From Diplonema papillatum (Eukaryota > Euglenozoa > Diplonemea > Diplonemida > Diplonemidae), in the NCBI GenBank assembly GCA_030068145.1, contig JAPJBO010000485.1, positions 105,895 through 169,894 of the forward strand: a DNA stretch of 64,000 nucleotides, written 5' to 3'. The position numbers were made by a program, and so were the translations under genes. Below the pieces are notes generated by a model. The model did not search any database. It worked only from the letters and a program-made list of their open reading frames with translations, and was not told the DNA's origin. Shown in pieces: positions 1-64,000 of the stretch. How positions within the stretch are numbered: position 1 is the stretch's first letter; each line of letters begins with the position of its first letter.

Positions 1-104
1 GAGGCGCTTCGGGACTGTCAGGTGCATTCTGCACCGGGTTTCCGCTGCTCTCAGACCGCGCATTTTCTTGCGGCGCGATCTCGTATATGGACAGACATAG
101 CTGC

Positions 105-320
105 CCCAGCCTGTTGTGGCTCTTCAGACGCAAGCTACTGCTATTGGACCCGCAACGTGCAGAGCGGCACTTCCGAGTGCTTCTGCCTACCAACGTGTCT
201 GCTTTTTTGGAGTGCCTGCGCATCTGTTGGTTGTTGGCCGAACAAAGACGAGTCTGATCGTTGCGCGTAACACTGTATGCCTAGCAGTCTCAGAACTGCT
301 TCGAAGTTTCTTGAATGGCA
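105..320 (+). repeat. interspersed repeat B, copy 1
   Basis: This stretch is clearly similar, by eye close to nine bases in ten, to the reverse complement of 7140-7545. Shared landmarks are 'ctcttcagacgca', 'cctaccaacgtgtctgc' and 'gcgtaacactg'. No protein is recognisable in any frame, so it is annotated only as one arm of a dispersed, inverted repeat pair. Confidence 0.75.
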
Positions 321-1779
321 GGTAAGAATACGTGCCAGACTGATGACTTGTCGTCAGGAAGTACCATAGGCAAGGTAATGAGTGAAAACGCTTCACACCC
401 AGCTGCAAGGCCTTCGGCTGGTTGTATTTCGAAAACAAGCAGCACAACCATGTATTAATACCAATCTTCCCTTCAGTAGCCTGCCCTCCTTTCCTGAGCG
501 TCGGAACGTGGCCCTCCAGCCCCCCGCTCCTTTCGCGAGACGAGGCATTCTCCGTTTCCGTTCCACGTATGAAATGAGATGTATTGGACAAGCGCACGAG
601 CTCTGTGGAGTTTCGCTCAGACGTTGAGAAGTTCAATAGCCAACACACGCGCGCTGGGTTTCTGCTTAGAGATCTGCGTGTAAGCGTAGTGGCCCGTGTA
701 TAAACCATGTATCCTCCAGGTGAACATCTGCTCGTGTCCTGTACAGAGCCTTAGGCCTCGGACATGAGACCTGCTTCGTAGATATTAGCACCTTGGAGCC
801 CTTTTACTCCTGAACTCAGCATTGTGCTGGGCCGACAGAACAATCCAGCTAAGCTGAGTACACGCCGCACCGGGGGTGGAATGACCCCGTTACTCATGTG
901 GGTCGTCGGGTTGGTGTTTTTGCACTGACGGCGTCAAGGGACAGGCCAAAGTAGGTGTAACACCTTACAGACGGAGGGGAAGGGGGGGGTTGTCCAGGGT
1001 GCATAAAGCCGTCTGGGGAAACGCTGGGTCAAACTCAAGAGTTTTCTGACTCCAAAAATGAGCAAGCTGGCAAAAGGTTTCGTCACACACTCTATCCACA
1101 GAAGCAAGCTGTTGTTCCTTTTTGACATTTCTTTGTTCCTGGAGGCACTTTGATCCAACTTCAGCTGGGGGGGAGTCTGGGGGGGGGTTCTGCCTTTAGG
1201 GTTGAAAGGAAGCGGCACTCCGCAACGCGAGAGTACCTGTCGAGCCAGCCAGTCAGTTAGATCAACCTGTGCCACTACGCTAGCATTTTGGATCAGATGC
1301 GAGCCCCTCCATATGATCGTCCTTGACGTTCATGGTTTGAGCAACTCCCGCCGGCAGGTCTTCAAAACTGGCCGAAAACACTTTGCCTCACGACATTGTA
1401 TGGCCAACCGTAGTGGAAACGAAACAGGAGGAAGCAAACGTTTCGAGGTCTGCGTGCTCAAAGTTCTGATGATCCCTGATCGGTGGTGGAAGTTTTGGGC
1501 AGATACAGACAAAGCACGTGCATAGCAACAATCTTTGGCACGGGCATGTGATACTTGGACATATTTTTGAATTTTAAAGGCACCCGTCCGTAAGGGGTAA
1601 ACCTTCGAAGGGGTCAGCCATACCAACCTCCTCCCCGACCTACCAACACATTGATCGAGTGCCCTGAGTTTTTTAACTGATTGCTCAGACACGGTTGTAG
1701 GGGCCTTCTCCCCGTGACGGATTCGCCTGTGCTCTAGTAGCACAGGTGGTCCTGGCTTTGACGAGCTACGAACAGCCGC
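321..1779. other. no gene recognised
   Basis: Several short open frames occur here but none has recognisable motifs, a codon pattern like the tubulin or RAD51C exons, or convincing splice sites. G and C homopolymers occur near 980 and 1170. I see nothing I can name. Confidence 0.5.
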
Positions 1780-1935
1780 CTGACAAACCAGACTCACACC
1801 GCAGTCCTGTCTGCAGACACTCAGGTTCCGCGCTGATGGGTCCGCCTCATGTGTCCGTGGCTTAAAGGACCGAAACACGGAGCAGATAGGACCAGTGCGG
1901 TATTGAGCACATACCCATTCCAAGCACGTTCTTGC
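1780..1935. repeat. interspersed repeat A, copy 1
   Basis: The block matches 6506-6680 (landmarks 'ctgtctgcagacactca' and 'cgtggcttaa') and its second half matches 5895-6005, sharing 'ccaagcacgttcttgcaa'. Three diverged copies within 5 kb indicate a dispersed repeat. I could not recognise terminal repeats or an encoded protein. Confidence 0.7.
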
Positions 1936-2210
1936 AATCTCCCCGATCTACAAACACACATTCTTACTCGCTCACAAGCAGGAAAGGGAAAAAGGGGCAC
2001 CGCCGGTGGGCAATACGCGGGTACGCTTAGGTTGAAGTCCAACCGCGCCCTCTCTGCTGCCGGTACCAGACAAGGAAGGGGAGCGGCCGGGAAGGAACCT
2101 GGGGTCGCAGCCACACTCTCCCCCGCCCATCCCCCACCGACCACCTGCCGCCGACGCCCAGCAGCAGGAGGCGCTCACCCACCATAGGAAACTGCAGCGC
2201 ACGCCCGAAG

Positions 2211-2678
2211 ATGCTGGACGACGACGGGGTGCCACACAACCCGGGTTCGTGCGTTTGCGTCAACGGCGTGACCGACGGGTACAAGAGTAGGTGCCAGGCG
2301 TGCGGGATCATGTACTTCGGCGCGGTTGGCACCGGCACCGGGTGCACGACTTGCGGGAGCAAGGCGGTGCAGGACATTGCCGTCAGCAGGGGGACGCCCG
2401 ACTGGCAAGCCGACGTGCTGCGCCAGCACGGCATCGGAAGGCGGTCCTGGGCTGCCATGAGGGAGAAATGGGTAGAACGGCTGCCCACCGCCCGGGCGCT
2501 GACAGTCATCGAGCCGTCGCCGGACCTCGAAGAGGACGTCACCGACTGGCTGGAGGACGGCGGCGCGAGCATGGAGCGTCCCATTTCCCCTTCCATCCCT
2601 CTAGGCTACACCATCCAATGCCTCCGCAACCTCCCGACCTGGGTGCCTGTCGGACGCGTCAACCCGCCCGCTACGTAA
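2211..2678 (+). CDS. small cysteine-rich zinc-ribbon-like protein
   Basis: This is a 155-residue reading frame starting at an ATG at 2211, in a GC-rich island unlike its AT-richer surroundings. The N-terminal third has a C-x-C pair followed by CQAC and CTTC about eleven residues apart, a CxxC...CxxC arrangement typical of zinc ribbons. The C-terminal third carries an acidic, tryptophan-containing motif, PSPDLEEDV-x2-WLEDGGA. I do not recognise the family and assign no function. The same C-terminal motif recurs in two decayed copies downstream (3206-3660 and 4382-4468), so this looks like the intact member of a locally duplicated family. The final 12 or so residues are absent from the copies, where the frame stops after NLPT, so the true C-terminus or a splice site near 2640 is uncertain. 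Confidence 0.55.
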   Translation: MLDDDGVPHNPGSCVCVNGVTDGYKSRCQACGIMYFGAVGTGTGCTTCGSKAVQDIAVSRGTPDWQADVLRQHGIGRRSWAAMREKWVERLPTARALTVIEPSPDLEEDVTDWLEDGGASMERPISPSIPLGYTIQCLRNLPTWVPVGRVNPPAT

Positions 2679-3205
2679 CCGACGCACGAGCACCACGCGC
2701 GGGGAATGCCCCCAGTGAACAGTGGAAACGACGGAATCACCACCAAGGAAGGTTCGGGGTTGGAATGCAAAAAAAAGCTGCGTGGCGATAACCTGCTTTC
2801 GCCGGGTTCGCCGGTCGTCTCTTTTCGCGCGTGGAAGTGGAGTGTTTTCGCCTGTTCAGCCCGTCTTGATCGTCGCGTTACATTGCCGTTAGTGCGTTGC
2901 TCAGGGTAGTCGAAGGCCTGACAATCACACTAATGCAACAACTTCCCCACGCGGGGGGGGATGGTCGTGGAACCCTCCCCGGGATGACGAAGGCCGGGGA
3001 GAGCCGGGGGCAGTGAAGTAACGAAGCCCGCGAACGGTGGGTGGTGACCCCTCCGAAGAGCCTCCCTGGCCCTGGCCCACGCCTGATGCCGCAACCCCTT
3101 AGCCCGGGCGGCGGCGCTTTGGCATGAGCCAGGAACCTCAAGGGGAGCAGCGCGAGAGGCATCATCCACGCTTCAAAGGCCCACACACACTAATGCAACA
3201 AACTT

Positions 3206-3660
3206 ACATTGCCGTCAGTAGGGGGAGTGTTGCGGCAGCACGGCATCGGAAGGCGGTCCTGGGCTGCCATGAGGGAGAAATGGGTCGAGCACGGGCGCTG
3301 ACAGTCATCGAGCCGTCGCCTGACCTCGAAGAGGACGTCGCCGACTGGCTGGAGGACGGCGGCGCCAGCATGGCGCGTCAGATATCCCCTTCCATCCCTC
3401 TAGGCTACACCATCCAATGCCTCTGCAACCTCCCGACCTGACACACGAGCACCAACACCACCCAATACATGCGCGGGGAATGCCCCCAGTACACAGTGGA
3501 AACGACGGAATCACCACCAAGAAAGGTTCGGGGTTGGAATGCAAAAAAAAAAAAAAAAGCCGTGGCGATAGCCTGCTCCGCCGACTTCGCCAGTCACCTC
3601 TTTTCGCGCGTTGAAGTGGAGTGTTTTCGCCTGTTCAGCCCGTCTTGATCGTTGCGTTCA
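3206..3660 (+). pseudogene. partial duplicate of the 2211 zinc-ribbon gene
   Basis: The DNA from about 3206 matches 2370-2880. It carries the second half of the coding region and about 200 bp of 3' flank, including the 'gtggagtgttttcgcctgttcagcccg' region. The cysteine-rich half is missing, and internal deletions break the frame upstream of the conserved PSPDLEEDV segment. Its stop codon (3439-3441) follows NLPT. The A-run at about 3543 is roughly twice as long as in the parent (2768), a slippage difference. It is probably non-functional. Confidence 0.75.
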
Positions 3661-4381
3661 GGTGCGCACTGCTGCCTCTTCGCGCATTCGTCGGCAGTGC
3701 TTCTTCTTTTCGTCGCTCGGCACGCGGGAAAAAGTGAGCCAAGTGAGGAAGCCCCCCATTTCCTCGTTTCTCCCTGATTCGTGAAGCCGAACGTTACGGC
3801 GCTCCCTTCTCTCTCCCTTTCCGCTACTGGAACAACCATACGCGGGGCACGTTGGCAACACGAATACCACCCCCCCATACATACGCGGCACGGATTGCGT
3901 GAGGCCTTGCTTGCTTTCTGCTTGACTTTGCCTTGGGCCAATCATGACAAGATTTTAAGCCACGGGGTACAGCCTTCTACGAATCGTGCTTTCGACTACC
4001 CGCTGGCTTCGCAGCCGAGCCTTCGCGTGGCGGACGCAATCAGGTGGTTCCTTGTTTCCTCCTGGACTGTCGGTTCCCGCGGCTTTTCAGGCCACGGAGT
4101 TGAATCGAGTTGGATTCTTCGGACATGTATTGGCAATGGAGTTACCATTGTTATCCAACTGAGCCCAAAAGGCACCCTCCCCGCGTAGATTGCCACCGAT
4201 TTTAATGAGCCGTCTCCAGCATCCACTGTCGCGGTTTGTAAGCCCTTGCCGGACGGAGCACGCGGGGTTGTTCGTGGAAACGTCGGTGCACACGGTGCAC
4301 GCGCAATCGCGTTCATCGATGTTCGAGATATTTTTTTGCAAGTCTTGACGCGACGACGAAAACCGCTCCGTGCACCCCCCG

Positions 4382-4468
4382 GGCGCTGACGTGTGCATAC
4401 CGTCGCCTGATCTGGAAAAAGAGGTGCCGAGCTGGCTGGAAGAAGATGGTGGCGCGGTCACCAGCTGA
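4382..4468 (+). pseudogene. diverged third fragment of the zinc-ribbon family
   Basis: A 28-codon open segment ending in TGA reads GADVC, then PSPDLEKEV, then WLEEDGGAVTS. This is clearly related to the C-terminal motif of the protein at 2211-2678 but much more diverged than the 3206 copy. No cysteine ribbon is visible upstream in frame. It could be the last exon of an unrecognised paralogue; I favour a fragment. Confidence 0.5.
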
Positions 4469-4499
4469 TGAGCCGGCCATCCCCTCTTGATAGACCGTG

Positions 4500-4636
4500 A
4501 CTGAAGAATACAGCACCGGGCAATTCGATGCAGTTCTAGGGACTAGAGATGGACCTGATAGACCGTGGTGGACCGTCATTCACTGTGATAAACACTTCGA
4601 TGCAGTTTCAAGAGATAGGGACGGACCGGCTCACCT
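4500..4636. repeat. interspersed repeat F, copy 1
   Basis: Nearly identical to 41187-41332; both begin with 'gaatacagcaccgggcaatt' and end with 'agggacggaccggctca'. The 41-kb copy carries about 9 extra bases. No terminal repeats or protein were seen. Confidence 0.85.
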
Positions 4637-5894
4637 GGGTCCCCTCCCTTTGCTGAACTGACGCGACGGCAGACGACGGCGACGTTATCGAGTAACGCTC
4701 GACAGCCCGTGAACACTGCTTTGGCCGCACCTGCACTCTACAACTCTCAATGCTCCGGCTCCCGGAATAGTCTGTCCCCGTGCAGGCGTACCGAGGGCAT
4801 CCAGAGACTAAGTGAGGGCTTGCTGCCGGTGTTGGAACACTGTTGTCGAGGGGAGGAAGAAAGAAAGAAAAGCTCCCGCCCACCTCAATCCTACGCAGCT
4901 GCCGACGGTACAGAGTCTGGCACAAGCCGTCGTTCAGCACACAAACTTGGGACCTATAAAAGGGACATTGTCCGCAAAGTCTGGAAACCACCAGTCGCTA
5001 AAAGGTAAGAAACGAAAACAGTAGGTGCAGCGAGTCTGGCGCTGCGGACGACGAGCAACCCTCGTGTGGACAAGTGATTACCGTGCTGTCGACGGGCAGG
5101 AAAAGGTCGGAAGACAACGAACTGACCGTTCCCCGTCGGAAACATAACAGGTCCAGCACACGTGGAATGTTATCACCGCCATTTAAGATTATCGAGGCGA
5201 GGTCATGCCAGATTAGTTAGCTATGTCAGAGCGGAGTGCTGCTCCTATTCAGAATGTGATTGACTCACTTTAGTGATTAGCGTTCTTGCCTTATGAATAC
5301 CAGTCTCTTTCATTTGCCAGCTCGAGTGCCTTCGGCGTCAACTTAGGAACCCTCCGCTTCTTTGCGAACATCTCCTCGTATCCACTCCTCAGAGTGAGAC
5401 TGGAGAGTCTGGTTCGTTCGCCCAAGAAACTGACCAACGCAAGCCCCGCCTCTTTCGAGAAGCCTTGGGCGTCTTTTGACCAGCATGCGCACACACATAC
5501 ACACACAAACACCCACGCACACGTGAACGTCTCTGCGCAGGAAGGCGCGGGTCACAGATGCGCATTTTCCCTTGCCATTCATCCCTCTCACACACCTCCC
5601 CCATCCCCTGTGCCCCCCTTTTAAGCCAGTAATCCCGCATGCACGAAGTAGGTCGTTTATACTCAATCTGACCGGCATCGCTTGGGATATCAAACCGATC
5701 GCAGTAAACGGGCTGGGGTCGTGCCAGAAAAAAAAAAAAAAAAAACTGATCCTACCGCAGGCGTCAAGAATTGGGAATAGTGCAGGAATAGTTGACGAGA
5801 CCTCTTGAGTTTGTGCTGCTCACGATTGCGGGGGTCACCGTCATGCCGACACTGTGTCATGCCGACACTGTGGTTCCGCTGATGATGGTCCGCC
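4637..5894. other. no gene recognised; simple repeats
   Basis: The stretch contains a short (CA)n tract near 5487-5520 and an A-run at about 5729-5746. A piece at 5775-5820 is related to repeat G ('gacctcttgagtttgtgct'). No supported gene. Confidence 0.5.
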
Positions 5895-6680
5895 GAAGGA
5901 CCGAACACGGCGCAGGCGGGACCAGTGCCAGTGTGCTCTGGCCAGCCCCCACGCTGCCAGAGCGGAGTTGAGCACATCGCCGTTCCAAGCACGTTCTTGC
6001 AACCCCCACGGCTGGAAGTGGGAGAACAGCATTTCCCTCAGGCTTCTTCCCTCATTGAACAGTGATTGTGTGAAAGGTGTGCACATCCGAACTGCCGAGG
6101 GTTTGCACGGCTTTCGTAGCGGAGGAGGGGAGGCGCCACTTGTCTTCGGGCACGAGCGTAGTGCTACCTCGGTAAGCCGACCCATCCCCTTCTCTCTAGA
6201 CCGTGATAGACAGCCGTTGCGATGCGGTGCCAGTGGGTGCCTCTCGGCGGTCAAAAAAAAAAAAAAAAAAAAGCTCTTCGATTTTTTAAGCTCTTTTTTC
6301 TTCTTCTTTTTTCTTGTTTTTTTTTTTTTTTTTTTTTTGCTTTTGTTCTTTTTTTTTTGAGTTCTTGGAAACGTAGCAGGCGGAACGTTCCGGAAAGGCG
6401 GCGGTGAGACTCCAATCAGGAGTTCCAGAAAACGGATGGCAACCTGGCGCGGGTGCGCATCTGACCATCCTCTTGCCCCCCGCCACCCTCAACCCCTGGC
6501 TGTGACGAGCTATGAACAACCGCGACACACCGGACTCACACCGCTGTTCTGTCTGCAGACACTCAAGTTTCTGATCCGCTCTTACGTGTTCGTGGCTTAA
6601 CGATAGAAACCCGGTGCAGATGGGACCGGTGCGGTGTCGGACACAAAGCCATGACGGCAAGCGCGTTCTTGTCTCAATCC
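5895..6680. repeat. repeat A copies 2 and 3 around long A/T homopolymers
   Basis: Segments 5895-6005 and 6506-6680 are diverged copies of the repeat at 1780-1935. Between them lie an A-run (about 6253-6271) and pyrimidine/T-runs (6292-6358). No coding sequence is supported. Confidence 0.65.
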
Positions 6681-7139
6681 CCACCCCAAGCGTGAACGGT
6701 TGGCATACTTGATCTCAGACAATGGCCTTTCTTCGGTTACTACCCGCGCCGTTCCTTTCTTTCCTCTATTTGCACCGTGGGCGAGCGGAGCTGTTTAGTC
6801 CACGCCCCGAATCACCGTCTGAGGGGTGATCCGCGAGGGCCCTGCCAAGGGGCAAAGCGCAAGAAACGACGTAAATCGTTGACCGCAAAGGACGTAAGCA
6901 CAAAGCCTCGCTACAAAAGCGCACCGCAAGCGCTAGGGTAGAGCTGGCTGCAAAATGTGCAAGCGTTTACGTTTTCGTTGGCAGATTTGGCGAAAGCCGT
7001 TTGCCAACGGTTGAAAATGTCTACCGGAATGCAGTGCAAGTCTGGCGACCACAAGTACAAGCACCATGGATCCACAAACACAAACACACTGGCCATCGCC
7101 GAACGAGGGAGCGTCCGGGTTTAGGTTTAGTAAAATGCA
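6681..7139. other. no gene recognised
   Basis: Short open frames only, with no recognisable motif or repeat landmarks. Confidence 0.4.
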
Positions 7140-7545
7140 CTAAGAAACATCGAGCGGTTCTGAGACTGCTAGGCATGCAGTGTTACGCGCAACGAACAGA
7201 CTCGCCTTTGTTCGGGCAACAACCAACAGATGCGCAGGCACTCAAATTTTGACCCTGCATGGTACAAAGTCGGATTGGGTGGTTGCGCCTTCGGCGTGAT
7301 TCGTTTGCAACACTAAACAGTCGTCTGGCCTTGGAGCACTTGAAGGTCGTATTTTCCCGTCTTTTTTCCAAGTTTTTCGCCGACTTCCTCTAGGGTTTAC
7401 CATGCAGGGTCAAAACCTTGTGTCTTTTTAAAACGCTTAAAGCGCAGGCACTCAAAAAAGCAGACACGTTGGTAGGCAGGAGCACTCGGATGTGCCGCTC
7501 TGCACTCCAATAGCAGCAGCATGCGTCTGAAGAGCGATGACGAGC
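7140..7545 (-). repeat. interspersed repeat B, inverted copy with an insertion
   Basis: The reverse complement matches 105-320 but is split by about 190 bp of unrelated sequence at 7248-7440. The word 'gcgcaggcactcaaa' occurs on both sides of the split (7232 and 7441), as expected if an insertion was accompanied by a local duplication. Confidence 0.75.
7247..7415. mobile_element. MITE-like 169-bp element with 18-bp TIRs
   Basis: The segment begins with ttttgaccctgcatggta (7247-7264) and ends with its perfect reverse complement (7398-7415). It sits inside a copy of repeat B that lacks it at 105-320. It has no coding capacity. Size, perfect terminal inverted repeats and position inside another repeat fit a non-autonomous DNA transposon. 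A direct repeat of the host repeat flanks the wider 7248-7440 insertion, but no immediate short target duplication is evident. Confidence 0.65.
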
Positions 7546-7803
7546 ACAAGCACCAACGTGCAGCCGACAACGCAGTACAAAGCACAGCCCCGAGCACAAC
7601 GCGTGCGGAACTCCAAACCAACAACAACCCTAAGGTACAGGAATCTCAAGCAAACCTCAACTCTAAACATTGCATTTGCTTTGAAATAACCCGTCTACGA
7701 CGAAGGTCACCCGGAGACTCCAAAACCCCGGAAACTATAATTCTAAAAACAACCGCAGGGTATCAGTCCCCCTTATTTCTCCCCCGCCTGTGGTCCTCCA
7801 CCG

Positions 7804-7854
7804 TTTTCCGCTTCCTTTTTTTTTTCTTTTTTTTTTTTTTTTGCTTTTTCCCAG
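7804..7854 (+). promoter_or_regulatory. pyrimidine tract and 3' splice acceptor before RRM gene
   Basis: About 40 nearly uninterrupted pyrimidines end in CCCAG, four bases before the ATG at 7859. This is a strong 3' splice site and implies either a 5'UTR intron or a trans-splice acceptor. It also argues for the 7859 start. Confidence 0.6.
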
Positions 7855-7858
7855 CAAG

Positions 7859-8639
7859 ATGATGGGCATGAGATCTGACGGCATGGGCGGCGGCATGGGA
7901 GGCGGCATGGGCGACGGCATGGGCATGGGGCTCGGGATGGGGATGGGGATGAAGGACCAGCAGGACGCCCTGTGCAACCTGCTGGTTAACTACCTGCCCA
8001 TGCACATGGGCGAGAACCAGATGCGCGACTTGTTCGGGAAGTACGGGCCGCTGGCGAAGGTGAAGCTGATCACTGACCCCGTCACGAACGCGAGCAGGTG
8101 CTACGGGTTCGTGTCGTACACGAAGAGAGAGCACGCGGAGCAGGCCATCAGGGGGCTCTGCGGGTACCCGATCAGTGGGAAGAAGTTGAGGGTCGCGTAC
8201 GCGCAGCCGACGGGGGGGCCGTCGCCGTCGGTCAACGTTTTTTTCACCGGATTCGGCACCGCCCTCGACGAGCACGGCCTTGCGGACCGCTGCCGGAAGT
8301 ACGGAGAAGTTCAGGACGTGAGCGTCTTGGACCCGGCGAAGCACCCGAGGGGCGTCGGCTTCGTGCGCTTCGCGACCGTCGCGCAGGCGGAGCACTGCGT
8401 CGGCGCGCTGCGCAACTACGAGATCCAGACCAGCCAGGGCAACATCAGCATCCGCGCGGACTTCGCGGAGAGGAAGCGCAAGCCGCAGGCGCACGCCCTC
8501 GGCGCCCCTCCCAACCGCGGTGGCGGCATGGGCCACCACGGCCAGATGCAGCCCAACATGTTCAACTTCCCGCACTTCGGCGGCATGGGCGGAGGCATGG
8601 GCGGTGGTATGGGCGGCGGAATGCCCGGCGGAATGTCTG
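7859..8639 (+). CDS. RNA-binding protein, exon 1 (RRM1, RRM2)
   Basis: This exon encodes a Gly/Met-rich N-terminus (residues 1-31) and two RNA-recognition motifs. RRM1 (about 39-115) has RNP2 LLVNYL and RNP1 RCYGFVSY. RRM2 (about 123-205) has RNP2 VFFTGF and RNP1 RGVGFVRF. A Gly/Met-rich linker follows. The architecture and the LLVNYLP signature resemble ELAV/Hu-type proteins and the kinetoplastid UBP family, which bind U/AU-rich mRNA and control stability or translation; that role is inferred. The start at 7859 directly follows a splice acceptor. The exon ends at 8639 in phase 1 before GTATCA. The exon at 17748 begins in the matching phase, restoring a glycine (GMSG|SPTNTC). The intron between them is 9.1 kb and contains an entire antisense transposon. 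Confidence 0.8.
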
Positions 8640-8656
8640 GTATCAGCTTTTTTTTT

Positions 8657-9185
8657 GTATAAGCACCTGCTTTGTAGGAAATGCTTGAGGAGACTGCCAG
8701 TTGCGATAGATCAAAGGAGGTAAATGTGCTGTAGCCCACACGAAACACAGGTAAATCTGGGTTTAGTGGCGGGCGTAAGCGTTCAACAAAAAAGACCCAC
8801 TTTGTAGTTGTATTGTTTTCTCCCCCTCTAGCCTCCTTCGAAATGAGCACAAGGCAGTCCCTCGAGTATTTTTACCAAACATGAAATGTTGGAGGAAATG
8901 AGAAGCTCGTCGCCGCAAACCGTGGCGTTTTCACTTGCGTCCTGAATCCAGCTTTACGTAAAAAAACGATCAGGCACTGCGTTCAACGAAAACAACTCTC
9001 TCTTCCCGTCATCATCATTATTAGTTTTGTATCAGCCGCGGTTGTGCGAGTGACGAGCTCTTATTTTTTACATAAGCGCCAGCTTGGAAGGAAATTCTCG
9101 ACGATTGCTGCCAGATAAAGAACCGAACGGATCCCAAGTGCTGTAACTACCGAACCACGTGTTGGACGGACGCGAGGTCATGCGG
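8657..9185. repeat. composite interspersed repeat C, copy 1
   Basis: Part C1 (8660-8760; landmark 'gtgctgtagcccacacgaa') recurs at 17116-17290, 38985-39080 and, inverted, at 51625-51705. Part C2 (8868-9000; 'accaaacatgaaatgttgg') recurs at 51476-51600. The tail (9070-9185; 'gggatcccaagtgctgtaac' in the 18.7-kb copy) recurs at 18660-18775. The modules are shuffled and inverted between copies. No encoded protein was recognised. Confidence 0.8.
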
Positions 9186-9350
9186 GTCTACCCCTGCACC
9201 ACACAAACACAACAGGTCAAAGTCCTGAGTGAGAAAACAACACACGCTGGTGTAAGCGAAGCACAAATCAGATTGTGTTTGTATTGTATTTGCCCATCTA
9301 CACGGTTGTGAAACGAATGGATTATTGTAGATTATTGTATTTCCCCCGCC

Positions 9351-9446
9351 GACCAAGAATTATTGTATTTTTATTGTACATTATTGTATATTATTGTACA
9401 TTATTGTACATTATTGTATATTATTGTACATTATTGTACACGCAGT
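9351..9446. repeat. AT-rich minisatellite (ttattgtaca)n
   Basis: Roughly eight units of a 10-11-bp motif, alternating ttattgtaca and ttattgtata. It lies in intron 1 of the RRM gene. Confidence 0.9.
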
Positions 9447-9830
9447 GCTGCAGGGGGTAAGGCGTGTGGAAGGTTCACGACAGGTTTTACACGGAATGAC
9501 CCGATGAACTCGACAGACTTCCGAACATGGTGTCTTTGTCAGGGGTGCTCGAGCGCAAAAAGACAGCGTTGCAGTTCAAGAGGGTGAAAATGCAGCAGGT
9601 GCCATATCATCGGCTACCAGAAAAAGCGACAAGCATTCGGAAAGGCAGTTGCCACGACAGGTGTCTTGGCGAGGAGGACGTCTTGGTGGATCTTCACTTC
9701 GATCTTCACTTTGGCAATCTTCACTTCGGACTCAGTTCAGCCCGGAAATTGAAGTGAAGACCCCCTTGATACAGACGTTTGCTTCAAAACGACGTTTTCA
9801 GGGTCGAACCACCTGATCCTGACCCAAGTT

Positions 9831-9893
9831 TCGGGGAGTTTCGGGGAGTTTCGGGGAGTTTCGGGTAGTTTCGGGGAGTTTCGGGGAGTTTCC
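9831..9893. repeat. 10-bp tandem repeat (agtttcgggg)n
   Basis: Six consecutive 10-bp units, one with gggt replacing gggg. Intronic, with no coding role. Confidence 0.9.
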
Positions 9894-10094
9894 CTGTTTG
9901 GGACTGGTATGACGCATGCTTCCACTTGCTCAGGCGTTTCTTGTAAGATGCTTTCGCTATCATTTTGCGGAATTTCGCAGCTCCAGAGAATGCCTCAACG
10001 GAATTACCCGACTGGACCGGAAGTCATCCGCATGTTGAAAGCTGAAATGGACCGTGAACCGCAGGCAGAGTCCGTGATGACAGACCTGACGGTA

Positions 10095-10690
10095 ACGATT
10101 TTTCCAGATTTTGGCCATTTTGGGCCAATTTTGCCGATATCCAGATTTTGGCCATTTTGGGCCATTTTTGCCGATTTTTCCTACATGAGTTTTGCACGTC
10201 TCAACACTGAACCTTGACAGGTAGGACCGAGAATTCCAACAGGTAACGAAGAAATGTTCGCGTGTTATTCTACTCCAATTACAGGACAAGTTATGCAACA
10301 GTTCAAAAAGCAAATTCAGTTCATTCGTTTCGCAAATTGGGAAAAATGGGCAAAAATGGGCCAAAGTGGCCAAAACCTGGAAAAATCGGCAAAAACGGCC
10401 CAAAATGGCCAAAATCTGCAAAAATGGCCCAATATCGCCAAAATCTGGACATGGCAAAATTGGCCCAAAATGGCCAAAATCTGGAAAAATCGGCAAAAAT
10501 GGCCAAAATCTGGAAAAATCGGCAAAGTGGCCCAAAATGGCCAAAAACTGGAAAATCGGCAAAAATGGCCCAAAATGGCCAAAATCTGGAAAAATCGGCA
10601 AAGATGGCCCAAAATGGCCAAAATCTGGAAAAACCGGCCAAAATGGCCCTAAATGGCCAAAATCTGGAAAATCTGGAAAAATTGAAAATT
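10095..10690. repeat. minisatellite in inverted arms (ccaaaatggcc family)
   Basis: From 10330 to 10690 the sequence is a degenerate tandem array built from aaaatggccaaaatctgg and aaaaatcggc words. At 10095-10175 the same words appear in reverse complement (ccagattttggccattttgg). A non-repetitive spacer of about 150 bp separates the arms, so the transcript could fold into a long imperfect hairpin. The array ends within 10 bp of the left terminal repeat of the 6-kb transposon. Confidence 0.8.
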
Positions 10691-11230
10691 TTGAAAATGG
10701 GGTAGACGGTTTTTTTTTTTTGGCCCATGTCCGATCGGCCCCAGAAATTTACGCGCGCGCGCGCAAAAAAAAAACTTTTCAGAAAAAAAAAACTTTTGCA
10801 GCAAAACTTTCTGCATACCCATGGGTTACATTATGCTCTACTGGCCGGCCCGTCTTGACTCTTTCGTGCCTGTTGTTGGCTCCTCCCCCCTTCCCGCTGC
10901 AGGGAGCGTTGTGTGGCAGCTGCCGTCTTAGCGTAAAATTCTCACGTTTGCAAGGAGAACGGTGTGAAGAGGACATGGTTCTACCTGAATCAATGCAATG
11001 GAAATGATGCGTGCACAAGGTTGTTCGAAGGCCGTCGTCGTGATCGAAATGCGCGGAAAAGAGGCGCCGACACAGGGGAAACAGCGCACTGAAGAGCGGA
11101 AGCAAACCTAAGAATACGGAAGAGCGTGACCATCAGGCACACGCTAGACCGGAAAGGATGAAATTTTGTGCTCCGTGTGAAAGCTAGTATACTAGACCAC
11201 GAAGTAGATCAGATCATCATGGCAGATGGA

Positions 11231-14200
11231 TCACTGTTTTCTTCGTTTTTTGCATGGAGAAGTATGGGCTGTGGAACTGCTGGACGATGAGTCGGATGAT
11301 GAGTCGGATGATGAGCTTGAACTGTCCGAAGGGGGTCCCTTTTTTGCTTTGGCCTTAAGTGAAACGCTCCTAGGCATCGCGCGGGGCGCGTTTCGAACAA
11401 AGCCTTCCGTAGGCGAAGGCTGCAGAAGAGCAGACGATGCCACCGAAGAAGATACTTGGGTTTGAACTTGAGATCGCGGTTCGCTGGGTACGCCGCGAAC
11501 GAGAAAGAAGTGACCCAGAGGACTGTCAATTGTGCGGGTGTCCGGAATACAAATAACCACCTGAACCTGGGCACCGCTGCGCTTCCTAAGGACTTTGCCG
11601 ACCGAGTGCTCTGTGGCGCACAATACACCGCTAGAGTGCGCAAAACAGGACACCTCAAAATTTGTGAGGGGGAGCGGATCCTTCGTGGCGAACGCGTTCG
11701 TGCAAGCTTGCCATCTCGTTTCCGACATGCCCCATTGCGATGCCACGGTCCTACCGAACCACCGTGCCAGAACCTCCATGGGCGGCTGATCAGTGGCATT
11801 TCCCCCCGCGAGATGAAGCGCCAAGTACCCGCAGATGGTATGGTGCACTTGATTGTCAGATAATACCGAACCGTCTTCTTTCATACCTTGTGCAAGAATG
11901 GCAGCTCTCGCGGTTTCTTTGTTGGCCCGCAAGTATGACCAGCAAAAGTCAAAAAAGGCGAACGTTGACACCGTCACTTCGGGTGCAGTGGCTTTGTCAC
12001 TGTTTACTGAGTAGACAAAGATGCCCTGCTTGGCATCAACTGTCGGCACTCTGCCGACTCTCCTGTCAGCAAGCTTCAGCCAGTGGTCACCTTCTCGCGC
12101 GTAGCAAACGGCGCCGGACTCAAACGACAGCCAGGTTTGTAGGACAAGATGAACATCTCCCACATCGAAAGAGACCGGTGCTGCTGTTTCGTTACCCGCA
12201 TCCGCTACCATGGCCCAAACAGTAGGTGCTTCCAGCACACGGCAATTGGCTAGACGCTGCGCAACGAACGCAGATATGTCCAGGGATGTGCGGTCTAGAA
12301 ATGTCATGCGACGAGTGCTGTTTTCCGTCGCCAATACACCGCGGAACAAGGCATTGTCGCCGATCAAGTGCACTATGTTCGCAAGTACCGTGAACGCATC
12401 GCTTGCCCCGCGTCCTTTTAATGCCTCCTCGAAGTCGGCATGTCGGGCCATGCTCTGGAGAACAGGGCGTGCGTTCGGTGCTGTCCCATCTCTTCTGTCT
12501 AGCCTCGTCAGATACGTCCCTAGCTGCTTCAGGCAGGCGTCGGAAGACATAGACGCGTGCACTGCCTCGCGGACTGGTCCTGTGTGATAAACACACTGCA
12601 CCACGGCGGCAAAAAAACCCGACTTGTCGGTCGCTGCTAAAACCGCGCACGGTTTTGAGGCTTCCTGCTGGGTCGGCTCCGGCTGTGCTTGCGGTAATGA
12701 AGCAGCAGGGGCCGGAGCATTGTTTCGGTTTGTCTGCGAGAGCGGCACCTGGCGCTTCATCTTAACTGCTGGTGCACGGCCTTTCGCGCTACAGCCTGCG
12801 CACACGCGCTGAACGCTCCGGAATTGATCCCGAAGCTCTGCTGCTTCTTCCAGAGCTTGCGTCGACCCGCAGTGGCAACACATATCCGGAAGCCTCTTCT
12901 CTTTTCTGTAGGTGCAGACGTTCCACTCCACGATCCCTAGGCAGCTTGTGCTTCTGCGAACCCAATAGTCGTTTGCCAACGCAGCATCTTCTGGCCATGC
13001 TTCGCCACACGTGTAGCCATCGCCTTCCTGCAAGCTTTCTAAGACTTCTTGCGATGCCTTCTTGCCCAGTCGGCTGTAAATAGCCCGCGGCTTGGAACAC
13101 AGACCACAATTCACGTGTCCAACAATCCGTTTCGTGCAAATCCAGCCCTTCTTGTCTCCGTCGAGTTTAGAACGCGCGTGGAGGGAAGGGCGGTGGATAT
13201 CCTGCTGTTCGTCATTGTGCAGGGCTTCAGAAAAAGGCATGAACGTCTCGGTGTCAGGGGATAGCTGGGGGTAGGGGACGAACGGAGCTGTGCGCAGTGC
13301 CGGTTCGGTCCACGAACAGCAGTTCGGGTCTGAGCAGGGTCTCATCTGGAGCATGTATGGGGAATCCCGAACGTGGCGCTTCCAAAAGCTAGACAGCTGC
13401 TCGTGCGCTTCGGCCTGGTCGCGCTGCACATCTAGACCGATATCGAACTCCCTTTTCAGCCAAGTCTTAACTTCGCCCATCTCTTCCGCACAGTTTCCTT
13501 TCAGCACACGAACGCTCTTGCCGCTGTAAACACCCTTGGACAACCGACTTTCAATAGCAGCCAGGGGAAGACTCGCCCGCACTGCAGCTGCTACGTGGGA
13601 ATCGTTAGTTAGCTTTCGCAATTCGCTGAGAGTGTTCGCTGCTACAACCTTTCGTTCAATATCAGCCTCCTGAAGCTCTTCACGGCAAAAACTGGTGCCG
13701 TAGAGAGAGTAGTTCAGGCTTGGCATGACGCGCTCGGCCCTCTCGAGGTAGCTCCTGCCGGGGCACGTGCGCATCACGACGCAGATGTCAGCCGAGCTGA
13801 GCCTCCAGGTTGCCAGGAGACACACCCTTACACTCCAGAACGTAAGGTTGTGCTCGGGACCCCCGTCTGTTTCTATTAAAAGGACAGGATGGGAGTTGCC
13901 AGGCTGCCGTAGGAAGTTGAGCGTTTCCGCGGCACACCGCACTGCTGACGACGGTTCCTGTATCTTGTCTTTCACGCGTACATATGCTTGGCCGCGACAG
14001 TGTCCGACACTCTTAGCCTGCTCGGTGTCCCGGGGAACATCCACGTCTAAAAAGACAGTGGGTATCGCACCGAAAACATGAGAGTCGTGATCTAAAGCAG
14101 CTGCTCGAGCGGATGGCAAAACGGGCTGCAGAACCTTTTTTTGGCGAATCAAGGCCGAAACAGGCTGGGCAGGACCCCCGATGGGCACAATTGCTTTGTC

Positions 14201-15451
14201 GTCTTGGGCAAGCATGCGCACAACGTTGCCGAACTTGCCGGTCACGTAGACACAGTAGTCTTGGATGTAGATCTGCTGAAAACGGCAGTACACAGCGTCA
14301 ACATGTGCTTTGCGCTCTGTTCGGGCTTGTGTGGCATAGACTAAGGGAAAACGTCGTGTTGATCGCTCGGCAACTCTCTTCCACGCTGCGCCTGGCCAGA
14401 ACTGGTATCTGACCCACGTGTAAGATGGCACGAGCACGTCTTCGCCAACTCGCTCATTCACAGCGTCCATCAATGCTCGGATACTCGCTGGTGCTTCTAA
14501 TGTAGGTCGCAGAACTGTTCCGTGGCGTCTCTCGTCCACTGCCAGCCCGCACTCCTGCAGGAAACTGTGCATCGCTTCCCAATATGCATCAAACGAAGAA
14601 ATGCTGCACAACGAATCCGAGCTGGATGGATACACAATTTCGGCGAATTCTTCAGCCGTGAAGTCAGAAGCGGCGAGTTGCGCCAAGTTTCTTTCCTTCT
14701 CTGTCTGTGGCGCACTCGCAGAGTCGACGGCGAACATGTACATGACGTTCAGAACAACACGGGCAACCCCGCATGCCTTCCACTTTTCAACAAAGTTGCG
14801 CCGCATCGCGCGAGTGTGGAAGGTTTTCCCTGCGCCTATACAGCTCTTGAAAGCCGCTGCGATGGCTTGATCAGACCGAAGATCGCCGGGCGGCAACTTG
14901 AAAGCCATGTATTCAGCACGCACGTTGCCGCCGGCACAGTACCTGTGCAGCCCGAATGCTGACTGCGATCTCAGCTTCAGTATGAAGTCCGCACGCTGTC
15001 TGCGATCCTCAGGTAAGCCGCCAACATCATCAAACGAAAAAGGCTTGTAGGCTTCGGCAGTCTGGAACTTGGCTTCCAGCTGGGGCCAGGTCGCTTGGGC
15101 GCTGGCCTGCACGATCTGCTGCTCCCAATCACGAACTGGGTCGCGCGCTGGTGTGTCACTGGAGCGCTGTGACGTTCTTGTCGTGTTGTAGCTCTGCTGG
15201 TACACGATTCGGGCTTGGACAGCCGACAACAATTCTTGCAGTTGCACGCGTAAGGGGTGGTCTGCGTACTTAGGATGCGCAAACCACGACAACTGCAGAA
15301 GCTGTACGAGCACGTCTTCTTGTTCCCTGAAGTGCGCAATGGTGAACTGTGGTTGATCCTGAACCCTTCGATGCAGATAGGCCTTGTTGTATCCTTTGTA
15401 TTTGACGAGCAGGGCCGCCTGAAGCTGTGCGCCTTCGAGGTTCACTAACAC
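11231..15451 (-). CDS. DDE-type transposase-like protein with C-terminal papain-like domain
   Basis: The frame is 1406 codons long from a GTG. It stays open to about 15556 without an ATG, so the true start or an upstream exon is unknown. Residues about 465-585 hold FLDVDV (D469), then TDGGPEHNLTF (D529), then RTCPGRSY and ERVMPSLN. This series resembles DDE/RNase-H-fold transposases; catalytic roles are inferred. Residues about 740-890 are rich in CxxC and CxC pairs (CSDPNCC, CGLCSKPR, CCHCG, CAGC), suggesting zinc binding. Residues about 1165-1320 form a domain shared with the protein at 59774-62599: FAFFDFCWSYL, SDNQVHHTICGY (Q1201, C1207), PLTNFEV, GHFF (H1314). A serine-rich tail ends in CKKRRKQ, a possible nuclear signal. 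The length is large for a transposase. It is the autonomous ORF of the surrounding TIR element. Confidence 0.7.
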   Translation of the reverse strand: MLVNLEGAQLQAALLVKYKGYNKAYLHRRVQDQPQFTIAHFREQEDVLVQLLQLSWFAHPKYADHPLRVQLQELLSAVQARIVYQQSYNTTRTSQRSSDTPARDPVRDWEQQIVQASAQATWPQLEAKFQTAEAYKPFSFDDVGGLPEDRRQRADFILKLRSQSAFGLHRYCAGGNVRAEYMAFKLPPGDLRSDQAIAAAFKSCIGAGKTFHTRAMRRNFVEKWKACGVARVVLNVMYMFAVDSASAPQTEKERNLAQLAASDFTAEEFAEIVYPSSSDSLCSISSFDAYWEAMHSFLQECGLAVDERRHGTVLRPTLEAPASIRALMDAVNERVGEDVLVPSYTWVRYQFWPGAAWKRVAERSTRRFPLVYATQARTERKAHVDAVYCRFQQIYIQDYCVYVTGKFGNVVRMLAQDDKAIVPIGGPAQPVSALIRQKKVLQPVLPSARAAALDHDSHVFGAIPTVFLDVDVPRDTEQAKSVGHCRGQAYVRVKDKIQEPSSAVRCAAETLNFLRQPGNSHPVLLIETDGGPEHNLTFWSVRVCLLATWRLSSADICVVMRTCPGRSYLERAERVMPSLNYSLYGTSFCREELQEADIERKVVAANTLSELRKLTNDSHVAAAVRASLPLAAIESRLSKGVYSGKSVRVLKGNCAEEMGEVKTWLKREFDIGLDVQRDQAEAHEQLSSFWKRHVRDSPYMLQMRPCSDPNCCSWTEPALRTAPFVPYPQLSPDTETFMPFSEALHNDEQQDIHRPSLHARSKLDGDKKGWICTKRIVGHVNCGLCSKPRAIYSRLGKKASQEVLESLQEGDGYTCGEAWPEDAALANDYWVRRSTSCLGIVEWNVCTYRKEKRLPDMCCHCGSTQALEEAAELRDQFRSVQRVCAGCSAKGRAPAVKMKRQVPLSQTNRNNAPAPAASLPQAQPEPTQQEASKPCAVLAATDKSGFFAAVVQCVYHTGPVREAVHASMSSDACLKQLGTYLTRLDRRDGTAPNARPVLQSMARHADFEEALKGRGASDAFTVLANIVHLIGDNALFRGVLATENSTRRMTFLDRTSLDISAFVAQRLANCRVLEAPTVWAMVADAGNETAAPVSFDVGDVHLVLQTWLSFESGAVCYAREGDHWLKLADRRVGRVPTVDAKQGIFVYSVNSDKATAPEVTVSTFAFFDFCWSYLRANKETARAAILAQGMKEDGSVLSDNQVHHTICGYLALHLAGGNATDQPPMEVLARWFGRTVASQWGMSETRWQACTNAFATKDPLPLTNFEVSCFAHSSGVLCATEHSVGKVLRKRSGAQVQVVICIPDTRTIDSPLGHFFLVRGVPSEPRSQVQTQVSSSVASSALLQPSPTEGFVRNAPRAMPRSVSLKAKAKKGPPSDSSSSSSDSSSDSSSSSSTAHTSPCKKRRKQ

Positions 15452-15523
15452 CCTGCTCGTGCGTGTGAAGAACTCGATGCCCCGGTCCTCTTCGGAGGGA
15501 TAGAAGACAAGAGGAAAATCCGT

Positions 15524-16380
15524 GTCCCAGAGGACTGTCGATTGCGCGGGTGTCCGTCAATCTCTTATCTCTCTTCTGACATGCCCCATTGCGATGTCAC
15601 GGTCCTACCGAACCACCGTGCGAGAGCCTACTGACGGCTGGTCGGTGGCATTTCCATCGGCGAGAATAAGCGCCAGCTACCCGCAGATAGTATGGTGAAC
15701 TTCAACTTCTGCTTTCCTCCACCTTGTGCAAGGATGGTTGCTCTCGCGGCTTCTGCGGCGGTCTGCTGTTGAAACCCCCAAAGGCGGACGTCGACACCGT
15801 CACTTCGGGTGTAGTGGCTTTGTCAATATTACCCGAGTACACAAAGATGCCCTGCTTGGTGTAAACGGAGTTTGTCGGTACTCTGCCGACCCTCCTGTCA
15901 GCAAGCTTTAGCCAGTGGCCACCTTCTGATGCGTAGCAAACGGCGCCGGACTCACAAGATGTACCTCACCCACATCGAAAGAGACCATTGATGTCTCGAC
16001 ATCCGCACGGAGGGCAGGTGCTTCTAGCACACGGCAATTGGTTAGACGCCGTGTGCAACGAAGGCAGTTATGCTCAGGGATGTGCGGTCTAGACTGTCAG
16101 GCGACGAGTGCCGTTTTCTTCGCAAATATACCGCGGCACAAGGCATTGCCGCCGGTCAAGTGCACTAAGTCGCAAGCACCGTGAACGCATCGCTTGCCCC
16201 GCGTCCTTTTCATGCCTCCTCAGTCGAGTCTCAGATACTAGTAGCTGCTTGAGGCGTCGGAAGGCATAGACGCGTGCACTGCCCCGGACTGGTTCTGTGT
16301 GATAATCGCACCACAGTGGCAAAACCTCCCGACATGCCTTGCCGGTAAAACCGCGCACACTTTCGAGGCTGAGGGTGTGC
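15524..16380 (-). pseudogene. decayed copy of the transposase C-terminal region
   Basis: The DNA matches about 11515-12650 in the same orientation, with many small deletions and stops. The reverse-strand peptide near 15520-15560 reads TDTRAIDSPLGHGF, against PDTRTIDSPLGHFF in the intact protein. The copied region includes the papain-like domain. The copy abuts the 5' end of the 1406-codon ORF, the junction falling in the shared word 'cccagaggactgtc'. Further upstream (16430-16660, - strand) lies possible N-terminal coding remnant. This suggests an unequal exchange or nested insertion between two copies of the element. Confidence 0.75.
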
Positions 16381-16813
16381 TTGTATCCCGCGTGCTTCGA
16401 CTGCGTCCAGCAGCAGCTACGCAAATCTTGCTGTTTAGATTGACACCAACGTCAAAGTAGCACGATATTGCTTGCCCAGCGCACCAACCCAGCACCGGGC
16501 ATAGTCAGCTTCAAAGTCAATACACACTGAGGTAAACAAAGTCTACGCGATTTGCATCGCCGTGAAGTATCGGTGTGATGAACAGGGTTTCGACTTTTCG
16601 CGAGCCGGACACGCTCGTGACTACGCCTGCAGTCGCTCTCACGACCGGTTCCAATGCACAGATCCCAAAAGTTTTTTTTTGGCAAAAGTTTTTTTTTTCC
16701 GGGGGTTCCCAAAAATTTACGCGCGCGCGGACATGGGCCAAAAAAAAAAAACCGCCTACCCTTACTAAAAAGTTGCTGAGTACATTTTCAGGGCAAAAAA
16801 CAAATTTGTTAGG

Positions 16814-16881
16814 TTTGGTACCTCTAAGGGCATTTTTTGGTACCTCTAAGGAAATAAACGAATTGTTTGGTACCTCTAAGG
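16814..16881. repeat. three copies of tttggtacctctaagg
   Basis: The 16-bp word occurs at 16814, 16836 and 16866 just outside the right end of the 6-kb transposon. No function can be assigned. Confidence 0.8.
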
Positions 16882-17115
16882 AAGATAACCCAAAAAAAAA
16901 AAAAAAAGAACGCTAGCCCAAACAACTTCCGCCGGTAGAAACCTTGCCTAAAGAAATCAACTGCCTTCGGGTAGGCTAGTCTGACACTAGTTGTCGTCGG
17001 GAAAAAAAAAAAAAAAAATACAATAAAATACAATAAACGATTCGTATCACAACCGTGCCTCTACCTCTATATTTCCTCCCTTCCATTCGGAGTCAAAGTA
17101 GCTACGTCGAGTATT

Positions 17116-17290
17116 TTTGTATAACCACCTGCTTTGTAGGAAATACTTGTGGTGACTGCCTGCAAATCTCAAAGGAGTGGCCCATCCGGTATCACGTAGC
17201 GAAAGGCAGGCAAAGGAGGTAATTGTGCTGTAGCCCACACGAAACACAGGTAAATCTGGGTTCAGTGGCGGCGTAAGCGTTCAACAAAAA
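17116..17290. repeat. repeat C1, copy
   Basis: Matches 8657-8800 with the landmarks 'cacctgctttgtaggaaat' and 'gtagcccacacgaaacac', with an extra segment near 17165-17210. Intronic. Confidence 0.8.
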
Positions 17291-17747
17291 AAGACCCACT
17301 TTTGTAGTTACAACTTTGCCGTACAACGTCGTCGCAGATCGATGACCGCTTCATAATCCACACCGGAAAGGTACATACTGGACACTACTCATGAAAGAAG
17401 CAGCCGAATGGGTGTTCCGACGACCAGCAAGTATCAGTTCTCTCATGGGAGACAAATGTGCCAGCAAGTTCGCTTCGAACGGTTACATCGTCTACCTTGA
17501 GAAGGTGTAAACACGCATGAGAGGTAGTGTCCTGCCTGCACATTAACACATTAAACTAAGGTTCCCCCCCCCTGCGCGAACCTGTATCCGAAGGCTTTAT
17601 TCATCCCGCAGTCTCAGAGCGAACCTTTACCCCGGTCCTGTAAACCGCACATACGTTAGAAAAGGGTTCCCCTACACGTGCATCTGGGCTCGCTGCCGCG
17701 GATCACGAGTTCGTTCGTTTTTCTCACGCAAACAATTCATACAGCAG

Positions 17748-17854
17748 GAAGCCCAACAAACACCTGCTTTGTGCACGGCATCACGGGAGCCAACGAGCAC
17801 GAAGTCGTCCACAGCGTCTACACCCTGTTCTCTGGCCTCGGAACGATCACGAGG
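17748..17854 (+). CDS. RNA-binding protein, exon 2 (start of RRM3)
   Basis: This 107-nt exon follows an acceptor ending acagcag and precedes a GTATGC donor. It enters in phase 1 and leaves in phase 0, matching exons 1 and 3. It encodes SPTNTCFVHGITG, where CFVHGI is RNP2 of a third RRM, followed by the helix ANEHEVVHSVYTLFSGLGTITR. The coding is in frame with the Gly/Met linker of exon 1. A third RRM separated from an RRM1-RRM2 pair by a linker is the ELAV/CELF arrangement. The exon is inferred from homology and phase; no transcript supports it here. Confidence 0.7.
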
Positions 17855-18044
17855 GTATGCTTTTCTTCCTGGTGTTCCTTCCGCGTGGAGGCACACGGAA
17901 GAGGGCCTCCGCAGGGGTGCCTACCCCCGCGAGTAATAAGGTGCCTCTTCCAAGGCAGGTTTTATCTAGCAAGGTGGCCGGTGCTTCCTCACGGGCCCCG
18001 ACGCACGCCGCGTCCTCCTCCAAACCCTCACTGTCGTTTCTCTC

Positions 18045-18084
18045 CTATCTCTCTCTCTCTCACTCTCTCTCTCTCTCTCCGCAT
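18045..18084. repeat. (CT)n microsatellite
   Basis: About 35 bp of CT dinucleotides with interruptions, in intron 2 of the RRM gene. Confidence 0.9.
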
Positions 18085-18654
18085 GTGATATGAAGAAGCT
18101 AGGTTCGTCACGGCAGCCATCACAGTGAAGGGAAATAAAATTCTTGTTTTTACATAAGCGCCAGGTGTCACGGAGGGGCCTTCACGAGGCGACACTGTTG
18201 ACCGCACCTCAGTTGAGTTGCGGTCGCCAATCCAACCGCCAGCATTCTGTACTTGACGCGACGCGGAACGAAGTGCTGCTTAGCAGCCAATGGCCTGTGA
18301 TGGCTGAGTGCACACCTAAGCACGGCTGCATCCTCGTGTTGTAGCCATGCTGTGTATAAGGCTTCGTGGGGGCCTGGTCAACCACCTCAAGCGGAGCCGC
18401 GAAGTCGAGATCTTGGCCGCGGAAACAACCTGCGAGGGAGAAGAGGAAGTGCGCCGAATCATCTGGTGATTCCTCGTCATCAAACTGCACATCGGACGTG
18501 AAGCGCGCACCGGAGACAAACAGTACGCGGGACAAGAAGAGACCGAATCATGACACGACGCGTGCAAAGAGGTAGTCTGTAGCGGCTTGTGCAGTCTATT
18601 GTCACACATTGTTGCTGCATAACAAGTTCAAACTACTGCTACTACTACTACTAC

Positions 18655-18780
18655 TTCTACCTACGCGCCAGCTTGTAAGGAAATGCTCGACGAAGCTGCC
18701 AGACAAAGAAGCGAAGGGATCCCAAGTGCTGTAACTACCGAACCACGTGTTGAACGGACGTGAGGTCATGCAGAGTTATC
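18655..18780. repeat. repeat C tail, copy
   Basis: Matches 9070-9185, sharing 'cccaagtgctgtaactaccg' and the following 30 bases. Confidence 0.8.
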
Positions 18781-18839
18781 TCAAGCAAACTTTCACTCTA
18801 AGTACGTGCGCTCGGCTAAGGCCGGCGCGTGGCGAGACT

Positions 18840-19290
18840 GGAGGCAGCAGTTAAAGTTCGGGGAACAGTAAAGTTCGGGCGAAGCTAAGTTCGGGCAATG
18901 CTGGTGAAGCTGAGTTCGAGTGATGCTAAGTTCGGGCGTTGCTAAGCGCTCAGGCTGCGCTGGTACGAAAAAACAGTTCGGGCACGAAGCGAAGTTCGGC
19001 CAGGGTGGTAAAGTCCGGGTGAAGCCAAGGTCGGTGCTCGTGCCCGGGGGGGACACCCCCCCCGGACCCCCCCCGACCCACCGAGTGCGGGAAACCGGGG
19101 GCGGCGGGTGGGCGCCCCCCCCGCCGCCCCCCGGCGAAGCAAAAGTTCGGGCGCAGCTGAGTTCGGGCGAAGCAACGCTCGGGCGAAGCTAAATTCTGGT
19201 ACGGGCGCAGCTGAGTTCGGACGAAGCAAAGTTCGCGCGAAGCTGAGTTCTGGTGAAGCAAAGTTCGGTTCTCGTAGCAAGTTTGGCCTG
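18840..19290. repeat. degenerate minisatellite (gaagctaagttcgggc)n
   Basis: Repeated words of 16-20 bp built on 'aagttcgggcgaagc' surround a very G/C-rich block at 19040-19138 with G-runs and C-runs. Noncoding, intronic. Confidence 0.8.
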
Positions 19291-19435
19291 TGATGGCAAG
19301 CTCGGCCGCCCGACTCCGTTTCCCGGGGTGACCCAAATACCGCGAGATACTGAGAAACTCCGCCAAAAACGCAATTTTCGGGCACATTTGACCCCGAAAC
19401 GCAACAAACCTCGAAAGCAATCTTCGACCGGAAAA

Positions 19436-19508
19436 ATGTCAAGGGCGGGATTCGAACCCGGGCCTACCGGCCTGAAGGCCGACGCCCGCTCACTCTGCCA
19501 CCCGTTTG
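19436..19508 (-). tRNA. degenerate tRNA-like sequence (pseudo-tRNA or SINE head)
   Basis: The - strand has an A-box-like tggcagagtgagcggg and a perfect B-box core ggttcgaatcc at tRNA spacing, with a five-pair anticodon-like stem around CTTCAG. The acceptor ends do not pair, the D stem is very weak, the T stem has a mismatch and the anticodon loop has six bases. I read it as a tRNA pseudogene or the pol III head of a SINE, not a functional tRNA. Confidence 0.4.
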
Positions 19509-19514
19509 CATTTT

Positions 19515-20111
19515 GGCAGGGGAAAAAAAAGCTAGCGTTGCACATCCCCCAGCTCCAAAAAAGCAATACACTTTTGAGTGTAGAGAAAAGTGGGGTTGGC
19601 TCGAATAGAGGCTATTCACATTGCATGTTCATAGGACCTCCAATCTCGAAAAATAACGCTAAAAATGGATCGCGTTGCGCGGGCGTCCACATGCACGAGT
19701 TGCGTTTTATCTGAAGCACCTTGCGCATTTGCGGACAGCTTGGTAGCCCCCCGCTTATACACGTACAAGATTGTTAGAAACCCCTAACAAAAGCTAGAAT
19801 TTGACTCAAACAACCTGTTGCCACCAGTGCTACTGGTAGTATTCCACAAGCAACGCAGCCCAAGGCAGCCCCTTGTCCCGGCCACTGCAAGAATACGCCC
19901 TGCGTGTCTGATTCTCAACGTTTTTCACATGCCGGGCGTCCAAAGTTTGTATTGATGGTTGTTGTCGCAAGCAAAAACGCGTACATAACCCAGCGTCGAA
20001 GATTAGCGTCGAAACTTCCTGGCTTCTCACGCCGTAGCAGAACGACCACGCCCAAACCAATCCCAAACACCCCCTAAAACGCGTTAGGAGACTTCACAAA
20101 TTTCACAACGG
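19515..20111. other. no gene recognised (intron 2 of the RRM gene)
   Basis: An unremarkable intronic stretch; no motifs, repeats or coding signal that I can support. Confidence 0.45.
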
Positions 20112-20718
20112 AGTCTTCTTGTTGCGTTAGTGGTTGGTGATTTTGAGGTGTGAGAGTGCCTACCTTGGTCCCCCATGAGTAGGAAGCCGACATGTATCCC
20201 GTAAACGGCACACATGCCGGAATACAGGGTTATCAAAGCGGGTCACAGGCCCACCTGTCCACACGAGGCACGTGCCCAATTCTTGTGCAGGACTACTGTA
20301 GCTGTCTCCAAGGTTGCATCTTCCTCAATGGCTTGGGGAGGCGGCGTCACCCAACCTGTCATTTAGCTATGTTCCTTATGACTGCTGCCCCTTCGGCGGC
20401 AACACGACGGGAGCACCTGAGTTTCGCCGGGTCACGATACTCTAGAATCCGCTACCCAGCATCTTCAGTCGCGCTACGGATTCCCCCAGTTGATCAGGCG
20501 GTGGGGTGGTGTCTCCCGTCGCATCTCGCCTTGCTCGCTTATGGGGAGGGGACGCCACTCACCTGTCGTGACCCAGCAGGGGCGACGCCAAATCACGATG
20601 CTGCCCCACTTCTTGTTGCGTTAGTGGTTGGTCCGATTTTGAGGTGTGAGAGTGCCTACCTTGGTCCCCCATGAGTAGGAAGCCGACATGTATCCCGTAA
20701 ACGGCACACATGCCGGAT
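20112..20718. repeat. pair of ~108-bp direct repeats, TRIM-like
   Basis: The blocks at 20112-20222 and 20609-20718 are almost identical. Each starts cttcttgttgcgttagtgg and ends cacacatgccgga, separated by about 390 bp without a gene. Short direct terminal repeats around a noncoding core resemble a terminal-repeat retrotransposon in miniature. The 15-bp start ttgttgcgttagtgg also occurs alone at 20764 and 21018, and inverted at 29651, so the termini may instead be the end of a longer dispersed element. Confidence 0.6.
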
Positions 20719-21173
20719 TCACCAGGGTCACTGCCGAAGCAGCCGCATCACGTCCTTCCTTCTTGTTGCGTTAGTGGTAGTCCTTTGACAGAGTGAGCCG
20801 ATGCCTCTCATCTCACCTTTAAAACACGGCTGAGTCACGCATGCTCTTGACAGACGCTAGCGTCCGACATTTCGCACGCGCGTCGCAGTCGTTGGGTGGT
20901 ATTGACAAGGGGTTTCATCGGACACTCGGATGAGCTTCGTTACTTCACCGCTGCAGGTTCCCCTCTGCCCTGGGAGGTCTGCTTGGCTGCCTTCGGTTTG
21001 CGTCACCGTGTTGGTGTTGTTGCGTTAGTGGAGAGTCATTTGCAACGGAGTGGCACACCGAGCTGCATCCTCTCACTTTTCTCAACCCCCCTCCATACCC
21101 ACGGTCAACCGGAGGACTTCAAAATACCGACTCCTAATCAACAAATAACGCTACAAAAAAACGCAAAACGCAG

Positions 21174-21263
21174 GTTGATGTCCCGAAGCACGCTACCGGC
21201 GAGCCGAGAAACTTCTGCTTCATCCACTTCATGGAGTTCCACGCCGCGTCGCAAGCTCTCCGG
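21174..21263 (+). CDS. RNA-binding protein, exon 3 (RRM3 RNP1)
   Basis: A 90-nt, phase-0 exon between acgcag and the consensus donor GTATGT. It encodes VDVPKHATGEP, then RNFCFIHF and MEFHAASQALR, the beta2-beta3-helix2 part of the RRM begun in exon 2, with RNFCFIHF as RNP1. Exons 2 and 3 join as TITR|VDVPK. The last strand of RRM3 and the stop codon were not firmly located. A 27-nt phase-0 candidate at 21303-21329 (RPVPIVTKK, then GTAAGA) would need a 39-nt intron. Confidence 0.7.
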
Positions 21264-21329
21264 GTATGTTCTCCACAAATTAGCGCTACAAAAGTAAGTC
21301 AGCGGCCCGTCCCCATTGTTACGAAAAAG

Positions 21330-22094
21330 GTAAGAAGCCATGCATGCCCCCCCCAAACCCACCCAGTACGTATTAGCTTTAAAAGAACCCATTCGACGAA
21401 GGTCACCCGGAGGCTCTTAAATCCCGGATTCTCAAGCGAACTGTAACTCTGAAGAAGGCAAGTCCAGTCGCCACCCGGATACTCGTTGTTTGGGCAGGTC
21501 TTGCGCCGGTCGAAAGTGACACTGAGCCGGTTCACGGCTGATAGACTGCTGGTAGACTGTGATCCGTGATAGGCTACAATGTCCTGATAGTTTCAGCTTA
21601 GTGTGAGTTTGATCAAAGTAACATCAAGGCAGCCCTTGCAAAGACCAGCCACAGTCAACGCCGCGTGGGTGCGGGCTTTTGATATTAACCACATACGGAC
21701 GGAGGGGGGGGTGGGCGAATTTGGGAAAAGGGACTTTTTTGGGCAAGCCTCAGGTCATACTCAGAGGGGGGGAGATGAGGAACCGAGGGGCGCATATTTC
21801 TGCCCACGAAGGTCGCATTTGAAAGACATGTGCCAGAACGTTCCAATAAAACAAGCGACGGCCACTTTCGATGAGTATTTGGCTTGTACATGCTCACAGG
21901 AATAACCTTGTGTATTAAACGACGCATATATGCGTCGTTCGTCCGTATGTGGTTAGTCATCATGTTTAAAACCCCCGATTGCGCGGAACCTGGAAGCACC
22001 CAGAGGGTGCCGGTGGTACACAGGTGCAGTTGCCCGTATTCAACCGGCAATCAGCTCGCATCAGGGAGGTGACGCTACCCACCTGGACAAGGTG
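21330..22094. other. no gene recognised
   Basis: This may contain the unlocated 3' end of the RRM gene. No convincing exon or repeat was found. Confidence 0.35.
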
Positions 22095-22290
22095 TCCTGC
22101 TGCCCCTGTGGCCTACGCTCTATCCGTCCCCCGAAGGACCCGCCCCACCCACCCTTCGGAAAGGAGTCACAGAACCCAAAAGCAGCGTGTCGAAAACCCA
22201 AAGCCGACTGGTGAAAGTGACAAGTGGGCTATACTTCGATTCAGCCGTTACCCACTTAAAGCCCTGCACTTGAACACACACGCACACATA
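22095..22290. repeat. interspersed repeat E, copy 1
   Basis: Its reverse complement matches 29765-30045, sharing 'gggctatacttcgattcagc' and 'cccgccccacccacccttcgg'. In this copy the terminal CA-rich tail is short; in the other copy it has expanded to a 120-bp (GT)n tract. Confidence 0.85.
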
Positions 22291-22912
22291 CAAACTGGGC
22301 TAGACTCCGCTCAAGGGTTGCCCATTACTGAGGTCACACACACACGCAACCCACAAACAAACACAGCTGAACGGCCACCCGTTCCACGGCCGACCCCTCC
22401 AGGTGCGCTACAAGCAGAACGCTCCCCAGAGCCACTGAGCAGCCTTCAACGACAGCACCCGCGTGACGGAGGACGCAAGCCCGTGAAGCTGGTACCTTGG
22501 GCATCGCATCCTTCGCAAGCCATCTGCTTCCTGCGATCCCAACCCCCCTCTCCACGCCCTCTCCCTTACATACCCGGGGACCTATCTTACGCCGCGCTAG
22601 CATCGAAAGAAGCAAAAAGAAGTTCCGGAGTTGCGGCTTGCACTGAAAAGCGAAGCTCAGCTGGTCAAGAATGGAGAGAATGATACAGTAGACGCATGGG
22701 TTCGTCGTGCGCGTACAGGACGTAAACCTCTTTGGGGTAGGGTGCTGTTGTGTTACCTTTTTTAGGTTGGTTTCGCTCGTGCAGCCGTTGACAACTCCCG
22801 GAAATGGCCACTTCCGTACAACTTGTACTGAGGGGGGGGGAGGAAAAAAAACACAGTCGTTCCAAAATGTGGGGCAAGAAATGCCTTCCCCCTCATACCG
22901 TGCTCCCGGATC

Positions 22913-22978
22913 TCTCTCTCTCTCTCTCACTCTCACTCTCTCTCTCTCACTCACTCACTCACTCTCTCTCTCTCTCTT
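22913..22978. repeat. (CT)n microsatellite
   Basis: Sixty-six bases of CT and CTCA repeats, noncoding. Confidence 0.9.
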
Positions 22979-23029
22979 TTTACCTTTGTTTCTGAACGGC
23001 CCGCGACGTTAACAACGTTAACACTCCAC

Positions 23030-23060
23030 GCCTCCTTCTTGTTCTCTTTTCTTCTTTTTA
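23030..23060 (+). promoter_or_regulatory. orphan strong 3' splice-site consensus
   Basis: A pyrimidine tract of about 30 bases ends in acgcag just before 23065. In phase 0 the following frame stops after eight codons, so it could be a short terminal exon of the RRM gene. I could not confirm this. Confidence 0.3.
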
Positions 23061-23477
23061 CGCAGCGACTGCCGCTGTCGACGCGCAGTTAGCGGATCCG
23101 CAGTCGTCCGTCACTTGGTTGCTTGGAATGATTGCGTCCTCCTTTTCCGACCTTTTGCTCTCAGACTCAACCGGCATACACTTATGCCGCTCGGAGACAC
23201 GGAAGTCGGAGTTGAACGATCCAAACATGTCACCCGAGTATCGAACCGGGATGCAGATAGGTCACGTACCATTTTGGCATCCCCCTCCCCACGGGTTCGC
23301 GTGAAAACAAATTACGCAAAGAAAGCGAAGCGTGCACATCAACGGTCAACCGGAGAACACTGGAAAAAGACACCCACCCGGGCCTTTAAAAAACCCTCAA
23401 AAATATACTCCGTTCGCACACACGACTTTACTGTTTGCGTTTTTCTTTTTCTTTTCCTTTTTTCTTTTTGAAAGTTT

Positions 23478-23625
23478 GCTGATACTGCAGGGAATAGTTG
23501 GCTAGACCTCTTGAGTTTGCGCTAGCCACGAATTGGGGAGTCGGGAGAACCTACAAAGCCAAAAGCAGGACCGACTCCCCCGTCCGTGAGAAAAAGCGAA
23601 GAATAATTAACTTTAGCTCTAATAA
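23478..23625. repeat. interspersed repeat G, copy 1
   Basis: Matches 39295-39425, sharing 'agacctcttgagtttg' and 'gaacctacaaagccaaaagc'. A shorter piece is at 5775-5820. Confidence 0.85.
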
Positions 23626-24589
23626 AAACACCTTCTTTTTTCTATCTATCTTTGTCAAGAGCTGCAACTCAACTATTCTCGCCGCCATCCGAGGACCGCA
23701 ACCTCAAGCTGTTCCGTTGGCCTTGTCTTTCACCGTACCACGTGGAACCAGCGTAGCACGCCGTGTCGATGGCCCTAAAGGGACCCGACCGAACACGGAT
23801 CAACATGACAGAAGTTGCCTTAGAGCTCGCGTGCTTCGGCCCGCTGGGAGCTTGTACCAAATGATCCAACTCGCATCTCTTTTCTTTTTGTTTCTTTTTT
23901 TTCCGAGAGCGAACGTCAGCTTCGATGCACGCCTACCCCCCGCGTTTCCCTCCCTGCTTGGTCCTCTCAAGCATTGTCCAAGATACACGCAACTCTCATC
24001 GCATCGGTACGGCAGTACATTTGGCCACATTTTGCAGGGCTTGATCTTCGCTCTCTCTTCTTTTCTTTCTGTTCCTTTCTCCCTTTTTTTTTTCTTCTGC
24101 TTTTTTAGCGTCTTGCTTTGCCCGTTCGCCCATTTTATTTTGGAGCGTCGTGTTCATTCCGCTTCCTCCTGGTCGTTTCTTGTGCCCGATGTCGCATGAC
24201 GAGCTGAATACGCATGCAGCAGTGCGAAAAATATTCCAGGGGGCGGACTTGAGCATTTTGCGCGCCTTTTTCCACCCAACCACCACCCCCCCCTTCGCTT
24301 TTCTTTTCATTCGCGTTCTCTCTCTTGCTGGTTTTTCCTTTTGCCAACGCACTCTGCTTATGTTTTTTTTCTCTCTTCTTTTCCATTTTCTTTCTCTCTT
24401 CTTTTGCATTCTTCTTCGTTCTTTTTGTTGCCCGGTACGAGACATTGCACCGATTCTCGTTTTCTTTTTCCTTCTTGTTCCTAATAGGGAATGTCGGTCG
24501 AGTTTTCCGCCGCGTTTGCTGGGTTGCTCGCGTGACGAGACACGAAGATACCAGGCACGCGCCAGTAAAAGCGATAGCAGCAGCCCGTA
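23626..24589. other. no gene recognised; pyrimidine-rich
   Basis: Long C/T-rich tracts at 23880-23905, 24055-24120 and 24300-24480. Open frames here are low-complexity and I do not support them as genes. Confidence 0.5.
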
Positions 24590-24600
24590 GCCTAAACGGG

Positions 24601-24935
24601 AACCTGGAAACTGGTCGGTAACAAGACGGACAGTCCCAAACCAGTAGACATGGCAACAGGGTAAACAGGTCGGTAATCAGGTCGGTACGCCAATCCCGTC
24701 AACAGGTCGATATGCACAACTCCGGCAACACCGTTAATCAGACCGATACGCCCAAACCTGGAAACACGTCGGTAGCAAGACGGACAGTCCCAAACCAGTA
24801 AACATGGCAACAGGGGAAACAGGTCGGTAAGCCGATCCCGTCAACAGATCGATATGCACAACTCCGACAACACCGTTTATCAGGCCGACATGCCCAAACC
24901 TGTGAACAGGTCGGTATCAACAAAGACAAGTCCAA
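24601..24935. repeat. tandem repeat of ~150-bp units
   Basis: Two full units and one partial unit start at about 24601, 24754 and 24897, each opening with an aacctg-(t/g)gaaac word and containing ggtcggta and cagtcccaaaccagta. Directly upstream of the RAD51C-derived array. Confidence 0.8.
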
Positions 24936-24941
24936 ACTAGT

Positions 24942-26660
24942 AACTCCACACCAGGTAGGGGAGCCAGGGAATGGCGTCGCCAGCATCCTCGGAGCGCTGG
25001 CCGACGAGAGGGACCGGCTGCACTTTTACTCTGAAACCTCGAAACAGTCTGGAATCAAGCTAGAGCAGTAACCCACGGATCTCCTGCGCAGCATTCCCCC
25101 ATCCACCTCCACACCAGGTAAGGGATTGGACTGACGTCCCAAGGGAATGGCGTCGGACCTCGCTGCACTTTTACTCTGAAACCTCGAAGCAGTCTGGAAA
25201 CAAGCTAGAAGAGTAAACCCACGAGTCTCCTGCATCCACCTCCGCACCAGGTAAGGGATTGGACTGACGGCCCAAGGGAATGGCGTCGGACCTCGCTGCA
25301 CTTTTACTCTGAAACCTCGAAGCAGTCTGGAAACAAGCTAGAAGAGTAAACCCACGAGTCTCCTGCCATTCCCATCCACCTCCGCACCAGGTAAGGGATT
25401 GGACTGACGGCCCAAGGGAATGGCGTCGGACCTCGCTGCACTTTTACTCTGAAACCTCGAAGCAGTCTGGAAACAAGCTAGAAGAGTAAACCCACGAGTC
25501 TCCTGCCATTCCCATCCACCTCCGCACCAGGTAAGGGATTGGACTGACGGCCCAAGGGAATGGCGTCGGACCTCGCTGCACTTTTACTCTGAAACCTCGA
25601 AGCAGTCTGGAAACAAGCTAGAAGAGTAAACCCACGAGTCTCCTGCCATTCCCATCCACCTCCACACCAGGTAGGGGAGTGGGCTGGCGGCCCAAGGGAA
25701 TGGCGTCGGACCTCGCTGCACTTTTACTCTGAAACCTCGAAGCAGTCTGGAAACAAGCTAGAAGAGTAAACCCACGAGTCTCCTGCCATTCCCATCCACC
25801 TCCACACCAGGTAGGGGAGTGGGCTGGCGGCCCAAGGGAATGGCGTCGGACCTCGCTGCACTTTTACTCTGAAACATCGAAGCAGTCTGGAAACAAGCTA
25901 GAAGAGTAAACCCACGAGTCTCCTGCCATTCCCATCCACCTCCGCACCAGGTAAGGGATTGGACTGACGGCCCAAGGGAATGGCGTCGGACCTCGCTGCA
26001 CTTTTACTCTGAAACCTCGAAGCAGTCTGGAAACAAGCTAGAAGAGTAAACCCACGAGTCTCCTGCCATTCCCATCCACCTCCGCACCAGGTAAGGGATT
26101 GGACTGACGGCCCAAGGGAATGGCGTCGGACCTCGCTGCACTTTTACTGAAACCTCGAAGCAGTCTGGAAACAAGCTAGAAGAGTAAACCCACGAGTCTC
26201 CTGCCATTCCCATCCACCTCCACACCAGGTAGGGGAGTGGGCTGGCGGCCCAAGGGAATGGCGTCGGACCTCGCTGCACTTTTACTCTGAAACATCGAAG
26301 CAGTCTAGAAGAGTAAACCCACGAGTCTCCTGCCATTCCCATCCACCTCCACACCAGGTAGGGGAGTGGGCTGGCGGCCCAAGGGAATGGCGTCGGACCT
26401 CGCTGCACTTTTACTCTGAAACCTCGAAGCAGGCTGGAAACAAGCTAGAAGAGTAAACCCACGAGTCTCCTGCCATTCCCATCCACCTCCACACCAGGTA
26501 GGGGAGTGGGCTGGCGGCCCAAGGGAATGGCGTCGGACCTCGCTGCACTTTTACTCTGAAACCTCGAAGCAGTCTGGAAACAAGCTAGAAGAGTAAACCC
26601 CCGAGTCTCCTGCCATTCCCATCCACCTCCACACCAGGTAGGGGAGTGGGCTGGCGACCC
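24942..26660 (+). repeat. 140-bp tandem array derived from the RAD51C 5' end
   Basis: Eleven units (ATG-bearing word at 25141, 25274, 25414, 25554, 25694, 25834, 25974, 26114, 26252, 26381 and 26521) mostly repeat every 140 bp. Each contains aagggaATGGCGTCGGACC, identical to the RAD51C start at 26667, then joins a unique sequence after CTCGC|TGCAC. A first, longer unit at about 24971 retains about 18 RAD51C codons with small deletions. Each unit also carries a donor-like CCAGGTAAGG or CCAGGTAGGG. Two flavours alternate: gtaagggattggactgacgg and gtaggggagtgggctggcgg. In most units the ATG opens a ten-codon frame, MASDLAALLL then stop; the unit at 26114 lacks 2 bp and runs longer. Confidence 0.9.
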
Positions 26661-26666
26661 AAGGGA

Positions 26667-28239
<1,573 letters not shown>

Positions 28240-29606
28240 GCCTGCGACGTGTGTTGGATTGTGTTCCCTCCCGTCCAACCTCGTAACGAGTGGATGTTGG
28301 CGGTGCAACACCTGTTCAACTTCGACCGCCTTCCGGATGAGCCGCCGAGATGGCCGTACGGCGGCCGTGCGATGCGGGCGCTCAAGGGCTGGCTGTCGGC
28401 ACTGAGGTGGACGGACGCAGGCGAGGTGCCGTGCGTCGAGCTGGCAGTGGACTTCGAGGTCCACACCGGGGTCGACGTCCCTGCCCCCGGGGATACGAAG
28501 GCTCGCCGCCAACCAGAGGGGGAAGACCCTCTGGACGATGCTGTTGACATTGTGCCGCCTGTGCCGAGAGCTGCCGTCGCCGTTGCCTGCCGAGCGGAAG
28601 GTCTGGGTGGGCTCGATGAGGACCTGGGGGCGCCGATGCTGTGGGGGGGATTGACACCTCGCCCACGCTTCGCCGGGGGCGAGGAGACGCACGGGGTGCT
28701 GGAGACGAGCTTTCCGCGGGCAGCTGCCGGGGACGGGAAGAACTGGGGCGGCGACGTGTTCCCGCAGTACGACGCGGCGCGGCGGGCACAGCGTTCGCTG
28801 CGCTGGGACGAGCCCACCCCTCTGCCGCAACGCCCGCGCCTTCCCGTGCTTGTACCGGCTGCGCAGGCGGACCCTCTGCTCCGCGTGGTGCTGGCCGCGA
28901 CAGCAGCAGTGGCGACGGGGGTGGCGGTGGTCATGGCGGCCGCGGCCGCGGCCGCGGCCGCGGCGGCCGGGGCGGCGAAGACAACAGTGGCGGAGACGGT
29001 GGCGGCGGCCGCGGCACTGGTCGCGGCAGCGTTCGCGGCAGCGTTCGCGGCAGCGTTCGCGGCGGGGAACGCGGCGGCGGCGGAGGCGGTCGCAGCCTTG
29101 GCGAGAGCGACAGCCTCACAGGCCGGAAGCGGCGCGCGACGTCCCACCTGGGACACCTGCCAGCCGTGGCCGGAGGAGGCGGACGACGAAGTCGCCCCCG
29201 AAGCGCCCCCCCGCCAGCAGGCCGGAAGCGTCCCGCGCCATGCACCCCCACGGCCTCTCCCGCAGCCGCGCTGCGCGCACGACGACGACGACGACGCGCC
29301 GATCTCGGCGACGACGGCACTGGCCCCGCCCGGCCCTCTTCGATGGCAGGCCCTGACTCGGGCCCTTTTTCTGATTCTGGTTCCGACCCTCCACGGGTCA
29401 CACAACGATCGCGCCCTCCCGCCGGCTCTTCCCGGCTACTCGCGTCCTCCGCATCGCGGCGTGCCTATCGGCGCAAACGAGAAAGCGAAGATTCCGAATC
29501 CTTTTCGGATTATGAAATCGTCAGTAACTTCCAAGAACAGTTGCAACCGACTAGAGTTGCGCCGCGCCGAAAGCGCGGAAAAAGTGACCCTTCTGGCGTC
29601 ACGTAG
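28240..29606 (+). pseudogene. unrecognised ORF in RAD51C intron 1, RGG-rich C-terminus
   Basis: Two overlapping + frames look coding by composition. The first (28250 to about 28930) includes NEWMLAVQHLFNFDRLPDEP and CVELAVDFEVHTGV. The second (about 28880-29606) is an RG/RGG-rich stretch followed by a basic, serine-rich tail (RKRESEDSESFSDYE) and a stop at 29604. Joining them needs a frameshift near 28880-28930. I do not recognise the family. The location in an intron, the frameshift and the dispersed word ccactaacgcaacaa 45 bp after the stop suggest the 3' coding part of a retroelement. No reverse transcriptase motif is visible, so this is weak. Confidence 0.4.
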
Positions 29607-29650
29607 CGAAAAGCTGGCATAGTGTGGTACTCATTTGCTTGCAAATGACT

Positions 29651-29665
29651 CCCCACTAACGCAAC
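29651..29665 (-). repeat. dispersed terminal motif, inverted copy
   Basis: The reverse complement of ttgttgcgttagtgg. Together with the adjacent atttgcaagcaaatgac, it parallels 21018-21045, marking the likely end of a dispersed element. Confidence 0.7.
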
Positions 29666-29759
29666 AAGACGACGAGTGGATGTGAAAAACTGGGGATGCA
29701 TTGCCTATCCACAGAACGTAGTGGATCCCACTAGACGCGCCTTCGGCGCTCAAGCAAGC

Positions 29760-30045
<286 letters not shown>

Positions 30046-30979
30046 GAGGCTGTCAGCTTCTCCATCCCGCACTCGGCTCAAGACTTCTGTTTTCATCTTG
30101 CGGCGTCAGCTGCACGGGGTTTTCGGCCCCGTGCAACAGCTGTGTGTCTTTACACGGCGGCACATCTCACCCGAGGATGTGGCAAGCTCTCTCTGTGCAA
30201 TGAGCTTGGCCTGATACCTTGAACGTATGGAAACGGAAACAGAAACATCTCTTTTGTCCAGACTTCCAGGTGCCCCATTGCAGCAGCCGTTTCCTTACTA
30301 AGTGTTGCCTTGAACGTATGGAAACGGAAACGGACGCATCTTTTTAGCTGTGGGCATCCAGGTGCAGCCCAGGGCCTGGCCACAGCCCCAAACTGACGTG
30401 GGGCGCGTCCGACCACCATCCACCCACACCACCTAGGAGTTTCTGCTCTTCGTATTGTCTGACGATGCCTAGAAGAAAGGGAAAAGTAAGAACACGTCTA
30501 ACGCAAAGGGAATGTTGCGTGACTGCCTTAACCCGGGGAAACGAGCTTGGGCGAGGTCACCGGAGAGTTAGGGAGGGTGGGAAAACTTGAATTTTTCTTT
30601 GAACCAACCTGAAGGCTGTGTGAAGTTCTCTAATCGACTTTCGTGGTGGATCAACTCCCTCAGTGAAACTGTGACAAGGATGAATACCAGCTCGTGGTGC
30701 TCAGATCCCAGCATGGATACCCCCATCGTGCCAACCATCCATATCACCTAGTACACATGGATGGTAGGGGCATCCTACGTCGCACCACCACGTAGCCCTA
30801 CATGTCTACAGACTACGTATGAGTTAGGTAATCATTGAGTTCTGTAAAGTGCAAGTGCCGTGAAGGCAAGCGATGTTCACGGGCTAGTGTTACTTTATGA
30901 CGTCGTTCGTTGGGAAAGTCAATCAACGATGATGAGGATGCGGTCAACCTGGCAAAGGTAAGCAAACACAAACACGCAG
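30046..30979. other. end of RAD51C intron 1
   Basis: Contains a local duplication (ccttgaacgtatggaaacgg at about 30218 and 30309) and otherwise nothing recognisable. The 3' splice site is aaacacgcag, ending at 30979. Confidence 0.5.
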
Positions 30980-31510
30980 GCGGCACCGGGAGCGGCAAAA
31001 CTCAGCTCGTTCTGCAAGCCGCGCTCGACGTGCAGATCCCGCCTTCGTTCGGCGGCCTGGGCGGGTCCGCCGTCGTCGTCGACACCGACGGCAGCGTCAC
31101 CGGGAAGCGGCTGCACGAGATGGCCCAGCACCTCCTCCACCACCTCCGGGCGCATCAAAGGGCGAACCCGGCGCTTGCGCGCGACCTGGCCGGCATGTCT
31201 GCAGCAGGCCTCGTCGCGGACATCCACGTTATCCGCGTCTTCACCTTGCAGGAGCTCCTCGCCCTGGTCACGGCTCTCCCCGGGCTCTTGCTGGACCACG
31301 CCCGTCGGACCGACCCGAGCGCAGCCGGCGGCGGGCAGCCCGCGGCGTTGCTGCTTGGCCTGCCCGCCCCCCCCCTCGCGCTGCGCCTGGCGCCGTCCAA
31401 ACCGGTGCGCCTCGTGGCCATCGACTCCATCGCGAGCCCGTTCCGTGCCGCGGCGCTGCTGGCGACGAAAGACGCGTCCGTCAAGCGGCAGCAGCAGCTG
31501 TCCCTCCTGG
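30980..31510 (+). CDS. RAD51C: RAD51C homologue, exon 2 (Walker A and B)
   Basis: This exon encodes the ATPase core. The split codon restores G124, so Walker A reads GGTGSGKT (124-131). VQIPPSFGG matches VQIPECFGG of animal RAD51C. Walker B is VRLVAIDSIASPFR, with D272. Between them lies an insertion rich in Ala, Pro and Leu (about GGGQPAALLLGLPAPP) that lengthens the protein relative to animal orthologues. The exon ends after SLL plus one base (phase 1) before GTGTGC at 31511. Exon 3 begins with the matching phase to give RQQQLSLLGQRLRKIADRF, as expected for a RAD51 paralogue. Confidence 0.9.
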
Positions 31511-31541
31511 GTGTGCACCGCCGCTTACTATATATAATAAT

Positions 31542-32947
31542 ATATATACCGTACTTGGAAAAAAGACGTACCGGAACAATTATGTACCGGAAATAAGACG
31601 TACCGGAAAAAAGATGTACCCGCGGGCCTCAGGGAAAAACTTTGTGACTTTTTCCGCTTGGTTGGGTTCTGCTGGAATTTGTCATAGAGGGTGCTTGCTC
31701 AACTGCCTTTCCTGCAACAGCCACATCCAGGATCAAATCAAGACGCAACAATACAATATGCTGCGTGTTTTTTCGCGATTCCGCTGCTGCCCCAATCCTG
31801 CCAGCTCAGCAGATCGTGCTGGCTGAACAGGTCACGGCAGATGAAGCTGTGGCAGATGCCTCCCGCGCAGGAACAACACGAGGTCTCCACAAGACTAACA
31901 AACCGTGGGCCGGCTCGTAGCTCCGCATGGACTCACCAATGCAGTGCTCACCAATGCAGTGTCGTTGTGGATATAGTGTGGGCTGCACCGACCTCCGCCA
32001 TCAATTCCTTTGTTGGGGAGATTTTCTCGCTGGTCCACGTAGCAGACCGTTTTCGTCGAATTTATGATCACGTTCTGCCCCGATGAAGAGATTCGTGGAA
32101 AATGGACCAGGAAACAAATAGTATGTGCGTGGTTTGTGGGTCTTTCCAATGTTCAGGGCAGCGGGTATGGAATTTACACCGCGGATTGGCAAGACTTTGC
32201 ACCGTAGATTCACGCCAAAAAGGTCAAAGCTACCAGCGCAATTATGTTGCCACGTCGGGGGTGAAACCCCCGGAACTCGGGGAATTGATGATGTCACCTG
32301 ACAGGCAGTGTAACAAGAAAATCCGAAATGGATTTTGATTTCCACGATCACCATTCCACATGGATCCACATCTCGAACTCTGGCGGGACGAACCACGTAC
32401 ATATATTTTGGTCCCCGGGTCTATTTTCCGCAGATCTCTTCATCGGAGCTGCCTCGAGCAACATATCGTCGAAAAAGGTCTGCAACGTGGACCAGCGAGA
32501 AACAGTCCAAAAAACGACAACTCAGTGCATCGAACCAGCGCACCGCACCACCGGCCCGCCGCCCACACTGCCAAAAAACCCCCAACAAAATGATGTGTGC
32601 ACGAGGGAGCCATGTTCGACGGGTCACAGGCAAAACGGTTGGACCGCGCCCAGTAATAAATTCGATACTCGTCGTGTTCTCTTGTGCTGATGCGGATTGC
32701 CAGAGCGCCACGGCTGCACGGCGGGTGGCCGGCGTATCTAGAGAAGTTTAAGCGAGGCTCCGAAAGAGGAAGCGGAGAGGGCGTACGCAGTCGAACGCCA
32801 GTGGTAGGGGAAAATAGCCCCTCCGAGATTATTCAGAATTATTATATACCGGAAATAAGACGTACCGGAAAAAAGATGTACCCGCGGGCTCTGGGGGAAA
32901 GTTTTGTGACTTTTTCCGGTACGTCTTTTTTACAAATACGGTATATC
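31542..32947. mobile_element. non-autonomous TIR element, ~1.4 kb
   Basis: The left end reads taccgtacttgg then aaaaaagacgtaccgga. The right end is its near-perfect reverse complement, ending tttacaaatacggtat. Both ends also carry ataagacgtaccgg and 'atgtacccgcggg' words. The flanks are TA-rich, so a TA target duplication is possible. The interior (about 31990-32150 and 32360-32520) contains an inverted internal duplication, giving a fold-back structure. No transposase is visible. A taccgtattt terminus recalls pogo/Tc1-mariner-like MITEs of other eukaryotes; this is inference. It lies in RAD51C intron 2. Confidence 0.65.
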
Positions 32948-33039
32948 AGTCATTCTCCTGGCGACCGTTCAAATATGGAAGAAACCATCTGGAGGTCAAC
33001 CCCTCGTCATTTTCTTTAGTCCGAGGGCGTTTTTGAACT

Positions 33040-33660
33040 GTTTTGAGTCCGATCTTTTCATTCCGACCCTCGGTGGGCTCCGAAGCTCGATATTGACGGG
33101 CTTAAGCCCAAAATTAGGTTTTGCAAAAAACGCATTCTCGTGTTTTGCCATCGAGGGGGTCGCCAGTTTTTCTGTAGCACCCCGGGAACAGAGTTCCCAG
33201 GCATGCTCCGGATTAAAACCATCTTTGATTGACCAAATTAGAGGCGGGGATGGTGGGTGTATGGGCTGCAACAGCTTTCCCCTGTGGCACCGTACTATAC
33301 CACAAGGGGCACCACGAGGGCCTAGCACCCTGTGGGCTCAGTACCCGCCATCCCAGTTCTGAAGTGCGTTCATAGGGTGATGGTAATTTGCCTGGTGAAG
33401 TGGGGTGCAGCAGGAGGGCCATGGGGGTCAACCTTTTGTGTGATCCGAGGTGGTATTTTGACGATTTCGTGACCGATCTTTCCATTCCGTGTCTTCTCGG
33501 GAGCAACAGGCACGTATCACACGCACCCCCAGTATAGTCTAAGTATAATTATATCGGGCCGAACTTGTCCAAGGGGGGTCGTCATTTTTTTCTAAAACCC
33601 CGGGAACAGAGAGACCAGGGACACCTGCGCTCATAGCATCAAAGATTGGTCAATTTAGTG
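33040..33660. repeat. two diverged direct repeats (~220 bp)
   Basis: Blocks at 33040-33245 and 33465-33660 share 'accccgggaacagag' and 'atcaaagattggtcaattta'-like words in the same order. Intronic; no coding. Confidence 0.6.
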
Positions 33661-33735
33661 ACACCTTTGGTGACTGTATGCAAAATGAAGCTAATAGCCT
33701 GAATACGTTAGCCTAACCGTACTAGTAACCGTTAG

Positions 33736-33750
33736 GTAAAAAAAAAAAAA

Positions 33751-33792
<42 letters not shown>

Positions 33793-33890
33793 TGAGAGAG
33801 AGAGAGAGACGAGTTGGAGTGCAGGGACCATCTCTCCGGGGAGTTTCCGGTCCAAAAAAAAAAATATATATATATATATATATCAGTCAT
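33736..33890. repeat. A-run, (GA)n and (AT)n tracts
   Basis: Consecutive low-complexity tracts. The word cagtcattctcctggcgacc follows the (AT)n at 33884 and also lies directly after the right TIR at 32948, suggesting a duplicated insertion site. Confidence 0.85.
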
Positions 33891-33937
33891 TCTCCTGGCG
33901 ACCGTTCAAAAGTGACCATCCTATTGCAGCGCGGCAG

Positions 33938-36900
33938 CAGAATTTGACGGAAAACCACTGTTACATCGATGTAATGGGCAGAATTTGACGGAAAACCACT
34001 GTTACATCAATGTAATGGCCCAAATCTGACCGAAAACCACTGTTACATCAATGTAATGGGCCAAATTTGACCGAAAACCACTGTTACATCGATGTAATGG
34101 GCAGAATTTGACGGAAAATCACTGTTACATCGATGTAATGGGCAGAATTTGACGGAAAACCACTGTTACATCAATGTAATGGCCCAAATTGACCGAAAAC
34201 CACTGTTACATCGATGTAATGGGCAGAATTTGACGGAAAACCACTGTTACATCAATGTAATGGCCCAAATCTGACCGAAAACCACTGTTACATCAATGTA
34301 ATGGGCCAAATTTGACCGAAAACCACTGTTACATCGATGTAATGGGCAAATTTGACGGAAAACCACTGTTACATCGATGTAATGGGCAGAATTTGACGGA
34401 AAACCACTGTTACATCAATGTAATGGCCCAAATCTGACCGAAAACCACTGTTACATCAATGTAATGGGCCAAATTTGACCGAAAACCACTGTTACATCAA
34501 TGTAATGGCCCAAATCTGACGGAAAACCACTGTTACATCAATGTAATGGCCCAAATTTGACGGAAAACCACTGTACATCCATGTAATGGCAAATTTGACG
34601 GAAAACCACTGTTACATCGATGTAATGGCCCAAATCTGACGGAAAACCACTGTTACATCAATGTAATGGCCCAAATCTGACCGAAAACCACTGTTACATC
34701 AATGTAATGGGCCAAATTTGACCGAAAACCACTGTTACATCGATGTAATGGGCAGAATTTGACGGAAAACCACTGTTACATCAATGTAATGGCCCAAATC
34801 TGACCGAAAACCACTGTTACATCAATGTAATGGGCCAAATTTGACCGAAAACCACTGTTACATCGATGTAATGGGCCAAATTTGACCGAAAACCACTGTT
34901 ACATCGATGTAATGGGCAGAATTTGACGGAAAACCACTGTTACATCGATGTAATGGGCAGAATCTGACCGAAAACCACTGTTACATCAATGTAATGGGCC
35001 AAATTTGACCGAAAACCACTGTTACATCGATGTAATGGGCAGAATTTGACGGAAAACCACTGTTACATCAATGTAATGGGCAGAATTTGACCGAAAACCA
35101 CTGTTACATCAATGTAATGGCCAAATCTGACGGAAAACCACTGTTACATCGATGTAATGGGCAGAATTTGACGGAAAACCACTGTTACATCAATGTAATG
35201 GCCCAAATTTGACCGAAAACCACTGTTACATCAATGTAATGGCCAAATTTGACGGAAAACCACTGTTACATCGATGTAATGGGCAGAATTTGACGGAAAA
35301 CCACTGTTACATCGATGTAATGGGCAGAATTTGACGGAAAACCACTGTTACATCAATGTAATGGCCCAAATCTGACCGAAAACCACTGTTACATCAATGT
35401 AATGGGCCAAATTTGACCGAAAACCACTGTTACATCGATGTAATGGGCAGAATTTGACGGAAAACCACTGTTACATCAATGTAATGGCCCAAATCTGACC
35501 GAAAACCACTGTTACATCAATGTAATGGGCCAAATTTGACCGAAAACCACTGTTACATCGATGTAATGGGCAGAATTTGACGGAAAACCACTGTTACATC
35601 GATGTAATGGGCAGAATTTGACGGAAAACCACTGTTACATCAATGTAATGGCCCAAATCTGACCGAAAACCACTGTTACATCAATGTAATGGGCCAAATT
35701 TGACCGAAAACCACTGTTACATCGATGTAATGGGCAGAATTTGACGGAAAATCACTGTTACATCGATGTAATGGGCAGAATTTGACGGAAAACCACTGTT
35801 ACATCAATGTAATGGCCCAAATCTGACCGAAAACCACTGTTACATCGATGTAATGGGCAAATTTGACGGAAAACCACTGTTACATCAATGTAATGGGCCA
35901 AATTTGACCGAAAACCACTGTTACATCGATGTAATGGGCAGAATTTGACGGAAAATCACTGTTACATCGATGTAATGGGCACGGAAAACCACTGTTACAT
36001 CAATGTAATGGCCCAAATCTGACCGAAAACCACTGTTACATCAATGTAATGGGCCAAATTTGACCGAAAACCACTGTTACATCGATGTAATGGGCAGAAT
36101 TTGACGGAAAACCACTGTTACATCAATGTAATGGGCCGAATTTGACCGAAAACCACTGTTACATCAATGTAATGGCCCAAATTTGACGGAAAACCACTGT
36201 TACATCGATGTAATGGCCCAAATCTGACCGAAAACCACTGTTACATCAATGTAATGGGCAGAATTTGACGGAAAACCACTGTTACATCAATGTAATGGCC
36301 CAAATTTGACCGAAAACCACTGTTACATCAATGTAATGGCCCAAATTTGACCGAAAACCACTGTTACATCGATGTAATGGGCAGAATTTGACGGAAAATC
36401 ACTGTTACATCGATGTAATGGGCAGAATTTGACGGAAAACCACTGTTACATCAATGTAATGGCCCAAATCTGACCGAAAACCACTGTTACATCAATGTAA
36501 TGGGCCAAATTTGACCGAAAACCACTGTTACATCGATGTAATGGGCAGAATTTGACGGAAAACCACTGTTACATCAATGTAATGGCCCAAATCTGACCGA
36601 AAACCACTGTTACATCAATGTAATGGGCCAAATTTGACCGAAAACCACTGTTACATCGATGTAATGGGCAGAATTTGACGGAAAACCACTGTTACATCGA
36701 TGTAATGGGCAGAATTTGACGGAAAACCACTGTTACATCAATGTAATGGCCCAAATCTGACCGAAAACCACTGTTACATCAATGTAATGGGCCAAATTTG
36801 ACCGAAAACCACTGTTACATCAATGTAATGGCCAGAATTTGACGGAAAACCACTGTTACATCGATGTAATGGGCAGAATTTGACGGAAAACCACTGTTAC

Positions 36901-37704
36901 ATCAATGTAATGGCCCAAATCTGACGGAAAACCACTGTTACATCAATGTAATGGGCCAAATTTGACCGAAAACCACTGTTACATCGATGTAATGGGCAGA
37001 ATTTGACGGAAAACCACTGTTACATCAATGTAATGGCCCAAATTTGACGGAAAACCACTGTTACATCGATGTAATGGCCCAAATCTGACCGAAAACCACT
37101 GTTACATCAATGTAATGGGCCAAATTTGACGGAAAACCACTGTTACATCAATGTAATGGCCCAAATTTGACCGAAAACCACTGTTACATCAATGTAATGG
37201 CCCAAATTTGACGGAAAACCACTGTTACATCGATGTAATGGGCAGAATTTGACGGAAAACCACTGTTACATCGATGTAATGGGCAGAATTTGACGGAAAA
37301 CCACTGTTACATCAATGTAATGGCCCAAATCTGACGGAAAACCACTGTTACATCGATGTAATGGCCCAAATCTGACGGAAAACCACTGTTACATCAATGT
37401 AATGGGCCAAATTTGACGGAAAACCACTGTTACATCAATGTAATGGCCCAAATTTGACCGAAAACCACTGTTACATCAATGTAATGGCCCAAATCTGACC
37501 GAAAACCACTGTTACATCAATGTAATGGGCCAAATTTGACCGAAAACCACTGTTACATCAATGTAATGGCCCAAATTTGACCGAAAACCACTGTTACATC
37601 AATGTAATGGCCCAAATTTGACGGAAAACCACTGTTACATCGATGTAATGGGCAGAATTTGACAGAAAACCACTGTTACATCAATGTAATGGCCCAAATC
37701 TGAC
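33938..37704. repeat. 41-bp satellite array, about 92 units
   Basis: A continuous tandem array of gaatttgacgg, then aaaaccactgttacatcga, then tgtaatgggca. Each unit holds the 14-bp palindrome TTACATCGATGTAA or its CAATG variant. Units fall into types (gcagaatttgacgg, gcccaaatctgaccg, gggccaaatttgaccg) that often recur in the same order of three, a higher-order repeat of about 123 bp. Rare indels occur (about 34195, 34575, 35980). The array lies wholly within RAD51C intron 2 and has no open frames. Confidence 0.97.
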
Positions 37705-38747
37705 TCAGTTTTCCAAAAAAAAATTCCGTAGCAATGTCCAATTTTTTTCTTTTCCCGCTCTGAGACCCGAGAAGCTTTTATTTAGGTTGCACGAATCCCC
37801 AAAGTGGGGATTCTCTCCGCCCCCCGGCGAACGGTACGGTACATTCAGGTGAAGAAAGAGTTTGCACTTCTCAGTCCGTTTGTCGCGTTAAACATGTTGA
37901 CCAACATACTGGTGACCCACCTGTGTGACCCGCTCCTTCAGGTGCACATTCCTGAAGGCACCACTCAGATGCTGCGTGCTGATAAATCATTCGTACGAGT
38001 AGGATGCGGAATAAGGCACTTGTGTCGACTCTGGGCTGCTTCTGAGCCTCGGCTCTCTCACTCGGCTCAGCCCCCGCGACAGCCCCAAACTTCTGCCAGC
38101 CAGCCACCATGCCCAGCCCCTGACCAGCCCCGACCGCCCAGCCCCTGACCGCCAGCCAGCTTCCTGGCGCAGCACGCCTCCACCGGACCCCCACGACCTT
38201 TTTCATCGAAGGTCGTTTTAGGCACCTTCATTTTTTTATTTTTTGAGCCGCCCGGGTTTCCAAATTCCGTCAGCTGGGAAGCTAGTGCCCTGAACAAATG
38301 CAATTTGTCGAGAACAAAAAGAGATCGATGGCAGCGTACCATCCTCACTCCCGTTAGATGAACAAAACAGGTTTGAAGGAAGTGCGCACAAATAAAAAGG
38401 GACGTACGTGAAAATGCCCGCCGTTCATCGTGACGACTTGATCTTTCTACTGTGAAGTGGAAGGACGTGGCCGCGGTTGTGTGGCCCACGGAGGAGACGA
38501 AAACTGATGAAAGAACAACTTGTGTGTTCTATCCCTCATGCGACACCGTGCACGCAACTGTTATCTGTATATACTGACGGAACATTTCCGGAACAACGGT
38601 TGGGAGGAGACTGCCAGTTGCGAAATCTCAAAGAATGTGCATGCTGTAGCCCACACGACCACACGACACGACACACGTAAATCTGGATGGAACTCCAGCT
38701 TCTGGCCTGGTTACCACTGACACAGTAAGCAATCTACAAACATGCAG
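37705..38747. other. end of RAD51C intron 2
   Basis: Includes a C-rich block of near-tandem ccagcccctgacc words (38060-38165) and a diverged repeat C1 piece at 38590-38690. The acceptor is aaacatgcag, ending at 38747. Confidence 0.5.
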
Positions 38748-38952
38748 GGCAGCGTTTGCGCAAGATCGCTGACCGCTTTGACTTGGCTGTACTGGTGACG
38801 AACCAGCTTACCTTGCGGTGGACGAAGACGGAAAGCTCTGCGAGGGACTCGCAAAGTACCAACGCAGTCGTGCTGACCCACACCCACGAGCACGCAGCCC
38901 TGGGGAACATGTGGGGTCACGAGGTAGCTGACCGGGTGCTTCTCGCTGTGGA
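38748..38952 (+). CDS. RAD51C: RAD51C homologue, exon 3
   Basis: Encodes GQRLRKIADRFDLAVLVTNQ, where LVTNQ matches the L2-proximal ILTNQ/VITNQ motif of the RAD51 family, and later ALGNMWGHEVADRVLLAV, matching ALGESWGH of RAD51C. The exon enters in phase 1 and leaves in phase 2 after GTGGA, before donor GTATGC at 38953. Confidence 0.88.
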
Positions 38953-38984
38953 GTATGCTTCCTGTTTACACAATGTTTTGTTGT

Positions 38985-39110
38985 CTACGCACCTGCTTTG
39001 TAGGATGTACTTGAGGAGGCTGCCAGCTGCAAATATCAAAGGAGGTAAATGTGCTGTAGCCCACACGAAACACAGGTAAAACTGGGTACAGTGGTGGGCG
39101 TAAGCGTGCA
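38985..39110. repeat. repeat C1, copy in RAD51C intron 3
   Basis: Matches 8657-8790; it begins about 32 bp after the exon 3 donor. Confidence 0.8.
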
Positions 39111-39294
39111 ACAAAAAAATGACGGCCATAGAAAACACAGCTACCCACAGAGGTACCAGCCATACCCACACATCAAGGAAAGAACACCAACCCGCCTTGA
39201 CTGTCGACCGTGGACACCAAACACGGGTTCTCGAAACTCAAAACAGTCTGAAGAAAAGCTCGAACCCGGAAAGCATCAAAAATTATTGAAAGTA

Positions 39295-39425
39295 CGCTAG
39301 TACTGCAGGGAATAATTGACTAGACCTCTTGAGTTTGTGCTAACACGAATTGGGGAGTGAGAACCTACAAAGCCAAAAGCAGGACCGACCCCCCGTTCGT
39401 GAGAAAAAGCGAAGAATATGAACAC
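39295..39425. repeat. interspersed repeat G, copy 2
   Basis: Matches 23478-23600 in the same orientation. Confidence 0.85.
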
Positions 39426-41006
39426 CTTCTTTTAGCTGCAACTCAACTATTCCCTTCCAACACACAGCGCTTCCGGCCCTGGGATGCGTATTGCCAGCAT
39501 TGAGAAGTCCGCGGATCTCCCGCAGGGAAGCGCTGTATTCAGAATTAGCTCCCGTGGCGTGCGAGGTAGAAACGCCTGAGGGCTGAACATTGCAAGAACT
39601 CCCAATGCACTCGTTTAAGCCTGCCGGGAACGCGCACGGAGCCTCCGAAGGCTCCGAGGGCCTGGACCTCATGGCCGGGTGTAACACGCCTGACGTCTCC
39701 AATCGGTCTCTCAAGCCTGGTCCGGATAGGACGAAGTACTGAGCAGCCCAGTTGGTCCGAGGATCTTAGGCTTAGGCCGGTCAACGTACCAGTGGGCCGG
39801 CGTGCTGATCGGAAAGGACGAGGCACCATTCACTCCGAAGGCTGATACCAAGTAGTCTAGCGGTGCTGGGTATTCGTGGCGTCCTGTCCCGGTGCACAAT
39901 GGGCCATCATTCACTCCGCAGACTCGATCCGAAGGTCACCGAGCGGCCTAGTTGTGCCGGGGACCTTGAGCTTGGGTCGGTCGTGGAACTCAGTACCGGG
40001 GGCAAGTCAGCTCGCAAGCAATGGGGGGTGCTCTCGGGCAAGACCGGGCCCCCCGAGAAAACCAAACTGCGCACACCTGGCGGAAGACAACCGTCTTTCA
40101 CGCCAGGAACAATGCCCCTTTTTCGCGAACGTGGAGGCGTTGCGGCTACTCTCAGCTCGGTTTATTCAGACCGACCTAAATCTCGCGGCCGCTTACCAAA
40201 AAAAGACGAACCGAAGGCAACCCTGTCTTGTCTGCTGGTGCACGACATGAGTCACGCACCGCACGACGGATTACCGTCTTTACAGCGGTCGACCAAAGCT
40301 CCTCATCAGGAGTCTCATCGCGGACGACGGTGTTGTGTCCTCTCTCTGTCCTAACCCAAACCTGAACCGGTAACATACCCAGTTTCACTTGAGTGCCCTT
40401 TCCCGGCGAGCTACGAGGGAACCCAACAGAAGAGTACCAACCGTACTCTTTCGACTCAGTAGTTACAAGCTGGCAACTAACTGGCAGTCGATACTAGTTA
40501 GTAAATCACAGAATCCAACTACTTATAAAGAGGTGTCACGGGAAAAGTCGGTGGCCGCTGCTCAAGGCAAGTCCATGCTAATCCACTCCGGCTTTATCAC
40601 GTGGGCGGCCCTGAGATTACCACCTCAGGTGACACCACTGAGCGATGTTTCATCACCATACGTCAACCCTCTTCGCCCTGCCCCCTCCCCGACTCTGCCG
40701 TTGTGGTGACTCGGTCTTGCTAGCTTGCACGACCCACTTGCTCACACGCTATGTCACGCGCGATCAACAGATCGTCAGTTGTTCCTTCCATGTCAAGTGG
40801 GCCGTGTACCCTCTCCCCCCGTCCCTACGGCTGCGTATCGGATATCCGACGCTTATCTGACCCAAGGAAGGCCGCTCCCTCGTGTCAGGTCAACGCAAGT
40901 CAACGCACTTCTACTTGAGTCCTCTGTTCTTTCGCATTGGCCGGGCACCGCGGGACTGCACTTCAAGAAACTTTCGGAGGCAAACCACACGTGGTAGAAG
41001 TGCCAG
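39426..41006. other. RAD51C intron 3
   Basis: A pair of diverged direct repeats lies near 39735-39790 and 39930-39985 (shared pattern ag(c/t)-cta/cccagttg...ggcttag/gcttgg). Otherwise no recognisable feature. The acceptor is gtgccag, ending at 41006. Confidence 0.45.
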
Positions 41007-41130
41007 CATGTGCCTGCAAAAGGGAGAGGCCTTCCGCCGCGTGCTGCAGCACACGGGAAGGCCTGCCGGCGCAGGGTGGGTGCGCGCGATGTCGTGCTCC
41101 GGACCCGAGACGCGCACCACTTCCTTATAG
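41007..41130 (+). CDS. RAD51C: RAD51C homologue, terminal exon 4
   Basis: A GC-rich block that joins exon 3 in matching phase (GA|C) to give LLAVD, then MCLQKGEAFRRVLQHTGRPAG and AGWVRAMSCSGPETRTTSL, stop at 41128. The pattern of a basic residue cluster, a short loop and then a strand parallels the end of the RecA core in RAD51C (RLATLYKSP...LFQIKPQG). Support comes from the phase match, the exact multiple of three of the total CDS and GC content; sequence similarity alone is modest. Confidence 0.7.
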
Positions 41131-41186
41131 CGTGCGGAAGAGCGAGCCAATAGCAGGTCTGTGATGCTCCTAAATGTCCTAGGCTG

Positions 41187-41332
41187 CACGCAAGAATACA
41201 GCACCGGGCAATTCGATGCAGCTCTAGGGACTAGAGATGGACCTGATAGACCGTGGTGGACCGTGATTCACTGTGATAAACAGCGGCAGGCACTTCGATG
41301 CAGTTTCAAGAGATAGGGACGGACCGGCTCAA
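41187..41332. repeat. interspersed repeat F, copy 2
   Basis: Near-identical to 4500-4636, located about 55 bp after the RAD51C stop codon. Confidence 0.85.
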
Positions 41333-41567
41333 CATTGTCGACGACGGTTAACGAAGGAGATGAGCACTATTGCCGTGCCAGTGCAGTGAAGGAGGTGTGA
41401 ACCCGCTAGGTTCCCTTTCTTTTTCGTAATTCGCACCTGGCGGCAACCCGTAACTAACTCTAACAACCCTTTTCGTAAAAAGACGCAGACAGCGTGTTTT
41501 TAGGCAATCAGAACTCCTCACCTGAAAATGAAAACCGGATCCATGCACGCGGATAACCGATCAACCG

Positions 41568-42126
41568 GCAAACATACAATCCACTTAGGTGCTTTGTTCA
41601 AGAACGAAAGAAAGCGCACACCTTTTTTTGTTCCATCTTCGACGTTGCCGAGTCGTCATGGTGGGCACGCTCCCTATATTCGCTGATGCGGCTGGACGTG
41701 TCGTACCCGGACTCCACCGCGGTCACTGCCGAGGAAGTGGGGCTGCTGGCGTCGCTGTTCGTCGGTGCAGCCCTCGCAGTCGGGCTTTGCTAGACGAGCT
41801 TGCGGTCGCTGGTGTTCAAGGGGAACCTGGCGGCCGTCGTGCTGATCGCCGCCGCCGGCTTCTGGGGGAAGGTGCAGGTGCTGACGAACTTCGGGGCGTA
41901 CGACCTGGCCCCGAGAGTGACCGAAACGGTCCCGGATGTGCACGATGCGACCCACGCCACGTTCCGAACCGACTACTTTGGCCTCCCGGTGGTGGGACGC
42001 GCCATCATACCGCTCTGCCAAACCAGTTGAAGGAGGTAAACCCATTTGGCAGGAACACCTGTTTTGGACATTGTCGCGTCTTAAAGAGAAGCTAACGGGG
42101 TAAATACAAGTGGGAACCCGATAAAC
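41568..42126 (+). pseudogene. truncated JmjC 5' copy 1
   Basis: The block repeats the leader (ccacttaggtgctttg) and first ~130 codons of the JmjC gene at 43426. The start ATG is lost (gttccatcttcgacg), TGG has become TAG after GLC, and the JmjC domain is absent. It ends in the shared tail ccagttgaaggagg. Confidence 0.85.
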
Positions 42127-42702
42127 CGGCAAACACACAATCCACTTAGGTGCTTTGTACAAGAACGAAAGGAAGCGCACACCTTTTTTTGTTGGGCGGA
42201 ATGTCCATCTTCGACGTCGCCGAGTCGTCATGGTGGGCACGCTCCCTATATTCGCTGATGCGGCTGGACGCGTCGTACCCGGACTCCACCGCGGTCACTG
42301 CCGAGGAAGTGGGGCTGCTGGCGTCGCTGTTCGTCGGTGCAGCCCTCGCATTCGGGCTTTGCTAAACGAGCTTGCGGTCAGGGGAACCTGGCGGCCGTCG
42401 TGCTGATCGCCGCCGCCGGCTTCTGGGGGAAGGTGCAGGTGCAGACGAACTTCGGGGCGTACGACCTGGCCGAGAGTGACCGAAACGGTCCCGGATGCCA
42501 CGTTCCGAACCGACTACTTCGACCTCTCGGTGGTGGGACGCGCCATCATACCGCTCTGCCAAACCAGTTGAAGGAAGTTAACCCATTTGGCAGGAACACC
42601 TGTTTTGGGAGAATGGGAAACCGTCAACAAACATGAGATACATTGTCGCCTCTTAAAGAGAAGCTAACGGGGTAAATACAAGTGGGAACCCGATCAACCG
42701 GC
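42127..42702 (+). pseudogene. truncated JmjC 5' copy 2
   Basis: The ATG is retained at 42201, but the frame stops after 54 codons (…AFGLC then TAA). Two further deletions follow, one after 'cttgcggtca' and one near 42470. No JmjC domain. Confidence 0.85.
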
Positions 42703-43340
42703 AAACACACAATCCACTTAGGTGCTTTGTTCAAGAACGAAAGGAAGCGCACACCTTTTTTTGTTGGGCGGAATGTCCATCTTCGACGTCGCCGAGTCGT
42801 CATGGTGGGCACGCTCCCTATATTCGCTGATGCGGCTGGACGCGTCGTACCCGGACGCCACCGCGGTCACTGCCGAGGAAGTGGGGCTGCTGGCGTCGCT
42901 GTTCGTCGGTGCAGCCCTCGCAGTCGGGCTTTGCTGGACGAGCTTGCGGTCGCTGGTGTTCAAGGGGAACCTGGCGGCCGCGGCGCCTGTCGTGCTGATC
43001 GCCGCCGCCGGCTTCTGGGGGAAGGTGCAGGTGCAGACGAACTTCGGGGCGTATGACCTGGCCCCGAGAGTGACCGAAACGGTCCCGAATGTGCACAATG
43101 CGACCCACGCCACGTTCCGAACCGACTACTTCGGCCTTCCGGTGGTGGGACGCGCCATCATACCCACAGAACTCCGCAGTACGCGGCCGGCTGACGGCTC
43201 GCGTCCCAATGCTCTGCCAAACCAGTTGAAGGAAGTAAAACCATTTGGCAGGAACACCTGTTTTGGGAGAATGGGAATAGCGTCAACAAACATGAGATAC
43301 ATTGTCGACGAGCCTCTTCAAGAGAAGCCAACGGGGTAAA
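42703..43340 (+). pseudogene. truncated JmjC 5' copy 3, ORF still open
   Basis: The ATG at 42773 opens 188 codons. The first ~130 match the JmjC protein almost exactly, including both predicted membrane segments and RTDYFGLPVVGRAIIP. The frame then runs into unrelated sequence (TELRSTRPADG onward) and stops at 43337. If expressed it would give a membrane-anchored protein without the catalytic domain. Annotated as a pseudogene but could be a short isoform source. Confidence 0.75.
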
Positions 43341-43425
43341 TACAAGTGGGAACCCGATCAACCAACCCACTTAGGTGCTTTGTTCAAGAACGAAAGGAAG
43401 CGCACACCTTTTTTTGTTGGGCGGA

Positions 43426-44670
43426 ATGTCCATCTTCGACGTCGCCGAGTCGTCATGGTGGGCACGCTCCCTATATTCGCTGATGCGGCTGGACGCGTCG
43501 TACCCGGACTCCACCGCGGTCACTGCCGAGGAAGTGGGGCTGCTGGCGTCGCTGTTCGTCGGTGCAGCCCTCGCAGTCGGGCTTTGCTGGACGAGCTTGC
43601 GGTCGCTGGTGTTCAAGGGGAACCTGGCGGCCGCGGCGCCTGTCGTGCTGATCGCCGCCGCCGGCTTCTGGGGGAAGGTGCAGGTGCAGACGAACTTCGG
43701 GGCGTACGACCTGGCCCCGAGAGTGATCGAAACGGTCCCGGAGGTGCACAATGCGACCCACGCCACGTTCCGAACCGACTACTTCGGCCTCCCGGTGGTG
43801 GGACGCGCCATCATACCCGCCGACATGCTCGCAAGGTGGACACCCTCCGCGCTGGCGCACGCTTACGCTAATTCGTCGGCGGCGGTGCAGCTCGGCAACG
43901 TCGAGCAAACCGACGTTGGGTACGCGACGTACAGCCTGCATGACTTCTTCAGCGGGATGGAGGACGAGCACTGGGTCGCCTCCGTTCGGGCGAAGGATGG
44001 GTCCGTGCCGTACCTGGCGGAGGAGAACAACATCTTGCGGCAAGGCGTCAACGGGTCGGATTACATGAAGGCGGTCTCGGACATTTTCTCGGCAACGCTG
44101 CTCTCGAAGGAGGACCGCGAGTCGTTCCACTTCACCGACGTCTGGCTTTGGTCCGGCCCGGCGAACGCGCGGACAGGGCTGCACACCGACTGGGACCCGA
44201 CGAACCTGCTGCACCAGCTGTACGGGGAGAAAACGGTGTGGGTCATCCACCCGGGCGACACGCCGAAGTGTTACCCGTCCGAGAAGTACGACTTGGGCGC
44301 AACCATAGCGAGGGTCGACCCGTTCAACCCGGACCTCGAAGCATTCCCGGAGTACGCGAACGCGCGGATCCTGGAGGTCAAGCTGCGGCCCGGCGATGCG
44401 CTGCAGATCCCGGCCGGATGGATGCACTACGCAAAGTGCGACACGGCGTGCGTCAGCCTCAGCGGGCGGTCGTTCAACCTCCCGCAAACGGTCGCGACGC
44501 TGCCGTCCGTCGGCCTCGCCGTCCTCCATCGCTTCGGGCTGTACGGAGGCGCGTCGACTTCGGGTTACGTTTACCAGGAGGGCGAAGGTGTGTTAAACAC
44601 CTTAATCAATCTGCGGGCACGGCAAACTGGTGTGCAGGTACCGGAGCCGGCAGAAATAGAAAATCGATGA
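43426..44670 (+). CDS. membrane-anchored JmjC-domain oxygenase
   Basis: A 414-residue protein starting MSIFDVAESSWWARSL. Two hydrophobic segments (about 36-58 and 68-85) predict membrane anchoring near the N-terminus. The C-terminal half is a JmjC/cupin domain: H253-x-D255 in GLHTDWDPTN, the following GEKTVWVIHPGD, and the third metal ligand H334 in PAGWMHYAK. These are the Fe(II)-binding residues of 2-oxoglutarate-dependent hydroxylases and demethylases; the substrate cannot be predicted. The arrangement resembles small JmjC hydroxylases rather than chromatin readers, with no PHD or Tudor domain. The ATG follows a T-rich leader also present in the three truncated copies upstream. A donor-like GTGTGT at 44588, after YVYQEGEG, means the final ~28 residues may be intronic read-through. 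Confidence 0.85.
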   Translation: MSIFDVAESSWWARSLYSLMRLDASYPDSTAVTAEEVGLLASLFVGAALAVGLCWTSLRSLVFKGNLAAAAPVVLIAAAGFWGKVQVQTNFGAYDLAPRVIETVPEVHNATHATFRTDYFGLPVVGRAIIPADMLARWTPSALAHAYANSSAAVQLGNVEQTDVGYATYSLHDFFSGMEDEHWVASVRAKDGSVPYLAEENNILRQGVNGSDYMKAVSDIFSATLLSKEDRESFHFTDVWLWSGPANARTGLHTDWDPTNLLHQLYGEKTVWVIHPGDTPKCYPSEKYDLGATIARVDPFNPDLEAFPEYANARILEVKLRPGDALQIPAGWMHYAKCDTACVSLSGRSFNLPQTVATLPSVGLAVLHRFGLYGGASTSGYVYQEGEGVLNTLINLRARQTGVQVPEPAEIENR

Positions 44671-48050
<3,380 letters not shown>

Positions 48051-48666
48051 TCGTTGCAGTCTCTCTTTTCTCGCTTTTTCTTAGTAGAACCCCCCAAACT
48101 ACGCATTTCTTTTTTCTGCTTTATCGCCTTTTCTTTCTTTCTCTGAGTTTCAAAGAGTACTCAGTCGTTTTTTGCTTTGACTCAACACCAAGCGGCTTCA
48201 GAATTTGTCCTGTTTCGCGGGACGCCGGTTGCCACAAGGTGTCTTCCTCTCATTCACTTCATGCGCCGTTTTTTATTTTCATGTTGTACATGTTTTAACG
48301 ACGCCGTTTCCCGACCGAACCCGCCACTCCGCTTCGGCAGCACACGCCGACTGGGGAGGGGTTGAGGTTCTGAACGCGAGACACCTGTTGTTCCGGTGTT
48401 CATCACGACATCGCTCGAACGTCAGGTCGCGTTCAACGGACCCCAAAAGAAAACAAAGAGCAACAAAGGCTTCTCAAACTCGCCCCCCACCCTGTTTCCT
48501 GTTTCCATTTTTCCTTTCGCTCCAGTCTGGGCACATGAAGTAACGGTCTCGGTGTTCTTTCGCTTTCTTCTCACCGTCCACTGCTATGGGAAGGCGGCGT
48601 TGGATCCGGCGATCCTACGCAAGGTTTTCTTACGAGCGGTGCGAGCGTCGCCTCAATGCAAACCGA
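48051..48666. other. alpha-beta intergenic, conserved in both tubulin units
   Basis: The first ~550 bp after the alpha stop closely matches 54164-54700 in the second unit, including pyrimidine-rich tracts. This is presumably 3'UTR and processing signals. No ORF is supported. Confidence 0.7.
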
Positions 48667-49711
48667 GCCACATTGTGGCTTATTTCGCCACAAATTTGGT
48701 CACAACATGTTGCGGCTATTGTGCTTTTTTGGTCCACCGTAGGCTAAAGCGGCCGTATTTCTGGTCGGAATCCCATTTTTCTTGGGGGGGGGGGCTTTGG
48801 ACCATCTCTTTTTGACCCTGCACAACATCTGTCTGGAAGTCGGTAAAAAGTCCTCACGTTATTCAAGTTGTAAAGCTTTTACCTCAGAACTAGAGTGATT
48901 TTGGAACGGCCCGTGCAATAACTGACCACGACTTCGCCGGTTCATCCCCGTGATTTTGGAACGGCCCGTGAAATAACTGACCACAACTTCGCCTGTTCAT
49001 CCCCGAAGGCCTTAGAAACGATGTCCCCGATCCAACTTGCCCACTCCTGAGACTGAGGCCAGCATCGTTTAGGAGGTCCGTCTGTTTTGCTGGTCGGAGT
49101 CGGACAGTCACGACGGACGGCCGGGGCACATATAGATCGGAACCACTTCTCCGAAAGTTTTCGTCCGTAGCAGCGTGCTTCTTTTTTTCGACTCCCAGAT
49201 AGGAGGAAGGCGCAAGCAGTTGGAAAGGAGCACATTTTCCCAACGCGCTGACTCGACGGAATATGAATGTTGAACACGGAAACACGACTCAGAGTTTCCC
49301 AGTGCAGTTTTTGTCAACGACCTCATGACGAATGACACCGCTGCGGTGCAGTAATGAGTCATCGACTGGTTCACGGCGTGACTGAAGATAAAACACCTTT
49401 GGTTGCTTGGTTTGCTGTGGACGACAACTTGCACCGGTGTTTGTTGTGTTTGGCGGGAGGGCGATTGGTAAGGGTTTTTGTGTGCGATCAAAGCTTGCGA
49501 ACCGTTAGGGTCCACAGAGCCTTCTAAAGCAGGGTCGAAAAAAGATGGTCCTGAAACCCGACAAAAATGGAATTCCGACACGTCAGTTTTGGCCAATTTT
49601 GGCCCTAGAATGGTAGACCAATAATTTCGAAAAAGTTAGCCGCGATACTATTGTCAATAGCCACAAAATGTTGTGGCCAAAGTTGCGGCTACTTTAGCCA
49701 TATATTGTGGC
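48667..49711. mobile_element. ~1.05-kb MITE-like insertion in tubulin unit 1
   Basis: Imperfect terminal inverted repeats of about 55 bp: the left has ttggtcacaacatgttgcgg then ctatt, and the right is the complement of ttggccacaacattttgtgg then ctatt. The corresponding interval in unit 2 lacks the segment: the alpha-to-beta spacing is 1901 bp here and 820 bp there. A 55-bp tandem duplication (48895 and 48950) lies inside. No transposase is visible. Confidence 0.75.
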
Positions 49712-49819
49712 TCGGTTGTGGCTACTGCTGTTGTTACGCTTCCTCCGTTATGCAAGCAAAGACTCCTGAACATGTGTCGTCGCACCCGTCGCATGCCCTA
49801 CTGAATGTCCGGGGGTTAA

Positions 49820-51292
<1,473 letters not shown>

Positions 51293-51469
51293 TTCCGAAG
51301 CTCACCTTTTGTTTTCATTCTTTTTTTCTTCTTTTTCTTCCAGCAAAAGCAAGGCACAACTGCTTCTGCTTTCGGGCGTCTGCCGTGTGTTCCAGCTCGT
51401 TGCTGACTAGCCAGCGGTGGTGCGCATGAGCAAATTACCCAGATGAGTAGGCAGACGACCTCTTTTGCA

Positions 51470-51950
51470 ATTTTTTTTTTACCAAACATGAAATGTTGGA
51501 GGAAATGAGAAGCTCGTCGCCGCAAACCGTGGCGTTTTCACTTGCGTCCTGAATCCAGCTTTACGTAAAAAACGATCAGGCACTGCGTTCAACGAAAATA
51601 CTCGAGGGACTGCCTTGTGCTCAGCACATTTACCTCCTTTGATCTATCGCAACTGGCAGTCTCCTCAAGCATTTCCTACAAAGCAGGTGCTTATACAAAA
51701 AATATATAAAACACCTAAATGTCTACCATGTTGTGGGGCACCCCGTCGAGAAAGAGCAAGTTCACGTATCAAGCGAGCTCGCTGCAGCTTTCGAGCGGGT
51801 GACAGGGAGCAAACCCCTGAGAGGGGTGAAGCTGTTGACGGGCGAGGCGACCGCGTTCAACGAAAACAACTCTCTCTTCACATCATCATCATCATCATTA
51901 GTTTTGTATCAGCCGCGGTTGTGCGAGTGACGAGCTCTTATTTTGTTCTT
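51470..51950. repeat. composite repeat C, copy between tubulin units
   Basis: C2 (51476-51600) runs in the same orientation as 8868-9000, followed by C1 inverted (51625-51705) and a shared tail (51850-51945; cagccgcggttgtgcgagtg). It is absent from the corresponding flank of the second beta gene, so it inserted or was lost after the duplication. Confidence 0.85.
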
Positions 51951-51954
51951 TCAT

Positions 51955-52245
51955 GCTTAACTGTCAGGCTCAGTCTGGCTTTCGTCTGACTCAGACGAGC
52001 GTCAGACGACGCCTTGTTTTTGTTTCCTTTCGCTTCGGTCCCTCCAGAATGTAACCCACCCATTACAAGTAGGTCATGCCCCAGACCTTCAGGTCCTATA
52101 GAATCCCACCATCCCCGTTCTTGTGCACGCCTGCGCAACCCTGAGCGCACTGTTGCAAGCCTCTTTATCTGAGTCGCACGAGCCAGTCGTTTCCTCGGTG
52201 TCCAGTTCTTTAGCCATACTTCAACGTTCTTTCATTCACGCGACT
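51955..52245. repeat. tubulin-unit 3' flank, duplicated
   Basis: Matches 56575-56850 ('ctgtcaggctcagtctgg', 'gagtcgcacgagccagtcg'). It marks the downstream part of the alpha-beta duplication unit. Confidence 0.85.
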
Positions 52246-56324
<4,079 letters not shown>

Positions 56325-56850
56325 TTCCAAGGCGCCGAGACGCGTCAGTTTTTGTTTCCATTCTTTGTTTGTTTGCTCCCGTTTTCACAGTTCTTTTTCT
56401 TCCCGGCAAAACTTGCAAACGCGCAACTTCTTCTTCTGAACGTCCGCCGTGCCTTCCAACTTGCGACTACATTGAAGTTTGCCAACATGAGTAGCCAGCG
56501 GTGACATGAGCAAGGTACCCTGGTAAGTAGGCAAAGCACCTCTTTTGCTGCCAAAAAAATTGAATTCTTGCATGCCACACTGTCAGGCTCAGTCTGGCCT
56601 TCGTCTGACTCAGACGAACGTCAGACAGCCGGCGTGTGCTGTCGGCCCAACCCATTGCTTCCTTTCGCTTTGGTCCCTCCCGGATGTAACCCACCCATTG
56701 CGAGTAGCTTATACCGCAGAAATTCCGGTCCTATAGAATCCCGCCATCCCCGTTCTTGTGCACGCCTGCGTCACCCTGAGCGCACTGCTGCAAACCTCTT
56801 TATCTGAGTCGCACGAGCCAGTCGTTTCCTCGGTGTACAGGTCTTTCTTT
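56325..56850. repeat. beta-tubulin 3' flank, unit 2
   Basis: Matches 51293-51475 plus 51955-52245 without the repeat C insertion, so the ancestral flank can be read here. Confidence 0.8.
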
Positions 56851-57677
56851 CTGAACAAAACAAAGCTACGCATTTCTTCCCTTCATGCGACCCTACGCGG
56901 CGAAATTTGAAGGAGGTAAAGGGCTACGAAAACCAGGAAGTTTTGAGTTTAGTACGGGGTATGAGCCCTGCACAATAAACTCTCGTACCCAGAAGAGGTC
57001 CGGAGCAGAGGGACAGGAAAGTCAGTAACAGTGGGCGCATGGGTGTGGGTTATCCACGCTTTGCATAAAAAAGTTGCGCGTCACTGTGGGATTCGAACCC
57101 AGCATCACCAAGGGCTAGGTTATGACGGCTTTGTTAGTTTGTTACCGAAAGTCGGCGGTTCCTTTCTCTGTTGACGCCCTTCACGGGGAACGGCTTTTCT
57201 GGGCCGTTAGACACATGTTAGAGTTTGGGAAAAGGATGATACGGGAAGATGAAGTTGGCTGTGAGAGCGTCCTGTAAACTGATCCTCCACAGGGATGCCA
57301 AGGTAGGTCACGTACATGAAGGTAACCTGCCAAGGTGTCTTTGTCATAGGATTCTACGACTTTTGGAAGGCATTCTTTTCAGCGGATGTTTTGCTGAGCA
57401 AGGGGGCCGCTATGCTAACGTTGGCATGACTTACTAAGCGTACAAATACGTAATCCCCTTATGGTGGCGGGCGGGTCCGTCGGGTGGTGCAAATGCTGTA
57501 GATCAGAAGAACGTGCAGGAGTGAATGCGCGTCACCATTAGTACCTGACTGCAGCTTGCATGATCGCTGTCTGTCCGAGACCGTCGTAGGTTTGCACCGC
57601 GAGAACTGGGCCGTTGATGCTAACGTCTCGCAAATCATCGGTTAGTGCACTGAATGCTCGCTGGGCACTAATGACGA
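56851..57677. other. no gene recognised
   Basis: A tRNA-T-arm-like ggttcgaatccc on the - strand near 57085 lacks a matching acceptor or D arm. Short open frames only. Confidence 0.4.
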
Positions 57678-58441
57678 GTGAACCTTGCAGGACCTCTGCG
57701 AGTCGACCGCCACAGCTGGTATGGCAATCTGACGCTGGATCATCGTTCTACAAAGGATGCGCGTCTCTTGCTCGCTCTGCAAGGCTCTGCTCTTTCAACG
57801 AGAATGATAATTGTTCCTGATGCTTTGATGGACTACAACAGTTATCTTTATTTTGCCGCACCTGTTTTCGAAGAAGATGATCGATTCTTGGTAGGTGGAA
57901 AAGAGCAGAGAGGACCGAGAAACATAGACAAGCATCCTGGGCAGTGCACCCCGCACGTCCAATACCTGGACGTCTATGCCTTTTGCCGCTTCAAGTCACA
58001 GTTCCCAGCGTATCTGGACAAGCTGAAGGATGAACACCGAGCGAAGGTAGAGGCACATGCAAAAATCACCAGAAACGGGGGGCCACAACAGAAGAACTAA
58101 AACTGGGAGCCCCGTGGTATCGCTGGGCCATGACGACCGCGATCCAGAAGACATGGGCCGACTCAGTTGAGAACGAGACAAAGGAAGTGATGGCCGAGAG
58201 ACTGGCTCTCCTTGGCTATGTGCTGCCTGTGGACGGTAGTTGCGATAGTGCTGTTTCCGTCAAGGTGTATCCCAGTCTCGAATTTGACTTTGGAAAGTGC
58301 AAGCAGGAAGTGAGAAGTTTGGATACCGGAAAAACGCCATGTACAACGACAGTAACCCTACCGTTGGACAATTGTCACCCAAGATGTATACTGCATACCA
58401 CCTGCATCACAGGGTCAACTATACCAACCCGTTGTTGGTAG
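57678..58441 (+). pseudogene. unrecognised coding region with G-run frameshift
   Basis: Frame 3 from about 57678 reads convincingly (IIVPDALMDYNSYLYF, FCRFKSQFPAYLDKLKDEHR) to the six-G run at 58077-58082. There the frame closes shortly after, while frame 2 continues with ATTEELKLGAPWYRWAM, WADSVENETKEVMAERLALL and CDSAVSVKVYPSLEFDF to 58441. The two halves look like one protein broken by one inserted or deleted G: a real frameshift, a sequencing error or a programmed shift. I do not recognise the family. The first methionine is uncertain. It lies between the tubulin array and the second transposon-like unit. Confidence 0.45.
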
Positions 58442-59551
58442 GTTGACACAGCATTGCGTCTGTGACATGGCCGCCCGCGATGAGTATGATGACTCACGAC
58501 ACACACAGCGGTGCCAAAACATTCACATGGGAAGACACGTTCGAGGGGAGTCCCGGAGTCCACCATTCCTTGTAGGGGGACGTCCTTGTCGGTACCGGGG
58601 GACAAACTGGTAAACTTCGCGGCGGAACGTCGAAGCGACTCGCTTCGTGAACTGCGCGTTGAGCTCTCCGTGCACACCCGCTGGAATGAAGATTTCAGGC
58701 TTCGCGGTGGATTTCGCCACGTCCCATGGTCGTCTGGTTCTCGTAGGGGCTTGTCCTGCTCTTTGCGGTCCCTTGCACTTCTGTCATGTTCAGCCTATGG
58801 GCTTCGATATCGTATATCTTGTCGGTTTGACAGCAAGTGGATTTGCAAATGACACATAGGCGATTGTGAAGGTGGCCGAGATGGGGGTAACGATGAGCGG
58901 TTTGCCACCAAAAATTTCCGTATGGTCCAAAACGCAAGAAGAAGCTTTGCCAAGAAGCGTTGGATAAAGAGCACGGGAAGCCCGACTTTTTTGTAGCCTT
59001 CAATGGGAAAGGTTTGGGAGGAGATCAAAAAAAAGCCTGCGACCCAAAAATCGGTGGACCGACCTGATCTAGTTACCCGTGTCAAGGCTTCGATCACGGG
59101 TGTGGCTGAAACGAGCCATTGCCCAGCGCCCGTGGTTAGAGTTGAGGGACTTGGGGGTGCATTGCCGAGCTTGCTGTGAGATGGACGCGCGTCAAGGCCG
59201 AAGCTCAGTCCTCCCAGGGGGGGGGGGGGGGGGGAGGGGGGGGGGGCAGTGCTGATACTAAGCCTGAGACCCAAAACGAAGTTGCTAACCCTGGGTGGGG
59301 GTGGGTACCCCCCCCCCTACCCCCCCCCCCCCCCTCCTGGTGCAACCCACTGTGGACCTACTGTGGGACCCACCTTAGCTGAATTCTCTAAGGTGAAATG
59401 GTGGAAAAAGTGGGTCAAAATTCTTTTTTTTCGAGTGCTTTTTTGGGAGGATTTGGGCCAAAAAAAAATTTTTTTTTCTTGGTCGCTGCTGAGGAAACCA
59501 CCTTAGAGCGGTCACCACCCTGCTGCACACAGGCCCTGCAGGAGGGGGGGG
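58442..59551. other. no gene recognised; G and C homopolymers
   Basis: Contains G-runs at 59217-59246 and C-runs at 59309-59334. Short open segments (58647-58859, 58960-59170) look protein-like but have no family motif. Confidence 0.4.
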
Positions 59552-62500
59552 CAAGGGTACCTGTAACTCCAGGGTCTCCAGGGCCCGGGCCCCGGGCCCC
59601 GGGCCCCGGGTTAGCGCTAGGGTCCAGATAGGGTCCAGGCCCACGGTGCTCACGCCATCCAAGGGTGGAATCTTCCGTATTGCAGATTCCCACAACAAGC
59701 GGAGAGAAAAACGAGAAGAAAACACGAAATAAACTTGATAAATCTTGATAAAAACGCACACAGTCAGGTGCTATCAGCCAATTTTCCTTCGCTTGGGAAT
59801 AGGCCCCGTCGGTTTGTCCTCTTCTTCCTCCTCTTCGTCTTCTTCGTCTTCTTCATCTTCTTCGTCATCTTCTTCTTCTTCTTCTTCTTCTTCTTCTTCG
59901 TCTTCGTCTTCGTCTTCCTCTTCCCCATTCTCATTCTCATCCGTATCACCTTCTTCCTCTTCCTCCTGGTCATCTGAATCTGCAACCTCTTTTGCTACCC
60001 CTCTGGCAGCTGTCATCTTCTTCTCCAGCACTTCGAACACGGACACACCTTTTTTGGTGCTTGTGTCTCGCTTCCTCAATAAGCGGCGGGTTTTGAGCGA
60101 CAGCCAGATGGTGGAACAGAGGGTAATGAAACCCTCTGCGGCGTCCACCCTCGGGCCCATGTCCCGTATCATAAGTTCCGCTGAGAGGGTTTTCACGTCG
60201 ACCTGCGTGCGCTTCAGGGTGGCGTAGCGCAGCCGGGCATACAGCCTTTCAGCCTTGTTGGAGCTACAAGAACTGAAAATGAGGGCGTACTCCAGTGCCT
60301 TGCGAACCCGGCCCTTCACCTTGTCCAGCACCACAAACCAACCGCCCCACCCCATCCCCAGCTTTCTCACCTCTGTCTTGGCGATTAGCCACTGTTCTTT
60401 CGTGAACTCTGCCGATTCCTTTTCAAGGCCCGCCTCCTGCATCCCCAGTGTTTCCATCACCACCTCGAGGTCATCGTCGGCGTATTCGGCGAGATCCTCG
60501 TCAGACAGGCACGTTATCTTGTACACGTTCATCATGCGCAGGAGAGCTGTCTCCACAGCACCGTAGTGGCGAAGGTTTGCCAAGCACTCAATGGCCAGAT
60601 CGGTAGCGCGGCGCCGCATGCTTCCCGGTACCTGCTTGTTTTGCAGCTCTTCTAGTTCGGTGATTGCTTCGCCCACCGAAAAGTCGAAATGCAACAAAAT
60701 TGCATGTTCCCCCTGTGCGACGAGGCTCGGTTTCTGGGCAATTGAAAACAACTCGCCAAAGAACAAGAGGTCTCCGGGGACGTCATCTGCTTGGACCAAC
60801 TTTTTCAGCTTTTGACGGGTCTTAGGCACGGAGTCTTGCGTTGATTCGTTGCTGTCTACTGCCTTCTTGTCAGCACGCACCTTCTTCCACGAAGATCCTG
60901 TCTCGATATGTGATTTCCACATCATCCACATCCTTGCAGCACGTACCAGCGACGTCCGCACCTTCGCCTGCCAGCGGATGCGATAAGAGAGGGAAGGGCG
61001 CAGCACAAGTTTCCTCTGTTTGCCGACGGTGGTGAACTTGGATTTGCTGTCTGTTTCAAGCTCGCGGAACAGCACTTTCGACTGCAGATAAACACGGTCG
61101 ATGGAGCGAATCCCCTGGATGAGGGTGGCCAGCGCGGGGATCTTACTAACCGGCTTCAGCGCGTTCTGCAAGCGGTGTGCTTGGTCGGGGAAGTGTGGCT
61201 GCAATGTGCGGGTCCTGAGATGCATTCTTCCGACAAGCCCACGAGTTTTGCCCGTGATCGTCCCGCAGCTGTCCGCGATGACCCCGCCAACACGCTCTTC
61301 AGGGAGATCGACAGTGAGGAGCATTGCTTTCATCTGCTCGTGCAGTGCATCACCGTCTGCCGACACCAACACATTGTCCGTCATCCTGACGAACCGTTCG
61401 ACACAGCGGAGGGTGGCTTTGGGGGACGGGCGATGGAGGTACCGCAAGAGGAACACATTCACGTCTTGGTTGACATTCCTCAGGGAGGTTCCGTCTGTCA
61501 CCATCCCGATGGAACTCACGCTCTTGAGCTCCTTCTTCACGCGTTCTTGCAGAGCACCGGCCCACACGTGCACCATCTCTCCAACATGCCTGGCGCACGC
61601 ATATTTCTTGGGTATGCTCCCGCGAAGTCCTGCTATCGTAGCTGCAACCGTCGTGTGTTCCGTCCCGTGCATGATACCTGCGTACATCACGCAATGCAGG
61701 CGCGAGAAGAGGTCGACCTTCTCTTTCGGTGGCGGGACGATCTTCGGAGGCGGAGTTGCGGCGTTGGAGGTGGCGGCGGCAACAGCAGCCTGGTGGAAAC
61801 CCGAACTTGACAGATGTTTGTTCTGGGCTCTGCGGATGTTGTTGTTGTCGGCAACACGGTACTCAATCCAGGTGTTTTTTGATGCTTGGGCGTGTTTGCG
61901 CTTCACACCTGTCGTCACTGCTTTCGCGCACGCCTTGCAGCCCCAACCTGTGGCCTTCTTCTCGAATAGCGCCTTCGGATCTTCAGGAGTGGCTTTCGGC
62001 TGAGGGGCGTTTACCTCACTACCCTGGCACGTAAACGTGATGCGCCCATCCTTTGCACCCAACATCACCATCTGTCGGCCATGCTCCGGATTGCGGATGA
62101 CGATAATGCAGAAGAAGTGCCCCATCTTTTGCATGCCGATTGGGGGGAGAAAGACGATGTACACCCCTTCGCAGAGAGACGTGCGTTGGAACTCCGGCGG
62201 AGTAACCAACCGAACGAGCGATGAGAGAGTGTCGCAGCAGAACCGGTTCACTTCGAGGTTGGTCAGCGGAGGGGGGCTCTCGGAACGACGAAGGCACATG
62301 TGGATGTTCAACCAGCGGTAGTCTTTCATTCCGAAGTTCTCGGCGTCGGTGGTAACCCAGAAGGCGGCGATGTCTTTAAGGGTAGGGCAAACCACCAGCC
62401 GCGCTTTCTCCCGAACCCACTTGGCAGCCACCATGAGGGATATGTACCCGCAGGTCGTCGCCATACCTTGCTCATCAGACACCACGTACCGCGTGTCGTC

Positions 62501-63044
62501 CTTCTTCGCGGTTCTGGAGGCATGTCTCTCACATGCCAGCTTCCTTGTTGTCAAGTACGACCAAGCAAAATCGAGCACGAAAAACGCAAACGCAGACATT
62601 GTTATTGGGATTTACTTAAAATGTTTGTATACTCCTGCGGGTTTGGGACGTCTTTAACTGACGGTGTCCAATCCGTAATGGAACCGGCCGAAAGAGCCAG
62701 ATTTGATTCGTTTTTGATTGTTCGTTTCCTCAGACAGCTGTTCTTCAGTAGTAGTAGTAGTAGTTTGAACTTTATATGCAGTAACAATCTGTGGTAATGA
62801 AGTGCACAAGCCGCTACCGACTACCTCTTGGCGCGTCGCGCCGTGCTTGGGTTGTTAAAAAAATAATCCAAGGACGTTTTTGAACGCTTTGGAATCCGTT
62901 GAGCTCAAGGACAGTCTGGGGCCCTGGAATGGAATAGTAAACGAATTGCATCTTGTACCAGAGAGTCTTTCCTTTGGTAATCGTTCAGGGCCAACAAAAC
63001 TGGAAAATTTCCAGGGCCCGGGCCCCGAGTTACAGGTACCCTTG
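59552..63044 (-). mobile_element. hAT-like transposon unit with 17-bp inverted repeats
   Basis: caagggtacctgtaact (59552-59568) and its perfect reverse complement (63028-63044) flank the 941-codon transposase-like ORF. Just inside both repeats lies a palindromic gggcccgggccc block, and just outside both lies a G-run. True ends and target duplications could not be fixed, because the homopolymers obscure them. Confidence 0.6.
59774..62599 (-). CDS. hAT-like transposase with N-terminal papain-like domain
   Basis: A 941-residue protein from an ATG at 62599. Residues 1-170 match the C-terminal domain of the protein at 11231-15451: FAFF..DFAWSYL, SDEQGMATTCGY (Q44, C50), PPLTNLEV and GHFF (H161). 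A basic, cysteine-containing linker with WGCKACAK follows. Residues about 365-480 resemble the hAT/DUF4371 catalytic fold: MVTDGTSLRN (D369), GGVIADSCGTITG (D443), then AHRLQNALK. A region near 780-815 (CSSNKAERLYARLRYATLK) resembles the hAT dimerisation segment. The C-terminus is a roughly 60-residue Glu/Asp tract ending in PKRRKIG, a likely nuclear signal. The frame is intact, so the element may be recently active. hAT assignment is by motif only. Confidence 0.7.
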   Translation of the reverse strand: MSAFAFFVLDFAWSYLTTRKLACERHASRTAKKDDTRYVVSDEQGMATTCGYISLMVAAKWVREKARLVVCPTLKDIAAFWVTTDAENFGMKDYRWLNIHMCLRRSESPPPLTNLEVNRFCCDTLSSLVRLVTPPEFQRTSLCEGVYIVFLPPIGMQKMGHFFCIIVIRNPEHGRQMVMLGAKDGRITFTCQGSEVNAPQPKATPEDPKALFEKKATGWGCKACAKAVTTGVKRKHAQASKNTWIEYRVADNNNIRRAQNKHLSSSGFHQAAVAAATSNAATPPPKIVPPPKEKVDLFSRLHCVMYAGIMHGTEHTTVAATIAGLRGSIPKKYACARHVGEMVHVWAGALQERVKKELKSVSSIGMVTDGTSLRNVNQDVNVFLLRYLHRPSPKATLRCVERFVRMTDNVLVSADGDALHEQMKAMLLTVDLPEERVGGVIADSCGTITGKTRGLVGRMHLRTRTLQPHFPDQAHRLQNALKPVSKIPALATLIQGIRSIDRVYLQSKVLFRELETDSKSKFTTVGKQRKLVLRPSLSYRIRWQAKVRTSLVRAARMWMMWKSHIETGSSWKKVRADKKAVDSNESTQDSVPKTRQKLKKLVQADDVPGDLLFFGELFSIAQKPSLVAQGEHAILLHFDFSVGEAITELEELQNKQVPGSMRRRATDLAIECLANLRHYGAVETALLRMMNVYKITCLSDEDLAEYADDDLEVVMETLGMQEAGLEKESAEFTKEQWLIAKTEVRKLGMGWGGWFVVLDKVKGRVRKALEYALIFSSCSSNKAERLYARLRYATLKRTQVDVKTLSAELMIRDMGPRVDAAEGFITLCSTIWLSLKTRRLLRKRDTSTKKGVSVFEVLEKKMTAARGVAKEVADSDDQEEEEEGDTDENENGEEEDEDEDEEEEEEEEEEDDEEDEEDEEDEEEEEEDKPTGPIPKRRKIG

Positions 63045-63099
63045 GGGGGGGGGGGGGGGGGGGGGGGGGGGTCGAAAAGGTAGGTTCTTTTTTTGCGGC

Positions 63100-64000
63100 T
63101 CAAAATGGTGACATTTTCAGCCTGTAGACTTAACGGCAGTTTAAGGCTAAAAAAACATGCAACCCGCCTCAGAAATGCCCGGAAACGTGTTTTTGGGGAA
63201 AGTTTCATGGAAAATGGCCCAGGGGGGGGTGTATTAGTTGATGGTTTTAGGGTGGACACCGTTTGGTACCGGCTAGCTGCCTGTGTGTGTGCTTCACTGT
63301 TCATACCATGCAAAGATGAGGCTACAATCACGTGCAGGCAGCCACAAATGGAAGCAACAAAAGGGCAAACGACACCCAGGAGGAAGGCAGCTATGAACGT
63401 TGCTCGTCTGGATGGTTAACAACGTCCCAAAAGGTTCTCTGGGTCTTGCGCAAGCTGAGGTGTTGTTGACACCGCAGGCAGCAGCTCTTCCCCGAACTTC
63501 TGCTGGGGCGATATTCACAAAGTTCGATGTCTTTCCGAGAAAAACAATGAGATGCTCTCATCCGTAGTGGGATTTTCCAGATCCCAACGTTTTTGTTGAA
63601 GCGGATGCACGCGACAGTGTCTTTTATTCAAGTTCGCCTTTCGTACACCACCCCGAAAGGGTCGCATTGCACACGCACGGAAGACAATACTGGTCACCGG
63701 GGTGTATCTGGTACCTAACCCCAACGCACGTTGAGCTTGAACAAAAATAGAAAACTGGACTTGAACGAAAAGGTTCGGCGGTGGATTCATAGGGCTGCCA
63801 CGACATAGCAGCTCAGGGCAGGGTATCTGCAGCTTGCGGTAGCACGCTACACGACACAGGCCACTACGAAAGCTGGCGCTGACGTCAAGGACTCGAGGGG
63901 GCGGCACGTTACGAAGCCGTACCTCATTGAGTCGCTTGTCGATGCCTCCTACGAAGCCCCACCATCCCCAACTCTCAGGAAAGTCTTTTGAGTAAAAATA
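63100..64000. other. no gene recognised
   Basis: Beyond the G-run at 63042-63070 I find no repeats shared with the rest of the window and no protein motif. Several short frames on both strands are unsupported. Confidence 0.4.

Follow-up and report, generated by a model that had tools for sequence, protein, structure and literature searches.

Several peptidases of the ubiquitin system, namely Ulp1, OTU, USP (C19) and VTD domains, have already been described on DNA transposons, with Ginger, Mutator, Helitron, Crypton and transposase_11 proteins as the published carriers, and the occurrence of a single peptidase type on different transposon classes has likewise been reported (PMC2836005, PMC3212892, PMC9741609). 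In Ginger1, an OTU or Ulp1 peptidase is located C-terminally on the transposase; Ulp1 was also described on Mutator and OTU on Helitron elements (PMC2836005). Furthermore, the oomycete elements CryptonS and CryptonF share one C48 peptidase family, for which domain shuffling was considered by the authors (PMC3212892). For Diplonema papillatum, upwards of 60 ORFs similar to DNA-transposon proteins are listed in the genome paper, with TATE, MULE and Helitron mentioned by name; the term hAT has no occurrence in its main text (PMC10161547).

In the window analyzed here, i.e., the whole stretch of 64,000 nucleotides of D. papillatum DNA, two minus-strand ORFs, P0001 and P0002, were found to share a module (Table 1). 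The preliminary description had noted the motifs FAFF, SD(N/E)Q, CGY, PLTN and GHFF in identical order in both proteins as well as Cys-to-His distances of 107 residues in P0001 (C1207-H1314) and 111 residues in P0002 (C50-H161). Both observations were reproduced, and the corresponding distance is 109 residues in P0004, a relative of P0002. Comparison of P0001 residues 1161-1318 with P0002 residues 1-165 by BLASTP yielded 57 bits at an E-value of 7e-12 and 28% identity. The raw score of the module alignment was 144, compared with a maximum of 48 among 1000 shuffles, and a profile of the P0002 family matched P0001 in hhalign with an E-value of 4.1e-11 and a probability of 97%. Dissimilarity of the two proteins beyond the module, as described earlier, also holds: the best match in the whole-protein comparison is one stretch of 33 residues (E 0.010), for which an E-value of 0.11 was obtained when P0001 residues 1-1155 were compared with P0002 residues 181-860, i.e., with the acidic tail excluded. 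Similarity outside the module appears to be marginal at most. Since homology of the module is strong and other similarity marginal, the comparisons support a single homologous module placed at opposite ends of dissimilar proteins. Identical positions in the alignment of the three independent sequences P0001, P0002 and P0004 include, in P0002 numbering, D42, Q44, C50-G51-Y52, G90-M91, R95-W96, L112-T113-N114, E116-V117 and G160-H161.

Table 1. Features of the two module-bearing loci (positions refer to the window).
Feature	Position	Strand	Remarks
P0001, 1406-aa ORF, presumed DDE-type core and C-terminal module	11231..15451	-	
Shared module in P0001	11498..11971	-	residues 1161-1318; Q1201, C1207, H1314
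USP-like region of P0001 lacking catalytic Cys and His	11972..12664	-	residues 930-1160; by eye
TDGGPEHN...ERAERVM stretch of P0001, presumed DDE D and E	13724..13870	-	residues 528-576
Decayed second copy of USP-like region and module	15516..16370	-	stops, frameshifts; directly upstream of P0001
Candidate left inverted repeat, P0001 element	10700..10798	+	about 80% to right arm
Candidate right inverted repeat, P0001 element	16666..16761	-	may be a dispersed repeat instead
hAT-like DNA transposon, 3493 bp, containing the P0002 gene	59552..63044	-	ends in perfect 18-bp inverted repeats; encloses the ORF
Left terminal inverted repeat CAAGGGTACCTGTAACTC	59552..59569	+	18 bp
Right terminal inverted repeat	63027..63044	-	18 bp, identical to left
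Possible 8-bp target duplication GGGGGGGG, left copy	59544..59551	.	A precedes
Possible 8-bp target duplication, right copy	63045..63052	.	inside G run 63045-63071
P0002, 941-aa hAT-like transposase, module N-terminal	59774..62599	-	
Shared module in P0002	62072..62599	-	residues 1-176; Q44, C50, H161

Terminal inverted repeats (TIRs) of hAT elements are short and start with the consensus YARNG, to which the beginning of the TIR around P0002, CAAGG, corresponds. With up to three mismatches allowed, this TIR is matched at just two places in the window, and none of 100 shuffles contained two. The flanks read A-G8 on the left and G27 on the right, allowing a homopolymeric G8 duplication, which says little next to a right flank of 27 consecutive G. 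The element is inserted in this G run. By eye, P0002 features the motif order VTDGTS, IADSCGT..G, DxxH and SSCSSNKAER, which we take to be the pattern of hAT transposases. Models for hAT in Pfam were matched neither by P0002 at E≤1 nor by P0004 at E≤10. The TIR start and the motif order are in keeping with the hAT-like core proposed for P0002 in the preliminary description, but Pfam gives no support, and the element is addressed as hAT-like rather than as a proven hAT member.

The relative P0004, an ENA entry of 922 aa representing a cluster of 10 member sequences, is 44% identical to P0002 with the module included (43% over 92% of P0002 in the database search). Identity within the module amounts to 41.4%, and six other segments reach 38.1-49.0%. 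Judged by sequence comparison, the module belongs to the regular make-up of the P0002/P0004 hAT-like lineage. The best database match of P0002 is P0003 (hypothetical protein DIPPA_13850 of D. papillatum; 99% identity over 64% of the query), which assigns the window to D. papillatum; a dinoflagellate host was dismissed, as the spliced-leader motif is missing. P0003 looks like a spliced model of P0002's own locus. It is missing five residues of the module, and its C-terminal end differs from approximately P0002 residue 598 onwards. The deposited model is probably wrong, because P0002 and not P0003 aligns with P0004 at both of these places, which supports the single uninterrupted ORF at 59774-62599 over DIPPA_13850.

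The preliminary description had regarded the module as papain-like on account of Q-x5-C followed by H. The residues Q, C and H and their order are kept in all three lineages (P0001, P0002 and P0004), and a spacing of five residues between Q and C is present in P0001 and P0002, but P0004 has Q-x4-C in the alignment. Most catalytic residue numbers given here are presumptive assignments. In a low-confidence structural model, the module Cys and His sit at the secondary-structure positions expected for a papain fold, and all of the first 20 re-aligned structural neighbours of this model are papain folds. Both results argue against the possible, if doubtful, alternative that the module is not a peptidase at all, but a DNA-binding, dimerisation or degenerate domain in which Q, C and H would be structural residues. 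The neighbours, which are weak matches, are mostly deubiquitinases, with MINDY and OTU enzymes among them; MINDY is characterized by Q-x5-C and, in addition, by HF at the catalytic His. Taken together, model, neighbours and retained residues suggest a papain-like fold without establishing it. In P0001, the first D or N following H1314 is N1354, so that its module possibly has little or no activity.

Searches in the profile libraries Pfam, PHROGs and NCBIfam returned chance-level matches only. For either piece of the module, Pfam listed neither an OTU or MINDY model nor that of any further peptidase at E≤10 after filtering of most weak matches; lacking a family profile match, the module is hence not classed as an OTU or MINDY member. 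Moreover, sequence-query and pattern searches of viral contigs and a search of prokaryotic genome contigs gave nothing useful, sequence searches against solved structures returned nothing or low-complexity and chance matches, and Foldseek found no significant match among viral structures. Ulp1/SUMO peptidases (C48) have the residue order H-D-Q-C, as opposed to Q-C-H in the Diplonema module, whose sole invariant H comes after C. This family was ruled out by the residue order, and its profile in Pfam did not match the module. The VTD deubiquitinase was ruled out as well, since its Asp-x-His is missing: the conserved H occurs as SPLGH in P0001, QKMGH in P0002 and QKHGH in P0004.

The second carrier, P0001, is presumed to be a DDE-type transposase. 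Its TDGGPEHN...ERAERVM stretch presumably resembles a family of uncharacterised eukaryotic proteins; a DDE/RNase H core remained unrecognised in Pfam, protein-database and solved-structure sequence searches, the last of which returned enolase and one other chance match. P0001 residues 900-1340 and 280-1340 had no match in the protein database at E≤10, where approximately 8000 candidates of 0.55-1.75 times the query length were scored and shorter deposited models could escape. The reading frame is open from 15556, but its first Met is residue 182, so that either an additional exon upstream or the loss of the 5' end has to be postulated. Ahead of the module, the boxes SGFFAAVVQCVYHTGPVREAV and SGAVCYAREGDHWLKLADRRVGRV were noticed by eye, which we take to be the Cys box and the His box of a USP (C19), with GFF and GAV at the positions expected for C and H. 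No USP match was obtained for this region in Pfam or in solved-structure sequence searches. The decayed copy next to P0001 corresponds roughly to residues 916-1316 and has kept the His-box residues GAV.

It is rather unlikely that P0001 represents a host gene or remnant that acquired its module from a hAT-like element and that the decayed copy arose by local tandem duplication; this explanation covers P0001 only and is compatible with the other readings. It would agree with the missing ATG before residue 182, the restriction of the decayed copy to the 3' part, the arms, for which no convincing target-site duplication was found and which have a related motif elsewhere (59449), and the repeat-bordered genes known from the D. 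papillatum genome (PMC10161547). However, P0001 has a long open frame that contains the TDGGPEHN...ERAERVM stretch, and the inverted arms, at roughly 80%, enclose both the gene and the decayed copy.

With a probability of about 0.45, the preferred reading is that an undescribed papain-like peptidase of the Q..C..H type, nearest to OTU and MINDY, has become part of two or more kinds of D. papillatum transposon-type protein, residing N-terminally on the hAT-like transposase and C-terminally on the second, presumably DDE-type protein. The present data back three points, namely that the module is homologous in the two proteins, that it is conserved in the hAT-like lineage and that TIRs surround P0002. 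Mechanistically, the module would strip ubiquitin or a ubiquitin-like modifier off the transposase itself or off host factors at the transposition site, and deubiquitination could protect the transposase from proteasomal turnover or steer break repair. We infer this ubiquitin-directed function from the suggested fold as well as from the roles that others have proposed for OTU/Ulp1 and VTD domains (PMC2836005, PMC9741609). A more far-reaching scenario, in which a new papain-like deubiquitinase family confined to the DNA transposons found in diplonemids and their relatives was passed between a hAT lineage and a second transposase class and, in the latter, came to lie beside a dead USP, representing a stepwise replacement of deubiquitinases, is considered unlikely. 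Self-processing, in which a papain-like peptidase would cut itself from the transposase end rather than act on ubiquitin, is quite improbable: the location of the module at a protein end in each of the three lineages (the N-terminus of P0002 and P0004, the C-terminus of P0001) and the retained Q, C and H would fit, but no conserved cleavage site was noticed in an unsystematic inspection by eye, and the structural neighbours, though weak, point to deubiquitinases.

Ginger1 is similar to P0001 and P0002 in placing a cysteine peptidase, putative in the Diplonema proteins, at a transposase end. However, its core is Gypsy-integrase-like, and its OTU and Ulp1 domains belong to recognised families and are C-terminal, whereas the Diplonema module has no family match and is located N-terminally on the hAT-like protein in one case (PMC2836005). 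Helentrons are DNA transposons that carry a deubiquitinase of papain fold, VTD, a fold only suggested for the Diplonema module; they are, in contrast, rolling-circle elements, and VTD uses Asp-x-His (PMC9741609). As with the C48 family of CryptonS and CryptonF, one module occurs in two kinds of transposon-type protein, but both Crypton groups encode tyrosine recombinases, unlike the Diplonema proteins (PMC3212892). Furthermore, a Trichomonas protein combining transposase_11 with Peptidase C19 is a USP-type fusion and by eye resembles the USP-like region of P0001, which differs in being devoid of Cys and His and in being followed by a second, different module (PMC2836005).

Considering the published Ulp1, OTU, USP and VTD cases, the new accessory strategy suggested in the preliminary description is not supported: ubiquitin-system peptidases on DNA transposons are known, and what appears to be new is a module lacking a profile match on a hAT-like transposase. 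In the open-licence literature, no precedent was found for a hAT element with a cysteine protease, OTU, C48 or deubiquitinase domain, nor for a transposon with MINDY. If the preferred reading is true, hAT would join the DNA-transposon classes bearing deubiquitinase-type peptidases, via a module without detectable Pfam match. If unrelated transposons acquired such enzymes repeatedly and independently, a benefit of deubiquitination for transposons would be testable in D. papillatum, which is genetically manipulable (PMC12621601).

On its plus strand, the window also contains two tandemly arranged pairs of alpha- and beta-tubulin genes (46695-56324), the copies being 97-99% identical in DNA (Pfam: first pair). 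A Rad51-like gene appears to be split within 26649-31593: its Walker-A part is encoded at 30901-31593 (PF08423, E 4e-6). What may be the N-terminal part, at 26649-27032 and without Pfam match, abuts a 750-bp GT repeat (27037-27789) as if the latter started at a 5' splice site. Tandem repeats comprise a 140-bp unit repeated approximately 12 times (25017-26683) and a 41-bp unit repeated approximately 92 times (33941-37704). Finally, within 41557-44667, a cupin/JmjC gene (43375-44667) follows several incomplete duplicates of its own 5' region arranged head to tail, which are 88-95% identical and resemble the repeat-bordered genes of the D. papillatum genome (PMC10161547).
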